From: Rhodococcus wratislaviensis
GTDB lineage: Bacteria; Actinomycetota; Actinomycetes; Mycobacteriales; Mycobacteriaceae
Length of the DNA: 64,000 nt
Direction: 5' to 3'
NCBI RefSeq assembly: GCF_900455735.1
Contig: NZ_UAUI01000011.1
Span: 434,001 to 498,000 of the forward strand
Part shown: piece after piece, positions 1 through 64,000 of the stretch
Numbering within the stretch: position 1 is the stretch's first letter
Layout of the letters: each line of letters opens with the position of its first letter
Program-made: the position numbers and the translations under genes
Notes under the pieces: generated by a model
The model's database searches: none
Told to the model about the DNA's origin: nothing
The model's input: the letters and a program-made list of their open reading frames with translations, nothing else

Positions 1-4
1 GAGG

Positions 5-38
5 CGTGTAGCATGTTACTCAGGTAACATGCTACACG
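5..38. promoter_or_regulatory. Long palindrome upstream of GntR gene, probable operator
   Basis: Perfect inverted repeat: 15-bp arms at 5-19 and 24-38 around a 4-base spacer TCAG. The octamer GTTACTCA occurs inside it (15-22) and again directly after it (38-45). The element is AT-richer than its surroundings and lies 31 bases before the GTG of a FadR-type GntR regulator, so autoregulation is the simplest reading. No T-run follows, which argues against an intrinsic terminator of an upstream gene, but that gene lies outside the window. Confidence 0.6.
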
Positions 39-57
39 TTACTCAACCACGACCGAC

Positions 58-63
58 TAGAGT
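58..63 (+). promoter_or_regulatory. Candidate -10 box for a leaderless transcript
   Basis: TAGAGT fits the actinobacterial TANNNT -10 pattern and ends 6 bases before the GTG start at 70. No convincing Shine-Dalgarno sequence precedes that start. Transcription would then begin at or next to the start codon. Inference from spacing only. Confidence 0.35.
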
Positions 64-69
64 GACGAA

Positions 70-798
70 GTGGCCGACTCTCCACTCACACTCCAGCCGC
101 TACCTCGAACGGCCGAATCACTCACCGAGAAAGTGATCACCGGGGTGCTCGACGCCGTGCATAGCGGACAGATGGTTCCAGGCGTTCTGTACTCGGTGTA
201 TCAGGTCGCCGAGGAGTTCGGCGTGTCCCGGAGTCCGGTCCGCGAGGGCTTGCTTCGCCTCGCTGATTCCGGATTGCTGCGATTCGAACGCAACCGCGGA
301 TTCCGGATAATCCTTCCCCAGCCTCATGAGATCGCAGAAATCTTCGCGGTCCGGCTCGCACTGGAACTACCTGCTGTGCGCCGAGTCGCGCGGGAGTCTT
401 CTCCTGCCCTGATCGAGCAACTCCAGCGACAGCTGGACGATATGGATCGCAGTGCGGCGGCCGGAAACGAGGAATCGTTCTCGAAACAGGACGAGCGACT
501 CCACGATCTGATCCTCGCGGCCGCCGGCAACTCGCGCGCGCGAACCATCATCAGCACCCTGCGGGAAACAACGAGGTTGCTGGGGGCAGCGACGGCCGAC
601 CGCTCGCGAACTCTTGCGGACATCAGTTCCGAGCACCGCCCGATTGTCGATGCGATCATGGAGGCGGATTCGTCGACGGCCGAGAGGGCAATGCGGCAGC
701 ACATCCTTCATACGGGAAGGCTCCTGGTGGAGCAGGCAGCTGCCGACCAGGGCTCCAACCAGGACTGCAACGAGATCTGGGCCTCCGTTATCGACTGA
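70..798 (+). CDS. GntR family transcriptional regulator, FadR/FCD subfamily
   Basis: DNA-binding regulator of 242 aa. Residues about 15-80 form the winged helix-turn-helix (VAEEFGVSRSPVREGLLRL is the typical recognition region). Residues about 90-220 are the all-helical FCD ligand domain, whose HDLI and late HI/HLH histidines and acidic residues fit its usual metal-binding ligand site. FCD regulators usually sense small carboxylates and repress a neighbouring catabolic operon. The start is GTG; a palindrome lies just upstream, and an IclR gene follows after 49 bases. Likely targets are itself and the transhydrogenase/transporter pair downstream; the ligand cannot be read from the sequence. 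Confidence 0.9.
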   Translation: MADSPLTLQPLPRTAESLTEKVITGVLDAVHSGQMVPGVLYSVYQVAEEFGVSRSPVREGLLRLADSGLLRFERNRGFRIILPQPHEIAEIFAVRLALELPAVRRVARESSPALIEQLQRQLDDMDRSAAAGNEESFSKQDERLHDLILAAAGNSRARTIISTLRETTRLLGAATADRSRTLADISSEHRPIVDAIMEADSSTAERAMRQHILHTGRLLVEQAAADQGSNQDCNEIWASVID

Positions 799-847
799 GC
801 CCGGTAACATCGGCTCACCGACAGGCAAGGCGAGAAGGGGGCGCGCG

Positions 848-1630
848 GTGAGCGAAGAGCTGCCTGCGGGCACACAGTCTGTCGGCCGGGCGCTGGCCGT
901 GCTCAAATTGCTCGCAGCTTCACCTGACGAGCTGAACGGCAGCGCAATCGCCACAGAACTCCAATTGTCGTCCGGCACGGCTAACAGGCTGATCCGAGCG
1001 CTGATCGCAGAGGGCCTTGTAGCGCGGAACCCGATATCCGACAGCTACTATCTCGGAAGCGGAATGGTGCTTCTTGGGCAGGCCGCGCAGCGCGGATTCG
1101 GCATGGACAAGGCCCTGCCCATCCTGGAGCAGCTTCATTCCGAGACCCAGGAATCGGTGAACCTCTCCATCCGTGAGGGGTCGGAGTCGGTTGTGATGAT
1201 GCGGGTGCAGTCGACGCTTCCGTTGCGATTCGAACAGCACACAGGCGCCCGGTTCCCCCTGTACACGACCGCTTCGGGCAAGGCCATCCTCGCGTTCTCT
1301 CCGAGTGCCGAGACGTACGTCAAGACGCTTCCGGTCAAGCTCGCCAAGGTCACGCCGTACACCCTGAGCACACCCCGCGAGCTCTCCGAGCAACTGAGAG
1401 AGATCCGGGCACGGGGGTACAGCGTCGACGAGCAGGAGAACGTAGAGGGTGTGCGATGCGTGGGCGCGCCGATCCTGGACGCAAACGGAACCGCGCACGC
1501 TGCACTTGTGATCCAGGTACCCACTGTTCGTATGCCGAAGTCCAGGGTCCGTACGCTCGGGGAACGCATTCTTCAGGCAGCGAAGGAAGTGTCACAGTTC
1601 ATCCCGGTCAACCGGGCGATGTCTCACTGA
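848..1630 (+). CDS. IclR family transcriptional regulator
   Basis: Regulator of 260 aa. The N-terminal winged helix (residues about 10-70, QSVGRALAVLKLLAAS then LQLSSGTANRLIRALIAEGL) precedes the C-terminal IclR effector domain (about 85-250; TASGKAILAF and GYSVDEQENVEGVRCVGAP are typical). The GTG at 848 is chosen because GAGAAGGGG sits just upstream and the helix-turn-helix begins at the normal distance; reading further upstream in frame would add residues overlapping the GntR gene without homology. It sits directly behind the GntR gene, giving two regulators of different families in tandem before one catabolic pair, possibly responding to two signals. Confidence 0.9.
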   Translation: MSEELPAGTQSVGRALAVLKLLAASPDELNGSAIATELQLSSGTANRLIRALIAEGLVARNPISDSYYLGSGMVLLGQAAQRGFGMDKALPILEQLHSETQESVNLSIREGSESVVMMRVQSTLPLRFEQHTGARFPLYTTASGKAILAFSPSAETYVKTLPVKLAKVTPYTLSTPRELSEQLREIRARGYSVDEQENVEGVRCVGAPILDANGTAHAALVIQVPTVRMPKSRVRTLGERILQAAKEVSQFIPVNRAMSH

Positions 1631-1729
1631 TCCGACGCCGTTCCGCGGACAGGTCTCGCATAGGGCTTTTACTCGCCGCAGTTCAGTGACGTCCCAGTCC
1701 GTCCGGCTCTGGATCCGTCAATTTGTTCG

Positions 1730-1745
1730 TGTGAGGCGCTTCACA
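1730..1745. promoter_or_regulatory. Perfect CRP/GlxR-type site
   Basis: TGTGAGGCGCTTCACA matches the TGTGA-N6-TCACA consensus of mycobacterial Crp and corynebacterial GlxR at every fixed position. It lies 78 bases upstream of the start of the transhydrogenase gene, a usual activator position. A second short palindrome, GGGATTGTCCC at 1783-1793, lies between it and the gene. Confidence 0.65.
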
Positions 1746-1822
1746 TATTGGCAATCCTGGCCTATCGTCGCTTCATATTGTGGGGATTGTCCCTACATGG
1801 TGACAGCGAAGGAGTCTCAACG

Positions 1823-3094
1823 ATGTATCGATCGAGCGAGAATGAGAGCGTCTTCACCTGGGCAGCACCGCCACTGAAGTTCGGCATCGGAGCATTGGAC
1901 GAGCTCGGTGCGGAGCTATCGGCTCAGGCCTTGGAATCGTGCTTGGTAATCACCGATCCGGGTGTTCGAAACACCGGGATACCCGACCGGATCCGTGAAC
2001 AGTTGGTCGCGGTGGGCATCAAGTCGGACGTATTCGATGGCGTCGCTGTCGAGCCGACGGATCAGAGCATCGACGAAGCCGTCTCTTACGCCTCGGAACG
2101 TGGGTGGGACTGCTTCGTCGCAGTCGGAGGGGGTTCCGCCATCGACACGGCCAAGGCAGTAAACCTCCTCACCACACACCCGGGAGAATTACTCGACTTC
2201 GTGACCCCACCGATCGGCGGAGGCAAGGCGCCGTGGCTCCCGCTGAAGCCCCTGATCGCCGTGCCGACCACCGCCGGCACCGGATCGGAATCGACGACGA
2301 TCTGCGTTATCGATTTCCTCGGCCTGCACTTGAAAGCCGGAGTCAGTCATGCCAAGTTGCGACCGACGCTCGCCGTTGTAGATCCCCTGACCACTGTCTC
2401 TCTCCCCTCGCAGGTCACGGCGGCGAGCGGGATGGACGTGCTGTCTCACGCACTCGAGAGCTACACCAGCGTCCGGTTCGATGCCAAGCCCGCACCGGAA
2501 GACCCGATGAAGCGCCCGGCCTTCTGTGGTTCCAACCCGATCAGTGACGTCTGGTGCGAGCAGGCCCTCTCCTTGGTAGGGAAGTACCTGCGGCGCGCCG
2601 TCATGAATGGACGAGACCTCGAAGCCAGGTACCAGATGGCGCTTGCGTCTACCTCCGCCGGAACAGGGTTCGGGAACGCGGGCACCCATCTACCGCATGC
2701 CAATGCATACCCGGTCGCCGGAGCGGTCGAAAACTATCAGGCCGAGGGCTACCCTTCAATGCCCATGGTGCCGCACGGTCAGGCCGTATCCGCGACTGCC
2801 GCTGCGGTTTTCCGATGGACCTACCCGAGCGATCCCAGTCGACACCTGCGCGCAGCCGAACTTCTCTCCGGCCAGACCTTCACTCCGACCGACGGAGCCG
2901 ACGCGCTCGCGCATGTACTGAGCGAGTTGATGTCGGACATCGAAATGCCCTCCGGGTTGCGGAGTTTCGGCTACTGCGAAGAGCACCTTGACACACTGGT
3001 CGATGGAACGATGAAGCAAACACGTCAACTGGCTGTGGTGCCCCGTCCGGTAACCAGGGATGCCCTTACAAACATATTCCGGGAGTCGTTGTGA
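1823..3094 (+). CDS. Hydroxyacid-oxoacid transhydrogenase-like iron-containing alcohol dehydrogenase
   Basis: Group III Fe-ADH of 423 aa. It resembles the HOT/ADHFE1 branch, which couples oxidation of 4-hydroxybutyrate to succinate semialdehyde with reduction of 2-oxoglutarate to D-2-hydroxyglutarate. Residues about 102-108 are the GGGSAID nucleotide loop and 149-157 the TTAGTGSES motif. Metal ligands are D205, H209 (DVLSHALES), H292 (HLPHANAYP) and a later VPHGQAV histidine. The stretch RPAFCGSNPISDVW is particular to the HOT branch. ATG 1823 follows AAGGAG and leaves a normal N terminus. The stop overlaps the start of the transporter, so the two are translationally coupled. Maleylacetate reductase or a plain alcohol dehydrogenase are less likely alternatives; the natural substrate is unproven. 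Confidence 0.8.
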   Translation: MYRSSENESVFTWAAPPLKFGIGALDELGAELSAQALESCLVITDPGVRNTGIPDRIREQLVAVGIKSDVFDGVAVEPTDQSIDEAVSYASERGWDCFVAVGGGSAIDTAKAVNLLTTHPGELLDFVTPPIGGGKAPWLPLKPLIAVPTTAGTGSESTTICVIDFLGLHLKAGVSHAKLRPTLAVVDPLTTVSLPSQVTAASGMDVLSHALESYTSVRFDAKPAPEDPMKRPAFCGSNPISDVWCEQALSLVGKYLRRAVMNGRDLEARYQMALASTSAGTGFGNAGTHLPHANAYPVAGAVENYQAEGYPSMPMVPHGQAVSATAAAVFRWTYPSDPSRHLRAAELLSGQTFTPTDGADALAHVLSELMSDIEMPSGLRSFGYCEEHLDTLVDGTMKQTRQLAVVPRPVTRDALTNIFRESL

Positions 3095-4458
3095 GCACTT
3101 CCCGAGACACCGAGCAGGAACCCTCGAAATCCGAGATACGAACCGTCGTGGCCTCGAGTATCGTCGGAACAACAGTCGAGTGGTACGACTTCTTCCTTTA
3201 TGGCATCGCCGCCGGGCTGGTATTCGACAAGCTCTTCTTCCCGGGCTCGGATCCGATCGTCGGCACGCTGCTCGCGTTTGCCACGTTTGCGATCGGATTC
3301 ATGGCCCGGCCGTTCGGCGGTCTTGTCTTCGGGCACATCGGCGACCGTGTTGGCCGGAAGAAGACCCTGGTAGCCACCATGATGATCATGGGTGTAGCGA
3401 CCTGTCTGATCGGGCTGGTTCCCAGTTACGCCACGATCGGTATCGCAGCACCGATTCTGCTGGTGGTACTTCGGCTCGCGCAAGGTATCGCAATCGGCGG
3501 TGAATGGGGCGGGGCGGTCTTGATGGCAGTCGAGTACGCCCCCCGCGGCAAGCGCGGCTTCTACGGAAGCTTGCCGCAAATCGGCCTCGCGATCGGCCTG
3601 ATGCTGGGTACGGGCGTATTCGCAGCGCTCAACTCAACATTGTCCGAGGCAGCATTCCTCGCCTGGGGTTGGCGAATTGCCTTCATGCTGAGCGCGATCC
3701 TGGTGGCGGTGGGCCTCTTCATCCGCCTCAAAGTCATGGAGACACCTGCCTTCCGCAAGCTAGAGACGGTAGAGGAGAAGGCTACTGTGCCTGCTCTGGA
3801 ACTGATCAAGAGCGCACAGTCACGACGAAACATGTTGCTTGGAATGGGCAGTCGATGGGCCGAGGGCGTGGCATTCAATACGTGGGCGGTATTTGTCATT
3901 GCGTATGGCACCGGCACGCTGCACCTCAGCCGTCAAACCCTACTGCTGGCGGTCATGGCCGCGGCGGCGACCATGGTCGTCTTCATCCCGATCTTCGGAA
4001 GAGTTGCAGACCGTTTCGACCGCAGACAGGTGTTTGCTGCGGGAATCGCGATTCTCACGGCTGCGGCTTATCCCGCCTTCGTGCTAATCGGTACCGGAAA
4101 TACAGCGGTCATCGTCGTCACGATCGTGTTGGTCCTCGGCGTCCTTTATCCGATCGTCTACGCTCCCGAGTCGTCGTTATTCGCGGAACTGTTTCCCACC
4201 CGAGTCCGCTACAGCGGTATCTCCGTCGTCTACCAGCTTTCGGGAATCGTGGCATCCGGGCTGACACCGCTCGTTCTCGCGTCCCTCCTCAGTTCGGCAA
4301 CCGGTGGACTTTCGCTGATAATGGGATACACCGTGGCAGTGGGGGCTGTCAGCGCCGTATGTACGCTCGCAATCCGCCGTCGGGACATTTACACAGAGAG
4401 CAGGGACGAGCAGTCACACCCTGACGATGCCCCAATGTCACGGATAGCCTCGACCTGA
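3091..4458 (+). CDS. MFS transporter, metabolite:H+ symporter (MHS) family
   Basis: Membrane carrier of 455 aa with 12 predicted segments. The opening TTVEWYDFFLYG and the loop 2-3 motif GHIGDRVGRKKTL are hallmarks of the ShiA/ProP/KgtP type symporters. It starts with GTG inside the 3' end of the transhydrogenase gene (4-base GTGA overlap), so it most likely imports the hydroxy- or oxo-acid that the enzyme uses. The C-terminal tail after about residue 425 is charged and cytoplasmic. The exact substrate (4-hydroxybutyrate, dicarboxylate, shikimate-like acid) cannot be decided from sequence. Confidence 0.88.
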   Translation: MSTSRDTEQEPSKSEIRTVVASSIVGTTVEWYDFFLYGIAAGLVFDKLFFPGSDPIVGTLLAFATFAIGFMARPFGGLVFGHIGDRVGRKKTLVATMMIMGVATCLIGLVPSYATIGIAAPILLVVLRLAQGIAIGGEWGGAVLMAVEYAPRGKRGFYGSLPQIGLAIGLMLGTGVFAALNSTLSEAAFLAWGWRIAFMLSAILVAVGLFIRLKVMETPAFRKLETVEEKATVPALELIKSAQSRRNMLLGMGSRWAEGVAFNTWAVFVIAYGTGTLHLSRQTLLLAVMAAAATMVVFIPIFGRVADRFDRRQVFAAGIAILTAAAYPAFVLIGTGNTAVIVVTIVLVLGVLYPIVYAPESSLFAELFPTRVRYSGISVVYQLSGIVASGLTPLVLASLLSSATGGLSLIMGYTVAVGAVSAVCTLAIRRRDIYTESRDEQSHPDDAPMSRIAST

Positions 4459-4470
4459 CGATCAGCTGCC

Positions 4471-4507
4471 GTGGCCCCGGCTCGGGTTTGACCGAGAGCG
4501 GGGCCAC
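4471..4507 (+). terminator. GC-rich hairpin after the transporter gene
   Basis: Arms at 4471-4485 and 4492-4507 pair (GTGGCCCCG with CGGGGCCAC, CTCGG with CCGAG, one bulge) 12 bases after the MHS stop codon. There is no T-tract, as is usual for actinobacterial hairpins. It separates this unit from the convergent sulfite-exporter gene; nothing else is seen up to 4625. Confidence 0.65.
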
Positions 4508-4625
4508 AGCGCTGCGACCAACTGCACACCCGTTGCTTGTGCTCAACCTCGCGCGCTCCGTCACGTTCTGTACACGACCAACTTGCCCCGTGATTGGAGT
4601 CCTGCGCAAAAGGTTTCGCCGTCAG

Positions 4626-5393
4626 TCAGCGCAACGCCACCTGCACGAGGACGGCGGCGCCGAGGAAGCCGAGTAGCCACAGCACCCGTTGCCGGACCTG
4701 CTGGGCGGTGGTGCGGTCGAACAGCCATTTCCCCGCGGCGGCGCCGAACATGCAGAGCGGCACGAACAGGGCGATCTGCGCGAGGACGGGCACGGTGAGC
4801 AGACCACCGGCGGCCGACCCCGCGGCGCCGAACGCGTCGATGACGAGGAAGAACACGACGAGCGACGCGCGGCCGGCCGCGACGTGGGAGGACGCGGAGA
4901 AGTACATCAGGACGGCGGGCGGGCCACCGAGGGCGAAGCCGCCGTTGAGGAGACCGGACGCCACTCCCGTCACGGTGGTCACCCCGGGGCCGGGGAGCGA
5001 CTGCCGGTCGGGGACGGCGGCCATGGCGACGGCGGAGCCGATGATCGCGACACCCAGCAGCACGCGCACCAGGTCACCGGACAGCTGCGTGAGCGCCCAC
5101 ATCCCCAGCGGCATACCGATCAGGGTGCCGGCGAACAACCAGCGCAACGACTTCCAGTGCACCTGCCGCCACACCTGGGGCAGCATCGCGGCGCTCGCGA
5201 CGACCTCGAGGACGAACACGGTGGGGATCACCGACGTCGGCGGGAGCAGCACGACGAGTCCCGCGACCCACACCATCGCGCCACCGAACCCCCCGAAACC
5301 GCGGACGACACCGCCGGCCACCACGACGCCGAGCGCGAAGAGGAGGGCAGGCAACGACAGATCCCACACCGTTGCCGCCATACCCTGTTGCAC
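4626..5393 (-). CDS. TauE/SafE (TSUP) family membrane permease, probable sulfite or sulfonate exporter
   Basis: 255 aa (251 if the ATG at 5381 is used instead of GTG 5393; neither has a strong ribosome site). Eight or so hydrophobic segments in the two-repeat TSUP arrangement, with the loop GGVVRGFGGFGGAMVW in the first half and ASGLLNGGFALGGPPAVL in the second, both typical. TSUP members next to sulfoacetaldehyde acetyltransferase genes are implicated in removing the sulfite released from taurine or related sulfonates. The gene lies downstream of xsc on the same strand, but a strong hairpin stands between them, so it may have its own promoter or depend on read-through. Confidence 0.85.
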   Translation of the reverse strand: MQQGMAATVWDLSLPALLFALGVVVAGGVVRGFGGFGGAMVWVAGLVVLLPPTSVIPTVFVLEVVASAAMLPQVWRQVHWKSLRWLFAGTLIGMPLGMWALTQLSGDLVRVLLGVAIIGSAVAMAAVPDRQSLPGPGVTTVTGVASGLLNGGFALGGPPAVLMYFSASSHVAAGRASLVVFFLVIDAFGAAGSAAGGLLTVPVLAQIALFVPLCMFGAAAGKWLFDRTTAQQVRQRVLWLLGFLGAAVLVQVALR

Positions 5394-5493
5394 CGCTTTC
5401 GTTCGCCGTTGTCTCCGTCAGAAGTGTGGGGGTCGCGGCGGCGAAGCGACAGGTCCAGACGACGTCGAATCGTCGGTACCAGGAACGCACGGG

Positions 5494-5530
5494 ACGTGGC
5501 CCCCGGCGTCTGCTGCGCCGGGGGCCACGT
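5494..5530 (-). terminator. Perfect 15-bp hairpin downstream of xsc
   Basis: Arms 5494-5508 and 5516-5530 are perfectly complementary (ACGTGGCCCCCGGCG and its reverse complement) with a 7-base loop. It begins 16 bases past the xsc stop in the reading direction and should terminate or attenuate transcription into the TSUP permease gene. The remaining bases 5394-5493 show no clear element. Confidence 0.75.
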
Positions 5531-5546
5531 GCTCGCGGGGAGCGGA

Positions 5547-7355
5547 CTACACGTAGTCCTTGTACTTGTCGAGCAGGCGAACCGGCTTCGACAGCGCGTC
5601 GCGGCGGAAGGGGTCGCCGAGTTCGCGGGTGCACATGATCTCGATGACCGTCGTCTTGCCCTCGTTCATCTGTGCGGCGACCGCGCGCTGCAGTGCGGGA
5701 CCGACCTCTTCGAGCTTGTCCACGACGATGCCCTCGGCACCCATCGCCTGTGCGATCCCGGCGAAGGACTCGCTTTCGAGCTCACCGGCGACGAAGCGGC
5801 GGTTGTAGAAGTCGACCTGGTTCTTCTTCTCCGCACCCCACTGCCGGTTGTGGAAGACGACGGCGGTGACCGGGATGTCGTGCCGGACAGCCGTCATGAT
5901 CTCGCCCAGGCTCATGCCCCAGGCGCCGTCGCCTGCGTATGCGATGGCGGGCCGTTCGGGTGCCGCGGCCTTCGCGCCGATGATGGTCGGCAGCGCGTAA
6001 CCGCAGTTGCCGAAGCTCATCGGGGCGAGGAAGCTGCGCGGCTTCTCGAACCGGAGGTAGCTGTTGGCGACGGAGTTGATGTTGCCGATGTCGGTGGAGA
6101 CCATCACGTCTTCCGGCATCGCCTTCTCCAGCTCACGCAGCACCTGGCGCGGGTGCAGCCAGTTGCCGTCCTCGCCTTCCTGTTCGGCGATCATGTCGAG
6201 GCTGAACGCATCGCGCTCGTGCGTCCATTCGTCGAGTTCCTTCTCCCACGCGGCCTTCTCGGCGTCGATCTTCTCGCTCCGTGCCGCACGGTTGGCGTCG
6301 CAGACGAGGGCCTTGCCCTCGAGCCGCTCGGTGAGCGCGACGGCGGCGGCCTTCGCGTCGCCGCAGATCCCGACGGAGATCTTCTTGACCAGGCCGAGCA
6401 TCTTGTGGTCCGCGTCGATCTGGATGATCTTGGCATTCTTCGGCCAGTAGTCCATGCCGTGCTGCGGCAGAGTCCCGAAGGGGCCGAGGCGGGTGCCGAG
6501 GGCGAGCACCACGTCCGCCTGGCTGATCAGCTTCATCGCGGCCTTGGAACCCTGGTAGCCGAGCGGTCCGGTCCACAGCGGGTGGCTGGCGGGGAACGAG
6601 TCGTTGTGCAGGTAGCTGTTGACGACGGGGGCGCCGAGACGCTCGGCGAGTGCCTTGCACTCGTCGACACCGTCGGCCATCACCACGCCGCCACCGGACA
6701 CGATGACCGGGAACTCGGCCTGTGCCAGCAGTTCTGCCGCCTCGTTCAGGCTCTTCTCGCCGCCGGGACCGCGGTCGAGGCGGGTGGGCTGCGGGATCTC
6801 CGTCTCGATCTCACCGTAGAAGTAGTCGCGCGGAATGTTGAGCTGCGTCGGGCCCATCTCGGACATCGCGCGGTCGAAACAGCGGCCCGTGAACTCGGCC
6901 ATGCGCTTCGGGTTGTTGACGTGCCCCTGGTACTTCGTGAATTCCTGGAACATCGGCAGCTGGTTGGCTTCCTGGAAGCCGCCCAGGCCCGTTCCCATGG
7001 TGCCGGCCTCGGGGGTGACGATGACGACGGGGCTGTGCGCCCAGAACGCGGCAGCGATCGCGGTGACGCAGTTGCTGATACCAGGACCGTTCTGGCCGAT
7101 CACCATGCCGTGGCGCCCGCTGACCCGCGCATATCCGTCGGCCATGTGTCCCGCGCCCTGCTCGTGCACGACGGGGACCAGTCGAATCCCGGCGGGAGCG
7201 AAGATGTCCATCGCATCCATGAAGGCAGATCCCATGATGCCGAACATGTCGGTGACGCCGTTGGCGACCATCGTCTCGACGAACGCCTCCGACGGTGTCA
7301 TCTTCTGTACACCGGAGACAGCGGTGCGATCGGCACCGTTCTTCTTCTTGCTCAT
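5547..7355 (-). CDS. xsc: Sulfoacetaldehyde acetyltransferase
   Basis: 602 aa, ThDP enzyme converting sulfoacetaldehyde and phosphate to acetyl phosphate and sulfite, the central step of taurine, isethionate and related C2-sulfonate breakdown. The N-terminal Pyr domain carries GIMGSAFMDAMDIFAPAG and the activating glutamate in VVHEQGAGHMADGYARVSG. The C-terminal PP domain has the GDGAWGMSLGEI...VVFHN ThDP/Mg motif. The sequence is much closer to Xsc than to acetolactate synthase. Start ATG 7355 is set by a GGAGG 6-10 bases upstream; longer in-frame readings cross the operator region. It is divergent from an IclR gene with two palindromes between them. No phosphotransacetylase gene or taurine aminotransferase/dehydrogenase is present in the window. 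Confidence 0.93.
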   Translation of the reverse strand: MSKKKNGADRTAVSGVQKMTPSEAFVETMVANGVTDMFGIMGSAFMDAMDIFAPAGIRLVPVVHEQGAGHMADGYARVSGRHGMVIGQNGPGISNCVTAIAAAFWAHSPVVIVTPEAGTMGTGLGGFQEANQLPMFQEFTKYQGHVNNPKRMAEFTGRCFDRAMSEMGPTQLNIPRDYFYGEIETEIPQPTRLDRGPGGEKSLNEAAELLAQAEFPVIVSGGGVVMADGVDECKALAERLGAPVVNSYLHNDSFPASHPLWTGPLGYQGSKAAMKLISQADVVLALGTRLGPFGTLPQHGMDYWPKNAKIIQIDADHKMLGLVKKISVGICGDAKAAAVALTERLEGKALVCDANRAARSEKIDAEKAAWEKELDEWTHERDAFSLDMIAEQEGEDGNWLHPRQVLRELEKAMPEDVMVSTDIGNINSVANSYLRFEKPRSFLAPMSFGNCGYALPTIIGAKAAAPERPAIAYAGDGAWGMSLGEIMTAVRHDIPVTAVVFHNRQWGAEKKNQVDFYNRRFVAGELESESFAGIAQAMGAEGIVVDKLEEVGPALQRAVAAQMNEGKTTVIEIMCTRELGDPFRRDALSKPVRLLDKYKDYV

Positions 7356-7401
7356 GTGTGATCCTCCTTCAAGGGCGCGCCGGAACCGGCAGAGAATGTC
7401 A

Positions 7402-7429
7402 AAAATCGGAACGTTTCGTTCGTGATTTT
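7402..7429. promoter_or_regulatory. Imperfect palindrome in the xsc/IclR divergent promoter
   Basis: AAAATC at 7402-7407 and GATTTT at 7424-7429 flank GAACG-TTT-CGTTC, giving a 28-base nearly symmetrical element. It lies 47 bases before xsc. IclR proteins bind such AT-rich dyads, so it is a candidate operator for the divergent regulator. Confidence 0.5.
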
Positions 7430-7476
7430 GTGATCTGCAGTGACAGTAGGCCACGTCACACACTTCGTCAATGAAT

Positions 7477-7493
7477 GTTCCTAAAACTGGAAC
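7477..7493. promoter_or_regulatory. GTTCC-N7-GGAAC inverted repeat, candidate IclR operator
   Basis: Five-base perfect arms with a 7-base AT-rich spacer (TAAAACT). The 17-base size is typical for IclR-family operators. The site is 62 bases upstream of the IclR start and shares the GGAAC/GTTC half-sites with the palindrome at 7402-7429, which supports one protein binding both. Confidence 0.55.
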
Positions 7494-7554
7494 GGGATGT
7501 ATGATTTTTCGATACACGATGCGAATGCGTCGCCGTTTCGGCCAAGGAGGAACC

Positions 7555-8388
7555 GTGGGTGAGATTCACCGGATCGACGAGTCGAACGGACACCCGACTA
7601 CGGAGCTACCCGGGGACACACCGACGCTCCGCCTGTTCGCACTGCTCGAGATGATCGCGTCCAAGGACCAGCTGTTCACGTTGCAGGGGCTCGTCGAAGA
7701 GACGGGCATGGCCAAGCCGACCCTGCACCGCATGCTCCAGCAGCTCGAGGGAGCCGGCCTCCTCACCCGGCAGAACAACGGCAGGCATTACGGCACCGGT
7801 GTGCGCCTGCGACGCTTCGCCGAGAATCTGCTGCTCAACGACACCCACCACGGCGCCCGACACGCCATCCTCCGAAACCTCGTCGCGGAACTCGGCGAGA
7901 GCTGCAACGTGACCACCCTGTCGGGTAGCGAAGTGGTGTATCTCGACCGCGTGGAAACCTCAGAGCCCCTTCGGTTCACCCTCCATGCGGGATCGCGGGT
8001 GCCTGCGCACTGCTCGGCCAGCGGCAAGATGATCCTGTCGCAGCTCAGCCCCGCCCAGCGCCGGCGACTTCTCGGGCGGATGCCGCTCGAGAGGTACACC
8101 AACAAGACGGTCACCGACGTCGAGCTGATCGAGACCGAACTCAAGCAGGTCCGCCGCGACGGTTACGCCATCGACGACGAAGAGTTCCTTCCCGGCCTCG
8201 TGTGCGCCGCGGTGCTCGTCCCCTGTGCCACAGGCAATTCCAATCTCTGCATCGCAGTCCAGGCCCCGGTCATGCGACTCACCCCCGACAAGGCGCTCAA
8301 GCTTCTGCCCGCGTTGCGGCGGGCAGCCGACGCCATCGGTGAGATCGAGAACGAGGTCACGGACGACGGATCGCCAGACCTGAACTGA
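7555..8388 (+). CDS. IclR family regulator of the xsc region
   Basis: 277 aa. Winged helix at about residues 20-80 ([19 protein letters not shown], then [20 protein letters not shown]); IclR ligand domain to about 260 ([30 protein letters not shown]). GTG 7555 is chosen because AAGGAGG is placed 4 bases upstream. It is divergent from xsc across about 200 bases holding two dyads, and its stop is 10 bases from the next gene, so it is probably the first gene of an IclR-cobS-like-cobT-like-HAD transcript and the local sensor of a sulfonate or phosphonate intermediate. Confidence 0.88.
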
Positions 8389-8398
8389 AGGAGGGCGC

Positions 8399-9367
8399 AT
8401 GCCCGAAATGACCACTACGGCACCCAGCCACGTGCTGTCCGCACGCGAGCTGTTCGGACTCGACACCGACCTGACGGTGCGCGCCTTCCGCGAACCGGTC
8501 GACCACGTCCCCGACATCGACCCCGCGTACCGGTTCGATCACGCGGTGACGACGGCCCTGCTCGCCGGGTTCGGCCGTAACCGCCGGGTGATGGTGCAGG
8601 GTCTGCACGGCACCGGAAAGTCCACGCACATCGAGCAGGTCGCGGCGCGGCTCAACTGGCCGTGTGTGCGGGTCAACCTCGACGGACATCTCAGCCGACT
8701 GGACCTGATCGGTCGGGACGCGGTGGTCCTGCGAGACGGCAAGCAGGTCACCGAATTCCAGGAAGGGATCCTCCCCTGGGCGCTGCAGCGACCGGTCGCC
8801 CTCATCCTCGACGAGTACGACGCCGGCCGGCCCGATGTCATGTTCGTCATCCAGCGTCTCCTCGAGCGCGACGGGAAACTCACCCTGCTCGACCAGAACA
8901 GGGTTCTGACTCCCCATCCGGCCTTCCGGTTGTTCGCCACGGCCAACACCGTCGGTCTGGGCAATCTCAACGGCTTGTATCACGGCGTGCAGCGGCTCAA
9001 TCACGCGCAGATCGATCGCTGGAACATCGTCGCGACGCTCGATCACCTCCCCGCGGAACAGGAGATCGAGATCGTGTCCGCGCGGGTGCCGTCGCTGAGC
9101 CGGGAGCTCATCGGGTCGATGGTGGCCGTGGCCAACCTGACGCGCAGCGGGTTTCGGGTCGGTGACCTGTCGACGTTGATGTCGCCGCGCACGGTGATCA
9201 CCTGGGCCGAGAACATCGAGATCTTCCACGACCCCGCGCTGGCATTCCGGTTGTCGTTCGTCAACAAATGCGACGAGGCCGAGCGACCCGTGGTCGCCGA
9301 GTACTTCCAGCGATGCTTCGACTCGGAACTGGAGCGGTCGGCGATGCTCGCGACGAGCACGGCGTGA
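8399..9367 (+). CDS. CobS-like AAA+ ATPase (MoxR-type metal-insertion chaperone)
   Basis: 322 aa. Strongly resembles the CobS subunit of aerobic cobaltochelatase: GLHGTGKST Walker A at about 68-76, LILDEYD Walker B at about 135-141, [13 protein letters not shown] and [10 protein letters not shown] sensor region. CobS works as a ring with CobT, driving Co2+ insertion by CobN. No cobN or other corrin gene is next to it here; the neighbours are an IclR regulator, a VWA protein and a phosphonatase-like hydrolase. It may therefore be a dedicated MoxR/VWA maturation factor for another metalloenzyme. ATG 8399 follows GGAGGG. The family assignment is firm, the role is inference. Confidence 0.85.
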
Positions 9368-9377
9368 GCGGGCAGTC

Positions 9378-11081
9378 ATGACAGAACTGCCCGTGCGCCC
9401 CGCGTCGGTTCGGCGTCAACAGGAGGTTCACGAACTCTGTGCCGGCACGATCCGCGCCCTCGCGGGGCAGGCCGAGTTGCACTTTCGCGGACCGGAACTC
9501 CATCGCGGACATCGGCGCGTACCAATGCCCGCCCCACACCTGCACCCGTCCTTCGACGGCGCCGACTTCGCGTCCTTCCGCGGTGCTGCGGACGGCATGG
9601 CATCGCGCCTCCTCCACACCGACCCCGCCCTGCATCGCAGCCTGTGCCCGGACTACACGGCGGGTCGGCTGATCTTCGAGATCCTGGAACAGTTCCGCGT
9701 CGAGTCGCTGGCCGCCGACGCGTGGAGCGGCGTGCGCGCCAACCTCGCCCACCGCTTCGCGCAGTGGTCGCAGGATTACGTGGCGTCCGGGCTGACCGAG
9801 ACCGTGCACGGGATGCTGCTGTTCACGGTGACACAGATGTGCCGGGCCCGGATCACCGCCGAGCCCATACCCGAGGCCACCGAGGACCTCATCGAATCGA
9901 CCCGGTTCGCGCTCGCCTCCGTTCTCGGCGGCCACCTGCCGTTGCTGCGCCGAACCCGATTCTCGCAAAACGACTTCGGGGGTCACGCCCAGGCAGTCGC
10001 CGAGCTGATCGGCCGTCACCTGGAGCCACCCACCGACACGGACGGGTCGGCCGACGACCGGCGCGACGGCCGGGCGGCGTTCTCCCTCCTGTTCGACTTC
10101 GACCCCGACGACGAGACCTTCACGACCGCGGTGTCGGGACGCAGTCGCGCGCTGGGGGAGTGCGGAGACGGGTACCGCGTGTTCACCCGCGCGTACGACG
10201 AGACCCGACAGATCGCGTCTCTCGTCCGGCCCGAACTGCTCCAGGACTACCGACGACGGCTGGACCTCACCATCGACACGCAGCGCCTCGACGTCCGCAA
10301 ACTCGGACGGCAGCTGAAGGCCCTGCTCTCGAAACCGGTCCCCGACGGGTGGGACGGCGGCCGGGAGGAGGGATACATCGACGGTCGCCGGCTCGCCCAG
10401 TTGGTCACCTCGCCCACCGAGCGCAGACTCTTCCGGGCCGAACGCACCGAGCCGCAGACCGACACGACGGTCACCTTTCTCATCGACTGCTCGGGTTCGA
10501 TGAAGGAGTTCGGCGAACCGGTTGCGGTCCTGGTCGACGTGTTCGCCCGGGCACTCGAACTGGCCGATGCCCGGTGCGAGATCCTGGGTTTCACGACCGC
10601 CGCATGGAACGGGGGACGAGCCCGCCGGGACTGGCTCCGGTCCGGCCGTCCGCGCAACCCGGGACGCCTGAACGAAGTCCGGCAGCTGGTGTTCAAGGAC
10701 GCCGAGACTTCGTGGCGCCGAGCCCGTCCCGCGATCGCGGGGCTGCTGAAGAACGACCTGTTCAAAGAGGGCGTCGACGGTGAGGCCGTCGACTGGGCAT
10801 GCTCCCGGATGCGGGGCACCCAGGGCAGGCGGCTCCTGTTCGTGATCTCGGACGGAAGCCCACTGGACGGCGCCACCGCGCTGGCCAACGACGAGTTCTA
10901 CCTGGACCACCACCTGCAGGTCGTGGTCGAGCGACACGAGGACGAGCGGGCCGTCGAGGTGTACGGACTGGGGGTCGGGCTGGACCTGAGCCCGTACTAC
11001 GACCGCTGCCGGACGCTCGATCTGTCGCGCGGTACCAACAGCGACGTCATTGCCGACGTGCTGTCGATGATCGCCCACTGA
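9378..11081 (+). CDS. CobT-like VWA-domain protein, partner of the CobS-like ATPase
   Basis: 567 aa. The N-terminal half (about 1-340) resembles CobT (DYTAGRLIFEILEQFRVES region). The acidic central linker of classical CobT is short here. The C terminus is a VWA domain with an intact MIDAS start DCSGSM at 370-375, FTTAAWNGG and ISDGSP. CobT links the AAA+ ring to the substrate enzyme through the VWA fold. It follows the ATPase gene after 10 bases, so both are made together. An orphan CobS/CobT pair next to sulfonate genes is unusual and is treated in the findings. Confidence 0.85.
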   Translation: MTELPVRPASVRRQQEVHELCAGTIRALAGQAELHFRGPELHRGHRRVPMPAPHLHPSFDGADFASFRGAADGMASRLLHTDPALHRSLCPDYTAGRLIFEILEQFRVESLAADAWSGVRANLAHRFAQWSQDYVASGLTETVHGMLLFTVTQMCRARITAEPIPEATEDLIESTRFALASVLGGHLPLLRRTRFSQNDFGGHAQAVAELIGRHLEPPTDTDGSADDRRDGRAAFSLLFDFDPDDETFTTAVSGRSRALGECGDGYRVFTRAYDETRQIASLVRPELLQDYRRRLDLTIDTQRLDVRKLGRQLKALLSKPVPDGWDGGREEGYIDGRRLAQLVTSPTERRLFRAERTEPQTDTTVTFLIDCSGSMKEFGEPVAVLVDVFARALELADARCEILGFTTAAWNGGRARRDWLRSGRPRNPGRLNEVRQLVFKDAETSWRRARPAIAGLLKNDLFKEGVDGEAVDWACSRMRGTQGRRLLFVISDGSPLDGATALANDEFYLDHHLQVVVERHEDERAVEVYGLGVGLDLSPYYDRCRTLDLSRGTNSDVIADVLSMIAH

Positions 11082-11125
11082 CAGCCATCACCTGTCAGTG
11101 GCTCAACAGTGAAGGAGTCACACCC

Positions 11126-11809
11126 ATGACCGAACACGGGGTTTCCCTGGTTACCTTGGACATTGCCGGAACGAGCGTCGACGAGGGCGGCGCCGTGTAC
11201 GTCGCGTTGCGCGACACCGTCGAGACGCATCTCGGCGAGCCGATTCCGGACGATCGGTTCGATCGATGGAAGGGCACGGGCAAGCGGCAGGCCATCGAGG
11301 GGCTACTGCGGGAGAGCGGGGTGCCGGCCGAGAAGAATGTTCTCGACGCCGTCGAATCGGATTTCACCGCAATGCTTCTGGCTGCGTACCGGGCGACGCC
11401 GCCCACCGCACTGCCCGGGGTTCACGACGCATTCGGTACGTTGCGCCAGCGCGGCATCAAGATCGTTCTCCAGACCGGCTATTCACGTGAGATCGCGGAA
11501 CCGCTGCTCGAGCAGGTCGGGTGGGAGATCGGGCGGGACATCGACGGTGTGATCACGAGCGATCAGGTGCGGATGAGCAGGCCGTCGCCCTATCTCATCT
11601 TCCGCGCCATGGAACTCGCCGGAGTGCAGAGCGTCGACGAGGTGCTCGTCGGCGGGGACACCCCGAACGATCTCCGGGCCGGGACGAACGCCGGGGCGCG
11701 GTACGTGGTCGGTGTCCTGACCGGCGCCCACGACGCGGCGACGCTGCGTCCGGAGCCCCACACGCACATCCTGGAGAGCGCAGCGAAGCTCCCCGAACTA
11801 CTGGGCTGA
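11126..11809 (+). CDS. Phosphonatase-like HAD hydrolase
   Basis: 227 aa HAD-superfamily enzyme of the phosphonoacetaldehyde hydrolase-like group. Motif I is LDIAGT (residues 11-16): aspartate nucleophile followed by alanine two residues on, as in PhnX rather than ordinary HAD phosphatases. K53 in the cap (KGTGKRQAI) lies where PhnX forms its Schiff base. Motif II is QTGYSR, the third motif RMSRPSPYLIF, and motif IV GGDTPNDLRAG. ATG 11126 follows AAGGAG. It comes 44 bases after the CobT-like gene. Substrate could be phosphonoacetaldehyde or a related C2 compound; the neighbouring Xsc uses the sulfonate analogue of that aldehyde. Confidence 0.8.
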   Translation: MTEHGVSLVTLDIAGTSVDEGGAVYVALRDTVETHLGEPIPDDRFDRWKGTGKRQAIEGLLRESGVPAEKNVLDAVESDFTAMLLAAYRATPPTALPGVHDAFGTLRQRGIKIVLQTGYSREIAEPLLEQVGWEIGRDIDGVITSDQVRMSRPSPYLIFRAMELAGVQSVDEVLVGGDTPNDLRAGTNAGARYVVGVLTGAHDAATLRPEPHTHILESAAKLPELLG

Positions 11810-11816
11810 ACGAAAG

Positions 11817-11859
11817 CTGTGGGCCGGTTCTGCCGCACGACAGCAGAACCAGCCCACAG
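11817..11859. terminator. Bidirectional hairpin between HAD gene and pdxS
   Basis: Arms 11817-11833 and 11843-11859 pair with one internal mismatch (CTGTGGGC, GGTTCTGC and their complements) around a 9-base loop. It lies between convergent genes and can serve both. Confidence 0.75.
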
Positions 11860-11890
11860 TGTTTCGGACGAGCAGTGTTTCGGACGAGCA
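11859..11890. repeat. Two tandem copies of a 16-bp unit
   Basis: GTGTTTCGGACGAGCA occurs at 11859-11874 and again at 11875-11890 without a gap. The first copy abuts the terminator stem and the second ends 12 bases before the pdxS stop. Probably a simple duplication. Confidence 0.85.
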
Positions 11891-11902
11891 GAGTTCAGTA
11901 CG

Positions 11903-12793
11903 TCACCAGCCGCGTTCGGCGAGCCGGTGCGGGACGGGGATGTCGTCGACGTTGATCCCGACCATCGCCTCACCCAGCCCCCGGGACACCTTCGCCAGCA
12001 CGTCCGGGTCGTCGAAGAACGTGGTCGCCTTCACGATCGCCGCGGCCCGCTCGGCCGGGTTCCCGGACTTGAAGATGCCCGACCCGACGAACACACCCTC
12101 CGCACCGAGCTGCATCATCATCGCCGCATCCGCCGGGGTCGCGATACCACCGGCGGTGAACATCGTGACCGGCAACTTCCCGGCCTTCGCGACCTCGACG
12201 ACCAGGTCGTACGGCGCCTGCAGCTCCTTCGCCGCCACATACAGCTCGTCCTCGCTCAGCGAGGTCAACCGGCGGATCTCCCCACCGATCGTCCGCATGT
12301 GCGTGGTCGCGTTCGACACGTCACCGGTACCGGCCTCACCCTTGGACCGGATCATCGCCGCACCCTCGGTGATCCGGCGCAGCGCCTCACCGAGATTGGT
12401 GGCACCACAGACGAACGGAACCGTGAACTGCCACTTGTCGATGTGGTTCGCGTAATCGGCCGGGGTCAGCACCTCGGACTCGTCGACGTAGTCGACCCCG
12501 AGGGACTGCAGGATCTGCGCCTCCACGAAGTGCCCGATCCGGGCCTTGGCCATCACCGGGATCGACACCGCGGAGATGATGCCGTCGATCATGTCCGGAT
12601 CGCTCATCCGGGACACCCCGCCCTGCGCGCGGATGTCCGCGGGCACCCGCTCGAGCGCCATCACCGCGACCGCACCGGCATCCTCGGCGATCTTCGCCTG
12701 ATCGGGTGTGACTACGTCCATGATGACCCCGCCCTTCAACATCTCGGCCATGCCACGCTTGACGCGTGCCGTACCGACGGCGGAAGTGTTCAC
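11903..12793 (-). CDS. pdxS: Pyridoxal 5'-phosphate synthase, lyase subunit PdxS
   Basis: 296 aa, the usual length. PdxS makes PLP from ribose 5-phosphate, glyceraldehyde 3-phosphate and ammonia delivered by the glutaminase PdxT. Signature stretches are present: [17 protein letters not shown], the lysine in [29 protein letters not shown], and [13 protein letters not shown] near the C terminus. The GTG start at 12793 overlaps the stop of the upstream permease by GTGA and has GGAG before it, so the two are translationally coupled. PdxT is not in the window, which is unusual since pdxT often follows pdxS in actinobacteria. Confidence 0.95.
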
Positions 12794-14337
12794 GAGTGTC
12801 TCCTCTGGTGACGATGGGGGTTCGGCTTCTGTTGTGCCGCGGCCAGCAGTTCGATGTCCGAGCCGCCGAGCGTCTCCACGGACTCGATGCGCTTCTCGGC
12901 CTCCGCGACCGACTCGTCCGCGGAACCGATCGGTGGAGCACCGGACAGTGATTCGTCGTCGCGACCGCCCTTGCCGAGCAACTTCCGCACCTCGTAGCTG
13001 ATCAGGATGACGATCAACGTCAGACCGCTCATGAGGAACTGGGAGCGGGTGGTCGGCAGGAACGCCATCGCGAGGATGACGGTGGCCATCAGGGCGATGG
13101 TGGCGTAGCTGAGCCACGGGAACAACCACATCCGGAGTTGCAGTGCGGCAGGGTCTTCACGCTCGAGTCTCCGGCGGAGGACCACCTGGGAGATGGCGAT
13201 CAGGAGGTAGACGAAGAGCGCGACGGCGCCGTACGAGTTGACGAGGAAGCCGAAGACGACGTCGCCCCACACGTACGTGCAGGCGACGGACACGTATCCG
13301 ACGGTGGTGCCGAGCAGGATCGCACGTCGGGGCACGCCGTTCCGGGACAGCGTCGTGAAGAACTTCGGGGCGTCACCGTTGCGGGTGAGCGCGAACAACA
13401 TTCGGGACGTGGTGTACAGCGCCGAGTTCAGGCAGGACAGCACCGCGGTGAGGACGATGAAGTTCATGATCGTCGCGACACCGGGAATTCCGAGGACCTC
13501 GAGCACCGCGGCGTACGGGCTCACCCCCACGCTCTCGGTGTTCCACGGTTGGATCGTGACGACCACGAGAATCGAACCGACGTAGAACGTCACGATCCGG
13601 ACCACGATCGACCGCATGGCGTGGGCGACAGCACGCTTCGGCTCCTCCGACTCGGCCGCCGCGATCGTCACGATCTCGGCTCCCGTGTAGAAGGCCACGC
13701 AGGGGACGACCGCGGCGAGCACCGCACCCCAGCCGAGCGGGGTGAAGCCGCCGTGGTTCACGAGGTTGCCGAGTCCGGGCGTCGAGTCGGGCCACAGCCC
13801 GGTGATCCAGAGGGCGCCCATCCCGAGAAACAGAACGATCGCCACGACCTTGATCGACGAGAACCAGTATTCGAACTCGCCGTAGGAGCGGGCGGACACC
13901 ATGTTGGTGGCGGTCAGCAGGAGCATCAGCCCCAGGCTCAGGAGCCACAGCGGGATCATCGGCAGCCAGAGTTGCAGGATCCGGCCGCCGGCGATGGCTT
14001 CGACCGCGACGACGATGACGAAGAAGTACCAGTACATCCACCCCGTCGCGAACCCGGCGCGACGCCCCAGGGCCTGGCGAGCGTAGACGTAGAACGATCC
14101 GACCACCGGCCGGGCCACCGCCATCTCCGCCAGCATCCGCATGATCAGCAACGTGATGATGCCTGCGATGAGGAAGGAGATGATGGCGCCGGGACCGGCG
14201 CCGCCGATGACGACACCGCTGCCCACGAAGAGACCGGCGCCGATCACCCCGCCCAGGGCGATGAGATTCATGTGCCTGCGTTTCAGGCCCTTGCCGAGAC
14301 CTGAACTGTCGGTGTGTCCGGGAGCAGTACTGTCCAC
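12790..14337 (-). CDS. APC-family amino acid/amine permease, coupled to pdxS
   Basis: 515 aa, 12 predicted membrane segments. The N terminus carries [14 protein letters not shown] and the APC signature [31 protein letters not shown] is typical of the GabP/AroP/cationic amino-acid branch. Start GTG 14337 follows GGAGG. The hydrophilic tail (about 60 residues) is acidic and ends in a basic stretch next to the pdxS overlap. The gene at 14915-16387 is a close paralogue in opposite orientation. The coupling to pdxS suggests transport related to PLP supply or use (amine, amino acid or vitamin B6), but this is inference. Confidence 0.88.
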
Positions 14338-14433
14338 ATTTCCTCCAGAAGGCGCTGCGAGGGGCCCTCGCCTGACAGACCTCGTCGGTCGTACGTCGAT
14401 GCGGGCACCCACCGGTTCAGCGACTAATTTATG

Positions 14434-14449
14434 TGTGATCCACATCACT
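14434..14449. promoter_or_regulatory. CRP/GlxR-like site
   Basis: TGTGATCCACATCACT agrees with TGTGA-N6-TCACA at nine of ten fixed positions. It lies 97 bases upstream of the permease-pdxS start on the minus strand. Confidence 0.55.
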
Positions 14450-14692
14450 TATTCGAGTGTTCACCTCACACTACGACTGGTGCCGGAGCTCGCCCAGAGC
14501 CAGTTGCCTCGCAAGCGTAGGGGCCAGTTCGACAGCGGAATCGCCGCCGGGGAATGCGTTCTGACCTGGTATGACAGCGATCTTCACGAAGAGGGCGGAG
14601 TGCGCGTGGCCCGGCGGCGCGGTTTCACGGCGCATCTGGATCCCCCGACTGCGGTGTGCACCCGGGAGACCCCGAGAACACCCATACCCTGT

Positions 14693-14714
14693 GACCAGTG
14701 GTAACGAACTGGTC
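14693..14714. promoter_or_regulatory. GACCAGT-N8-ACTGGTC inverted repeat
   Basis: Perfect 7-bp arms with an 8-base spacer, in the divergent region about 200 bases before the plus-strand permease. Size and symmetry fit a dimeric regulator site; the regulator is unknown. Confidence 0.45.
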
Positions 14715-14914
14715 CTCAGACGTGCCGTCGAACTGGCACTGTGCTGCCCACCAGACCCTCCATACAGTGTTGTGCATCACATCAACAGTTCAGTTCGCGG
14801 TGGATCGTCTCCCGTATCTCCGCCGGCACTGTTCTCCGTTCCAACCGCCGACGATCCGACCCCGGATCGCGATGGCGACCTGACGATTCCGGTCAGCGCA
14901 CAGTGGAGGAAAAC

Positions 14915-16387
14915 GTGACTTCAACACCACCCCCGGTCCAATCCCAGGACTCCGGCCTCGGAAAGGGCCTGAAGAAACGGCACATGAACCTCATCGCCCT
15001 GGGCGGCGTGATCGGTGCCGGATTGTTCGTCGGCAGCGGCGTCGTCATCGAGAGCGCAGGCCCGGCGGCGATCGTGTCGTTTCTCATCGCGGGGGTCATC
15101 ACACTCCTGATCATGCGGATGCTGGCGGAGATGGCGGTGGCGCGGCCGGTGGTCGGCTCGTTCTACGTGTACGCCAGGGAAGCGCTCGGCAATCGCGCCG
15201 GCTTCTCGGTCGGCTGGATGTACTGGTATTTCTTCGTCATCGTCGTCGCGGTCGAAGCCATCGCCGGCGGCCGAATACTCCAACTCTACCTCCCGTCCGC
15301 GCCGCTGTGGATCCTCAGCCTCGGCCTTCTCGTGATCCTGACCTGCACCAATCTCGTGTCAGCGCGTTCGTTCGGCGAATTCGAGTACTGGTTCTCGTCG
15401 ATCAAGGTGATCGCGATCGTCCTCTTCCTCGGGTTGGGCGCACTGTGGATCACCGGTCTGTGGCCGGACTCGACCCCCGGAGTGGCGAACCTCGTCAGCC
15501 ACGGCGGATTCGCTCCGCTCGGCTGGGGCGCAGTGCTCGCCGCGGTCGTCCCCTGCGTGGCCTTCTTCACCGGTGCCGAGATCGTGACCATCGCAGCGGC
15601 CGAATCCGCGGAACCCAAGAAGGCGGTCGCCCGGGCGATGCGCTCCATCGTGGTCCGGATCATCACCTTCTACGTCGGTTCCATCTTCGTGGTCGTCGCG
15701 GTGGTGCCGTGGAGCACGGAGGCCGTCGGAGTCAGCCCCTACGCCGCAGCGCTCTCCGCCCTGCACATTCCCGGGGTCGCCACGATCATGAACGTCGTGA
15801 TCCTCACCGCGGTCCTGTCCTGCCTGAACTCGGCGCTGTACACCTCCTCGCGGATGCTGTTCGCCCTCACCCGCAACGGCGACGCCCCGCACATGTTCAC
15901 CCGCCTGTCCGGCGGTGGTGTGCCCCGGCGCGCGATCCTCGCCGGAACGGTGATCGGCTACGCGTCGGTGATCGCGGCGTTCGTCTCCCCGGATCTCGTG
16001 TTCTCGTTCCTGGTCAACTCGTACGGCGCCGTGGCGCTCTTCGTCTACCTCATGATCGCGATCTCCCAGGTCGCGCTCCGCAGGAAACTGGAGGCTCGAG
16101 ATCCCGAGGCCCTCAGCCTGAAGATGTGGCTGTTCCCCTGGCTCAGCTACGCGACCATCGCCCTGATGGGAGCCGTGATCGCCGCGATGGCCGTTCTGCC
16201 CACCACCCGTTCGCAGTTCTGGCTGAGTGTGGTGACTCTGGCCTTCATCCTGATCGGGTACGAGTTCCGCCGACGCAGCCGGACCAACGCCGAACGCCTC
16301 GACACCGTCACGGCGCCCGCGGAATCACCCGCCGACGGTTCCGACGCGGAACAACTCGTCGGGGTCGTCACCCCCGAGCAGCACTGA
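14915..16387 (+). CDS. APC-family amino acid/amine permease, paralogue of the pdxS-coupled permease
   Basis: 490 aa. Nearly the same sequence as the minus-strand permease through the membrane core ([49 protein letters not shown] and GLWPDSTPG all shared), differing mainly at the N terminus, in external loops and in the shorter acidic tail. The GTG start follows GGAGGA. The pair looks like an inverted duplication around a shared regulatory region. Substrate is likely the same class as for the paralogue. Confidence 0.88.
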   Translation: MTSTPPPVQSQDSGLGKGLKKRHMNLIALGGVIGAGLFVGSGVVIESAGPAAIVSFLIAGVITLLIMRMLAEMAVARPVVGSFYVYAREALGNRAGFSVGWMYWYFFVIVVAVEAIAGGRILQLYLPSAPLWILSLGLLVILTCTNLVSARSFGEFEYWFSSIKVIAIVLFLGLGALWITGLWPDSTPGVANLVSHGGFAPLGWGAVLAAVVPCVAFFTGAEIVTIAAAESAEPKKAVARAMRSIVVRIITFYVGSIFVVVAVVPWSTEAVGVSPYAAALSALHIPGVATIMNVVILTAVLSCLNSALYTSSRMLFALTRNGDAPHMFTRLSGGGVPRRAILAGTVIGYASVIAAFVSPDLVFSFLVNSYGAVALFVYLMIAISQVALRRKLEARDPEALSLKMWLFPWLSYATIALMGAVIAAMAVLPTTRSQFWLSVVTLAFILIGYEFRRRSRTNAERLDTVTAPAESPADGSDAEQLVGVVTPEQH

Positions 16388-16562
16388 TCTCGAACCGCAG
16401 CACGAGATACGCCGCGACGGCGAGCCCGAACCCCACGGTGCTCATACGCCGGATCCGCGGCGTTCTCGGCGTTCTCGGCGCTGAGCAACTTCTCACGATG
16501 GTCCGCGGGCACTTCGGGGTCAGCCCCAGCTGTTGGCGGGCTCAGCGGACAACCGACCGCGG

Positions 16563-19500
16563 CTAGCCCCGGGCACCGGCCTGTTCCGTGACCCAGGCCG
16601 CGATCTGCGTTCGGGAGGAGAATCCGAGTTTCGCGAGAATGTGTTCGACGTGGCCCTGCGCAGTGCGTTGGGAGATCACGAGGCGGGCGGCGATCGCCTT
16701 GTTGGTCAGGCCCCGGGCGACCAGGTCTGCGACCTGGCGTTCACGTGTGGTCAGAGCCGTAGCGGGATCGACGCGCGGCGGTGCGACCGGTGCAGGTTCG
16801 CCCAGGGCGTAGGACACGGCGGCGTCGAAACTCAGCGCCTCGCCCTCGTGAGAGGCAGCCGTGAAGGGCCGTTGACCCAGTGCGCGGCGCGTGATGAGCT
16901 CGCATTCCTCATGAGATCCGGTCAAGTTCGGGATCTGAAGAGTGGAGGTGCCCACGCGCCGTCGTAGTACCTCAGCGGCGGCCATCAGGACTGCGGCACG
17001 GTGGAAATCCTTCTCGGAGGACGAGATCCAGGCAAGAATCTCGATGCACCAGGTGGCCCCCAACGGATCGTCGACCAGGCGGGCCAGCTCGAGTCCCTTC
17101 CGCAGCATCACGGCGCGATCGCGGTCACCCTTTCTCCACATCACCAGGCCCAGGGTCAGGGACGAGCGTCCGCAGGTCACCGATTCGCCATGGGATTCGG
17201 CAATCCGGATCGCCTCTTCGAGGCACGCGGTGGCGTCCTCGGTGTGCCCGAGTACCTCGTGGGCCAACCCGATCCCGTGCAAGGCCGTGATGTGCGCAAG
17301 GAGGTTGTTCCCGCCGCGCAGGACTGTCAGGGCCTCGGTGTACGAGCGCACGGCGCGATCCGGATTGCCGCTGTGCAGCGCGTGAGCTGCGGTGGCGTGA
17401 TGCATGAGTGCGCGATCGAGGGCACTTCCCCGGCTCTCGGCCAGCGCACGCCCTCGATCTATCAGCGCAGCTGCCCGCTCCAGATCTTCGTGTCGGGTGG
17501 CGAGAACACCGGCCGAATACAGTGCCTTCACTCGGAGCGCGGTGTCGTGTTCATCCTGGAACGCCAGCGCGCGGTCGAGCCAGCGGCGGCCTTCGCGGAG
17601 CCGTCCACGGGAGAGCCAGAACGGAAACAGAGCAGTGGCGATCTCCAGCCCCGCGTCGGCCGAGGACTCATCGGCCTGGGACAGGCTGAACTCCATCGCT
17701 TCGCGCAGGTTGGGTTGTTCTCGGTCGAGGCGAGCGAGCCAGCCGACCTGTCGGTGGCTGATCCACCCGGACTCAGCGTCGAGGGCAAGCTGCCGATACC
17801 AGCTACGGTGCCGTCGTCGGATCTCCGACAAGGTGCCGGCCTGCTCGAGCTTGTCCCGGCCGTAGTCACGCAGCGTTTCGAGCATCCGAAAACGCACAAC
17901 AGCCCTCGCCTCCTCGCGGATGAGGATCGACTTGTCCACCAGCGACGCAAGGAGATCGAGCAGACCGCCTGGTTCCGCGTCGTCCGCGTACACCCATTCG
18001 GCGGCTTCGAGTTCGAAGCTGCCGGCGAAGACCGACAGCTGGGCCCAGAGCTGCTGTTCTGCCGGGAGGCACAGGTCGTAGCTCCAGTCGATGCTCCAAC
18101 GCAAGGTCTGCTGACGGGTTGGCGCACTCCGACTCCCGCGGGTCAGCAGCTCGTACCGGTTGGTCAACCGTTGCAGGATCTGTTCCGGCGACATGGTGCG
18201 CAGTCGGGCCGCCGCCAATTCGATGGCCAGGGGCAGACCGTCCAGCCGGATGCAGATTCGGGCGACGGCGTCGGCGTTGTCCTCGGTGACCTCGAAGCCG
18301 GGCACCGTGGTGGCGGCGCGTTCGGCGAACAACGTCACCGCGTCGTAGCTGGGCAGGCCCTTCAGTGAGGGTTCCTTGTCCGAATCCGGAACTGTCAGTG
18401 GGCGCACTCGGAGTGCGGATTCTCCGGCGACGTCCAGGGTTTCGCGACTTGTTGCGAGAACCCGCAGACCGGGGCAGGTCCGCAGTAGCGTCTGCGTCAG
18501 GTCCGCCGCAGCGTCCACCACCTGCTCGCAGTTGTCGAGCACCAGCAGCATTTCCCGTGTACGCAGGAATTCCACGAGGGTGTGCAAAGGTTTCGGTGAG
18601 CGGTGGCGTAATCCCAACTCGGTCGCAACGACTTCTCCCAACAACGATCCGTCGTGCAGGTCACCCAATTCGACCAGCCGAACTCCATCGGCGAATGCCC
18701 GCTGCGTGTTGGCCGCGACCCGTAGCGCCAGCCGGGTTTTGCCGACCCCACCGATCCCGGTCAAGGTGACCAGCCGTGACGCCGAGAGCAGTCGCTTCGC
18801 CTCGCTGAGTTCCTTTCGCCGGCCGACGAAACTCGTCAAATCCAGCGGGAGATCCCCGTCGGTACCCGAGGTTGAAGGGGGCGGAGGCTGATCGGTGGGT
18901 GATCGCCCTGTCGACGGTCGTGTCGGGCGCCTCCTGTCTCGCTCGGCGTCGGGTTCGGACCGGAGAGACATCTCGTCGATCGGGATACCGCGATTGAACT
19001 GGATTTCCTGTAGGACTTCGCCCAGCGTCGCCGCGGAGGGACGCTCCCGCGGATCCCGGGACATCGCGCGTTCCACCACGGCGGCCACGTCGGCATCGAT
19101 ACCGGCTTCACTCAGGTCCGGCGTCGGTTGCGTGGTGATCCGCAGGAACTGTGCGACCACCTGCTCACCGCTCCGGCGCTCGAACGCCGCGTGCCCGGTC
19201 AGCGCCGAAAACAGCGTCGCCCCCAGCCCGTATACGTCCGACGACGGACTCGGCGGGTCGCCACCGAGGACCTCCGGGGCGGTGAAGGCCGGTGATCCGG
19301 TGATGGTGCCGGTGGCGGTCTGGAAACCGCCGGTGATGTGCGCTATTCCGAAGTCGGTCAGCGCCGGTTCGCCGTAGTCGGTGAGCAGGATGTTGCCGGG
19401 TTTGACGTCGCGGTGAACGATGCCGAACCGGTGCGCCGTCTCGAGGGCGCCGGCCATCTTCACCCCCAGCCGCAGCGTCTCCGCCATCGTGAGCGGGCCG

Positions 19501-19853
19501 TGCCGGCGAATCCGCACATCGATGGAATCCTGCGGGTGGTACGGCATCACCAGGAAGGGGAGACCGCTCTCCGTGACGCCGACTTCGAGCACACTCACGA
19601 CATTCGGATGCCCGGTCAGCCGGCCCATCGCTCGCTGCTCCCGGAGGAATCGGGCCCGGTCCTCGTCGTCGAGATCGCCGGTGAGAACCTTCACCGCCAC
19701 CGCACGGTCCAGTGCGGACTGGGTGCAGCGGTACACCACCCCGAAGCCTCCGCGCCCGATCTCCCGGGCGTCATCGAACCCAGCCGCGCGCAGTTCGTCC
19801 GTGATCGCGGAGTCTGTGGCGCGCTGAGTTCGGAGGGGATCGTCGGCCGTCAC
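16563..19853 (-). CDS. PknK-like Ser/Thr kinase with NTPase, TPR-like and LuxR DNA-binding domains
   Basis: 1096 aa, close to the length of mycobacterial PknK. Residues about 25-280 form an active-looking kinase: IGRGGFGVVYRC glycine loop, VAVKVL lysine, HRDVKPGNILL catalytic loop, DFGIAH and a TAPE motif. A proline-rich linker follows (about 290-335). Next comes a signal-transduction NTPase with GIGGVGKT Walker A and LVLDNCEQ Walker B, a long helical repeat region (about 680-980), and a C-terminal LuxR helix-turn-helix (LTTRERQVADLVARGLTNKAIA). It is cytoplasmic, with no membrane segment. PknK in mycobacteria links phosphorylation to control of growth and stress genes. Starts with GTG; stands alone in its orientation between a permease and the fatty-acid island. 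Confidence 0.9.
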   Translation of the reverse strand: MTADDPLRTQRATDSAITDELRAAGFDDAREIGRGGFGVVYRCTQSALDRAVAVKVLTGDLDDEDRARFLREQRAMGRLTGHPNVVSVLEVGVTESGLPFLVMPYHPQDSIDVRIRRHGPLTMAETLRLGVKMAGALETAHRFGIVHRDVKPGNILLTDYGEPALTDFGIAHITGGFQTATGTITGSPAFTAPEVLGGDPPSPSSDVYGLGATLFSALTGHAAFERRSGEQVVAQFLRITTQPTPDLSEAGIDADVAAVVERAMSRDPRERPSAATLGEVLQEIQFNRGIPIDEMSLRSEPDAERDRRRPTRPSTGRSPTDQPPPPSTSGTDGDLPLDLTSFVGRRKELSEAKRLLSASRLVTLTGIGGVGKTRLALRVAANTQRAFADGVRLVELGDLHDGSLLGEVVATELGLRHRSPKPLHTLVEFLRTREMLLVLDNCEQVVDAAADLTQTLLRTCPGLRVLATSRETLDVAGESALRVRPLTVPDSDKEPSLKGLPSYDAVTLFAERAATTVPGFEVTEDNADAVARICIRLDGLPLAIELAAARLRTMSPEQILQRLTNRYELLTRGSRSAPTRQQTLRWSIDWSYDLCLPAEQQLWAQLSVFAGSFELEAAEWVYADDAEPGGLLDLLASLVDKSILIREEARAVVRFRMLETLRDYGRDKLEQAGTLSEIRRRHRSWYRQLALDAESGWISHRQVGWLARLDREQPNLREAMEFSLSQADESSADAGLEIATALFPFWLSRGRLREGRRWLDRALAFQDEHDTALRVKALYSAGVLATRHEDLERAAALIDRGRALAESRGSALDRALMHHATAAHALHSGNPDRAVRSYTEALTVLRGGNNLLAHITALHGIGLAHEVLGHTEDATACLEEAIRIAESHGESVTCGRSSLTLGLVMWRKGDRDRAVMLRKGLELARLVDDPLGATWCIEILAWISSSEKDFHRAAVLMAAAEVLRRRVGTSTLQIPNLTGSHEECELITRRALGQRPFTAASHEGEALSFDAAVSYALGEPAPVAPPRVDPATALTTRERQVADLVARGLTNKAIAARLVISQRTAQGHVEHILAKLGFSSRTQIAAWVTEQAGARG

Positions 19854-19956
19854 CGTGCTATCCGTCCCTGTGAACCCCTGGGAGCATCTGATCAGCCTCT
19901 CGACGACGTCCCCTCAGACTATCGCCATATCGCCGCACCCGTCTCGAGCAGTGTCG

Positions 19957-21609
19957 TCACGGGGAGCTGGGGAGTTGTGCCGCATCCGGGCCCACGTCGA
20001 TCAGGTAGTCCTGGAAACGTTCCCGCAGTGGCGCCTTGAGCATCTTGCCGGTAGCACCCATGGGAATCGAATCGGTGAAGACGACGCCGTCGGGGATCCA
20101 CCATTTGGCCATCTTGCCTTCGAAGTGGGCGCGCAGTTCCTCGGCGGAGACGTCGGAGCCGCGTTTCCGTACTGCGACCAGTAGGGGACGCTCGTCCCAC
20201 TTGGGATGCCGTACGCCGATGCAGGCCGCGGTAGTGATATCCGGGTGGCCCATCGCGATGTTCTCGATCTCGATGGAACTGATCCATTCGCCGCCCGACT
20301 TGATGACGTCCTTGCTGCGGTCGGTGATCTGCATGAATCCATCCGGGTCGATGGTTGCGATGTCACCGGTGGGGAACCAGCCGTCGACGAGCGGGTCGTT
20401 CTCGGCCTGTCCGAAATAGTGCGACATGACCCAGAGACCGCGGGCCATCAGGTGACCCGCGGACACCCCGTCCCATGCGAGTTCACGGCCGGTGTCGTCG
20501 ACGATTTTCAGATCCATCCCGAAGACGCATCGTCCCTGCTTGCCCTGCACGGCGTACCGTTCCTCGGGCTTCGCCTGAAGGTGCGTGTTCTTCAGGACCG
20601 AGGCGGTACCGAACGGGCTGGTCTCGGTCATGCCCCATCCGTGGACGACCGTGACGCCATGGGTCTCCTCGAGTTCGCGGAGCATCGCGGGGGGACACGC
20701 TGCACCGCCGATGACGGCGCGTCGCAGCGTGGTGAACCGCAGGTGCCGTCGTTTCACGAACTGGAGTTGTCCCTGCCAGACGGTGGGCACGCTTGCCGAC
20801 ACAGTGACCTGCTCGGTTTCCTGCAAGTCGTACAGCGCCCCGCCGTCGAGGTCGGGCCCCGGAAAGACCACCTTCGCGCCGACCATGCACGCGGCGTAGG
20901 GGAGGCCCCAGGCGTTGACGTGAAACATCGGCACGATCGGCAACACAGTGTCGCGTGCGGACAGGCCGACCGAATCGGGCAGGGCGACCGCGAAGGAGTG
21001 CAGGACCGTGGATCGGTGGCTGTACAGCACACCCTTGGGGTTTCCGGTGGTTCCGCTCGTGTAACACAGCGAGGATGCGGCGGCCTCGTCGAACTCGGGC
21101 CAGTCGTACATTCCGTCCTGTGCCTCCAGGAGGTCCTCGTAGGCCAGGATCGGGCCGGCCGGATCGGGCAGGTGATCGCGGTCCGACATCAGCACGAAGT
21201 GCCGCACACTGGTCAGACGTGGCGCGAGTTCCTCGATGACGGGCAGGAATGTGAGGTCGAAGAAGAGCACCGTGTCCTCGGCGTCGGAGACGATCCACTC
21301 GAGCTGGTCGGGGTGCAGGCGGGGGTTGAGGGTGTGGAGGACGGCACCGGACCCGGAGACCCCGTAGTAGAGCTCGAGGTGCCGATATCCGTTCCAGGCC
21401 AGGGTGGCGATCCGGGTTCCCGGTTGGACACCGAACGCCTCGAGCGCCTGGGCCAGCTGCCGTGAGCGGGCGGCGAGGTCCCTGAAGGTGTAGCGGTGGA
21501 GGTCGCCTTCGACCCGCCGAGAGACGATTTCCTGCCGGCCGTGGTGGCGTTCGGCGTGGGTCAGGAGAGAGGAGACCAACAGGGGCTGGTGCATCATCAG
21601 ACCGTTCAC
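19957..21609 (-). CDS. Acyl-CoA synthetase (AMP-binding, medium/long-chain FadD type)
   Basis: 550 aa, activates a carboxylic acid to its CoA thioester through an acyl-adenylate. The P-loop [18 protein letters not shown] is at about 185-202, [10 protein letters not shown] is motif A5, and [28 protein letters not shown] joins the C-terminal lid, whose catalytic lysine is in [14 protein letters not shown]. Close to the alkanoate/medium-chain ligases with Gly-Trp-Gly-Met. GTG start 21609 overlaps the preceding small gene by GTGA; a second in-frame ATG lies four codons in. Last gene of the quinone reductase-small-small-ligase transcript. Confidence 0.9.
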
Positions 21610-21995
21610 GGGAGCCTCCTGGTTGTCGGAAGTTCGGATTCGAGGGCGCGCGCGGAGATTTCGGAGAGTAGGGCGAGTGCCCGCTGTGCGGCGTCGGTGC
21701 CTCCGTCCACGTCGCCCCGGACGAAGAGGGGGCGGAGTTCTTCGATGTCACCGAGGGCGCGGAGCAGGTCGGGCTCGACGATGGAGTATTTGCGGAGTGT
21801 GTTCACGACCAGCATGGACGTGTGCACGATGTCCTCGTCCTCGGGGGAGACGCCGTGGTTGTGCAGGGCATAGTTCGCCCAGTGGGTGCCGGCGAGCATT
21901 GCGGCCTCGATCTTCATCTCCCAGTCGCGGTCGCCGCAGTGCACTACCGCCCGCTCGATGCGCTCCGCGAGGAAGCGGTGGCGTTCTGCCCTCAC
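21606..21995 (-). CDS. Small helical protein of unknown function (129 aa)
   Basis: No family recognised. Predicted mostly helical, soluble. The stretch MLAGTHWANYALHNHGVSPEDEDI resembles LTAGTNAYNACLHLAGLTSDD in the gene immediately upstream, so the two are probably distant paralogues that may form a heteromer. The GTG at 21995 is chosen because it overlaps the preceding stop (GTGA) and removes a non-homologous arginine-rich extension; its own stop overlaps the ligase start. Perfect chaining by 4-base overlaps on both sides implies that it works with the ligase and the oxidoreductase. Confidence 0.7.
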   Translation of the reverse strand: MRAERHRFLAERIERAVVHCGDRDWEMKIEAAMLAGTHWANYALHNHGVSPEDEDIVHTSMLVVNTLRKYSIVEPDLLRALGDIEELRPLFVRGDVDGGTDAAQRALALLSEISARALESELPTTRRLP

Positions 21996-22453
21996 GACAC
22001 CGTCTCCTTCACTCCGGCCCTCGCGAACAGGATCGCCTGCACGCGTTCGAATTCGCGCTCGCATTCGCCGACGATGTACCGGGTGGGGCGGCGCTCACCG
22101 CGCAGGCACGGGTCCCGGTGTTCCTCGAGCGCCTCGAGCGCGATTTCCAGGCACTGGATGTCCTCGGGAATCTCACCCTCGATCGGGGGCCACCCGACGT
22201 GGCTGACGTCGCCCGGGCCTCGCAGAACGCGCGCGTAACCACCGTCGGGCTGCGGCGCCAGGTGAACGCCGGGAATGGTGGAGAAGACCGGGTCGTCGCT
22301 GGTCAGGCCGGCGAGGTGCAGGCAGGCGTTGTAGGCGTTGGTGCCGGCGGTGAGGGTGGTCCAGTACCACAGCTCGAAGTGTTCGAGCGGGTCCAACCGA
22401 GTGCGCAGGTCGGTGAGCCGCTGGAACTTCTCCACATGGGATGCGGTCCTCAC
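21992..22453 (-). CDS. Small protein of unknown function (153 aa), paralogue of the next gene
   Basis: No family recognised. Begins with helical FQRLTDLRTRLDPLEHFELWYW, then TTLTAGTNAYNACLHLAG, the region shared with the 129-aa neighbour (pattern AGT-x3-N-x2-LH-x2-G). The middle has a proline/histidine-rich stretch (GDVSHVGWPPIEGEIPEDIQ) and the C-terminal part carries RGERRPTRYIVGE. Start GTG 22453 and stop both lie in 4-base overlaps with the flanking genes. The conserved tryptophan/tyrosine and histidine pattern could belong to a small-molecule pocket, but no function is claimed. Confidence 0.7.
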   Translation of the reverse strand: MRTASHVEKFQRLTDLRTRLDPLEHFELWYWTTLTAGTNAYNACLHLAGLTSDDPVFSTIPGVHLAPQPDGGYARVLRGPGDVSHVGWPPIEGEIPEDIQCLEIALEALEEHRDPCLRGERRPTRYIVGECEREFERVQAILFARAGVKETVS

Positions 22454-23442
22454 GATGCGTCCGCGAGTGCGTCGTCGACCAGCAGGACGATCTTGCCGAA
22501 ATGCTGGTCGGTCTGCATGTAGGCATGGGCCGCCGCGATCTCGTCGAGCCGGTACGTCCGGTCGATGATCGGACTGATCGTGCCGGCTTCGAGCGGCGCG
22601 AGCAGGTCCCGGGCACAGGCCTGCACACACGCCAGCCGCTCCTCCTCGGTGCGGGTGCGAAACGTTACCCCGATGAGCTTCAACCGTTTCAGCCACAGCG
22701 CGTTGAGATCGATGGTGGCGGTGCTCGACCCCAACCGGCCGATGTTGACCAGTCGTCCCTGAACGGCGAGGGACTCGAGATTGGCTTCGAACGCGGTCCC
22801 GCCGACCGAGTCGACGATGACGTCGACGCCGCGGCCCCCGGTGAAATCGGTGACGGCGTCGACCTGGCCGGTGACGGAGACGTCGATAGCGCAGTCGACG
22901 CCCATCGACTTCAGCCGCTCCACCTTGCCTGCCGAACGGGACGTGGCGATGATGCGGGACGCGCCCATCGCCCGGGCGATCTGGATCGAGGCCAGCCCTA
23001 TTCCGCTCGATGCTGCGTTGACCAGCACCGTTTCGCCAGTGTGCAACTGCCCGTTGGTGATCAGCGCGTCATGCGCGGTGATGAACACGTTCGGGAAGGC
23101 AGCGGCATCGGCCCAGGAGACGGTGTCCGGAACGGGAATGAGGGCGCGCGACGCGGCCGACGCGTACTCCGCCTGCCCGCCGCTGCCGTGGCCCATCACC
23201 CGATCCCCTTCGCGCCACTGGGTCACCCCGGCGCCGACCGCGGCGACCTCGCCCGCGAACTCGACCCCGATCGGTTGCGGCTCGCCGGTGCGCACCCGGC
23301 CGGCCTGCAAGATCTCCCCGCGGTTGAGCCCGGCGGCTTTCACCTTCACCAGCACCTGGTCGGGGCCGGGGGTGGGCGTGGGGACGTCGAGGACGGCGAC
23401 CTTGCCGCCGTCGGGATGGGGGACTGCACGCGCTGCTCGCAT
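22450..23442 (-). CDS. Zinc-independent quinone oxidoreductase / NADPH-dependent enoyl reductase (MDR family)
   Basis: 330 aa medium-chain dehydrogenase/reductase of the QOR type. No zinc-ligand cysteines; N-terminal GroES-like domain (AGLNRGEILQAGRV, GVEFAGEVAAVGAGV) and Rossmann motif NAASSGIGLASIQIARAMGA at about 140-160. ATG 23442 is chosen because of AAGGAG 8-13 bases upstream. First gene of the four-gene minus-strand unit; it overlaps the next by GTGA. It would reduce an activated double bond or quinone in the pathway; substrate unknown. Confidence 0.85.
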   Translation of the reverse strand: MRAARAVPHPDGGKVAVLDVPTPTPGPDQVLVKVKAAGLNRGEILQAGRVRTGEPQPIGVEFAGEVAAVGAGVTQWREGDRVMGHGSGGQAEYASAASRALIPVPDTVSWADAAAFPNVFITAHDALITNGQLHTGETVLVNAASSGIGLASIQIARAMGASRIIATSRSAGKVERLKSMGVDCAIDVSVTGQVDAVTDFTGGRGVDVIVDSVGGTAFEANLESLAVQGRLVNIGRLGSSTATIDLNALWLKRLKLIGVTFRTRTEEERLACVQACARDLLAPLEAGTISPIIDRTYRLDEIAAAHAYMQTDQHFGKIVLLVDDALADAS

Positions 23443-23471
23443 GGGGCTGCTCCTTCGACTCGATTGAGGAA

Positions 23472-23487
23472 TTGATGTCGACATTAA
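23472..23487. promoter_or_regulatory. TTGATGTC-GACATTAA dyad in divergent promoter
   Basis: Sixteen-base palindrome with one mismatch, centred on ATGTCGACAT, in the 122-base gap between the quinone reductase and the amidohydrolase. The sequence TAATCAAAATTT next to it is AT-rich and may hold a core promoter. Candidate operator for a TetR- or MarR-type regulator of the island. Confidence 0.5.
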
Positions 23488-23564
23488 TCAAAATTTGGGT
23501 ATTCTGCTAGCCAGCGGGCCACTTTTTCCGGCCCCGTTCATGAATCCGACTTCAGGAGACAGTC

Positions 23565-24494
23565 ATGAGTGCTTCGTCTGCAGAACGTCTCGCCCGACTC
23601 CAGGGCAAGATCATCGACTTCCGTCTGCGGCCCCCCACCGGCCCCTACCGCAACTTCTTCACCCCCACCGTGGTGGGCTCGGTCAACCGCATTCTCGGCC
23701 ACAGCGTGCCCCGCTCCTACACGATCAGCACCGACCCCTTCCCCCAGGCCGAGGAACGCGCGCTGCGGGCGCTGATCGACGAGATGGACGCCGTCGGCGT
23801 CCGACTCGGCGTGATGAACGGTCGCCATTCGGTGAATCGCCCTGTGCCGGTGCACATCGAGGACGCCGACCTGGCCGAACTGACGCAGCGCACCGACAAC
23901 CGGGTCCTGGGAATCGCCGGCATCGACTTCGACAAGCCCACCGAGGAGATCATCGCCGGGCTCGACACCGCGATGAAGGAATACGGCCTCGTCGGTGTCT
24001 GCATGGAGCCCGGCCTGGCACGCGAGCCCATGTACGCCGACGACGAGCGGATCTTCCCGATCTACGAGAAGATCGCCGAACTCGGTGTGCCGCTGCTGTT
24101 CATGACCGGGCCGCTGGCGGGACCCGACATCAGCCACACCGATCCGGTTCGTTTCGACCGGGTGGCCAAGCGCCACCCCAGCATGCCGGTCATCCTGGGC
24201 CACGGCTGCTTCCCCTACGTCAACGAGGCGATCGCACTGGCGTTCAAGAGCGAGGCGACGGGCATTCACAACGTGTTCGTGTCCCCGGACGTGTACGCGT
24301 TCGCCCCGGGCGGCCAGGGCTACACCCAGGGCATCAACTGGCTGCCGAACCGGTTCGTCTACGCCTCGGCCTACTCGTTCTGCGGTGTCGAGGAATCGGT
24401 GCACGAGACCCTCAAACTCGACATCGACGACGAGGCGCTCGACGCCTACATGTACCGCAACGCCGAGGCGCTGCTGCGTGGGATGGGGGCGTGA
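23565..24494 (+). CDS. Amidohydrolase family 2 metal-dependent hydrolase/decarboxylase
   Basis: 309 aa TIM-barrel protein of the ACMSD/resorcylate decarboxylase-like group (Amidohydro_2). The usual N-terminal HxH pair is altered: the first strand reads IIDFRLRPP, so both metal histidines are replaced by F-R-L. LGHGCFPYVNEA supplies the later barrel histidine, and a conserved FVSPDVYAF follows. Loss of the HxH pair suggests either a metal-poor active site or a non-hydrolytic role. ATG 23565 follows AGGAG. One base separates its stop from the next gene, so they are co-transcribed. Confidence 0.75.
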   Translation: MSASSAERLARLQGKIIDFRLRPPTGPYRNFFTPTVVGSVNRILGHSVPRSYTISTDPFPQAEERALRALIDEMDAVGVRLGVMNGRHSVNRPVPVHIEDADLAELTQRTDNRVLGIAGIDFDKPTEEIIAGLDTAMKEYGLVGVCMEPGLAREPMYADDERIFPIYEKIAELGVPLLFMTGPLAGPDISHTDPVRFDRVAKRHPSMPVILGHGCFPYVNEAIALAFKSEATGIHNVFVSPDVYAFAPGGQGYTQGINWLPNRFVYASAYSFCGVEESVHETLKLDIDDEALDAYMYRNAEALLRGMGA

Positions 24495-24495
24495 G

Positions 24496-25500
24496 ATGAC
24501 CGGGCGTAACACGAAGGTCACGATGCGGCGGCACCCCGCCGCCATGGTCAGCGAGGACGACTTCGCCGTCGAGGAGACGGACCTGCCGCGGCCCGGCGAC
24601 GGGCAGGCCCTCGTGAAGGTTCTGTACCTGTCGCTGGACCCGTACATGCGGCCGATGATGGACCCGGTGCGCTCCTACGTACCGCACCTGAACCCAGGCG
24701 ACGTCATGCCGGGTGCCACCATCGCCGAGGTGATCGAGAGCAACGAACCCGAGCTGCCACAGGGCACCGTCGTGGCGTGCTCTCTCGGGTGGCAGACCCA
24801 CGGTGTGGTGACCAAGGACGTGGTCCGTGTCATCGACCGGAACGCCGGCCCCGCGTCGGCCGCGCTCAGCGTTCTCGGAATGACCGGAGCCACAGCGCAT
24901 TATGGTCTCCTCGAGCTCGCCAAGCCCACGCCCGGCGAGACCGTCGTCGTGACGGCGGCCTCCGGTGCGGTCGGCGGTGTCGTCGGACAGATCGCCAAGA
25001 TCAAGGGCTGCCGAGTGGTCGGTATCGCCGGCGGGGCCGAGAAGTGCCGGTACGTCGTCGACGAACTCGGCTTCGATGCCTGCATCGATTACAAGTCCCC
25101 AGACTTCGAGAAGCAGCTCGCGGCCGCGACGCCCGACTACGTCGACGTCCTGTTCGAGAACGTCGGGGGTCCCGTACTCGACGCCGTGCTCGGGCGTATC
25201 AACGACCATGCACGCATCTCGCTGTGCGGCAACATCAGTGACTACAACGCCGACGAGCCGTACGGTCTCAGGGGCCTACGCCACCTGTTGATGCATCGGG
25301 TCACGGTCCATTCCTTCGTGATCGCCGAGCACCGCGACTACTGGCCCACCGCGATCGCCGAACTGTCCGGCTGGCTTGCAGAGGGAAAGATCAAGTACCA
25401 GGAGGACATCGCGGAAGGCCTGGACAGCGCACCCAAGGCATTCATCGCGATGCTCACCGGCGGAAACTTCGGCAAACAGCTCGTCAACGTCGGGGCGTGA
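24496..25500 (+). CDS. NADP-dependent alkenal/enone oxidoreductase (LTB4DH/curcumin reductase-like)
   Basis: 334 aa MDR-family enzyme of the PTGR/CurA type that reduces the double bond of alpha,beta-unsaturated ketones with NADPH. LYLSLDPYMRPMM is the family N-terminal signature; VVTAASGAVGGVVGQIAKIKG at about 155 binds NADP; YKSPDFEKQL and FENVGGPVLDAVL follow. ATG 24496 lies directly after the amidohydrolase stop (TGAGATG). It is followed by a strong hairpin. Two different MDR reductases in divergent arms of one locus suggest successive reductions of an unsaturated ring or chain. Confidence 0.88.
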   Translation: MTGRNTKVTMRRHPAAMVSEDDFAVEETDLPRPGDGQALVKVLYLSLDPYMRPMMDPVRSYVPHLNPGDVMPGATIAEVIESNEPELPQGTVVACSLGWQTHGVVTKDVVRVIDRNAGPASAALSVLGMTGATAHYGLLELAKPTPGETVVVTAASGAVGGVVGQIAKIKGCRVVGIAGGAEKCRYVVDELGFDACIDYKSPDFEKQLAAATPDYVDVLFENVGGPVLDAVLGRINDHARISLCGNISDYNADEPYGLRGLRHLLMHRVTVHSFVIAEHRDYWPTAIAELSGWLAEGKIKYQEDIAEGLDSAPKAFIAMLTGGNFGKQLVNVGA

Positions 25501-25505
25501 CCCTT

Positions 25506-25551
25506 CCGATGCCCGCCTGTGCGGCCACTCGGGCACACAGGCGGGCATCGG
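25506..25551 (+). terminator. Perfect 16-bp hairpin after the enone reductase
   Basis: Arms 25506-25521 and 25536-25551 are exactly complementary (CCGATGCCCGCCTGTG and its complement) with a 14-base loop. It starts 5 bases after the stop codon. The thiolase remnant begins immediately beyond it. Confidence 0.8.
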
Positions 25552-25819
25552 ATCGCGTCTGCCCACTCAACGACGGAGCCGGCGCCGCGGCGGTGATGAG
25601 CGACACCAAGGCACAGCAACGAGATCTCACCCCGCTTGCGCGGATCGTCTCGACCGGTGGCGGCGCGTCCGCCTCGGCCACCCCTTCGGCATGACCGGCA
25701 CACGAGTTACCGGAACATCGATCAATTCCCTTGTCCACCAAATTAAACAGTTCTGCATCACGCCAGTGTGCGTCGGCGGCGGTCGAGGTATGGCGATGGC
25801 GCTCGAGCGGCTGAGCTGA
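25552..25819 (+). pseudogene. Thiolase (acetyl-CoA acetyltransferase) remnant
   Basis: Two separate thiolase pieces remain. In one frame at about 25558-25662 there is CPLNDGAGAAAVMSDTKAQQ followed by TPLARIVSTGG, the middle of the C-terminal half of a thiolase. In another frame, 25678-25819, GHPFGMTGTRVTGT leads to TPVCVGGGRGMAMALERLS and a stop, the thiolase C terminus with its catalytic CxGGG cysteine. The first two thirds of the gene and about 80-100 codons between the pieces are gone and the frame is broken. No start or ribosome site. It is a decayed beta-oxidation gene next to two intact SDR genes. Confidence 0.85.
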
Positions 25820-25885
25820 ACCCGACAACAGAACCAGTTCGCGCGCCGAGGCGAACGCGAATTCCAGAGAACCGGAGCATGCGAG

Positions 25886-26644
25886 ATGAACACACGATTG
25901 GGCAACAAGGTCGCGATCGTCACCGGAGCGAGCCGGGGAATCGGACTCGGCATCGCCGAGCGACTCGTGGCAGAGGGCGCGAAGGTGGTGATCACCGCCC
26001 GCAAACAGGATGCGCTCGTCGAGGCAGTCGCGGCACTGGGCGGCCCCGAGTACGCGCTCGCGGTGGCGGGCAGGAGCGACGACATCGATCACCAGACAGA
26101 GACCGTCAAGCGGGCGATGGACACGTTCGGGAGTGTCGACCTGCTCGTCAACAACACCGGAATCAACCCCGTATACGGGCCTATGGTCGAACTGGACTTG
26201 GACGCGGCCCGCAAGATCGTCGAGGTCAACTGCCTCGCGGCACTGTCCTGGGTGCAGCAGGCCCACAACGCCTGGATGGGCGAACACGGTGGGTCCGTGG
26301 TGAACATTTCGTCGGTGGCCGGAATACAGCCCGCGCCGGGCATCGGGTTCTACGGCGCCACCAAGGCGATGCTGGCACATCTCACCGCCCAGCTGGCCGT
26401 CGAACTCGGCCCGGATCTACGCGTCAACGCGGTCGCTCCGGCGGTGGTCAAGACCCAGTTCGCGACGGCCCTGTACGAGGGCAGGGAAAACGAGGTCATC
26501 GCCGCCTACCCGCTCAAACGGCTCGGTGTGCCGCAGGACATCGGTAGCGCAGTCGCCTTCCTGCTCTCCGACGATGCCGCGTGGATCACCGGGCAGACCA
26601 TCGTCGTCGACGGCGGCCTGACGTTGACCGCCGGAGCCGAATAG
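25886..26644 (+). CDS. SDR-family oxidoreductase (FabG-like)
   Basis: 252 aa classical short-chain dehydrogenase: TGASRGIG cofactor motif at residues 14-21, NNTG in place of the usual NNAG, catalytic Ser in NISSV and YGATK (Tyr-x3-Lys), and a C-terminal TGQTIVVDGG. Likely oxidises a 3-hydroxyacyl-CoA or cyclic alcohol. Starts at ATG 25886, 67 bases past the thiolase remnant; ribosome site weak (GGAG further upstream). Co-oriented with the next SDR 79 bases on. Confidence 0.88.
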   Translation: MNTRLGNKVAIVTGASRGIGLGIAERLVAEGAKVVITARKQDALVEAVAALGGPEYALAVAGRSDDIDHQTETVKRAMDTFGSVDLLVNNTGINPVYGPMVELDLDAARKIVEVNCLAALSWVQQAHNAWMGEHGGSVVNISSVAGIQPAPGIGFYGATKAMLAHLTAQLAVELGPDLRVNAVAPAVVKTQFATALYEGRENEVIAAYPLKRLGVPQDIGSAVAFLLSDDAAWITGQTIVVDGGLTLTAGAE

Positions 26645-26723
26645 TACTGCGTCACAACGTCTGTTCCCACCCTCGCGAGCCTTCCGGCTCCCACATTTCT
26701 TCAGCAATGACAAGGAGCGAGAC

Positions 26724-27479
26724 ATGTCTGATCAGCGCACCGCCATCGTGACGGGAGCCGCGCGCGGAATCGGCGCCGGCGTGGCGAAACGGCTGAGCCG
26801 CGACGGATTTGCCGTCGCCATATTCGACCTCGAGGAAGCTGCCGGTAAACCGGTGGTGGAGGAGATCGAGAAGGCCGGGGGTCGCGCCCTCGCAGTCGGC
26901 GTCGACGTCGGTGACGAGCAGGGGGTGACGCAGGCCGTCGACCGGGTTGTCGAGGAGCTGGGTGCCCCGACGGTGCTGGTGAACAACGCCGGCATCACCC
27001 GCGACAATCTACTGTTCAAAATGACGACCCAGGACTGGGATGCGGTGATGACCGTTCACCTGCGCGGCGCATTCCTGATGACCCGCGCGACGCAGAAATA
27101 CATGGTCGACGCCGGGTGGGGCCGGATCGTCAACCTCTCGAGCACGTCGGCGCTGGGCAACCGGGGCCAAGCCAACTACGCGGCGGCCAAGGCCGGTATG
27201 CAGGGTTTGACCAAGACGCTGGCGCTCGAGCTCGGCAAGTTCGGCGTGACCGCGAACGCGATTGCTCCCGGGTTCATCGAGACCGAGATGACCGTCGCCA
27301 CCGCGGAGCGGATGGGTATGTCGTTCGAAGACTTCAAGGCGATGGGCGTCGCGGACATCCCGGTGGGCCGGGTCGGCCAACCGGAGGACATCGCGGCGAC
27401 CGTGTCGTTCTTCGCCCGCGAGGAATCCGGGTTCGTCTCCGGTCAGGTAGTCTACGTCGCCGGCGGGCCACGGGCATGA
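26724..27479 (+). CDS. SDR-family 3-oxoacyl reductase/3-hydroxyacyl dehydrogenase (FabG-like)
   Basis: 251 aa. TGAARGIG at about 10-17, NNAGIT, LSSTSALGN with catalytic Ser, YAAAK, and APGFIETEMT. AAGGAGCGAG before ATG 26724. It is closer to FabG/PhaB acetoacetyl-CoA reductases than the preceding gene. Its stop overlaps the start of an acyl-CoA dehydrogenase fragment (ATGA), showing that an intact acyl-CoA dehydrogenase gene was once translationally coupled here. Confidence 0.9.
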   Translation: MSDQRTAIVTGAARGIGAGVAKRLSRDGFAVAIFDLEEAAGKPVVEEIEKAGGRALAVGVDVGDEQGVTQAVDRVVEELGAPTVLVNNAGITRDNLLFKMTTQDWDAVMTVHLRGAFLMTRATQKYMVDAGWGRIVNLSSTSALGNRGQANYAAAKAGMQGLTKTLALELGKFGVTANAIAPGFIETEMTVATAERMGMSFEDFKAMGVADIPVGRVGQPEDIAATVSFFAREESGFVSGQVVYVAGGPRA

Positions 27480-27762
27480 CCGCTGAGAGCACCACTCACC
27501 GTGAGGTCCGCGCACGAATCGCGGAGCTCGCCACAGCCTTTCCCCCTCGGTCCACCGAACCTCGCGAGTTCCAGAGGGCCCGCTTCGACGCCGGGCTTTC
27601 CTGGGTGCACTTCCCCCTCGGGCTCGGCGGCCTCGGCCTGGTATGACGTGGGAGTATCCGGCACACCTCTACCTCAAGCGCGCCAAGGCCGACCAGATCG
27701 CATTCGGCACGCCGAGCGTGCATCGCACAGTCTTGAGCGAACTCGTACGCCTGCCGATCTAG
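27476..27762 (+). pseudogene. Acyl-CoA dehydrogenase with central deletion
   Basis: The first 56 codons (27476-27646) match an acyl-CoA dehydrogenase N terminus, ending in DAGLSWVHFPLGLGGLGL, then stop. A second frame, 27643-27762, reads HLYLKRAKADQIAFGTPSVH to LVRLPI and a stop, the C terminus of the same family. About 300 codons, including the FAD and substrate domains, are missing and the halves are out of frame. The two pieces share ATGA at the junction. Nonfunctional; evidence that the local degradation route is broken or was replaced elsewhere. Confidence 0.88.
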
Positions 27763-27858
27763 AGGCCGCAGAACGGAAAGCAGCAGCGTCGGAGTGGATC
27801 TCGCACATCGGTGTCGCTCGTCGCGGCACACACACCATCTACCGCAGGAAGTCGACAC

Positions 27859-28971
27859 ATGGATATATCGCGAAGTGTGGCATTGCCACCCCCGACGATC
27901 GGCGTCGTTCGGGAGTCGAACGACGGTGAGCGTCGGGTGGCGTTGGTGCCGAAGATCGTGGCGTCGTTGATCGCCAAGGGCGTCGACGTGGTGGTCGAGT
28001 CGGGTGCCGGGTTGGGCGCGCTGATCCCGGACGAGTTGTACACCGAGGCGGGGGCGAAGATCGCCGACCCGTGGTCGGCGGACGTGATCGTCAAGGTCGC
28101 GCCGCCGTCGGACGAGGAAGTGGGCCGGTTGCATGCCGGGCAGACCCTGATCGGGTTCCTCGCCCCCCGCAATCAGGACAATCAGGTCGCCGCGCTGAAG
28201 GCGGCCGGGGTGGCGGCGTTCGCGGTCGAGGCGATCCCGCGGATCTCCCGCGCCCAGGTGATGGACGCGTTGTCGTCGCAGGCGAACGTGTCCGGGTACA
28301 AGTCGGTGCTGCTCGCGGCGTCGGAGTCGACCCGGTTCTTCCCGATGCTCACCACCGCCGCGGGCACCGTCAAGCCGGCGACGGTGCTGGTGCTCGGGGT
28401 CGGTGTCGCCGGCCTGCAGGCCCTGGCCACGGCGAAGCGGCTCGGCGGCCGGGCCACCGGCTACGACGTGCGCCCGGAGGTCGCCGACCAGGTCCGCTCG
28501 GTCGGTGCCCAGTGGCTCGATCTGGGGATCGACGCCGCCGGTGAGGGCGGCTACGCCCGCGAGCTCACCGAACAGGAGCGGGCGCAGCAGCAGCAGGCGC
28601 TCGAGGATGCGATCAAGGGCTTCGACGTGGTCATCACCACCGCCCTGGTGCCGGGCCGTCCGGCACCGCGCCTGGTCACCGCGGCCGCGGTGGAGGGTAT
28701 GAAGCCCGGATCGGTGGTGGTCGACCTGGCCGGGGAGACCGGCGGCAACTGCGAGCTCACCGAGCCCGGCCGGACCGTGGTCAAGCACGGGGTGACGATC
28801 TGCTCGCCGCTGAACCTGCCCGCGAGCATGCCCGAGCACGCCTCGGAGCTGTACTCGAAGAACATCTCCGCGCTGCTCGAGCTGATGCTCGTCGACGGGG
28901 CGCTGGCCCCCGATTTCTCGGACGAGGTCCTCGCCGCGTCCTGCGTCACCCGAGACCCGGAGGGACACTGA
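27859..28971 (+). CDS. pntA: NAD(P) transhydrogenase alpha subunit, NAD-binding part (PntAa)
   Basis: 370 aa, domain I of proton-translocating transhydrogenase, which exchanges hydride between NADH and NADP+ using the proton gradient. IGVVRESNDGERRVALVP opens the alanine dehydrogenase/PNT fold; RQD-loop equivalent is in APRNQDNQ; GVGVAGLQALATAKRLGG at about 180 binds NAD, with YDVRPEV following. ATG 27859 has AGGAAG upstream. The alpha chain is split, as in other actinobacteria. Its stop shares one base with the start of a 49-codon ORF. Confidence 0.92.
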   Translation: MDISRSVALPPPTIGVVRESNDGERRVALVPKIVASLIAKGVDVVVESGAGLGALIPDELYTEAGAKIADPWSADVIVKVAPPSDEEVGRLHAGQTLIGFLAPRNQDNQVAALKAAGVAAFAVEAIPRISRAQVMDALSSQANVSGYKSVLLAASESTRFFPMLTTAAGTVKPATVLVLGVGVAGLQALATAKRLGGRATGYDVRPEVADQVRSVGAQWLDLGIDAAGEGGYARELTEQERAQQQQALEDAIKGFDVVITTALVPGRPAPRLVTAAAVEGMKPGSVVVDLAGETGGNCELTEPGRTVVKHGVTICSPLNLPASMPEHASELYSKNISALLELMLVDGALAPDFSDEVLAASCVTRDPEGH

Positions 28972-29120
28972 TGTTGTCGATGATCCTCGAGAGGTGCACA
29001 ACGTCCGTGACGGCGTTCCTGCACCGAATCTTCACACCATGCGACAACTACGCCCACTTCGATTTCTCGTATGGCACGCCGATCGAACTGGACACGAAAA
29101 TCGAAGAGGGAGATCGGTAA
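28971..29120 (+). CDS. 49-aa ORF translationally coupled inside the pnt operon
   Basis: Starts ATG in TGATG with the pntAa stop and ends TAA in TAATG with the pntAb start, so it is locked between the two by one-base overlaps. The protein begins MLSMILERCTTSVTAFLHRI, amphipathic and mildly hydrophobic, followed by a polar acidic tail ending IEEGDR. Two cysteines. No family recognised. The GAGGGAG ribosome site of pntAb lies within its last codons. It may be a small accessory subunit or only a coupling device that keeps ribosomes moving between the two genes. Confidence 0.5.
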   Translation: MLSMILERCTTSVTAFLHRIFTPCDNYAHFDFSYGTPIELDTKIEEGDR

Positions 29121-29449
29121 TGTACACCGAATTGTTGGCGAACATCGCGATCCTGGTGTTGTCCGGGTTCGTGGGGTTCGCGGTGATCTCCAAGGTCCCG
29201 AACACGTTGCACACCCCGCTGATGTCGGGCACGAACGCCATCCACGGCATCGTCGTGCTCGGCGCGCTGGTGGTGCTCGGCAAGGTCGAGAACCCGCCGT
29301 GGGGTCTGCAGGTGATCCTGTTCGTGGCCCTGGTGTTCGGAACGATCAACGTGGTCGGTGGTTTCGTGGTCACCGACCGGATGCTGGCGATGTTCAAGTC
29401 CAAGCCCACCCCCACCGCTGTTGCTGTTGAGAAGGGTGGGGACAAGTAA
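29120..29449 (+). CDS. NAD(P) transhydrogenase alpha subunit, membrane part (PntAb)
   Basis: 109 aa with three to four membrane segments (ELLANIAILVLSGFVGFAVI; GIVVLGALVVLG; VILFVALVFGTINVVGGFVV). It is the membrane domain II portion of the alpha chain. The motif PLMSGTNAIHGIV is strongly conserved. Ends in a short charged tail. One-base TAATG overlaps connect it to the genes on both sides, giving tight stoichiometry. Confidence 0.92.
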   Translation: MYTELLANIAILVLSGFVGFAVISKVPNTLHTPLMSGTNAIHGIVVLGALVVLGKVENPPWGLQVILFVALVFGTINVVGGFVVTDRMLAMFKSKPTPTAVAVEKGGDK

Positions 29450-30636
29450 TGGAATACCTCGTCAACGTTTTGTACATCGTGGCGTTCGCGATGTTCATCT
29501 ACGGTCTGATGGGCCTGACCGGCCCGAAGACCGCGGTCCGCGGCAACCAGATCGCCGCGGTCGGGATGGGTGTCGCGGTGGTCGCCACGTTGATCGCGAT
29601 CCGGGACACCTCCAACTGGGTGCTGATCGTCGCCGGTCTGGTGATCGGTGTGGTGTTGGGGGTGCCGCCGGCGTTGCGGACGAAGATGACCGCGATGCCG
29701 CAGCTGGTGGCCCTGTTCAACGGGGTCGGCGGCGGCACCGTCGCCCTGATCGCGTACGCCGAATTCCTCGACTCGGACGGGTTCACCGCCTTCGCGCACG
29801 GTGAGTCGCCGACGGTGCACATCGTCATCGCGTCGCTGTTCGCGGCGATCATCGGGTCGATCTCGTTCTGGGGTTCGGTGATCGCGTTCTTGAAGCTGCA
29901 GGAAACCCTGCCCGGCCGGCCGATCGGCATCGGCCGGTTGCAGCAGCCGCTCAATGCGGTGCTGCTGATCGGGGCCGTCGCGCTCGCGGTGATCATCGGG
30001 ATCAAGGCGATCGACCCGACCGGACCCACCAGCCAGTGGTGGATCGTGGGGGTGCTGGTGCTGGCGGCGGTGCTCGGGTTGATGGTGGTGCTGCCGATCG
30101 GCGGCGCCGACATGCCCGTGGTGATCTCCCTGCTCAACGCGCTCACCGGTCTGTCCGCGGCGGCCGCCGGCCTGGCTTTGAACAATCAGGCGATGATCGT
30201 GGCCGGCATGATCGTCGGTGCGTCGGGTTCGATCCTGACCAACCTGATGGCGAAGGCGATGAACCGGTCCATCCCGGCGATCGTGGCCGGCGGGTTCGGT
30301 GGCGGCGGCGTCGCGGCGGCGGTCGGGGACGGCGCCGCCAAGACGGCGAAGTCCACCTCGGCGGCGGACGCGGCGATCCAGATGGCGTACGCCAACCAGG
30401 TGATCGTGGTCCCCGGCTACGGGTTGGCCGTCGCGCAGGCCCAGCACGCGGTCAAGGACATGGCCAAGCTGCTCGAGTCGAAGGGGGTGGAGGTCAAGTA
30501 CGCCATCCACCCGGTCGCCGGCCGGATGCCCGGGCACATGAACGTGCTGCTGGCCGAGGCCGACGTCGAGTACGACGCGATCGACGCGAATGGGCCGAGA
30601 CCCATCCCGAAGTGGACACGTCACCGATCGAAGTGA
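29449..30636 (+). pseudogene. pntB: NAD(P) transhydrogenase beta subunit, C-terminally truncated (PntB)
   Basis: 395 codons, whereas PntB is normally about 460-480. The membrane domain II and start of the NADP-binding domain III (VPGYGLAVAQAQHAVKDM, AGRMPGHMNVLLAEADV) are intact. After EADVEYDA the sequence becomes DANGPRPIPKWTRHRSK and stops, so the conserved end of domain III (the GANDVTNPAA region and the final strand) is lost. The stop lies in a MarR coding frame. NADP(H) binding and therefore hydride transfer should be abolished, unless another pntB exists. The break is at about 30575-30590, where GACGCGA occurs twice. Confidence 0.85.
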
Positions 30637-31052
30637 TGGGCCGCATCACCCGGATCGGATCCCAGGCCCTGCAGCAACTCGACCGCGCCCTGGACGCGAG
30701 CGGGGTCTCGCGCGCCGAGTTCGACGTCCTGTGTGTACTCGCCCGCAGCGATCGGCCACTACGGGCCAGCGAGGTCACCGCCGTGACGATGCTCAGCGGC
30801 GCATCCACCACCAAGCACGTCGACCGGCTGGCCCGACTGGGCCTCGTGGAACGACTGCCGTTCGAACGCGACGGGCGCGTCGTGTTGCTCCATCTGACCG
30901 AGCCCGGGCGGCAACTCGTCGACACCGAGTTCCCGCAACGCGTCGAACGGGACCGGCAATTCCTCGCCGGACTCGACGAGGACGAATGCGCGGTGCTGGC
31001 CGGGCTGCTCCGGCGGATCGCCGCCAACGTCGAATCCGGGATTCGCCGGTAG
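30636..31052 (+). CDS. MarR family regulator, 5'-truncated by fusion to pntB
   Basis: 138 aa from the ATG at 30636 (the A shared with the pntB stop). The winged helix is complete (RAEFDVLCVLARSD, LRASEVTAVTMLSGASTTKHVDRLARLGLVER), as is the C-terminal dimer helix. In-frame sequence before the ATG (EWAETHPEVDTSPIEV) still looks like the MarR first helix, so about 20-30 original N-terminal codons and the native start are missing. Could still be made by re-initiation after pntB, with an impaired dimer interface. Confidence 0.75.
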   Translation: MGRITRIGSQALQQLDRALDASGVSRAEFDVLCVLARSDRPLRASEVTAVTMLSGASTTKHVDRLARLGLVERLPFERDGRVVLLHLTEPGRQLVDTEFPQRVERDRQFLAGLDEDECAVLAGLLRRIAANVESGIRR

Positions 31053-31061
31053 CTCCCACCC

Positions 31062-32117
31062 TCAGGGAATGATCTTCCGGGCCCGAAGATCGCGGAAGAT
31101 GTCGAGGAACATCCGCTCGGTCTCGACGTGTCGGTGGAAACCCAGCCGGCGCGCCTTGGAACCGTCGGCGATGACGTCGTAGTCCCAGCCGAAGACGAAA
31201 TCGCCGAACGCCCACGACGAGACGTCCGAGTACGGCGTGGGTTCCAGTCCGTACTTCGCGACGAGGCGGTCCCACACCGGCGCCTTGTCGGCCATGACGA
31301 CGTCCATCGACATCGGCAGCGGCGGTGCGACGTCCAGTTCGAAGAAATCCGCGATCTTCGGCAGCATCTCATCCCAGCGGAAAAGATCTCCGTTGTTGAT
31401 GTTGAACGCCTGGTTGGCGCACTCGGGGGTGGTCGCGGCCCAGACGGTCGCCTCCGCCAGCAGCCCGGCGTCGGTCATCTCGATCAGACTCGTATACGCG
31501 CCGGGCTTCCCCGGAAACCGCAGCGGCACTCCGAGTTCCTTCGACATCGTGGCGTAGACGGCAATCACCAGTGCAAGATTCATCGGATTGCCGAGAGCGA
31601 ATCCGCAGACGACCGAGGGGCGGATCGCGGACCACGTCCAGCGCTTGCCGCGCTGGCGGTCCTCGAGGAATTGCTGCTGGTCCACGTTGAACTCGGGCGG
31701 CATGTGCGGCGGGTCGCTCTCTCGCGCCGGCGTCTTGAACGGTCCGAGGTGGGCGCCGTAGACCTTGTAACCCTGCATCAGGCTGATGTGCTCGAGCCCC
31801 TCAGCCACGGGTTCGAGCGCGTTCACCGTGTTGACGAGCATCGCGACGTTGGGCGCGACGAGCTCCGCCCACGACGGACGGTCCTGGTAGGCGGCGTAGA
31901 AGATGTGGGTCACGTCGCGCAGTTCGGCCAGCTTCTCGGCGGCGTCGCGCTCGTCGAGCAGATCGACCGCGATGTGCCGCACCCGATCGGTGTCGGGTCC
32001 GCCTCGGCGCGACAGTCCGACGACGTCCCACTCCCCGGTCGCCTCGAGGTGGTCGATCAGATTGCCGCCGATCACCCCGCGCGCACCGACGACCACTGCC
32101 ACTCTGCGCTTGGCCAT
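31062..32117 (-). CDS. NAD(P)-dependent PRISE-type SDR reductase
   Basis: 351 aa extended SDR resembling progesterone 5-beta-reductase/iridoid synthase-like proteins that reduce activated enones. VVVGARGVIGGNLIDHL is the cofactor loop; FYAAYQDRPSW, MQGYKVYGAHLGPFKTPARE (Tyr-x-x-Tyr replaced active site) and the INNGDLFRWDEMLPKIADFF stretch are typical of the family. ATG 32117 is preferred over GTG 32120 by its spacing to AGGAG. Divergent from an ArsR gene across two operators, so its expression is very likely ArsR-controlled. Confidence 0.82.
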   Translation of the reverse strand: MAKRRVAVVVGARGVIGGNLIDHLEATGEWDVVGLSRRGGPDTDRVRHIAVDLLDERDAAEKLAELRDVTHIFYAAYQDRPSWAELVAPNVAMLVNTVNALEPVAEGLEHISLMQGYKVYGAHLGPFKTPARESDPPHMPPEFNVDQQQFLEDRQRGKRWTWSAIRPSVVCGFALGNPMNLALVIAVYATMSKELGVPLRFPGKPGAYTSLIEMTDAGLLAEATVWAATTPECANQAFNINNGDLFRWDEMLPKIADFFELDVAPPLPMSMDVVMADKAPVWDRLVAKYGLEPTPYSDVSSWAFGDFVFGWDYDVIADGSKARRLGFHRHVETERMFLDIFRDLRARKIIP

Positions 32118-32134
32118 CACTCACTCCTATCGGT

Positions 32135-32154
32135 ATATCGCGAAGTTGCGATAT
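32135..32154. promoter_or_regulatory. ArsR operator 1, ATATCGC-N6-GCGATAT
   Basis: Perfect 7-bp arms, 18 bases upstream of the reductase start. Same half-site as the operator at 32170-32191. Confidence 0.75.
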
Positions 32155-32169
32155 GTCGAGTGAACCATA

Positions 32170-32191
32170 CATATCGGAAAATCGCGATATG
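32170..32191. promoter_or_regulatory. ArsR operator 2, CATATCG-N8-CGATATG
   Basis: Perfect 7-bp arms; ends 5 bases before the candidate -10 box of the ArsR gene, so binding would block both divergent promoters. Confidence 0.75.
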
Positions 32192-32195
32192 ACGG

Positions 32196-32201
32196 TACGA
32201 T
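32196..32201 (+). promoter_or_regulatory. -10 box for leaderless ArsR transcript
   Basis: TACGAT is followed by 6 bases and then the GTG start at 32208; no Shine-Dalgarno is present. The spacing places the transcription start at the first base of the gene. Confidence 0.5.
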
Positions 32202-32207
32202 GGGCCC

Positions 32208-32525
32208 GTGAGTGAACTTCCGGACTCAACCGACCTGGCCCTGGTCTTCAAAGCGCTGTCGAACCCGACCCGCGTGCGCATCCTGCAGTGGCTGAAAGAC
32301 CCCGGCAGCTTTCCCCCACAGCTCGAACCCGCGGAAGAGGTGGGCGTGTGCCTGAAGCACATTCAGGCGAGGGCCGAGGTCTCCCAGTCGACGGCCTCGC
32401 AGTACATGGCCGCCCTACAGAGCGCCGGACTCGTCACCAGCCATCGGATCGGGCAGTGGACCCACTACCGCCGCGACGAAGACCGGATCGCCCGGCTGGC
32501 CGATCACATCCGCACCGAACTCTGA
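32208..32525 (+). CDS. ArsR family transcriptional regulator
   Basis: 105 aa winged helix: KALSNPTRVRILQWLKDPG, then VCLKHIQARAEVSQSTASQYMAALQSAGLV as the recognition helix. Only one cysteine in the helix region, so the classical metal-binding CxC site is absent; it probably senses an organic ligand. GTG start without a leader. Autoregulation and control of the divergent reductase are implied by the paired operators. Confidence 0.88.
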   Translation: MSELPDSTDLALVFKALSNPTRVRILQWLKDPGSFPPQLEPAEEVGVCLKHIQARAEVSQSTASQYMAALQSAGLVTSHRIGQWTHYRRDEDRIARLADHIRTEL

Positions 32526-32530
32526 ACGAA

Positions 32531-33004
32531 TCAGGGCATCTCGACGGTTTCGGCGCGCGCGATCTCGTCGAGCGCCCGGCGGACGTACCCGTCGGCGGGA
32601 ACCTCCGCCGCACTCAGCAGATCGGCGATCACCAAAATCGCGGCCTCCACGGCACGCTCCGGTCTGCGCGGGTTCTCCTCGACATCGGCCACGCCGAGTG
32701 CACCGGTCAGCACGGTGACCAGCGAATCGACGTCGACGGCCGGAAACCACAGAGCCGCCGCCCGCGCGCACCGGGTGAGAACGTCCTGCACGTCCTCACC
32801 CGTCAAACCGTCCGGGTGCAGCGTCTCGAGCAGTTCCCGGACCACTCCCGACAGCACCGCACCCACCTGCTCCGCGGGCAGGGCCGCCAGTTCCTCCGTC
32901 GCCTCGGTCAGCGCCGCCGCATCCGACGCACGCGCCGCGACGATGGCGGCATCGAGTGCTTCGGCGATGTCACGTGCGACAGCAGGCCAATGAGTGGGCC
33001 ACAT
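32531..33004 (-). CDS. Hypothetical helical protein (157 aa)
   Basis: No family recognised. Alanine-rich and helical, soluble, with two repeated-looking blocks (LTEATEELAALPAEQVGAVLS and LHPDGLTGEDVQDVLTRC). The ATG at 33004 has AGAGGA upstream. The same frame continues back to a CTG overlapping the stop of the DUF72 gene (VGVPWHSELRFDEDEKRIYR before the ATG), so the true start could be this CTG. Lies downstream of the DUF72 gene on the same strand and converges with the ArsR gene at a 5-base gap. Confidence 0.6.
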   Translation of the reverse strand: MWPTHWPAVARDIAEALDAAIVAARASDAAALTEATEELAALPAEQVGAVLSGVVRELLETLHPDGLTGEDVQDVLTRCARAAALWFPAVDVDSLVTVLTGALGVADVEENPRRPERAVEAAILVIADLLSAAEVPADGYVRRALDEIARAETVEMP

Positions 33005-33075
33005 CCGGTAGATCCTCTTCTCGTCTTCGTCGAACCGAAGCTCACTGTGCCATGGGACACCGACAAGCGGCGCAC

Positions 33076-33891
33076 TCAGTGCAGCCGCTCGATCAGCCGC
33101 AGCGCGTCGAACGGCGCGTACCCCTTCATGTCGTTGTCGAAGTACGCGAAACAGTCGAGGCCCTGCCCGAGCCACCGCTCGACCTTGCGGGCCCACTCGT
33201 CCAGCGCCTCGTCGGTGTAGCCACTGGCGTACAACTCCTTGTCGCCGTGCAACCGGGCGTAGACGAAATCGCTCGTCACCGCCTCCACGTACGGGAACCG
33301 GCCTGCCGTGTCGGCGACGACGAACGCGACGTCGTGCGCGCGGAGCAACTCCCTCGCCTCCTCCGTGTCGAAACTGGGGTGGCGGACTTCGAGCGCGTGG
33401 CGGACGGGACGAGCGGCATCCGTTTCGGTCCACGCCCTGTCGCCGGAGAGCTTGTCGTCGTGCCGAGAAGCGAGCGCCGCGGCGTCGGTGGTCGTCCGCG
33501 GCAACTGCTCGAAGAACGCCGCGAGACTCGTCGAATCGAACGCGAGCGTCGGGGGCAGTTGCCACAGCAGCGGTCCCAGCTTGGCGCCCAACGCGAGCAC
33601 CCCGGATGCGAAGAAGTTCGCCAGCGCCGACTCGGCGCCGACCAGCCTCTTCATGTGCGTGATGTAGCGACCGCCCTTGACGGCGAACACGAAACCCTCC
33701 GGGGTCTCGTCACGCCACTTCGTATAGCTCGTCGGCCGCTGCAACGAATAGAAGGACCCGTTGATCTCGATCGACGTCAATCGCCCCGCGGCGTACGCCA
33801 ACTCCTTGCGATGGGCCAGACCGTCCGGGTAGAAGTCGCCGCGCCAACCGGGATACGTCCAGCCGGAGATACCTACGCGGGCCTCGGCCAT
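33076..33891 (-). CDS. DUF72 (YecE-like) family protein
   Basis: 271 aa TIM-barrel-like protein. Signature parts: VGISGWTYPGWRGDFYP at the N terminus, SIEINGSFYSLQRPTSYTKW, FVFAVKGGRYITHMKRL, LLWQLPPTLAFD, and FDNDMKGYAPFDA near the end. The biochemical role of the family is not established. ATG start; probably with the small protein gene behind it in a two-gene unit. Confidence 0.88.
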   Translation of the reverse strand: MAEARVGISGWTYPGWRGDFYPDGLAHRKELAYAAGRLTSIEINGSFYSLQRPTSYTKWRDETPEGFVFAVKGGRYITHMKRLVGAESALANFFASGVLALGAKLGPLLWQLPPTLAFDSTSLAAFFEQLPRTTTDAAALASRHDDKLSGDRAWTETDAARPVRHALEVRHPSFDTEEARELLRAHDVAFVVADTAGRFPYVEAVTSDFVYARLHGDKELYASGYTDEALDEWARKVERWLGQGLDCFAYFDNDMKGYAPFDALRLIERLH

Positions 33892-33974
33892 CTCACGACC
33901 CTAGCGCCGGAACCTATTGCATGTGGCCCGTCCCGGGAGAACCATGAGGGGACCCCACAATCGAGGAGGCACTG

Positions 33975-34295
33975 ATGCCGAGATATCTCTGGCAGGTCAC
34001 GTACTCACCCGAAGGCGCGAAGGGACTACTCGCCGAAGGCGGCACCGCACGACGCGACGCGATCACACAGATGGTCGAAAGCGTCGGGGGCACAGTCGAA
34101 TCCTGCTACTTCGCGCTGGGTGGCCGGGATCTGTTCGTGATCGGTGACGTGCCGGACGACGTCGCGGCCGCCGCGCTCGGCATCCGCACCACCGCGTCCG
34201 GTGCGGCGAGGTCCGAATCGGTGGCGCTGCTGACGCCGGAGCAGGTGGACGACGCGGTGCGCCGGGACGCCGAGTACCGTGCGCCCGGCAGCTGA
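33975..34295 (+). CDS. GYD-domain protein
   Basis: 106 aa. Begins MPRYLWQVTYSPEGAKGLL and contains ESVGGTVESCYFALGGRDLFVI, the GYD family ferredoxin-like alpha/beta fold usually of about 100 residues. Function unknown; often near redox genes. GGAGG precedes ATG 33975. Confidence 0.85.
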   Translation: MPRYLWQVTYSPEGAKGLLAEGGTARRDAITQMVESVGGTVESCYFALGGRDLFVIGDVPDDVAAAALGIRTTASGAARSESVALLTPEQVDDAVRRDAEYRAPGS

Positions 34296-34371
34296 TCGTC
34301 TACCCCTGCGGTAGCGAATATCGTTCTGCAGGATGATGTGCGGCGGCGGAATCGGCCGATAGCGTCGAGCC

Positions 34372-34938
34372 ATGTCAACCGACCAGGCCAACTCGACGTC
34401 CGTGAACCCGTTCACCACCGAGTCCGTTCGCCGTGCCCTGTTCGCGCTCAGGGCCTTTCCTGCCGGCCTCGTCTCACTCGGCGCCGCGGCGACCGGACGG
34501 CACCGCCGGGCCGAGCGGTGGCAAATCGCTGCCGCCGACTCGAACGGGCCGGCGCGGATCGACGTGCGGTCGCCGTCGTGGCTGCGCGTTGTCGCGCATT
34601 CGGTGCTGTCGCTCCTGGTCGGGATGGTGGCGTGGTTCGTCGCGTTTCTCGGTCTGATCGCCGCGGTCCGGGGCCTGTTCTACGGGCTGATCACCGACGG
34701 TTCCTACGAGTACAGCTGGGGTGGCCCGACGCTTGCCGGCGCCTGGCTGGTGCATCTCGTCCTCGGACTCTTACTCGTGCCGGTTGTCCTGTGGATCCTG
34801 ACGGCCATCGCGTCCCTACTGGCCGGACTCACCCGGCGTCTACTCGGCGACGGCGGTCCGGTGTGGGCCGTTCCCGTCGCGCTCGTGCTCGCCGCCGCGG
34901 GCGCGCTCCTGTTCCGCTCCTGGCTGCACCAGGCCTGA
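34372..34938 (+). CDS. Membrane protein of unknown function
   Basis: 188 aa. The first 60 residues are basic and cytoplasmic-like; then three clear hydrophobic segments at about 75-105, 125-155 and 163-182. No motif recognised. The ATG at 34372 lacks a strong ribosome site. Short and alone; no operon partner evident. Confidence 0.65.
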   Translation: MSTDQANSTSVNPFTTESVRRALFALRAFPAGLVSLGAAATGRHRRAERWQIAAADSNGPARIDVRSPSWLRVVAHSVLSLLVGMVAWFVAFLGLIAAVRGLFYGLITDGSYEYSWGGPTLAGAWLVHLVLGLLLVPVVLWILTAIASLLAGLTRRLLGDGGPVWAVPVALVLAAAGALLFRSWLHQA

Positions 34939-34994
34939 GACCACGTACTCGAGAACACCGGAATGAATGACCACGAGGGAAGGTTGCACGCCAC

Positions 34995-35849
34995 ATGACG
35001 GAGACCACAGCAGAAACCCCGCAGCTCGGACAGTTCGGCGTCTGGCGTCACGCAGGCGGATTGGCCCCCGAGGTGGGTGCGGCGATCGAATCGGCAGGCT
35101 ACGGCGCGATCTGGATCGGCGGCTCCCCGCCTGCCGACCTCGACGTCGCCGAACGCCTCCTCGACGCGACATCCACCATCACCGTCGCGACCGGAATCGT
35201 GAACATCTGGACCGCGCCCGCCGACGAGATCGCGACCTCGTTCCACCGGCTCGAGGCCCGTCATCCGGGGCGCTTCCTCCTCGGCATCGGTGTCGGCCAT
35301 CCCGAGCAGCCCGGACTGAACTACAGCAAGCCGTACGCCGCCCTCGTGGAGTATCTCGACGCCCTCGACGCCGCCGGTGTCCCGGCGGGACGACGCGTCC
35401 TCGCCGCGCTCGGACCGAAGGTTCTCGAACTCTCCGCTGCCCGCGCCGCCGGCGCCCATCCGTACCTGACCACGCCGCAGCACACCCGTGAAGCGCGTGA
35501 GCTGCTCGGCCCCGGTCCGGTGATCGCACCGGAGCAGAAGGTCGTGCTGGACACCGATCCGGAACGCGCTCGCCCCATCGGACGTTCGGCCGTCGAGAAT
35601 CCGTACCTGCACCTACGCAATTACGTCAACAACCTGAAACGGCTCGGGTACACCGACGAGCAAATCGCGGACGGCGGCAGCGACGATCTGATCGACGCGC
35701 TCGCCGCCCACGGTGACACGCAGTACGTCGCCGGCCGCCTCCGGGAACACCTGGACGCGGGCGCCGATCACGTCGCCATCCAGGTACTCCCGGCAGGCGA
35801 CGATCCGGTGCCTGCCCTGCGGGAACTCGCAGGCGCGCTGGGACTCTGA
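34995..35849 (+). CDS. LLM-class F420-dependent oxidoreductase
   Basis: 284 aa luciferase-like TIM barrel of the short actinobacterial type. GQFGVWRHAGGLAPEVGAAIESAGYGAIWIGG opens it, TVATGIVNIWTAPADEIA and RFLLGIGVGHPEQ are typical F420-binding elements, and AGADHVAIQVLPAGDDPVPALRELA closes it. Uses F420H2 or F420 to reduce or oxidise an unidentified substrate. AAGG upstream of ATG 34995. Confidence 0.88.
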   Translation: MTETTAETPQLGQFGVWRHAGGLAPEVGAAIESAGYGAIWIGGSPPADLDVAERLLDATSTITVATGIVNIWTAPADEIATSFHRLEARHPGRFLLGIGVGHPEQPGLNYSKPYAALVEYLDALDAAGVPAGRRVLAALGPKVLELSAARAAGAHPYLTTPQHTREARELLGPGPVIAPEQKVVLDTDPERARPIGRSAVENPYLHLRNYVNNLKRLGYTDEQIADGGSDDLIDALAAHGDTQYVAGRLREHLDAGADHVAIQVLPAGDDPVPALRELAGALGL

Positions 35850-35965
35850 GTTCTGCTAACGAAATGTGTGATGGCAGGTACCGCATACTGAAAGGGGTTC
35901 GCCGAAACGGTCGGGGTATGGTCCCCTTCTGAACGGCAGGCAGGACTGAACGCAAGGTAGGAACT

Positions 35966-37372
35966 GTGCAAGAGCCAACGGCACGTCCGGTCGGCCCGTA
36001 CGCTTCGGGGCCGCCACCTGCAGCCCTGACCGTGCACTCCGCGAGCCTCGACCATTTCCGCGCCGCGGAGTTGTGGCGGGCGCTGGTCATCGGCGTGGTC
36101 GTCGTCGCCTACACACTGTTCGCGCTGATCACCTGGCCTGTCCGACGTCGTGGCCGCACCCTTGCGGACGCGGCGTCGGAGGGCCTGGTCAACGGTTTCG
36201 AGGTGCTGGGTCCGACGTTCGTCAAGGTCGGGCAGCTGATGGCGTCGTCTTCCGGCGTGTTCCCCGCCCCGCTGGCCAACGCGTGTCTGCGATGTCTCGA
36301 CGACGTGCCGCCGGTGCCCGCCGAGGAGGCCCGCCGGGTCATCGAAGCCGACCTGGGGCATCCCGTCGACGCACTGTTCGCGTCGTTCGACGACGTCCCC
36401 CTCGCCGCCGCCTCCGTCGCGCAGGTGCACGGCTGCGTTCTCCCCGACGGCAGGGAAGCCGTCATCAAGGTCCAACGCCCCGACATCTTCCGCCGCATGG
36501 TGGTGGACCTGCGCACCGCGTACTGGGGCGCACGGATCCTCGAGAAACTCTTCGAGTTCTTCCGCATCGCCAACGCCACCGCCATCATCCGCGACCTCCA
36601 CGCGGCGACGATGACCGAACTCAACAGCGCGGTCGAGGCCGACCGGCAGGCCCGGTTCAGGACGAACATCGGGGCGTTCGGCGACAACAAGGGCGTCACC
36701 ACCCCGGAGGTGTACTGGGACTACTGCGGTCCACACGTCATCTGCATGGAACGCATGTACGGGCTGCCACTCGACCGGTTCCCCGACCTCGTCCACATGG
36801 ACACCCGGATGCTGATCCGCCGCGGCGTCAAGGTGTGGATCGAGTCCGTCATCCTCCACGGCCCGTTCCACGGCGACGTGCACGCGGGGAACCTGTGGGT
36901 CCTCGACGACGGACGCATCGCGATGCTCGACTTCGGCATCGTCGGTGAGCTCCCCGAGTCGTGGCGGCAGATCCTGCGCGACATGTTCTACGCCACCCTG
37001 ATCGACGGCGACTTCTCCCGCATGGCCCGCGGAATCCGCAGCCTCGGCTATGCGACGGACAACGACGCCACCGACGACGAGATCGGCCTCCAGGTGGCCG
37101 CCGCCCTCGCGCCCCTGCTGGGCCGGGACCTCGGTGAGCTGCGGCTCAGCGAACTCATCATGGCCCTGATCGGCATCGGCAAGAAATGGGGCGTCGCCAG
37201 CCCCGAGGAACTCGTCCTGTTCGGGAAGCAGCTCGGCTACTTCGAGCGGTACGCCACCGAACTCGCACCCGGCTGGGTGATCGGGCAGGACCTGTTCCTG
37301 TTCCGCAACGTCTTCCCGGACGCCGTCGCCGCGAAGGCCCTCGAACTCGGGGTCGAGCTGCCCGACGAGTGA
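35966..37372 (+). CDS. ABC1/AarF/UbiB family atypical kinase
   Basis: 468 aa. One membrane segment at about 35-55. KxGQ motif in TFVKVGQLMASSSGVFP, AAASVAQVHG alanine-rich loop, lysine in AVIKVQRP, FHGDVHAGNLWVLDDG catalytic loop and IAMLDFGIVGE as the DFG equivalent. Family members support ubiquinone or other isoprenoid-lipid metabolism and are ATPase-like. GTG start with AGGTAGG upstream. Confidence 0.88.
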   Translation: MQEPTARPVGPYASGPPPAALTVHSASLDHFRAAELWRALVIGVVVVAYTLFALITWPVRRRGRTLADAASEGLVNGFEVLGPTFVKVGQLMASSSGVFPAPLANACLRCLDDVPPVPAEEARRVIEADLGHPVDALFASFDDVPLAAASVAQVHGCVLPDGREAVIKVQRPDIFRRMVVDLRTAYWGARILEKLFEFFRIANATAIIRDLHAATMTELNSAVEADRQARFRTNIGAFGDNKGVTTPEVYWDYCGPHVICMERMYGLPLDRFPDLVHMDTRMLIRRGVKVWIESVILHGPFHGDVHAGNLWVLDDGRIAMLDFGIVGELPESWRQILRDMFYATLIDGDFSRMARGIRSLGYATDNDATDDEIGLQVAAALAPLLGRDLGELRLSELIMALIGIGKKWGVASPEELVLFGKQLGYFERYATELAPGWVIGQDLFLFRNVFPDAVAAKALELGVELPDE

Positions 37373-37393
37373 CGCGTACTCGCGGCGAGAGAT

Positions 37394-38962
37394 CTATTGC
37401 CCGGTCAAAGAATCCAGCACTGACGCCCGGTGGAGGGGGTGGTCCGGGAGCCGGTCGGGTGTGAGGATCCAGTCGTTGCCCGTCCACGGGTCGGAGACGG
37501 TGAGGACCCCCGACGTCGGAACCTGTTGCGCGATGCGTTCGAGTACCGCGACGCCCGGATCCGAATCCGCGGCGGCGCCGTCGCCGACGATGATCAGCGA
37601 TGTACCGACCGCGGGGCCGTGATCGGCGAGGTGCACGATGCGCGCGGCGTCCTCGGCGCCGTACCCGTGTGGGAAGTCGCCCAGGATCACCAGCCGCGGC
37701 TCCGGCACGTTGTCGCGGATTCCGCTGCGGGCCGCCATTTCTGCGAGGTCGACGCTCTCGGACAGCGCGGTGAGGCGGGCGGTGATGTCGGAAGCCGAGG
37801 ACACGACCGGCGCAGCCAGCAGTGTGCCGAGGGGTTCGGTGAATGTGCGCAGCGAGCCGCTGAGGTCGACCACCTCCAACCGTTGTGCCGCCCCTGGAGA
37901 CGCGACCAGCATGCGCGCCGCCAGCGCCGCCACCACCGGTGCGGCTTCGGCCGGATCGCCGACGATCCACAGCGGACGCCCCACCGGGTAGTGGACACAG
38001 AACGGGACCCGCAGCTCACCGAGATCGGGTGCGGACAACTCGCCGAGCCTGAGCCCGTCCGTCACTGCGCTGCCGGTGACCGGCTTCGTCCAGGCGGCGG
38101 ATTCGAAGGTGGCCAGCGACCGCGGCAGCAGCGGATCGACGGCGCGGAGTTCGTCGGCCAGTTGAGAAGTCTCACCGTCGAATTTGCGCTGCGCCTCGGC
38201 GACGAGGGCATCGCATCGCTCCTGAGCCCTGGCCTGCGAGTGCACGACCGCCGGACTGTTGCGCGTGGACGGGGCGGCCACCGACTCGGACAGTTCGTCG
38301 TCCAGCCGCGCCTGCGCGTAGTCGCGCGAGGATCGGAACGAGGCCGCTGACCTGGCGGCGTCCTCGAAGATCATCCACGCCCTCTCGAACGAGTGGGCAG
38401 GGTCGAGCGGTATGCCCGCCGGACCGGGTATCGCCGGAATCTCCTCGACGACCGGGTGTGCGGGTTCGTCCACCTCGACGCCGTGCCTGGTGACGAGTTC
38501 GGCGAGGCCGCCGTCGTATCCCTGCCCGACGGCCCGCACCCTCCATTCGGTGCCGCGGCGGTAGATCTCGAGGCAGATCGCGGCCGCCTCGGAACCGACC
38601 AGCGGGACGTCGAAAACGACCAGGACACGGTCATTTTCGTCGGCGAGTGTGGCCGACAGACCCTCTCGGGCCAGCGTCGACGAACCGTTCGGGGACGCCG
38701 GATCGGCACTGACCACGCAGAGCACGCCCGCCGCAGCGGCGTCCACCTCGTCCAGCCGCAGCCGGACCGTTCCGTCCGCGTCGAGTTCCACCCCGGCGGC
38801 GCGCCGCTGGTTGTAGAACACGAAGTGGTCCGAGGACAGCGCGCGGAGATCGCCGTCCACGATCAACGCGGAGACGTCGATCGGCGTCGCATCGACCGCG
38901 CGGAAACGCAGTACGCGCGACGGCAGCGGGGCGTTCTGCCCCGGAACGAGGTGGACTGTCAC
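37394..38962 (-). CDS. TerD-domain protein fused to a degenerate FtsK-like ATPase region
   Basis: 522 aa. Residues 1-165 are a divergent TerD fold (FVFYNQRRAAGVEL, ICLEIYRRGTEWRVRAVGQGYDGGL). A helical linker (about 190-275) precedes a Rossmann/P-loop-like region resembling the FtsK/SpoIIIE end, but the position of Walker A reads GDPAEAAP (335-342) with no lysine; later LVILGDFPHG resembles Walker B. It may bind but not hydrolyse nucleotide. GTG start 8 bases after the preceding TerD gene, so part of the Ter operon. Confidence 0.78.
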   Translation of the reverse strand: MTVHLVPGQNAPLPSRVLRFRAVDATPIDVSALIVDGDLRALSSDHFVFYNQRRAAGVELDADGTVRLRLDEVDAAAAGVLCVVSADPASPNGSSTLAREGLSATLADENDRVLVVFDVPLVGSEAAAICLEIYRRGTEWRVRAVGQGYDGGLAELVTRHGVEVDEPAHPVVEEIPAIPGPAGIPLDPAHSFERAWMIFEDAARSAASFRSSRDYAQARLDDELSESVAAPSTRNSPAVVHSQARAQERCDALVAEAQRKFDGETSQLADELRAVDPLLPRSLATFESAAWTKPVTGSAVTDGLRLGELSAPDLGELRVPFCVHYPVGRPLWIVGDPAEAAPVVAALAARMLVASPGAAQRLEVVDLSGSLRTFTEPLGTLLAAPVVSSASDITARLTALSESVDLAEMAARSGIRDNVPEPRLVILGDFPHGYGAEDAARIVHLADHGPAVGTSLIIVGDGAAADSDPGVAVLERIAQQVPTSGVLTVSDPWTGNDWILTPDRLPDHPLHRASVLDSLTGQ

Positions 38963-38970
38963 CGCCGCCC

Positions 38971-40215
38971 CTAGACGCCGAGGAAGCGGCCGAGTTGAGG
39001 CGCGGCCTCACCCGCGTGCTTGGCCTGAATGCCCTCACCGATGGCCTGCAGCTTCCACTCGCCGCCGACCCGGTACACCTTGGCCATCACCATTCCGGTG
39101 AACGGCATCCCGCCCTGCAGCGTGAACCGGGCGAGTTCGGCCGACGACGTGGTGTCCACCAGGCGGCAGAAGGCGTTCTTCACCTGCTCGAACGTGTGCC
39201 CGCGGTACGACGTCACGATGAACACGATGGTCGAGATGTGCGGCGGAATGCGGGTGAGATCGACGAGGATCACCTCGTCGTCGCCGGCGCCCTCACCGGT
39301 GAGGTTGTCGCCCTGGTGCCGAATCGATCCGTCCTTCGACGCCAGCTGACCGTAGTAGGCGACGTCGACCATGTTGTTGTCCGCGAACAGGACCGCCGAC
39401 GCATCGAGGTCGACGTTGGCGGAACGGTTTCCGAACATGCCGCGCTTCTCGATCGGGTCCCAGCCGAGTCCCATCTGGATGTACGTCAGCGCAACGCCAC
39501 CGTCCTTGCGGAGCGTGACCTTCTGACCCTTGGACAGGCTGACCGGTCGCGCCTTGGTGAGACTGACCTCGGCCGGAGCAGCGGGCGTGGGAGGTGCCGC
39601 GGGAGCCGGGGGTGCGGCGGGCGCGACCGGCGGCGGGTAGGCAGCCTGCGGTGCCGGTGCCGGTGCGGGAGCGGGCGGCTGCTGGACGGGAGCGGCGGCG
39701 GGTGCGGGAGCGTCGTCGACGGACACGCCGTGATCGGTGACGAGAGCGGCGAACCCGCCGGCGTAGCCCTGCCCGACGGCCCGCACCTTCCAGGCGCCCT
39801 GGCGTCGGTACAGCTCGAGCGCGATGACGATCGACTCGGAGTTCAGTCCCTCGATCTTGTACTCGTACAGCGAGTTTCCGGCGCCGTCGGCGATGCGGGC
39901 GGTCGGCGGCGCGGAGCGGCCGAAGTTACTGGTGGCGTCGTCGAGCGTGATGACCGCGCGCACCTGGGCGATGTCGGCAGGCACCGCGCCGAGCGACACC
40001 TTCAGCGAGGCCGCCTGTCCGGTGGCTCCGGGGACGAGCTGTACCCCGGGACCGGTCGGCTGGTTGAAGAAGACGAAGTCGGCGTCCGAGCGGACCTTCC
40101 CCGAGTCGGTGACGAGCAGCGCGGACAGGTCGGCGGCGGCGGTCAGTTCGAGGGAGACGATGACGTCGTCGACGCTCAGCGGGCCGTTCTGACCCTTGGC
40201 TAGCGGAGTGGACAC
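38971..40215 (-). CDS. Two-domain TerD family stress protein
   Basis: 414 aa. First TerD domain at about 5-165 (SADFVFFNQPTG-like region, ELYRRQGAWKVRAVGQGYAGGF), then a proline/alanine linker at about 167-215, then a complete second TerD domain (VSLSKGQKVTLRK, YIQMGLGWDP, NVDLDASAVLF, GDNLTGEGAGDDEVI) with the acidic residues that bind Ca2+ in the family. Cytoplasmic or membrane-associated stress protein. GTG start. 62 bases separate it from the HAD gene upstream. Confidence 0.88.
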   Translation of the reverse strand: MSTPLAKGQNGPLSVDDVIVSLELTAAADLSALLVTDSGKVRSDADFVFFNQPTGPGVQLVPGATGQAASLKVSLGAVPADIAQVRAVITLDDATSNFGRSAPPTARIADGAGNSLYEYKIEGLNSESIVIALELYRRQGAWKVRAVGQGYAGGFAALVTDHGVSVDDAPAPAAAPVQQPPAPAPAPAPQAAYPPPVAPAAPPAPAAPPTPAAPAEVSLTKARPVSLSKGQKVTLRKDGGVALTYIQMGLGWDPIEKRGMFGNRSANVDLDASAVLFADNNMVDVAYYGQLASKDGSIRHQGDNLTGEGAGDDEVILVDLTRIPPHISTIVFIVTSYRGHTFEQVKNAFCRLVDTTSSAELARFTLQGGMPFTGMVMAKVYRVGGEWKLQAIGEGIQAKHAGEAAPQLGRFLGV

Positions 40216-40277
40216 TGCGGTGGTTCCTTCACTGTGGGAGCGTCGGGTTTGTCCCGTTTGGCCTGTTTGCCTACAAC

Positions 40278-41156
40278 CTACAAAAGAGCGCCGACGGCCG
40301 TCGTCCCCGCACCCCGCGCGACGCGGTCCACGAACCAGTGCAGGATCTCCTCACCAGCGGCGATACCGCTGCTACCGGTGACCGACAGGGTCGGGTGCTG
40401 CCAGTCGAGCGTTTCGAGTTCGCCGTGCCGGGGACGGATGGCGGCGTCGGCCGCACTGAGCATGTTGGCGTCGAGGGCCCCGTCCCCTGCCGCCAGCACG
40501 GGGGCTTCCGGCGCGAGCACTCCGTCGTCGACGAGCCTCGAACGGACCTCCGCGACCGCACGGCTCTTGCACACCGCGTCGGGCATCGTATAGATCTTGC
40601 GGCCCTGCCGGGACGCCCCCCATCCCCGGTCCACGCACCAGTCGTTCCACTCCTCCACGAAGCCCACCGGCATCGCGTCGAGGTCCACGACCAGGTAGGA
40701 GAACAGTTCGTCGGCCACCCGGGACGAGCGGACCCAGCTGTCGTCGATCCGGCGGCTCAGCTCGGCGCCGACCTCCACCAGCGAGGCTCCACCGTCGGCC
40801 ATCGCGATGTCGACACCCGACCGCCATCCGCTGTCGGGGACACCGTCGACGAGGATGTTCCCGCCGTTGGTCGTGATCGCGTACCGCCACGGCGCCCCCG
40901 GCAGGTCGATGCGCTGGAACTGCGCGACGGTGCGCGTGGTGGCGGGCACGACCACGGCGGACGCGGTGAGCTTCCGCAGCATCGCCTCGGCGGCCGACGT
41001 GACATAGGACAGCGGTTTGCCGTCGTACACCTCGACGCACAGCAGGTCCTCGTCGCCGGGCCGCTCGGCCACGTCGCTCTCGGTCACGGCGAGTTCCATG
41101 GCCCCGCGCGAATAGATCATGGTGCGGTCGAGGTCGGTCGCGATCAGCGCGGTCAT
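40278..41156 (-). CDS. HAD-family phosphatase of the Ter metabolite cluster
   Basis: 292 aa. Motif I ATDLDRTMIYSRG with the aspartate pair at 8 and 10, a mixed cap domain, and motif IV AAGDGALDANML. In Ter gene clusters such HAD enzymes are proposed to dephosphorylate a nucleoside-like intermediate. ATG 41156 overlaps the preceding PRTase stop (ATGA). Confidence 0.8.
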   Translation of the reverse strand: MTALIATDLDRTMIYSRGAMELAVTESDVAERPGDEDLLCVEVYDGKPLSYVTSAAEAMLRKLTASAVVVPATTRTVAQFQRIDLPGAPWRYAITTNGGNILVDGVPDSGWRSGVDIAMADGGASLVEVGAELSRRIDDSWVRSSRVADELFSYLVVDLDAMPVGFVEEWNDWCVDRGWGASRQGRKIYTMPDAVCKSRAVAEVRSRLVDDGVLAPEAPVLAAGDGALDANMLSAADAAIRPRHGELETLDWQHPTLSVTGSSGIAAGEEILHWFVDRVARGAGTTAVGALL

Positions 41157-42262
41157 GTCACATCCTTGATCAGGCCCATGCACGAATACGCCAGGGCGGG
41201 AACCTCTTCGACGGGGACCGAACGCGCGGCGGCGAGTAGCCGGATGTGCGCGTGCTCCGGCGCCTCGAGGTCGCGGACCAGCACCCGCCACGGCACCCGG
41301 CGCAGCAGCACCCGGGTGGTCTCGCCGACACCGGGCTTCACGAAGTTCACACTCGAGATGCCGTACTGCTCCCGGACCTCCTCGACGGACTTCCAGCCGT
41401 CCCAGGTGGGGGTGCGGTCCGACCGCAGCAAGTCCTGGACGTCGCCGGGAACGTGCTCGCGCACATCCCCGAAGGACGCGCTGACGGAATCGAGGAGGTG
41501 ATTGGACACGTCCTCGCCCGCCAGGTGGGCGTAGAACTTGGCGCCGTGGAAGTCGCCGGGTCCGATCAGCGTGTCGTTGAGGACGGTCCGCGACACCAGA
41601 CCCGACACGGTGGAGTTCAGGCACGCGGAGGCGATCAGGAAGTCGTCGCGGGTGCCGAACGTGCGGACGCAGTGCCCCGGATCGGCGAGGACGGCGAGGT
41701 CGTCGTCGAACTGGGCGCCACCGGCGTCGCGGTACTCGACGAGTGCCTGCGACAACTCGCGGGCGATGGCACCCTTGCCCGTCCAGCCGTCGACGAACAC
41801 CACGTTCGCCGGGTCGTGATGCTGCGCGAGGTAGTCGAGCGCGACGGCGTCGATCCCCCGGTCGCGGACGATGGAGACGGCGTAGTGCGGCAGCGTCAAC
41901 CCGTGGACGTCGCGCGCCCAGCGGCGCATGAGCACACCCACCGGGGTTCCCGCCCGCGCCAGCGACACGAGTGTGACGTCGCGGCCCCGCTCGGCCAGCA
42001 CGAGGTCGGTGACCGTCCCCACGGCGCGTGCCAGCCGGATGGAGCTGTCCTGCAGAACCTTCTCGAACAGCTCGCGATACTCCGCGTCGGGCTGGTACTC
42101 GATGGGCAGCGTCTCCGCGTAGTGGGCCTCGCCCGACTGGATGCGGTGCTCCCGCTCGGCGACATCGGCTTCGAGGTCCACGTGCGACAGGTCTGTGAGC
42201 AGCCAGCCCACCTCGTCGGCCGTGTACGAACCGAACGCCGGGCCGGTCAGCGGCGCCGTCAC
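41153..42262 (-). CDS. Phosphoribosyltransferase, StiP/PRTase_1 family
   Basis: 369 aa. Signatures: FGSYTADEVGWLLTDL at the N terminus, HYAETLPIEYQP, VSLARAGTPVGVLMRRW, and the PRPP-binding loop VVFVDGWTGKGAI at about 152-164. The GSYTADEVGWLL and SGEAHYAE stretches are particular to the StiP-like PRTase of Ter/tellurite clusters. The GTG at 42262 is chosen for its GTGA overlap with the upstream gene. Predicted to transfer a ribose-phosphate group to or from an unknown base. Confidence 0.82.
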   Translation of the reverse strand: MTAPLTGPAFGSYTADEVGWLLTDLSHVDLEADVAEREHRIQSGEAHYAETLPIEYQPDAEYRELFEKVLQDSSIRLARAVGTVTDLVLAERGRDVTLVSLARAGTPVGVLMRRWARDVHGLTLPHYAVSIVRDRGIDAVALDYLAQHHDPANVVFVDGWTGKGAIARELSQALVEYRDAGGAQFDDDLAVLADPGHCVRTFGTRDDFLIASACLNSTVSGLVSRTVLNDTLIGPGDFHGAKFYAHLAGEDVSNHLLDSVSASFGDVREHVPGDVQDLLRSDRTPTWDGWKSVEEVREQYGISSVNFVKPGVGETTRVLLRRVPWRVLVRDLEAPEHAHIRLLAAARSVPVEEVPALAYSCMGLIKDVT

Positions 42263-43575
42263 GTCGGCGCTCCCGGCCGGGTCGTCTTCGGCGGCGCCGC
42301 CGTCGCGGCTCGGGCGGCGCGCAGCGACAGCGGGTCGAAGCCGGACACGACGGCCAGGAGCACATCCGTTCCCGACGCGGTGAGCACGTCGAGGAGTCCG
42401 CCTGCTGCCGTGAGCCGCTCGGTGTCGGCCGCGGCGTCGATCACCGCGACCACGACGGCGTCCTCGTCCGGCCACTGTGCGTTGTAGACGAAACGCGGCT
42501 GCTGTTCACCGTTCTCGGGTGCCGTGAACCGGAATCCGCGGCGCAGCGGGTATCCCGGCCGGTCGAGCACGTAGGCGGGTGACCGCGTCGTCGTCTGGAA
42601 TCGAACCCGGAAGCCGGACGTGGCGAGCGCGTCCGCGAGTCGCAGCGGGAGGTACATCAGCTCTTCGTGTCCGACGACGATCACCGGGCGCTGCGGGTCG
42701 AGTCGGTCGAGGAGCACCGCGGCCGCCGACGTGACGGCCGCATCGAACTCCTCGGTGTCTTCCCGCAGGAACCCGTGCCGACCACCTTCCGGAACCGTTG
42801 CGGGCCAGGGTATGTCGGCGCGCTCGACGGTCCCGGTCCGCTCACCGACGGGGTTGAGCACCGGTTCGGGAAGGGCACCGACCGAGTCGATCAGTCCGCC
42901 GGGAAGCTCGGTGCGCCCCACCGCCAGACTCACGCTGTCGATCTGCACACCCAGTTCGGCGGCCGCGGCGTCGACGGTGTCCCGGTGACCCTGCTCGCGC
43001 ATGTCGACGAGCGAGGCCACGACGTAACGGCTGCGCGGATTCTGCCGGTGGAGCGCGCGGATCGCGTCGACCGCAGTGGCGCCGGTGGAGATCTCGTCGT
43101 CCACGAGGACGAGTGGACGATCGCCCGTGAACAACTCGACGGACGTCGGCTGCAACTGGTGACTGGTCGCGTGCGAGTGCCCCTCCTCGAACCCGGCGGA
43201 CGTTCCGATCTCGGGGACGTCCCTCCGTGTGGAGTGCAGGTAACACCGGGCGCGCAGCCGGGCCGCGACACAATGCCCCAGACCTGTTGCGGTCTCGGCG
43301 AATCCGAGCACGACGGGATCCGCATCCGGCCCGAGAACGTCGGCGACCAGATCGCCGAGGCGGTCGCCCGCACCGATCACGGCACCCGGGTCGGTGGGCA
43401 CGTGCTTGCCGAGGACCGTCGAGACGAGCAGGTGGGCGCGGCGCGGGTTGCGACGCAGGCCGGGCTCGACGAGTTCGGGGATGGTCAACCCCGTGTCCGA
43501 ACCCACGTGGGCGAGCGTCAGCCCCAGGTGTTCCGTGGCCCAGGGCACCGCGCGCACGGCGGTGGGTGAGCTCAT
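42259..43575 (-). CDS. Phosphoribosyltransferase with TRSP domain
   Basis: 438 aa. Residues about 20-220 are a type I PRTase with PRPP loop LVLVDDEISTGATAVDAI and an upstream VVLGFAETATGLGH. Residues about 250-400 form the TRSP domain (RHGFLRED, VIVVGHEELMYLPLRLADAL, the RSPAYVLDRPGYPLRRG stretch). This two-domain form is found in Ter-associated clusters. ATG 43575 overlaps the CitE-like stop (ATGA), and its own stop overlaps the next PRTase. Confidence 0.82.
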   Translation of the reverse strand: MSSPTAVRAVPWATEHLGLTLAHVGSDTGLTIPELVEPGLRRNPRRAHLLVSTVLGKHVPTDPGAVIGAGDRLGDLVADVLGPDADPVVLGFAETATGLGHCVAARLRARCYLHSTRRDVPEIGTSAGFEEGHSHATSHQLQPTSVELFTGDRPLVLVDDEISTGATAVDAIRALHRQNPRSRYVVASLVDMREQGHRDTVDAAAAELGVQIDSVSLAVGRTELPGGLIDSVGALPEPVLNPVGERTGTVERADIPWPATVPEGGRHGFLREDTEEFDAAVTSAAAVLLDRLDPQRPVIVVGHEELMYLPLRLADALATSGFRVRFQTTTRSPAYVLDRPGYPLRRGFRFTAPENGEQQPRFVYNAQWPDEDAVVVAVIDAAADTERLTAAGGLLDVLTASGTDVLLAVVSGFDPLSLRAARAATAAPPKTTRPGAPT

Positions 43576-44798
43576 CGGACGGCCAGTGCGGTCAGAAGAT
43601 CCACGAACGTGATTCCCTCGTTTGTCACGCCGAACACCTTCGCCCGGACGAGTGTCTTCTCGGCCCAGCTGCGGTGCGGGCGCATTTCGTTCATCTTGTT
43701 GCGATAGCCCGACGCCTGGACGCCGCCGACGCTCTCGGCGCCGAGAATGTCGAGCGCATCGTGGTACTCCTCGTGCGTCACCGCGGATAGGGCGTGTACG
43801 GCCGCGACGTGCGTCGGGTGGATGACCGTCTTCCCCTGGATGCCGTTGGCACGGTCGAGGGCGATCTCCCGCAGCAGGCCGTCCAGATCCCGGCTGACCA
43901 GCTGCTGACGGAACCGCACCTCGTTGTGTTCCTCGAACGGCGTGGCGCGCAGGGTCGGCCGGAACATCCGCTCGTGGTCGGCGAAGTACTCCCACACCGG
44001 ACCGGTGATGACGTGTCCGGTGTCGTCGGCCCGGCCCAGGAAGTTGACGATGCCGGCAATCGCGTCCGCGACCACCCGCACGTCGTAGATCGTCAGGTCG
44101 CGGTCGCGGCGGATGCCGAACGTGGCACACATGTCGGTGGCGCCGATGCGCACGGCGAGGATCCGCTCGCGGTGTTCGACGAGCAGTTCGCCGATCTTCG
44201 CGAGTTCGTCGTCGCGGGTCTCCCGGTGCACCAGTGCCGGCGATTCGAGCACCGGCATCGCGTACAGGTGTTTGCCGAGCCGCTCCGACGCTGCGGCCAG
44301 CTCGTCGAGGAAGGCACGTCCCGTCGCACTACCGAACTTCGGAATCACGAATCCGGACAACACCTCGACGCCGGTGGTCAGCAGGTCGGCGATTCGCCGA
44401 AGGTCCTCGGCGGCCCGTACCCGGACGAACAACTGCATCCGCGCACCACCGTGGACCGCGAGTCGATCGAGCGCGTCGACGGCGTTGAGCAGCGCCGCTT
44501 CCACCTGGTCGTCGGCCACCGCGTCCTCGAGGTCCAGGACCATCGAGCACACACCGTCACCGGACCGGCGGAGGATGGTGTCCGCGAGGTCGGACCTCGT
44601 CGCAGGCACGTACAGCGTCGCGCCCAGCGCCACGGCCAGCACCGTTCGATCCTCGTCGGGCCCGAGAGCCTGCGGAGCGTGCAGGAACAGCCGGCCGTGC
44701 GTCTCGGGATCGAGGTGGTGGAAGTGCCGCACGTGCCGCACCGCCGCCGTCTCACCTGGCGGCACCGCCGCCGACATGATCTCTTCGCTAATGCTCAT
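43572..44798 (-). CDS. CitE/HpcH-like C-C lyase of the Ter cluster
   Basis: 408 aa TIM-barrel enzyme of the HpcH/HpaI aldolase-citrate lyase beta family. LYVPATRSDLADTILRR, the metal-binding VLDLEDAVADDQ, FVIPKFGSATG and KTVIHPTHVAAVHAL are present. Ter-cluster versions are longer than CitE (about 290) by an N-terminal extension and a C-terminal SGYRNKMNEMRPHRSWAEK segment. GGGGG upstream of ATG 44798. First of four genes linked by 4-base overlaps; 12 bases downstream of the coiled-coil gene. Confidence 0.85.
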   Translation of the reverse strand: MSISEEIMSAAVPPGETAAVRHVRHFHHLDPETHGRLFLHAPQALGPDEDRTVLAVALGATLYVPATRSDLADTILRRSGDGVCSMVLDLEDAVADDQVEAALLNAVDALDRLAVHGGARMQLFVRVRAAEDLRRIADLLTTGVEVLSGFVIPKFGSATGRAFLDELAAASERLGKHLYAMPVLESPALVHRETRDDELAKIGELLVEHRERILAVRIGATDMCATFGIRRDRDLTIYDVRVVADAIAGIVNFLGRADDTGHVITGPVWEYFADHERMFRPTLRATPFEEHNEVRFRQQLVSRDLDGLLREIALDRANGIQGKTVIHPTHVAAVHALSAVTHEEYHDALDILGAESVGGVQASGYRNKMNEMRPHRSWAEKTLVRAKVFGVTNEGITFVDLLTALAVR

Positions 44799-44810
44799 CG
44801 TCCCCCCGTG

Positions 44811-46007
44811 TCATCGCTGTCCTGTGTGTCCTCTCATCTTCTGAACCACCTCGGCAATGAAGGCCGACACGGCATCGAGCTGGGCGACGTACGCCCAGTA
44901 GTCGGGATGCCTCCCGGTCAGTGTCCCTGCAATCCGGTCGATCCGCTCGAGCTGAGCGTCGAGGACCGACCCCCATTCCCGCACGAGACCACGATTGACA
45001 GCCAACATCTGGGCGTCGCGGAGGCGAAATCTGATCTCGTTCTCCTTGGCCCGTGGGTTCTCGCGGACCTCCCGCAGCAACAGCAGGCGATCGGTGACGC
45101 CGTCGACGTTCGCCTCGGCGTCGACCAGATGGGTCCGCGCGGCGGCGGTCAGATCCAGCGCCCCCTCCGGATTTCCCGCGGTCAGAGCGTTCTGCGCCTG
45201 CTGCAGATCGGTTTGCGCCTGCTCGATGTGCCTGCGGCTCTCGCGGTCGTTGTGGACGAGATCCGCCGAACTGGCCGCGTTGAACTCGCGCAGCAGGGCG
45301 GAGTAGGCGGGCGCGAGCCGTTCCGCCCGCGTCTGCACCGCGGCGATCCTCGTCGTCACCGACGACACGGCGTGAGCGGCGTCCAGTTCCTTGGACGGGG
45401 CCGCGGCCAGCGCCTTCTCGAGCGCCGCCGACTCCTCCCGCACACGCGCTGCCGCTTCGCGGACCGGGTTGGCTCCTCGGGCGCCCTGCAGCGCCACGAC
45501 CGCGGCGTCGAGTGCCGCTCCCCGGTTGCGCACCGACGGGTAGCCGGCGTACGCGGCGCCCTCGGTCTGCACCCGCTGCTGCGCCGCGGAGGCGACCTGA
45601 AGCGCCTGCTGGGCGAGCTGGGGCACGGCCGCCAGCATCGCGGTCGACTCCTCGAGATGGCCCCGATGTGTGCGATAGAACTCGTCGAGGGACTGCGTCG
45701 CCGCCACCAACTGCCGCGTCACCTGCTCGTACGCGGCGGCCGCCGCGGGTGACTGCACGTTCTCGAACTGGTCTTCCGCCGCCAGATACGCCGTCGCGGC
45801 CTGGTAGCACCCGTCGCGAACCGGTTCCCAGGCCCGCCGAATTCCGCGTTCCGGAGTCAGCTGGTCCGAGGCGTCCACAGCCGCGGCGGCGATGCTCTGC
45901 CGGTTGTCCATATCGAGAAACGCTGCGACCATCGTGTCGTGGGCGCGACGAGCCGAGTCGTCGCCCCGGGCTCTTCCTCGGAAGCGTCCCGCCCATCCGC
46001 TCGTCAC
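44811..46007 (-). CDS. Coiled-coil/helical protein of the Ter cluster
   Basis: 398 aa, almost entirely helical, rich in Ala, Gln, Glu and Arg; heptad-like stretches at about 60-340. Short opening motif GWAGRFRGRARGDD then FLDMDNRQ. No enzymatic motif. Homologous proteins accompany actinobacterial ter genes; possibly a scaffold like TelA. GTG 46007 is inferred as a leaderless start since TACGAT sits 7 bases upstream. It precedes the lyase gene by 12 bases and is divergent from a TerD gene. Confidence 0.65.
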   Translation of the reverse strand: MTSGWAGRFRGRARGDDSARRAHDTMVAAFLDMDNRQSIAAAAVDASDQLTPERGIRRAWEPVRDGCYQAATAYLAAEDQFENVQSPAAAAAYEQVTRQLVAATQSLDEFYRTHRGHLEESTAMLAAVPQLAQQALQVASAAQQRVQTEGAAYAGYPSVRNRGAALDAAVVALQGARGANPVREAAARVREESAALEKALAAAPSKELDAAHAVSSVTTRIAAVQTRAERLAPAYSALLREFNAASSADLVHNDRESRRHIEQAQTDLQQAQNALTAGNPEGALDLTAAARTHLVDAEANVDGVTDRLLLLREVRENPRAKENEIRFRLRDAQMLAVNRGLVREWGSVLDAQLERIDRIAGTLTGRHPDYWAYVAQLDAVSAFIAEVVQKMRGHTGQR

Positions 46008-46014
46008 GTCCTGA

Positions 46015-46020
46015 ATCGTA
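46015..46020 (-). promoter_or_regulatory. -10 box of the coiled-coil/Ter enzyme operon
   Basis: Minus strand TACGAT, 7 bases before GTG 46007. Consistent with a leaderless transcript for the long operon. Confidence 0.4.
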
Positions 46021-46190
46021 CTGGTCGGGCCGACAACACCGAGTGGTCCGGAATTGCCTGTGCACAAACCTGTGGACAGTTCGCGGGATGGGACAAGTCG
46101 GACAAATTCATTATCGTGGTGTTGCACGACGAACCCGGAACTTCGACAGCTGTCGAGGGTCCACCCACCTCCTCTCGAAAGGACCCCTGA

Positions 46191-46766
46191 ATGGGCGTCA
46201 GCTTGACCAAGGGCGGCAATGTTTCTCTCACGAAGGAGGCGCCGAACCTGACCGCGGTGGCTGTCGGACTCGGATGGGATGCCCGCTCGACCACCGGCAC
46301 CGACTTCGACCTCGACGCCAGCGCCATCGGTGCGGGTGCCGACAAGAAGGTCGTGTCGGACCAGCACTTCGTGTTCTTCAACAACCTGCGTTCCCCTGAC
46401 GGCTCGATCGAGCACATCGGCGACAACACCACCGGTGCGGGCGAGGGCGACGACGAGGTGATCAACGTCAACCTGGCGGCGGTCCCCGCGAACATCGAGA
46501 GCATCCTGTTCCCCGTCTCGATCTACGATGCGGAGACGCGTTCGCAGTCGTTCGGTCAGGTGCGCAACGCCTACATCCGCGTCGTCGACCAGGCCAACGG
46601 CAACGAGCTCGCCCGCTACGACCTGTCCGAGGATGCGTCGACCGAGACCGCTATGGTCTTCGGCGAGCTGTACCGCAACGGTGCGGAGTGGAAGTTCCGC
46701 GCCATCGGCCAGGGCTACGCGTCCGGGCTGGCCGGTATCGCCCGGGACTACGGCGTCAACGTCTGA
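46191..46766 (+). CDS. TerD/TerE-type tellurium-resistance stress protein
   Basis: 191 aa, the canonical single-domain size. Starts MGVSLTKGGNVSLTKEAP; GLGWDARSTTGTDFDLDASA, FFNNLRSPDGSIEHIGDNTTG, GEGDDEVINVNL, and ELYRNGAEWKFRAIGQGYASGL are textbook TerD. The Asp/Glu loops bind Ca2+. AAGGA precedes ATG 46191. Own promoter in the 183-base gap from the divergent operon. A strong terminator follows. Confidence 0.95.
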   Translation: MGVSLTKGGNVSLTKEAPNLTAVAVGLGWDARSTTGTDFDLDASAIGAGADKKVVSDQHFVFFNNLRSPDGSIEHIGDNTTGAGEGDDEVINVNLAAVPANIESILFPVSIYDAETRSQSFGQVRNAYIRVVDQANGNELARYDLSEDASTETAMVFGELYRNGAEWKFRAIGQGYASGLAGIARDYGVNV

Positions 46767-46785
46767 CAGTCGTTTCGTTCTCCAG

Positions 46786-46828
46786 CCGGGGGAGGGTTTC
46801 ACGGCCCTGACGTGAAACCCTCCCCCGG
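46786..46828 (+). terminator. Strong hairpin after terD-like gene
   Basis: 18-bp perfect arms at 46786-46803 and 46811-46828 with a 7-base loop (GCCCTGA), 20 bases past the stop. Confidence 0.85.
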
Positions 46829-46884
46829 TGTTCGTCCACCTGCAGTAGCCACCCTGCATGCCCACTAGAGAAAGGCCACGCTTC

Positions 46885-48027
46885 GTGGTTCTGCGAATAT
46901 TCGGTCTCTCCTTCGCCGTGACGGTGATCTCCCTCATCATCGCGGCGATCTACGGAGGCCCCCAGGCCGTCCTCCTCGTGGTGATCCTGTCGATCCTCGA
47001 GATCTCGCTGTCCTTCGACAACGCCGTCATCAACGCCACCGTGCTGCGCCGCATGAGCGAGTTCTGGCAGAAGATCTTCCTCACCGTCGGCATCGTCATC
47101 GCGGTGTTCGGCATGCGCCTGGTCTTCCCCCTCGTCATCGTGTGGCTCGCGTCCGGCCTCGGCCCCGTCGCCGCCCTCGACCTGGCCCTGAACCCGCCTG
47201 CCGACGGCGCCGCGTACTTCCCCGACGGCAGCGCCAGCTACGAAACCCTGCTCACCGACGCGCACCCGCAGATCGCGGCGTTCGGTGGCATGTTCCTGCT
47301 GATGCTGTTCCTCGGCTTCATCCTGGAAGAGCGCGAGATCACCTGGCTGTCCTGGCTGGAGAAGCCCCTCGCCCGCGCCGGCAAGCTCGACCAGCTGGCC
47401 GTCATCATCGCCGGCGCCCTGCTGCTGATCACCGCCGCGTACATCGCCCCCGAGGACACGGTCTCCACGGTGATGATCGCCGGCGTCCTCGGCATGGTCA
47501 CCTACATCGCCGTCAACGGTCTCGGTGAGCTGTTCAACACACCCGAGGAAGACGAAGGCGGCGAACCGGTCGCAGGGTCCACGGGCGGACCGACCGAGCT
47601 GGCCAAAGCCACCGGTAAGGCCGGGTTCTTCCTGTTCCTCTACCTCGAGGTCCTCGACGCGTCGTTCTCCTTCGACGGTGTGATCGGCGCGTTCGCGATC
47701 ACGTCCGACCCGATCATCATCGCCCTCGGCCTCGGCTTCGTCGGCGCGATGTTCGTCCGTTCCATCACGGTGTTCCTCGTCCGCAAGGGCACCCTGTCGG
47801 ACTACGTGTACCTCGAGCACGGCGCCCACTGGGCCATCGGCGCACTGGCCGTGATCCTGCTGGTGTCCATCGGCTACCACGTCAACGAGAACGTCACCGG
47901 ACTCGTCGGCGTCGCCCTCATCGGTGCCGCCTTCATCTCCAGCATCGTCCGCAACCGCAAGGCCGTCGCGGCGGCCGGCAAAGCGGAAGACGACGTGGAC
48001 GAGCAGAACCCGGTGTCCGTCGGCTAG
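46885..48027 (+). CDS. TerC-like/DUF475 integral membrane protein
   Basis: 380 aa with about nine membrane segments. Two acidic membrane motifs, LEISLSFDNAVINATVL and LEVLDASFSFDGVIGAF, carry the Asp/Asn pairs of the TerC/Alx type and are probably a metal (Mn2+ or Ca2+) site. GTG 46885 has AGAAAGG 10 bases upstream; an in-frame ATG at 46858 gives a 9-residue longer form but has no ribosome site. TerC and TerD form the membrane/cytoplasm core of Ter systems. Confidence 0.88.
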   Translation: MVLRIFGLSFAVTVISLIIAAIYGGPQAVLLVVILSILEISLSFDNAVINATVLRRMSEFWQKIFLTVGIVIAVFGMRLVFPLVIVWLASGLGPVAALDLALNPPADGAAYFPDGSASYETLLTDAHPQIAAFGGMFLLMLFLGFILEEREITWLSWLEKPLARAGKLDQLAVIIAGALLLITAAYIAPEDTVSTVMIAGVLGMVTYIAVNGLGELFNTPEEDEGGEPVAGSTGGPTELAKATGKAGFFLFLYLEVLDASFSFDGVIGAFAITSDPIIIALGLGFVGAMFVRSITVFLVRKGTLSDYVYLEHGAHWAIGALAVILLVSIGYHVNENVTGLVGVALIGAAFISSIVRNRKAVAAAGKAEDDVDEQNPVSVG

Positions 48028-48048
48028 GTTCTGCCTGTACTCACATCC

Positions 48049-48087
48049 AGCGGCAGTGCTCGTGACTCGGTCACGAGCACTGCCGCT
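48049..48087 (+). terminator. Perfect 18-bp hairpin after TerC-like gene
   Basis: Arms 48049-48066 and 48070-48087 exactly complementary, 3-base loop TCG. Separates the TerC-like gene from the AIM24 operon. Confidence 0.85.
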
Positions 48088-48107
48088 CGACACTGGAAAG
48101 GGCACCC

Positions 48108-48731
48108 ATGGGGCGGCTGCTCGAGAAGTCCACGAAGGTGGTGGAGGCGCAACTCGCCGGAACCACCATCCGGGCGATACAGGGTTCGATGATCGCCTAT
48201 GAGGGCAACGTCAACTTCAAGTCGGCGGGTTTCGGCGGCGGTGACGGTGTGCTCGCCGGCATGAAGCGGCGTGCCACCGGCGAGGCGCTGTCGTTGATGG
48301 AATGCTCCGGTCACGGTGTCGTGTACCTCGCGGTGGGCGGTCAGTACGTCTCCGTCGTCGACCTGGCGAACGAGACCCTGCAGGTGGAGTCGCAGCAGCT
48401 GCTCGCCTTGAGCGGCAACCTGAACACCAACGTCACGTTCACCGGACTGCGCGGCGGGGTCGGCGGTCAGGGCCTGTTCACCACGACCGTCTCCGGCCAG
48501 GGGCAGGTGGCACTGCTGTCGGCGGGCGGGCCACTCATTCACCTCGAGGTGTCGCCGCAGTACCCGCTGGTGGTCGACCCCGACGCATTCGTCTCGGCGC
48601 GCGGGCAGGTCACGCAGTCGTTCGTGACCGACGTGTCGTGGCGTAACGCCGTCGGCCAGGGCAACGGCGAGGCCTTCTCCCTCAAATGGGACGGTCACGG
48701 CGTCGTCTCCATTCAACCGGCAGAGCGGTGA
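48108..48731 (+). CDS. AIM24 family protein 1
   Basis: 207 aa, beta-rich AIM24 fold. VEAQLAGTTIRAIQGSMIAYEGNV, GQGLFTTTVSGQGQVALLSAGG and PLVVDPDAFVSARGQVTQS are typical. AIM24 proteins are often linked to TerD and to membrane-associated stress functions, but the activity is unknown. ATG 48108 follows GGAAAGG. Overlaps the next gene by GTGA. Confidence 0.85.
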   Translation: MGRLLEKSTKVVEAQLAGTTIRAIQGSMIAYEGNVNFKSAGFGGGDGVLAGMKRRATGEALSLMECSGHGVVYLAVGGQYVSVVDLANETLQVESQQLLALSGNLNTNVTFTGLRGGVGGQGLFTTTVSGQGQVALLSAGGPLIHLEVSPQYPLVVDPDAFVSARGQVTQSFVTDVSWRNAVGQGNGEAFSLKWDGHGVVSIQPAER

Positions 48732-49435
48732 GCCCCATGGTCTTCTCGAAAGTGAACTCGAAGGTCGTCAAGGTCGACGTCGGCGCCGCCGGCGGCGTGG
48801 TGGCGCGCACGGGTGCGATGCTGTTCTACACAGGCCAGGTCCAGTTCTCGCCGCATCAGGTGCCGGGTTCCCAGTCGATGGCGGGCATGGGTGGATTCAC
48901 CCGGATGGCCGGACGCATGATGCAGGGCGAGCACGAACGCACGATGCTTGCGCAGGGGCAGGGCGAGGTGCACTACGGTCACGCCGGACTCGAGGTGCAC
49001 GTCGTCGACATGTCGCAGGGCGGCGCGCTGTGCGTCGAGGCGTCCCGGCTGCTCGCGCACAATGCGGGACTGCAGAGTTCGGTGATCTCCGTGACCAGTC
49101 AGGGCGCTGGCGGCGGACGCGGCATGCTCGGCGCCCTGCGCGGCGCCGCTGCAGGCGCCCTCTCCGGTACCGGAATGTTCACGACGCAGCTGTCCGGGTA
49201 CGGGTCGGCGGTCCTCCTCGCGCACGGCGGCTTCATCGAACTGCCTGTGGGCGGCCCGAATCCGGTGTTCGTCGACCCCGACGCGTTCGTCGGCACGTAC
49301 GGGAGCGTCCAGGTGGAACTGAAATCCGCCGTCGGCTGGCGTGAGGCCATGGGCCGCGGTGTCGGGGAAGCGATGCAATTGCAGTGCACGGGTCAGGGCA
49401 TCGTCTACGTTCAGGCTTCGGAGGAGAAACTGTGA
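48728..49435 (+). CDS. AIM24 family protein 2
   Basis: 235 aa. ARTGAMLFYTGQVQFSP, a methionine-rich insert (MAGMGGFTRMAGRMMQGEHE), GTGMFTTQLSGYGSAVLLAHGG and PVFVDPDAFVGTYGSVQ. The Met/Gly insert is not in the first copy. GTG 48728 is inferred from the 4-base overlap; ATG 48737 is possible. Confidence 0.83.
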   Translation: MSPMVFSKVNSKVVKVDVGAAGGVVARTGAMLFYTGQVQFSPHQVPGSQSMAGMGGFTRMAGRMMQGEHERTMLAQGQGEVHYGHAGLEVHVVDMSQGGALCVEASRLLAHNAGLQSSVISVTSQGAGGGRGMLGALRGAAAGALSGTGMFTTQLSGYGSAVLLAHGGFIELPVGGPNPVFVDPDAFVGTYGSVQVELKSAVGWREAMGRGVGEAMQLQCTGQGIVYVQASEEKL

Positions 49436-50187
49436 CCGCCATCCACAATCCGTCGACTCTCGGCGCCAGCGACAACATTCCCGACAACAGCTACGCGTTC
49501 TGCATCGACCTCACCGCGCCCTGGTTCATCCGCAAGGGTGCGATGATCGCCTACTACGGGCAGATGCAGTTTCAGGCACTGACCCACGGATTGCACGGCG
49601 CCGCACTGCACATGGTCGCCAACCAATTCTCGGCGCCGCTGTACATGGGCGACTACGCGGTGGCCGAAGGATTCGGGAAACTGATCATCGGCGACCGCGG
49701 TTACGACATCAACTCGTACGACCTCGACGACGGCAACCTCACCATCCGGGCGTCGAATCTCCTTGCGTTCGAACCGGGTCTGGCCCTGAACCAGTCCATC
49801 GTCCCCGGCTTCCTGACACTCATCGGGACGGGCAAGTTCCTGGCGTCGTCCAACGGCCCGGTGATGTTCGCCGAGCCGCCGCTGCGGATCGACCCCGAGG
49901 CGCTCGTCGGGTGGGCCGACTGCCCGTCCCCGAGTCACCATTACGACCAGGGGTGGATCAGCAACTTCCTCGCGGCAGGCGCCCACATGATGGGAATCAA
50001 CTCCGGGGAGGAACGGCAGTTCGACTTCACCGGCGCCGGAACGGTTCTGATCCAGTCGAGCGAGAAGGTCCTCAGCGACACGCATGTCGTGCGCAGCATC
50101 GAGGGTCAGATCCACGGCATCACCCCCAGCGGTCTGCAACGGCTCAACGGAGTGATCGCCGCCAAGCTGGCGGAGCAGCCTCGCTGA
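49432..50187 (+). CDS. AIM24 family protein 3
   Basis: 251 aa. IRKGAMIAYYGQMQFQAL, GDRGYDINSYDLDDGNLTIR, GTGKFLASSNGPVMFAE and a C-terminal GINSGEERQFDFTGAGTVLI. GTG 49432 is preceded by GAGGAG and overlaps the second copy by GTGA. The three consecutive copies are divergent, so they probably build a hetero-oligomer. Confidence 0.85.
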   Translation: MTAIHNPSTLGASDNIPDNSYAFCIDLTAPWFIRKGAMIAYYGQMQFQALTHGLHGAALHMVANQFSAPLYMGDYAVAEGFGKLIIGDRGYDINSYDLDDGNLTIRASNLLAFEPGLALNQSIVPGFLTLIGTGKFLASSNGPVMFAEPPLRIDPEALVGWADCPSPSHHYDQGWISNFLAAGAHMMGINSGEERQFDFTGAGTVLIQSSEKVLSDTHVVRSIEGQIHGITPSGLQRLNGVIAAKLAEQPR

Positions 50188-50249
50188 CATCCAGGAGATT
50201 GACAGGCTGAGCGAAGAGTTGTGGCAGGGACGGGGAGCAATCTGATCTG

Positions 50250-50267
50250 TGTCAGGAAGTTCTGACA
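50250..50267. promoter_or_regulatory. TGTCAG-N6-CTGACA inverted repeat
   Basis: Six-base perfect arms, 30 bases upstream of the small secreted protein gene, in its promoter gap. Confidence 0.35.
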
Positions 50268-50297
50268 CCGCATCCGATACGTTCCAGGAGGAACCGC

Positions 50298-50531
50298 ATG
50301 AAGTCCGTCGTGACCAAGGCCGTCGCAACCGGTGGTATCGCCCTCGCAGCCCTCGGCATCGGAGCCGGCGTTGCCAGCGCCGACCCGGTGGGCCACAACA
50401 ACCCCGCCCCCGCCCAGCAACAGCAGCAGGCCCCGCAGCCTCAGCAGCAGCAGCACGCTCCGCAGCAGCAGGCACCCGCGCCGAGCCCGCACGGATTCTG
50501 GTTCTTCGGGACCTGGGTTCCCCTGCCCTGA
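50298..50531 (+). CDS. Small secreted Pro/Gln-rich protein
   Basis: 77 aa. Residues 1-28 form a classical signal peptide (KS VVTK basic start, hydrophobic core GGIALAALGIGAG, cleavage near ASADP). The mature part is about 50 residues, an uninterrupted Gln/Pro/Ala tract, ending in FWFFGTWVPLP, an aromatic tail. Clear AGGAGG before ATG. Function unknown; a cell-wall or surface-associated peptide is plausible. Confidence 0.85.
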   Translation: MKSVVTKAVATGGIALAALGIGAGVASADPVGHNNPAPAQQQQQAPQPQQQQHAPQQQAPAPSPHGFWFFGTWVPLP

Positions 50532-50551
50532 TCTGCGTTCCCCTCGCAGGG

Positions 50552-50596
50552 CGAAGGTGCCCTTCGACGCTCCCACGGCGCCGAAGGGCACCTTCG
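50552..50596. terminator. 15-bp hairpin between secreted protein and convergent gene
   Basis: Arms 50552-50566 and 50582-50596 perfectly complementary, 15-base loop. Serves the gene at 50298 and, on the other strand, the gene ending at 50615. Confidence 0.75.
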
Positions 50597-50614
50597 TCTG
50601 TCTACCCGCGATGA

Positions 50615-51097
50615 CTAGCGGGCGGGTCGCATACTCGGATTCGGGCCGAGAGTGATCGTCCGGGTTCTCGGCAGCAGTCCTATTTCCTTCCACCCCGCGG
50701 TCAGCGTGATCGTTCCCGACTCCGGGTAGTCGCTGATCCAGTAGTGCGGCGCGGAATGATATTCGGACGCGTCCTCGGCATCGGACTTCGACGTCGAATG
50801 CGGGTGCCGGGGATCGGCGACACCCTCCATGTCGTCGACCTGCACGTTCACTGCGAGATACGACCACCGCGCCGACGGGTCGTCGGGATCGTCCAGGGGA
50901 CGCGTCTCGTGGCGCGCCAGATCAGCGGATCTGCCTCTCGCCGTCAGCTCGACGCGCAGCAGCATGCCCGTCGGGTGCGCGACGACCTCCGACAGGCGCA
51001 GGCTCAGGTCGCGGCTCGTCACGAGCTCCACCGGCCCGTGCACCACGATTCCCTCCGTGGCAGGCGGCGGTGCCGCCGGCCACCGTCTCCTGCGCAT
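50615..51097 (-). CDS. Hypothetical protein (160 aa)
   Basis: No family recognised. No signal peptide; basic N terminus, then beta-rich (VELVTSRDLSLRLSEVVAHP, GMLLRVELTARG). C-terminal part (HYWISDYPESGTITLTAGWKEIGL) suggests a beta-sandwich fold. ATG start ambiguous with in-frame starts downstream. Alone on its strand. Confidence 0.6.
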   Translation of the reverse strand: MRRRRWPAAPPPATEGIVVHGPVELVTSRDLSLRLSEVVAHPTGMLLRVELTARGRSADLARHETRPLDDPDDPSARWSYLAVNVQVDDMEGVADPRHPHSTSKSDAEDASEYHSAPHYWISDYPESGTITLTAGWKEIGLLPRTRTITLGPNPSMRPAR

Positions 51098-51150
51098 GAC
51101 TCAATCGTCCCACCGGCTCCGACCGGCTGCCACAGCTACGTTTCGCACAC

Positions 51151-51600
51151 TCAGGGCAACTGGGCCATGCCGTACACGTTCGTCGCGCGGACCCGGAGTA
51201 CCTGCCGGTGCTCGGACACCATCGCGCGGCGGAACTCCTCCCAGTCGTCGTGCTCCTTTCCGGACGCGAGCCGGAACACGTCGACGAGTTCGTCCGCCGC
51301 CGCGTCGTGCGGATCCGCCGCGACCGCACTCAGCTCCGCATCTCCCTCCACGACCGCGTAGCTCCAGAAGTCGGTCGCGCTGACGTGCAGCGACACCCTC
51401 GGGTCGCGCGCGGCGTTCCGGGTCTTGGCCCGATCCGCCGTCACCGACACCCTCGCGGTCTGCGTGCCGGGGTCCCAGGCATAGATCACGTTGGACAATT
51501 GCGGGCGCCCGTCGCGTTTGATCGTCGCGAGGACCGCACGGTTGTGTGCGGCGACGAGGTCGAGAAGGGGGCGCCGGTCGTCATTCGCATCGAGGCTCAT
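51151..51600 (-). CDS. PPOX-class (split beta-barrel) FMN/F420-dependent oxidoreductase
   Basis: 149 aa. LVAAHNRAVLATIKRDGRPQLSNVIYAWD, RAKTRNAARDPRVSLHV and ATDFWSYAVVEGDAEL are characteristic of the small F420-binding flavin reductase-like family. Probably reduces a substrate with F420H2. ATG 51600. Terminates 54 bases from the preceding gene; possibly co-transcribed with the hypothetical gene. Confidence 0.85.
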   Translation of the reverse strand: MSLDANDDRRPLLDLVAAHNRAVLATIKRDGRPQLSNVIYAWDPGTQTARVSVTADRAKTRNAARDPRVSLHVSATDFWSYAVVEGDAELSAVAADPHDAAADELVDVFRLASGKEHDDWEEFRRAMVSEHRQVLRVRATNVYGMAQLP

Positions 51601-51678
51601 GACTCACCCAACCACTGACGCCGGCGCGGTGTTCCCGCGCGGGGGGCGCGGCTGCCCCCGGTCGCGATCAGGGCGCCC

Positions 51679-51748
51679 CTACCGACGAGTAGGGCGGTGG
51701 AGTCGCAAAATCATTGGCCGATAACGCGTTCCGACTACTCATCGGTAG
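51679..51748. repeat. Widely spaced inverted repeat in a promoter gap
   Basis: CTACCGACGAGTAG (51679-51692) and CTACTCATCGGTAG (51735-51748) pair with one mismatch across 42 bases. Located in the 217-base gap before the RCK gene. Such spacing suits DNA looping or a long RNA hairpin. Confidence 0.5.
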
Positions 51749-51817
51749 GCCTTCCCGTGTGGGATCTGCGGTTTTTCTCGGGTACGCTCTCGTGACCCCG
51801 AGCCGGAAGGACCACAC

Positions 51818-53158
51818 GTGAACGACTCATATCTCGTCATCGGCGAAACCACCGTGGCCCGACGGGTCTGTGCGTCCCTCCGCGAAAGGGACTTTCACGT
51901 ACGTCATCTCGTCGCCCCCGACGACGACGAACTCCGCCTGGCAATGGCGGACGAACCTTGCGGGATGGCCGTACTGGTGCGCGACGACGTCGTCGCCCTG
52001 CGTTACGCGCTGGCCGCCGCGCACATCTCGGCGTCGATCCCGTTGGTGGTGACGATCTTCGACCGCACGGTCGCGGACCAGCTGTCCCAGCTGCTTCCGC
52101 AGTGCGAGGTGACGTCACCGGCAGATCTCGCCGCACCCACGCTCGCCGGTCCGTGCCTGGAACCGGAACTCGTCGCGGCCCGGCACGCGGGCGAGCACAT
52201 GCTGACTGTCCGGATGATCGACGGACACCCCGAGGGCGCGCACGTCGACCTGCCCCGGCGGAACTGGTGGCGCACCGCGGCGACCGGCGCGACCGGACTG
52301 TTGCGGTCGCACGACATCGGCACGCGCATCCTGCTCGGTGGGCTCGCCGGACTTCTCGCGGTCCTGTTCGCCGACTGGTTGTGGCTGATGCTCGGTCAGC
52401 ACGTGGCACCGCTCGACGCGTTCAACGAGGCGGTGCGGGTGGTGACCACTGTGGGCCCGGGAACCGACACCCACGGCAGCCCCGCCTACGCGGTGTTCGC
52501 CTCGGTGGCGATGCTGCTCACCGTGGTGTTCACGGCCATGTTCACCGCCGGGATCATCGAGCGCCTGCTCGGCCCCCGGCTGGTCGGCCTGGTGGGCAGC
52601 CGGGTTCTGCCCCGCTCCGGCCACGTCATCGTGGTGGGCCTCGGCCAGGTCGGGCTCCGGCTCTGCCGGGAGCTACAGGCTCTCGGTGTCGCGGTGGTGG
52701 GCGTCGAACGCGACCCCCACGCCAAGAACTTGCGGCTCGTGCGGGCGATGAACATCCCGACCGTCGTCGGGCACGGCGGCGACCGTGAACTCCTCGAGCG
52801 ACTGGGCGTCGGCCGCGCCCTGGCGCTGGCCGCCGTCGGATCCGACGACCTGGACAACATCGCGGTGTCGGTGGCCGCGCAGGCCCTGTCCCCCGGGCTG
52901 CGGCTGGTCCTGCGGGCCGGCGAGCAGGAGGCGATCGCCGAGACGCGGTCGCTGCTGCGGCTCGGAATCATCCGCGACGTCACCAGCCTGAGCGCCACGT
53001 ACGTGGTGGCCAAGCTGATCGGCCTGCAACCGCAGGGGGTCGTGGCGGACGGCAGCCACCTCTACCTGGAGGTACCGACGGCGGAATCGTCCGAGCCCGT
53101 GTTCACCGAGCTGCCCGTGTCGCCGCGGATGAGCTGCCGGCACCTCGTCACCACGTAG
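51818..53158 (+). CDS. Two-RCK ion channel-like protein with altered filter
   Basis: 446 aa. An N-terminal Rossmann/RCK-like domain (YLVIGETTVARRVCASLR) is followed by two membrane helices (about 168-192 and 225-247) around a pore loop, then a second RCK domain with GLGQVGLRLCREL at 274-286 and VVGVERDP. The filter position reads TTVGPG (210-215) where K+ channels have T-V-G-Y-G, so selectivity or conduction may differ. GTG start with GGAAGG upstream. Convergent with RidA, 4-base gap. Confidence 0.78.
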   Translation: MNDSYLVIGETTVARRVCASLRERDFHVRHLVAPDDDELRLAMADEPCGMAVLVRDDVVALRYALAAAHISASIPLVVTIFDRTVADQLSQLLPQCEVTSPADLAAPTLAGPCLEPELVAARHAGEHMLTVRMIDGHPEGAHVDLPRRNWWRTAATGATGLLRSHDIGTRILLGGLAGLLAVLFADWLWLMLGQHVAPLDAFNEAVRVVTTVGPGTDTHGSPAYAVFASVAMLLTVVFTAMFTAGIIERLLGPRLVGLVGSRVLPRSGHVIVVGLGQVGLRLCRELQALGVAVVGVERDPHAKNLRLVRAMNIPTVVGHGGDRELLERLGVGRALALAAVGSDDLDNIAVSVAAQALSPGLRLVLRAGEQEAIAETRSLLRLGIIRDVTSLSATYVVAKLIGLQPQGVVADGSHLYLEVPTAESSEPVFTELPVSPRMSCRHLVTT

Positions 53159-53162
53159 CGAC

Positions 53163-53567
53163 CTAGCCGGTCACTGCCAGCGCGTCGATCTCGACGAGCA
53201 TGACCTCGTGTGGGAGGTCGACGAACACCGTGGTCCGGCACGGCAGCTGTCCGCTCGGCACGTTCTCCGCGATGAACTCGCCGTACACGTCGTTCATCGC
53301 GGCGAAGTCGTCGCGGGTGGTGAGGTAGACGCGGAACATCAGCACGTCCTCCACGCTCGCGCCGCCGGCTTCGAGGATCGCCTTGACGTTCTCGAGAGTG
53401 CGACGGGTCTGCTCGCGCACGTCGCCCTCCGCGATGTACTTGTTGGTGACGGGGTCCATCGGTCCCTGCCCCGACACCTGGAGCATGTTTCCCTTCTTGA
53501 TGCCCTGGCTGAACGTGTGTGCGGGGGCGGGGGCGCCTTCGGTGCGGATGACGGTGGTGTCGGACAT
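53163..53567 (-). CDS. RidA family imine deaminase
   Basis: 134 aa. GQGPMDP, VREQTRRTLENVKAILEAGGAS, and the catalytic arginine in LPCRTTVFVDLP. RidA hydrolyses reactive 2-enamine/imine intermediates left by PLP dehydratases. AGGAG 8 bases before the ATG. Its gene sits ahead in the same operon side as the IclR regulator and sugar kinase, next to a PLP dehydratase-like gene, which fits the chemistry. Confidence 0.9.
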   Translation of the reverse strand: MSDTTVIRTEGAPAPAHTFSQGIKKGNMLQVSGQGPMDPVTNKYIAEGDVREQTRRTLENVKAILEAGGASVEDVLMFRVYLTTRDDFAAMNDVYGEFIAENVPSGQLPCRTTVFVDLPHEVMLVEIDALAVTG

Positions 53568-53611
53568 ATCGATTCTCCTGTGTGTGGTTACTTTTCGGGT
53601 GGACGGGACGG

Positions 53612-54361
53612 TCAGGGCTGGGCGCGGTATCCGCAGTCGCGGGAGATCCGCGCCCCCACGGCCTGAAGGGGTTCGAGCAGGTCGAGGACGCGTTCGTAGC
53701 TGAGCACGACGTCGGGCACCGAGACGGAGACGGCGGCGACGACGCGGCCGGACGCGCCGCGGATGGGCACCCCGATGCAGTTGACGGACGGCTCGTTCTC
53801 CTCCTGGTCGTGCGCCCAGCCCTGCTCCCGGACCGTGCGGATCTCGTCGAGGTAGCGTTCGGGCGTCGTGATCGTGTTGGCGGTGCGGGCGGAGAAGTCC
53901 ATCGAATCGACGAGGGGCCGCAGTTCCGAATCCGGCAGGTCGGCGAGGATCACCTTCGCGACCGCGGTGGAATTGAGGTTGGCGCGCAGTCCGATTCGCG
54001 AGTACATCCTGATCTGATCGTGCGATTCGAGTTTGTCGATGTACACCACGTCACCTCCTTCCATCGCCGCGAGGTGCGTGGTGCGCCCGTATTCGCGGTT
54101 GAACGCGACGAGGTGCGGTGACGCGATGCGACGGACTTCCCGCTGATCGGTGGCCTGCGCGGCGAGCTCGAAGATGCGGGAACCGAGGTGGTACTGGTTA
54201 CTGTTGTCGCGGAACGTGAACCGCTCGTCGGACAGGGTTCGCAGCAGCCGGAGAACGGTGGTCTTGTGGACACCGGTGGATTCGGCCAGCTGGTCGAGAT
54301 TGGCGGGACCGTTGCCGAGTTGCACCAGCAGGTGCAGGGCGCGGGAGACACTCTGACTCAT
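53612..54361 (-). CDS. IclR family regulator of the sugar-acid/D-amino acid cluster
   Basis: 249 aa. Helix-turn-helix residues about 5-60 (VSRALHLLVQLG, TGVHKTTVLRLLRTL); effector domain SRIGLRANLNSTAVAKVIL, GWAHDQEENEPSVNCIGVP. ATG 54361 overlaps the kinase stop (ATGA) and has GGAG upstream. KdgR-type repressors of ketodeoxygluconate pathways belong to this family. Probable operator at 55508-55528. Confidence 0.9.
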   Translation of the reverse strand: MSQSVSRALHLLVQLGNGPANLDQLAESTGVHKTTVLRLLRTLSDERFTFRDNSNQYHLGSRIFELAAQATDQREVRRIASPHLVAFNREYGRTTHLAAMEGGDVVYIDKLESHDQIRMYSRIGLRANLNSTAVAKVILADLPDSELRPLVDSMDFSARTANTITTPERYLDEIRTVREQGWAHDQEENEPSVNCIGVPIRGASGRVVAAVSVSVPDVVLSYERVLDLLEPLQAVGARISRDCGYRAQP

Positions 54362-55371
54362 CCGTTCACTCCACTTTCTCGGGGGGAGAAGCCGTCGGCG
54401 GTGACGCTCGTTGCCGCCCAGTCCGATTCGGAGCACCGGAGCAGCTCGTCCAGCAGTTCGGCGGGCGGCGGGGGCGCCGAGTCCGCGGCCACCGTCAGGG
54501 TGGCGGCGGCACCGATGTGCCCGCGGCGCAGGCACCGTGCCTGATCGTCGCCGCGCACCACACCGCTGAGATATCCGGCGGCGAAGGCATCGCCCGCGCC
54601 GACGGGTTCGACGACGTCGACGCGGAGCGCGGGAACCGCAACACTGCGTCCACTTCGGTCGACGGCCAGCGCCCGGTGCGCTCCGTCCTTGACGACGACG
54701 GTGGCCGGGGCGGGCAGGATGAGCCGCAACTCGTGTGGATCCGCGGTTCCGAGAACGCGCAGGGCCTCGTCCGCGCCGACGAGAACCAGATCGGCGAGAT
54801 TCGCCAGTTCCACGACCATCCGCGGGTCGCCGTCCGGCCACAGTTGCTCACGCCAGTTGACGTCGAAGCTGACCACACCGGAGATTCCCGGCCGGTCGCG
54901 GAGAAGCCTCCGCATCAGCGCGAGGCACGAATCGGACAGGGCAGGTGTGATTCCGCTGCAGTGGACCACGGCGGCGCGGCCGAACAGGTCCGCGACCGCC
55001 GGCCTGTCGAGGAATCCGGGATCCATGGCCGATGCCGCCGAACCCGCCCGGGAATACAGGCTGTCGGTCCTCGGCTCGCCGTGGTCGTCGAGGGCGGTGG
55101 ATTTCGAGTAGTGCCCGGTGGGCCTGCCGGGGTCGACCTCGATCGCGCGGACGTCGACACCCCGGGCCTGCAGTTCGGTGCGGATGAGGACGCCGAACTC
55201 GTCGTCGCCGAGCCGTCCGACCCAGGCGGCCGGGACACCCAGCGCGGCGAGGCCGGCGGCGACGTTCGCCTCGGCGCCGGCGAGGTGGAGTGTCGAGTCC
55301 GGGGCCACCAGAACCATCGCCTCACCGAGGCACGCGACACCGGACTCGGGGGTGGGGGTCGATTCCTGCAC
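54358..55371 (-). CDS. PfkB family sugar kinase, probable 2-keto-3-deoxygluconate kinase
   Basis: 337 aa ribokinase-fold enzyme. GEAMVLVAPDS at the N terminus, GAEANVAAGLAALGV sugar-binding motif, and PVGAGDAFAAGYLSG with the catalytic Asp. Resembles KdgK, forming KDPG from KDG and ATP. The KDPG aldolase encoded across the divergent promoter supports this. GTG or ATG start; translationally coupled to the regulator downstream. Confidence 0.82.
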   Translation of the reverse strand: MQESTPTPESGVACLGEAMVLVAPDSTLHLAGAEANVAAGLAALGVPAAWVGRLGDDEFGVLIRTELQARGVDVRAIEVDPGRPTGHYSKSTALDDHGEPRTDSLYSRAGSAASAMDPGFLDRPAVADLFGRAAVVHCSGITPALSDSCLALMRRLLRDRPGISGVVSFDVNWREQLWPDGDPRMVVELANLADLVLVGADEALRVLGTADPHELRLILPAPATVVVKDGAHRALAVDRSGRSVAVPALRVDVVEPVGAGDAFAAGYLSGVVRGDDQARCLRRGHIGAAATLTVAADSAPPPPAELLDELLRCSESDWAATSVTADGFSPRESGVNG

Positions 55372-55507
55372 TTGTTACCTCTACGACTGCTCGGACGGGC
55401 ACTGGAGTTGCGTTTCGAGAGCCCTCGCCCCTGCGATGCATGCCACACCGGACCGTTGACGATGACCCAGGCCAATGCTAGACATAGGTGACTCAAAAAC
55501 GCAATCA

Positions 55508-55528
55508 ACGTTGCATAGAGCGCAACGT
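55508..55528. promoter_or_regulatory. ACGTTGC-N7-GCAACGT palindrome, probable IclR operator
   Basis: Perfect 7-bp arms with a 7-base spacer ATAGAGC in the divergent promoter between the kinase-regulator-RidA unit and the dehydratase-aldolase-permease unit. Related half-sites AACGCAA (55498-55504) and GTTGCG (55413-55418) lie nearby. Confidence 0.65.
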
Positions 55529-55592
55529 AGCACTTCACGGCCATTCCTCCGATGAAGGCCTGCCCCACAAAACCCGAACGACAGGATCGACG

Positions 55593-56915
55593 ATGACGCT
55601 CAGCGGACCGGACACACTCGATTCCGGCGCCTTGGCGGAGCTCGACGAGCTGCGCTTGTCCGACGTGGACAAAGCCCTCCCCTCCGCGGCGAACGGCCTC
55701 ACCAAGACCGAGTTCCTCGGAACGCAGCCGAGGCTGTCCGCCTTCAGCACCCCCGTGATGGTCCTCGACGAGACGGCCATCGCCGGCAACCTCGACACGA
55801 TGGCGGCCTGGTGCGAGGCGCACGGAGTCGACCTCGCTCCGCACGGGAAGACGACGATGTCCCCGGTGCTGTGGGACCGGCAGATCCGCAGCGGCGCCTG
55901 GGGGATCACGCTGGCGAACTTCGGTCAGCTCCGGGTGGCGGTGCGATTCGGCGCGCGCCGGGTGCAGATAGCGAACTCGCTCGTCGACCCGACCGCACTG
56001 CGGTGGCTGGCCGAGCAGATGGACGCGAACCCGGAACTCGAAGTCCTCATGTGGGCCGACTCCCCGCAGACGGTCGACGCGATGACCGAGGCGCTCGCGG
56101 ACGTCACGGTGGTCCGTCCACTGCCCGTGCTCGTCGAACTCGGCGGAGAGGGAGGACGCACCGGCGCACGATCCGTGGCCGAGGCAGTGAAGGTGGCCGA
56201 ACGGATCGGTGAAAGCCCCGCACTCCGGTTGGCCGGCGTCTCCGGCTACGAGGGGGCCCTCGCACACGACGCCTCCGAGGAGTCCCTCGCACGGGTCCGC
56301 ACATACCTCCGGTCGATGGCCGAACTGCATCGCCGGCTCGAGGCCGAGGGGCGCTACCCCGAGGGTCGGGACGTGTACGTGACCGCGGGCGGCAGTGCCT
56401 ACTTCGACGTGGTCGCCGAGGTGCTCGCCGAACTTGCCGGTGGCAGAACCAAAGTGGTGGTCCGCGCCGGCGCGTACATCATCCACGACGACGGCTTCTA
56501 CACCGGGATCTCACCGTTCGGCCGCGGCGAAGACAGGCAGGCACGTCGTCTCACGTCGGCGATGCACACATGGGCCCGGGTGGTGTCCCGCCCCGAGCCT
56601 GGCCTCGCCCTGCTGGACGCCGGCAAGCGCGACGTCCCGTTCGACGAAGGACTCCCCACCGCGCAGGCCGTCGCCGGCCAACTCGGGGCGGCGCCGCGGC
56701 CCCTCGTCGGCACCGAAGTGACCGCCGTCAACGACCAGCACGCGTTCCTCCGGCTCGATCCCGCACGGCCGGAACACGATCTGCGTGTCGGGGACGTCGT
56801 CCGGCTCGGTCTCTCCCACCCGTGCACCGCGTTCGACAAGTGGCGCTGGATTCCCGTCGTCGGTGACGACTCCGACGATCCTGTCGTCGTCGACCTGATC
56901 CGCACCTTCTTCTGA
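55593..56915 (+). CDS. PLP-dependent D-amino-acid dehydratase/aldolase-like enzyme (alanine racemase N-fold)
   Basis: 440 aa fold-type III PLP enzyme of the D-serine dehydratase/D-threonine aldolase family. PLP lysine in APHGKTTMSPVLWDRQI, VELGGEGGRTGARS phosphate-side region, and the metal pair in LSHPCTAFDKW (His and Cys) near the C terminus. Longer than DSD (about 380). D-configured 2-amino acids such as D-serine, D-threonine or D-glucosaminate are possible substrates; see findings. The ATG follows AGGA. Start of a four-gene plus-strand operon. Confidence 0.82.
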   Translation: MTLSGPDTLDSGALAELDELRLSDVDKALPSAANGLTKTEFLGTQPRLSAFSTPVMVLDETAIAGNLDTMAAWCEAHGVDLAPHGKTTMSPVLWDRQIRSGAWGITLANFGQLRVAVRFGARRVQIANSLVDPTALRWLAEQMDANPELEVLMWADSPQTVDAMTEALADVTVVRPLPVLVELGGEGGRTGARSVAEAVKVAERIGESPALRLAGVSGYEGALAHDASEESLARVRTYLRSMAELHRRLEAEGRYPEGRDVYVTAGGSAYFDVVAEVLAELAGGRTKVVVRAGAYIIHDDGFYTGISPFGRGEDRQARRLTSAMHTWARVVSRPEPGLALLDAGKRDVPFDEGLPTAQAVAGQLGAAPRPLVGTEVTAVNDQHAFLRLDPARPEHDLRVGDVVRLGLSHPCTAFDKWRWIPVVGDDSDDPVVVDLIRTFF

Positions 56916-56937
56916 TCCCCGGCCGAGGACTCACATC

Positions 56938-58557
56938 ATGACCACTCTGATCCGTTCCGCCACCGTCGTCGACGGTTCGGAGGCGCCGAGGTACCGCGCC
57001 GACGTGCTCGTCGACGGAGACCGGATCGCCGAAATCTGGCCCGAAACAGATCACTCCGAGACCGGACGCCCCCGCGCGGATCAGGTGATCGACGCCGACG
57101 GCCTGGTGCTCGCGCCCGGTTTCATCGACATGCACGCCCACTCGGACCTGCAGATCCTGCTGAACCCCGAACACCCGTCGCGGATCACCCAGGGCGTCAC
57201 CACCGAGGTACTCGGACAGGACGGGCTCTCCTACGCGCCCGTCACCGACGACGTGCTCGCGGTGGTCCGGCGCAAGATCGCGGGGTGGAACACCGATCCC
57301 GAGGATTTCGACTTCTCCTGGCGGAGCGTGGGCGAATACCTCGACCGGCTCGATCGCGGCATCGCCACCAACGTCGCGTATCTCGTCCCGCACGGGGTCG
57401 TCCGGGCGCTGGTGGTCGGCTGGGACGACCGGCCGGCGACGCCGTCGGAGATCGAGGAGATGCAGCGGATCGTGGCGCAGTCCATGGCGGAGGGCGCCGT
57501 CGGGTTGTCCGCGGGGCTGACCTACACGCCGGGGATGTACGCGGACAACGAGGAGTTGCTGGCACTGTGCCGGACCGTCGCCGAGTACGGCGGCTACTTC
57601 TCCCCGCACCACCGGTCCTACGGCGCCGGCGCCATGGAGGCCTACGCCGAGATGGTCGACCTGACGTCGCGGGCCGGGTGCGCTCTGCATCTCGCCCACG
57701 CCACACTGAACTTCGGACCCAACAAGGGCCGCGCCCCGGAACTGCTGGCCCTGCTCGACACGGCCGAAGCCGCCGGCGCGGACATCAGCCTCGACACCTA
57801 CCCCTACCTTCCCGGCGCCACCACGCTGTCGGCGATCCTGCCCAGCTGGGCGTCGGCGGGGAGCATGGAACAGACGCTCGATCGTCTCCGGGATCCGGTT
57901 GCACTCGAACGTATCCGGGAACATCTCGAGGTCACCGGCTCCGACGGCTGCCACGGGGTGATCGCCGAGTGGCACACGCTCGAGATCAGCGGCGTGCAGA
58001 ACGCGGAACTCGACGACTACGTCGGGAAGACCGTCGCGGACATCGCCGTCGCCGAGAACCGCGACCCCTTCGACGTGTGCATCGACATCCTGATCCGCGA
58101 CCAGCTCGGAAGCGGCATCCTGCAACACGTCGGCCACGAGGAGAACGTGCGCGCGATCATGCAGCACCCCCGGCACACCGGCGGCAGCGACGGACTGCTG
58201 GTCGGCGCGAAACCGCACCCACGCGGATGGGGAACGTTCGCGCGCTACCTCGGGCACTACAGCCGCGACCTGGGTCTGATGTCCCTCGAAGAGTGCGTCG
58301 GTCACCTCAGCGGCCGAGCCGCGACCCGGTTGCGACTCGTCGACCGCGGATTCGTCCGCCGCGGCTACGCCGCTGACCTCGTGCTCTTCGATCCGGACAC
58401 GGTCAGCGACACCGCGACCTACGCGCAGCCGCGCCAGGCGGCGGCCGGAATCACCCACGTATTCGTCCGCGGCCGCCTCGCCCTCGAGGACGGCCGCCTC
58501 ACCGGCGCGACCGCCGGAAGATCATTGCGCCGCGAAGAAGGAGGAGCAGTTCGATGA
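56938..58557 (+). CDS. N-acyl-D-amino-acid deacylase (D-aminoacylase)
   Basis: 539 aa amidohydrolase. GFIDMHAHSDLQILLNP provides the HxH metal pair; HLAHATLNFGPNKG, SDGLLVGAKPHPRGWGTFARYLG and the C-terminal GYAADLVLFDPDTV barrel-closing motif are diagnostic. Removes an acyl (acetyl/formyl) group from an N-acyl-D-amino acid. Lies 22 bases after the dehydratase and overlaps the aldolase by ATGA. Confidence 0.9.
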   Translation: MTTLIRSATVVDGSEAPRYRADVLVDGDRIAEIWPETDHSETGRPRADQVIDADGLVLAPGFIDMHAHSDLQILLNPEHPSRITQGVTTEVLGQDGLSYAPVTDDVLAVVRRKIAGWNTDPEDFDFSWRSVGEYLDRLDRGIATNVAYLVPHGVVRALVVGWDDRPATPSEIEEMQRIVAQSMAEGAVGLSAGLTYTPGMYADNEELLALCRTVAEYGGYFSPHHRSYGAGAMEAYAEMVDLTSRAGCALHLAHATLNFGPNKGRAPELLALLDTAEAAGADISLDTYPYLPGATTLSAILPSWASAGSMEQTLDRLRDPVALERIREHLEVTGSDGCHGVIAEWHTLEISGVQNAELDDYVGKTVADIAVAENRDPFDVCIDILIRDQLGSGILQHVGHEENVRAIMQHPRHTGGSDGLLVGAKPHPRGWGTFARYLGHYSRDLGLMSLEECVGHLSGRAATRLRLVDRGFVRRGYAADLVLFDPDTVSDTATYAQPRQAAAGITHVFVRGRLALEDGRLTGATAGRSLRREEGGAVR

Positions 58558-59183
58558 CCGAGATCGACATTCTGCGTGCCGACCGGGTATTGACGGTGGT
58601 GCGAGCGGAGACCATCCCCGACGCCGCGGACCTGTGCCACGCCCTCGCCGAGGGCGGAATCCGGACGGTCGAGCTGACGTTCACCACGCCCGACGTGCTC
58701 CATCATCTCGGCCGCGCCGCCGACGCCGCAGCCGCGGCAGGCAGCGTCCTCGGCGTCGGAACCGTGATGACCGGCGATCAGGCGGCCGCCGCGATCGACG
58801 CAGGCGCCCGGTTCCTCGTCACCCCCGGCATCCGTCCCGACGTCGCGAAAGTCGCTACGGGAAGGTCGATTCCCGTTTTCCTCGGTGCCTTCACCCCCAC
58901 CGAGGTGGCCATGGCCGTCGACCTCGGCTCTGCCGCGGTCAAGATCTTCCCCGCCAAGCGGCTCGGCCCCGACTACCTGTCGGACCTGCACGGACCGTAT
59001 CCCGGCGTGGAACTCCTCCCGTCGGGCGGGATCAACGATTCCAACGCCCGCCAGTTCCTCGACGCCGGCGCGCTGGCCGTGTGCGCAGGCACCAGCGTCG
59101 TCCCACCGTCCAGCGTCGCGGCAGGCAACTGGACCGACATCACCGACCGCGCACGATCGTTCGTCACCGCGCTCTCGAACTAG
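58554..59183 (+). CDS. eda: 2-dehydro-3-deoxyphosphogluconate aldolase (KDPG aldolase)
   Basis: 209 aa, normal length. GIRTVELTFTTPD (catalytic Glu), LVTPGIRPDVAK, AFTPTEV and the Schiff-base lysine in AAVKIFPAKRLGPDYL. Cleaves KDPG to pyruvate and glyceraldehyde 3-phosphate, last step of Entner-Doudoroff-type routes. ATG 58554 overlaps the deacylase stop; GAAGGAGGAG precedes it. Confidence 0.92.
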   Translation: MTEIDILRADRVLTVVRAETIPDAADLCHALAEGGIRTVELTFTTPDVLHHLGRAADAAAAAGSVLGVGTVMTGDQAAAAIDAGARFLVTPGIRPDVAKVATGRSIPVFLGAFTPTEVAMAVDLGSAAVKIFPAKRLGPDYLSDLHGPYPGVELLPSGGINDSNARQFLDAGALAVCAGTSVVPPSSVAAGNWTDITDRARSFVTALSN

Positions 59184-59225
59184 CACCACTCTCGCCCGAC
59201 CCCACCCACCTCCCCTGGAGACGCA

Positions 59226-60617
59226 ATGACGTCGTTCGTCGACTGGCTGCAGCACGACACAGCCGGACTACTCACTCTCGCAGCGGTATCCATCGCCGTG
59301 CTGTTGATCCTCATCATCAAGCTGAAGCTCGAGCCGTTCATCGCACTGATCGTCGTCGGTGTCGGCGTCGCGCTCATCGCGGGAGTGTCGGTGGTCGAAC
59401 TGGTCGGCACACCGACGTCGGCGGCCGACTCGATTCTGGAGAAGGGCTTCGGCGGCATCCTGGGGCACATCACCCCGATCATCGGCCTGGGCACCGTTCT
59501 CGGCGCGATGATGGAACGCTCCGGCGGAGCCGACGTCCTGACCGAACGTCTACTGAAGCTGTTCGGCCCCAAAGGCGCTCCGCTGGCGATGGGTGTCACC
59601 GGCCTGGTGCTGGGCATCCCGGTCTTCTTCGACATCGGCATCTTCATCCTCGCCCCGCTCGTGTACGTGGCGGCGAAGCGCGGCGGCAAGTCGCTGGTGA
59701 TGTACGCGATGCCGATGCTCGCCGGCCTGTCCATGACGCACGCGTTCCTGCCCCCGCACCCCGGACCCGTCGCCGCGGCCGGTCTGCTGCACGTCGACAT
59801 GGGCTGGATCATCATCATGGGCCTCGCCTGCGGCATCCCCGCCTGGTTCGTCAGTGGCGTCGTCTGGGGTAGCTGGATCGGCAAGCGCGTGATCATCGAG
59901 GTCCCGGACGAGTTCATCCCGGAGGAGAAGGAAGCCGACAAGAACCCGCCGCCACTCTGGCTGATCTCGTTCATCATCCTCGTGCCGATGGTGCTGATCC
60001 TCGGTGCGACGGTCGGCAACGTGGTCCTCGAAGAAGGCTCGACACTGCTGTCGGTCCTCATCTTCCTCGGCACACCCACGATCGCACTGACCATCGCCGT
60101 CCTGCTGGCGCTGTACCTGCTCGGTACCCGGCGCGGAATCACGGCGCAGGAGATCGGTGCGATGTCCGCGGCGGCGTTGAAGCCGGTCGGCATGATCCTG
60201 CTGGTCGTCGGTGCCGGAGCGTTCTTCGGCGCGGTGCTGCGGGCCACCGGAGTCGGGCAGGCCCTGGCCGACTCGATGGACGCGCTCGGTCTCCCGATCA
60301 TCCTGTCCGCGTACCTGATCAGCTGCGCACTCCGCATCGCCCAGGGTTCGGCGACCGTCGCCATCGTCACCACCGCAGGCGTCATCGAACCGTCGATCGC
60401 TGCCGGGAATTACTCCTCCCCGCAGATCGCCCTGATCGTGATCGCCGTGTCGGCCGGATCCATCATCGCCAGCCACGTCAACGACGGCGGATTCTGGATC
60501 GTGTCACGGTATTTCAACATGTCGGTGAAAGACACCCTGAAGACGTGGACGGTGCTCGAAACCATCCTGTCGGTGGTGGGCTTCGCGATGGCCTCGCTGA
60601 TCTGGGTGCTCGTCTAG
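59226..60617 (+). CDS. GntP family permease (gluconate/sugar-acid symporter)
   Basis: 463 aa, 12-14 membrane segments. GHITPIIGLGTVLGAMMERSGGA, PVFFDIGIFILAPL, MTHAFLPPHPGPVAAA and SGSIIASHVNDGGFW are the GntP signatures. Proton-coupled uptake of a sugar acid. Together with the deacylase this suggests import of an N-acyl sugar amino acid. Ends in TAG that shares CTAG with the convergent gene's stop. Confidence 0.92.
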   Translation: MTSFVDWLQHDTAGLLTLAAVSIAVLLILIIKLKLEPFIALIVVGVGVALIAGVSVVELVGTPTSAADSILEKGFGGILGHITPIIGLGTVLGAMMERSGGADVLTERLLKLFGPKGAPLAMGVTGLVLGIPVFFDIGIFILAPLVYVAAKRGGKSLVMYAMPMLAGLSMTHAFLPPHPGPVAAAGLLHVDMGWIIIMGLACGIPAWFVSGVVWGSWIGKRVIIEVPDEFIPEEKEADKNPPPLWLISFIILVPMVLILGATVGNVVLEEGSTLLSVLIFLGTPTIALTIAVLLALYLLGTRRGITAQEIGAMSAAALKPVGMILLVVGAGAFFGAVLRATGVGQALADSMDALGLPIILSAYLISCALRIAQGSATVAIVTTAGVIEPSIAAGNYSSPQIALIVIAVSAGSIIASHVNDGGFWIVSRYFNMSVKDTLKTWTVLETILSVVGFAMASLIWVLV

Positions 60618-61465
60618 CTCCCGGAGTCCGCATCGCGCAGCACCCGCGCCGCACCGGCGAACGTCCGCACCTGCCGGTCGTCCCAGACATGGGCAGGCAC
60701 ACCACCGCCCAGCAGTGTGCGGACGAGCGCGGGGTCGTCGCCGATCGGCACGTCGCTGCCCGCGATCACGATGTTGCCGTAACGGCGGCCCTTGAGCATG
60801 GCCGGGTCGGCGATCACCGTGGTGTGCGGAAACACGCTGCCGATGGTCGCCGCCTCCCGGCGCGCCAGGACGAGGTCGCGGGTGTCGCCGCAGTTGACCG
60901 CGTAGATCCCGCCGGGTGCCAGCACTCGTCGCACGTGGCCGGTGAACTCCGACGTCGTCAGCGGCGCCGGGGTCGTGTTGCCCGCGAACACGTCGCGCAC
61001 GATCAGGTCGCGGGTGGACTCCGTCAGCGTCTCGGTGACCGCCCGCGCCTCACCCACCCGCAGTCGCAGCAGTGGGGCCCGGGGCAGGTCGAACCAGTCG
61101 CGCACCAACTCCGCGAGTCTGCCGTCGAGTTCGACCACCACCTGCCGGGCGTCCGGATACGTCGCGGCGAGATGGCGGGCCAGTGAGCAGGCGCCGCCAC
61201 CGAGGTGCAGAGCCCGCACCCGCTGGTCCGTTCCCCAGTGCGACGCGACCAGTTCGGCGATCCACCGCATGTACTCGAAATCGAGGTGCGTGGGATCCGA
61301 CAGGTCGATGTGGGAACTCTCGACCCCGTTCACCTTCAGCACCCAGCCGTGCGGATTGAGGTGATCCTCGGTGAGTTCGCACGTGCCCGTGTCGATCGGG
61401 TACACGCCGGCGACGGGACCCCCGTCCGTTGTCCGGGCAGCCCGACCGCCGCGCTGCCTGCCCAT
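60614..61465 (-). CDS. Spermidine synthase-like methyltransferase-fold protein
   Basis: 283 aa. LHLGGGACSLARHLAATYPDA and VVELDGRLAELVRDWFD mark the SAM/dcSAM-binding Rossmann fold; LRLRVGEARAVTE and DLIVRDVFAG follow. The N terminus resembles actinobacterial fused spermidine synthase-like proteins without membrane part. Residues that bind putrescine are not clear, so the product is uncertain. Convergent with the permease. Confidence 0.78.
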   Translation of the reverse strand: MGRQRGGRAARTTDGGPVAGVYPIDTGTCELTEDHLNPHGWVLKVNGVESSHIDLSDPTHLDFEYMRWIAELVASHWGTDQRVRALHLGGGACSLARHLAATYPDARQVVVELDGRLAELVRDWFDLPRAPLLRLRVGEARAVTETLTESTRDLIVRDVFAGNTTPAPLTTSEFTGHVRRVLAPGGIYAVNCGDTRDLVLARREAATIGSVFPHTTVIADPAMLKGRRYGNIVIAGSDVPIGDDPALVRTLLGGGVPAHVWDDRQVRTFAGAARVLRDADSGS

Positions 61466-61585
61466 CGACCGTCTTCCCTACTGCTCGCACCGTCCGCTCG
61501 CGTCTGCTGCGAGAATCGTCCTCCCACGATACCGGGACGAGACACGGGTGACCTACCGTGGTGACGCGCACGAGAAGGGAAGACG

Positions 61586-61915
61586 ATGGAACCTCAGGAA
61601 GTCGACTTCGCGCACACCGAAGGCGCTGCGAAGCGACGTCGCGAGAAGGCGATGGGACTCGCGCGGTATGTGTGGGATCGCGGAATCAGCGGTCAGGAAC
61701 TCCTCGACCTCACCGACGGCACGCTGCGGAAACTCGCCCGGGAGGCCGGGTCGAACCCGCCCAGCACCATGGAGACGTGGCTGACCGTGGTCGAGTTGCT
61801 CGAGCAGAAATCGGCATGGGCGGAACGCCACCCCGACCATCCCGCCGCCACCCCGGCGCACCGGGACGAGAAGATCATGTGGGTCAAGCCGCCGATCGTC
61901 CCCTGGAACTCCTGA
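61586..61915 (+). CDS. Hypothetical small protein (109 aa)
   Basis: No family recognised. N-terminal charged helix (GAAKRRREKAMGLARYV), LTDGTLRKLAREAG (helix-turn-helix-like), and a proline-rich tail ending in WVKPPIVPWNS. GAAGGGAAG before ATG. Stops exactly where a long hairpin begins. Confidence 0.65.
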   Translation: MEPQEVDFAHTEGAAKRRREKAMGLARYVWDRGISGQELLDLTDGTLRKLAREAGSNPPSTMETWLTVVELLEQKSAWAERHPDHPAATPAHRDEKIMWVKPPIVPWNS

Positions 61916-61961
61916 CCCGTGAGTACTTGTTAACCGCGGGCGGTTAACAAGTACTCACGGG
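61916..61961. terminator. 22-bp perfect hairpin upstream of the B12 riboswitch
   Basis: Arms 61916-61937 and 61940-61961 exactly complementary with a 2-base loop; contains GTACTTGTTAACCGC. Starts the base after the preceding stop codon. Likely terminator, isolating the riboswitch-controlled operon. Confidence 0.8.
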
Positions 61962-61964
61962 CGT

Positions 61965-62095
61965 ATATGGTGTCCGAGGCCGTCCGTGCGGCCACGATCG
62001 GCGAGGGAACCCGGTGTGAATCCGGGGCTGACGCGCAACGGTAACGGTCCCCCGAGGGCCGGAGCCCGAATACTCCCGATTGAGTTCGGTGAATT
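61965..62095 (+). ncRNA. Cobalamin riboswitch
   Basis: The conserved core is present: GAACCCGGTGTGAATCCGGG then GCTGACGCGCAACGGTAA (B12 box) at about 62006-62053, and GAGCCCGAATAC at 62072-62083. It lies directly before a B12-type ABC importer. Cobalamin binding should repress expression, by ribosome-site occlusion or termination; the boundaries given are approximate. Confidence 0.88.
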
Positions 62096-62137
62096 CTCGG
62101 CTCCGCGACTGGGCCCTGATCAAGGAGTTCCCGCGCC

Positions 62138-63187
62138 ATGCGCATCTCGTTCCGGCAGACTTCTGCCGTCCTTTCCGCGGCATCCGTGCTACTCGTTTCC
62201 GGTTGTTCGTCGGCCGGCGACTCCCCCGCCACCGGGGAGACCGCCGCCTCGGATTCCTCCAGCTATCCGATGACCCTGGAGAACTGCGGGCACACGGTCA
62301 CCGTGGACGCGCCGCCGCAACGTGCGGTCTCCATGAATCAGGGCTCCACCGAGATCCTGCTCTCCCTCGGTCTGGCGGACCGGATGGTTGGCACCGCCAC
62401 CTGGACCGACCCCGTCCGCGACAACCTGGCCGCCGACAATGCGAAGGTTCCGCGACTCGCCGACAACAAACCGTCCCTCGAGGTGGTCCTCGACACCGAA
62501 CCCGATTTCGTGTCGGCGTCGTTCGGCGGCACCCTCGGGCCGGGCGGTGTGGCCGATCGCGACCAGTTCGACCAACTCGGTGTCCCCAGCTACCTGTCGC
62601 CGACCGACTGCGAAGGCAAGACGGACGAGAGCGTCAACGCCGACGGGGCGCGCACCGAACCGCTGCGCATCGACACGGTCTACGAGGAGATCCGCGAACT
62701 CGCCGCCATCTTCGACGTCCGCGACCGCGGCGAGGCGTTCGTCGCAAAATTGCAGCAGCGGTTCGACGCCGCCTCGCGTGAGGTCGAGGCCTCCGGGGTG
62801 TCGCTGGCGTACTGGTTCGCCGACACCAAGACCCCGTACATGGCGGGCTGCTGCGGATCCTCGGGCATCATCACCAACTCCGTGGGCGCCCAGAACATCT
62901 TCTCCGACACCACCAACGAGTGGCCGCAAGTCAGCTGGGAGAGCGTGCTCGACCGCGACCCGACCGCCCTCGTCCTCGCGGACCTCAGTCGCCGCAGCAT
63001 CGACGGCGACGCCCTCGACAGCAAGATCGCGTTCCTCGAGTCGAACCCGGTGACGCAGCGACTCACCGCAGTCCGGAACAAGCGGTACATCGTCGTCAAC
63101 GGCGCCGACCTCAATCCGTCGATCCGTACCGTCGACGGCGTGGAGAAGACGGCGGCCGCACTGAAGCAGTGGGGACCGGCGAACTGA
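62138..63187 (+). CDS. Cobalamin-type ABC transporter substrate-binding lipoprotein
   Basis: 349 aa. N-terminal lipoprotein signal with lipobox LVSGC (Cys 23-25 region). Domain motifs: ENCGHTVTVDAPPQRAVSM, STEILLSLGLADRMVG, then LAYWFADTKTPYMAGCCGSSGIIT and RYIVVNGADLNPSIR. A BtuF/FecB-like class III binding protein. Controlled by the cobalamin riboswitch, so B12 or a corrinoid is the likely ligand. AAGGAG before ATG 62138. Two bases separate it from the permease. Confidence 0.88.
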   Translation: MRISFRQTSAVLSAASVLLVSGCSSAGDSPATGETAASDSSSYPMTLENCGHTVTVDAPPQRAVSMNQGSTEILLSLGLADRMVGTATWTDPVRDNLAADNAKVPRLADNKPSLEVVLDTEPDFVSASFGGTLGPGGVADRDQFDQLGVPSYLSPTDCEGKTDESVNADGARTEPLRIDTVYEEIRELAAIFDVRDRGEAFVAKLQQRFDAASREVEASGVSLAYWFADTKTPYMAGCCGSSGIITNSVGAQNIFSDTTNEWPQVSWESVLDRDPTALVLADLSRRSIDGDALDSKIAFLESNPVTQRLTAVRNKRYIVVNGADLNPSIRTVDGVEKTAAALKQWGPAN

Positions 63188-63189
63188 CG

Positions 63190-64000
63190 TTGGCGGCAAC
63201 ACGGTTCGACTCCAGGTCGCTGCTCGCCGCGCTCCTCCTCGGCGGTGTGGTGGTGCTCGCGGCGTCGATCGCGGTCGTCATCACCCTCGGTCCGGCGAGC
63301 CTGTCGGTGGGCGACGTGTACGCGGTGGTCCTCGAGCACTTCGGTCTGGGCAGTTCGGGGGTGAGCCGGATCAAGGACGGCATCGTGTGGGAACTGCGCC
63401 TGCCGCGGACCCTCCTCGCGGCGGTGTGCGGCGCGGGCCTGGCATTGTGCGGGACGATCATGCAGTCGCTGCTGCGCAACCCGCTCGCCGACCCGTTCGT
63501 GCTCGGCATCTCGTCGGGCGCGTCCACCGGGGCGGTGCTCGTCGTCGTCCTCGGTCTCGGCGCCGGGGCGGTGTCGTTGTCTGCGGGCGCCTTCGCCGGG
63601 GCGGTGCTCTCGTTCACCCTGGTGATACTGCTGGCGACCGGTGCCGGCGGCGGCACATCCCGGGTGGTGCTCGCCGGGGTGGCCGGCACGCAACTCTTCT
63701 CCGCGTTGACGTCGTTCATCGTGATCTCGTCCGCCGACGCCGAGCAGACCCGCGGGGTGCTGTTCTGGCTGCTCGGTTCGCTGTCCGGGGCCGACTGGGC
63801 CGACGTGGCGCTCTGCGGGGCCGTCACCGCGATCGGGATCGGTGTCTGCCTCCTCACGTCCTCGGCACTGGACGCGTTCACGTTCGGGAACACCGCGGCC
63901 GCCTCACTGGGAGTGTCCGTGCGGTGGATCCGCCTCCTGCTGCTCACTGTGACCGCGCTGGTCACGGCGGCGCTCGTCAGCGCGGCGGGCGCGATCGGGT
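63190..64000 (+). CDS. FecCD/BtuC-type ABC permease (partial, cut by window end)
   Basis: At least 270 codons from a TTG at 63190; no stop in the window. IVWELRLPRTLLAAVCGAGLALCG and MQSLLRNPLADPFVLGISSGAS are the family signatures; SRVVLAGVAGTQLFSALTSF, WLLGSLSGADWADV and STAL-like SALDAFTFGNTAAASLGV follow. About seven membrane segments visible. The TTG start is inferred because it is 2 bases from the binding-protein stop. Next gene should be the ABC ATPase, outside the window. Confidence 0.88.
   Translation, partial: MAATRFDSRSLLAALLLGGVVVLAASIAVVITLGPASLSVGDVYAVVLEHFGLGSSGVSRIKDGIVWELRLPRTLLAAVCGAGLALCGTIMQSLLRNPLADPFVLGISSGASTGAVLVVVLGLGAGAVSLSAGAFAGAVLSFTLVILLATGAGGGTSRVVLAGVAGTQLFSALTSFIVISSADAEQTRGVLFWLLGSLSGADWADVALCGAVTAIGIGVCLLTSSALDAFTFGNTAAASLGVSVRWIRLLLLTVTALVTAALVSAAGAIG

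Follow-up and report, generated by a model that had tools for sequence, protein, structure and literature searches.

A Ter-dependent biosynthetic module was reportedly proposed in 2012 by Anantharaman, Iyer and Aravind, and the product of the Ter biosynthetic genes has been a puzzle since that proposal, although these genes are carried on many clinical plasmids. In enterobacterial loci, the biosynthetic enzymes adjoin and diverge from terZABCDE. Ter systems have been described as phosphoribosyltransferases (PRTases) and HAD enzymes that make a nucleoside or nucleotide signal, which TerB and TerD sense and to which TerC responds (PMC7824862). In E. coli MG1655, terZ-F alone is sufficient for tellurite resistance (PMC8115787); thus, this phenotype does not depend on the biosynthetic genes, for which some other stress is a better guess. 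The outline of the system is known, and the copy described here is one of very many.

This copy lies in a window of 64,000 nucleotides (the whole stretch of DNA that was analysed) from the 7.78-Mb genome of the actinomycete Rhodococcus wratislaviensis; judged by StiP sequence, its nearest relative is that of Rhodococcus marinonascens (89%). Four enzyme genes on the minus strand (44798-40278) overlap by ATGA, GTGA and ATGA, and encode a CitE/HpcH-like C-C bond lyase (43572-44798; PF15617, 8e-122), a PRTase_2-TRSP protein (42259-43575; Pfam matches of 7e-64 and 1e-35, respectively), a StiP-PELOTA protein with a GTG start (41153-42262; StiP 1e-106), and a HAD phosphatase (40278-41156). They are preceded on the same strand by a coiled-coil gene (44811-45932), the stop of which is 12 bases ahead of the lyase start, and followed, 62 bases downstream of the HAD gene, by a TerD-TerD gene (38971-40215) and then by a gene for a TerD protein with a C-terminal extension (37394-38962). 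On the plus strand, divergent from the operon, are genes for a TerD-family protein (46191-46766), a TerC-family membrane protein of the DUF475 type (46858-48027; DUF475 1e-131, TerC 6e-15) and three AIM24 proteins (48108-48731, 48734-49435 and 49384-50187; 3.6e-32, 2.3e-27 and 2.8e-12), of which the second and third have uncertain starts and overlap each other. The first-pass annotation had reported the same genes and coordinates, including the four-base overlaps, the coiled-coil gene ahead of the enzymes, the TerD genes on both sides, the TerC-like protein and the AIM24 trio, and all of these were confirmed, with families assigned by Pfam and the HAD protein by profile. Its filing of the locus under the Ter-dependent biosynthetic module is likewise supported, for every gene that defines the core of that module is present: a TIM-barrel C-C bond lyase, a PRTase_2-TRSP fusion, a PRTase-like StiP protein with a PELOTA domain, a HAD enzyme with intact catalytic residues in the same operon, and linked TerD and TerC-family genes.

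In the lyase alignment, E185 and D222 are invariant, and by comparison with CitE enzymes they are probably the metal-binding residues. In actinomycetes, 30 residues (274-303) are inserted into the lyase directly after a conserved GPVWEYF stretch. That this insert is a consequence of ATP-grasp loss was considered and rejected, because Azospirillum and Burkholderia have no ATP-grasp and yet have a short lyase. The PRTase_2 domain carries a full PRPP loop, LVLVDDEISTGAT, and is fused to a TRSP domain with the motif TTTRSP. Its structural model (pLDDT 86) matches adenine phosphoribosyltransferases (E-values to 1.3e-7, probability 1.00), and on the modelled fold and the PRPP loop together the domain is classed as an APRT-like type I PRTase; among the matches listed, none was to the TRSP part by itself.

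The first-pass annotation was mistaken in finding no PELOTA-domain protein in this copy, for PELOTA_1 (PF15608, E=1.4e-35) occupies residues 287-366 of the StiP protein. Over the same stretch, a StiP profile independently matches L7Ae ribosomal proteins with the RNA-binding loop in register (KPGVGETTR aligned with KKGTNETTK of L7Ae). Residues E314 and R317, the L7Ae equivalents of which are Glu and Lys, are invariant in 33 sequences, and the Asn of the L7Ae loop is replaced by Gly, Ala or Ser. These features bear on the alternative that the system is directed at RNA, with StiP-PELOTA swapping a base or ribosyl group into structured RNA or attaching one to it, the other enzymes supplying a modified base, and a modified RNA as the product. 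The two invariant residues agree with such a role, as does the fusion of PRTase and RNA-binding parts in loci of all phyla examined, phage included, but we consider it unlikely given the substituted Asn, the lack of any RNA family near the operon in an Rfam search, and the presence of a HAD phosphatase, which is more natural with a small phosphorylated product.

Within the StiP domain, for which no solved structure was matched by sequence (the PELOTA part alone matching L7Ae), the stretches SLxRAGxPxG and VFVDGWTGKG are conserved in bacteria and phage. We take the latter to be PRPP-loop-like, two residues shorter than the textbook motif. The StiP model (pLDDT 79) has weak fold matches to PRTases (E of about 0.01), those of high probability (0.9-0.99) being to PyrR and hypoxanthine-guanine PRTases, and on this model StiP resembles a PRTase whose PRPP loop is shortened. 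Its database name (Pfam, NCBI) would make it a cysteine protease and the operon a pathway of regulated proteolysis, and that name is the sole point in favour of a reading that we find barely credible. The best-conserved cysteine column is occupied in 21 of 33 StiP proteins and none is conserved in more, so the name is unsupported; furthermore, the conserved positions are those of the PRTase-like loops, and no protease is among the best 50 fold matches.

The HAD protein has no Pfam match, although it bears the motifs DLDRT, K197 and GD...D with intact catalytic residues, and its profile matches a solved HAD phosphatase (PDB 6D3V/6CJ0) at 3e-50. The depositors named this structure trehalose phosphatase, and its chains are almost identical to the HAD protein of a Pseudomonas plasmid Ter operon, two facts that lend some weight to a different account, in which the HAD enzyme would act on a sugar phosphate, in the manner of a trehalose 6-phosphate phosphatase, and the product of the cluster would be a sugar-based protectant instead of a nucleoside-like compound. 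That account is quite improbable, however: the HAD protein of this locus is only 26% identical to the crystallised protein, two separate Trehalose_PPase genes are found elsewhere in this genome, two PRTase-type proteins would be senseless for trehalose, and P. aeruginosa, according to a review, is without the OtsA-OtsB route (PMC11046441). The name given by the depositors may stem from activity in vitro.

The coiled-coil gene is probably the first gene of the operon, and its protein gave coiled-coil noise only in the Pfam search. In the R. marinonascens locus (6722-8721), TerD and the lyase are separated by a gap of about 220 bases without a coiled-coil gene; thus, the gene is either dispensable or has moved in the closest relative. 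No clear shared operator emerged from an alignment of regions upstream of TerD. In the window TerB had no match and TerF matched TerD-like regions only, so that the classical terZABCDEF set, with TerB and TerF beside TerC and TerD, is not found here. The approximately 240 C-terminal residues of the extended TerD protein (37394-38125) belong to no Pfam family, recur in Nocardia-type clusters and, by eye, recall a degenerate FtsK-like ATPase. Elsewhere in the same genome, an RNase_T-type exonuclease, a BRCT domain and TerD are combined in one protein (5213-7165 of the fetched stretch). The cluster is flanked by genes for an ABC1-family kinase (35966-37372), which among related loci is nearby in R. 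marinonascens only, and for a TrkA-type potassium channel protein (51818-53158). PADLOC models identified no known anti-phage defence protein and gave a weak coiled-coil match only.

The distribution of the operon was examined in 151 genomes of the family. TRSP is present in 75 of them; these 75, and no others, also have a strong lyase match (E no higher than 1e-95), and the two start positions are always 1175-2027 bases apart. Chance is excluded, because the two genes co-occur in 75 of 75 genomes and are always adjacent. Where the fetched stretch extends far enough, a further 80 + 11 loci repeat the enzyme order of this copy, with TerD and DUF475 genes alongside, and with the same proviso the order lyase, PRTase_2-TRSP, StiP-PELOTA, HAD is kept in actinomycete loci of at least nine genera. 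Enzyme alignments show the catalytic motifs to be intact across phyla, and the smallest shared set consists of PRTase_2-TRSP, HAD and StiP (phage ME3 being without a lyase in the stretch seen); the non-actinomycete sample comprises plasmids and phages only, about 15 loci, so that statements on other phyla are drawn from a small sample. The suggestion that the pathway here may be a variant holds as to form, but the variant is not peculiar to this copy, being the rule in actinomycetes: with the lyase first, HAD last, a 30-residue lyase insert and no ATP-grasp, the actinomycete form is a clade-wide variant.

A StiP homologue is found in more than 2,500 plasmid records; many plasmid proteins are named 'cysteine protease StiP' (PF11202, NCBI), with no cysteine conserved across the family sample. 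Several of the loci have features of their own. On a Deinococcus radiophilus plasmid, the biosynthetic operon contains an AIM24 gene and adjoins a gene (3474-5051) for a fusion of TerD with an HNH nuclease. In a Pseudomonas kurunegalensis plasmid (3840-10761), a gene for a trypsin-like peptidase separates ATP-grasp from PRTase_2, and the lyase is followed by another HAD gene, different from the first. In Acinetobacter phage ME3 (6174-9065), PRTase_2, HAD and StiP are followed at a short distance by a 671-residue protein without a Pfam family. A human gut contig filed as phage (MT836648) encodes StiP, PRTase_2 and, on the opposite strand, an actinomycete-like lyase (GPVWEYY); no HAD was detected on it.

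The first-pass annotation had also noted that this copy has no ATP-grasp gene, and this was borne out: an operon-specific profile found no operon-type ATP-grasp in the cluster, and searches of the whole genome with the operon enzymes of Klebsiella and Pseudomonas likewise gave none, an absence that rests on these two proteins, the six-sequence profile and PF15632, which a very divergent ligase could escape. The accompanying idea that the pathway may rely on distant genes therefore fails for the operon-type enzyme. PF15632 (ATPgrasp_Ter) was dropped as a marker because hardly any genome lacks an ATP-grasp enzyme that it matches (of 14 controls, 12 exceeded the cut-off), and the operon-specific proteins and profile replaced it; its matches in this genome are all below the cut-off and consistent with ordinary ATP-grasp enzymes. 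Strong PF15632 matches in Streptomyces were also set aside: megabases separate them from the operon, and their scores of about 155-175 bits fall short of the 490-566 or so that operon enzymes reach. Two such matches were examined, and no tested Ter protein was found within 5 kb of them. The operon-type profile detected 0 ATP-grasp genes in 92 actinomycete loci and 0 in the 64-kb window, and one in each Klebsiella, E. coli, Pantoea, Pseudomonas and Deinococcus locus, although all of these loci except Pantoea contributed to the profile. The ligase that marks the form found in enterobacteria, Pseudomonas and Deinococcus is thus missing here, as it is near Azospirillum, Burkholderia, rhizobial and phage ME3 loci. 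Relatives of the Pseudomonas enzyme (28-30%) occur in 4 of the 151 family genomes, either on a different contig from the operon or at a distance of about 1 to 2.6 Mb; at 1e-5, 71 of the 75 operon-bearing genomes lack it and the other four have it unlinked.

ATP-dependent amidoligation might nevertheless occur in trans, through a housekeeping or unrelated ligase, for there are many ATP-grasp proteins in any genome, and the operon-type enzyme heads the biosynthetic run in enterobacterial, Pseudomonas and Deinococcus loci. We think this rather unlikely, in view of the lack of any relative of the operon enzyme in this genome, its rarity and lack of linkage in the family, and its absence near the proteobacterial and phage loci named above. 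Since ATP-grasp is present in the enterobacterial, Pseudomonas and Deinococcus loci examined and missing from actinomycete, some other proteobacterial and jumbo phage loci, it is optional, which narrows the chemistry.

The reading that we prefer, and to which we give an even chance, is that the ATP-grasp-free Ter module of actinomycetes makes a PRPP-dependent, nucleoside-like metabolite that is read by Ter proteins, without amidoligation. The CitE-like lyase would make or trim a base-like precursor through C-C cleavage, and the APRT-like PRTase_2 domain would join this precursor to ribose 5-phosphate from PRPP. StiP-PELOTA, as a second PRTase-like enzyme, may perform a second ribosyl or exchange step while tethered to RNA or RNP via its L7Ae-like domain, after which the HAD enzyme would strip phosphate to leave a dephosphorylated nucleoside-like molecule. 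TerD and AIM24 proteins may then read this molecule at the TerC-family membrane protein, in a stress response. The direct basis of this pathway is gene content, gene overlaps, conserved catalytic motifs, strict co-occurrence, the lack of an operon-type ATP-grasp and the APRT-like fold of PRTase_2 in its predicted model; from these we infer the reaction order, substrate, product, sensor and timing. The nucleoside-like product is a prediction here and, as far as we found, in every other copy. Counted against the pathway are the shortened loop and weak PRTase fold match of StiP, the name under which the HAD relative was deposited, and the dispensability of the biosynthetic genes for tellurite resistance in E. 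coli MG1655. A bolder and more doubtful proposal is that actinomycetes make a simpler Ter-family nucleoside-like signal, with no amide-linked group, by means of four enzymes and a re-shaped lyase active site; if it is true, the signals of Ter systems form a family of related compounds, not a single one. The four-enzyme, ligase-free operon is the smallest lyase-bearing bacterial form among the loci seen and is common in Streptomyces and Rhodococcus, which are easily handled in the laboratory; it is thus well suited to a search for the molecule.

Compared with the Ter-dependent biosynthetic module as proposed, this locus has the lyase, PRTase_2-TRSP, StiP-PELOTA, HAD and the linkage to TerD and TerC-family genes, but differs in having no ATP-grasp, a longer lyase, a DUF475-type TerC and a coiled-coil gene at its head; the lyase gene is first and the HAD gene last, whereas the order in the module is ATPgrasp-PRTase-HAD-StiP-lyase. 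The enterobacterial ter locus of IncHI-type and virulence plasmids (pAPEC-O1-R, K. pneumoniae p16HN-12_Vir) has the same enzyme families but, unlike this locus, also has ATP-grasp, TerB, TerF, TerW, TerY and kinase/phosphatase genes. The Ter genes of the Acinetobacter jumbo phage ME3 similarly include PRTase_2, HAD and StiP in one run, but with neither lyase nor ATP-grasp in the stretch examined, whereas the lyase is present here. The AIM24 trio of this locus was not found in the Streptomyces loci examined. With the Ter clusters of Streptomyces, Nocardia and Gordonia, this locus shares the four-gene order, TerD, DUF475 and the lack of ATP-grasp, and most of those clusters also have a homologue of the coiled-coil gene, which Streptomyces places apart.
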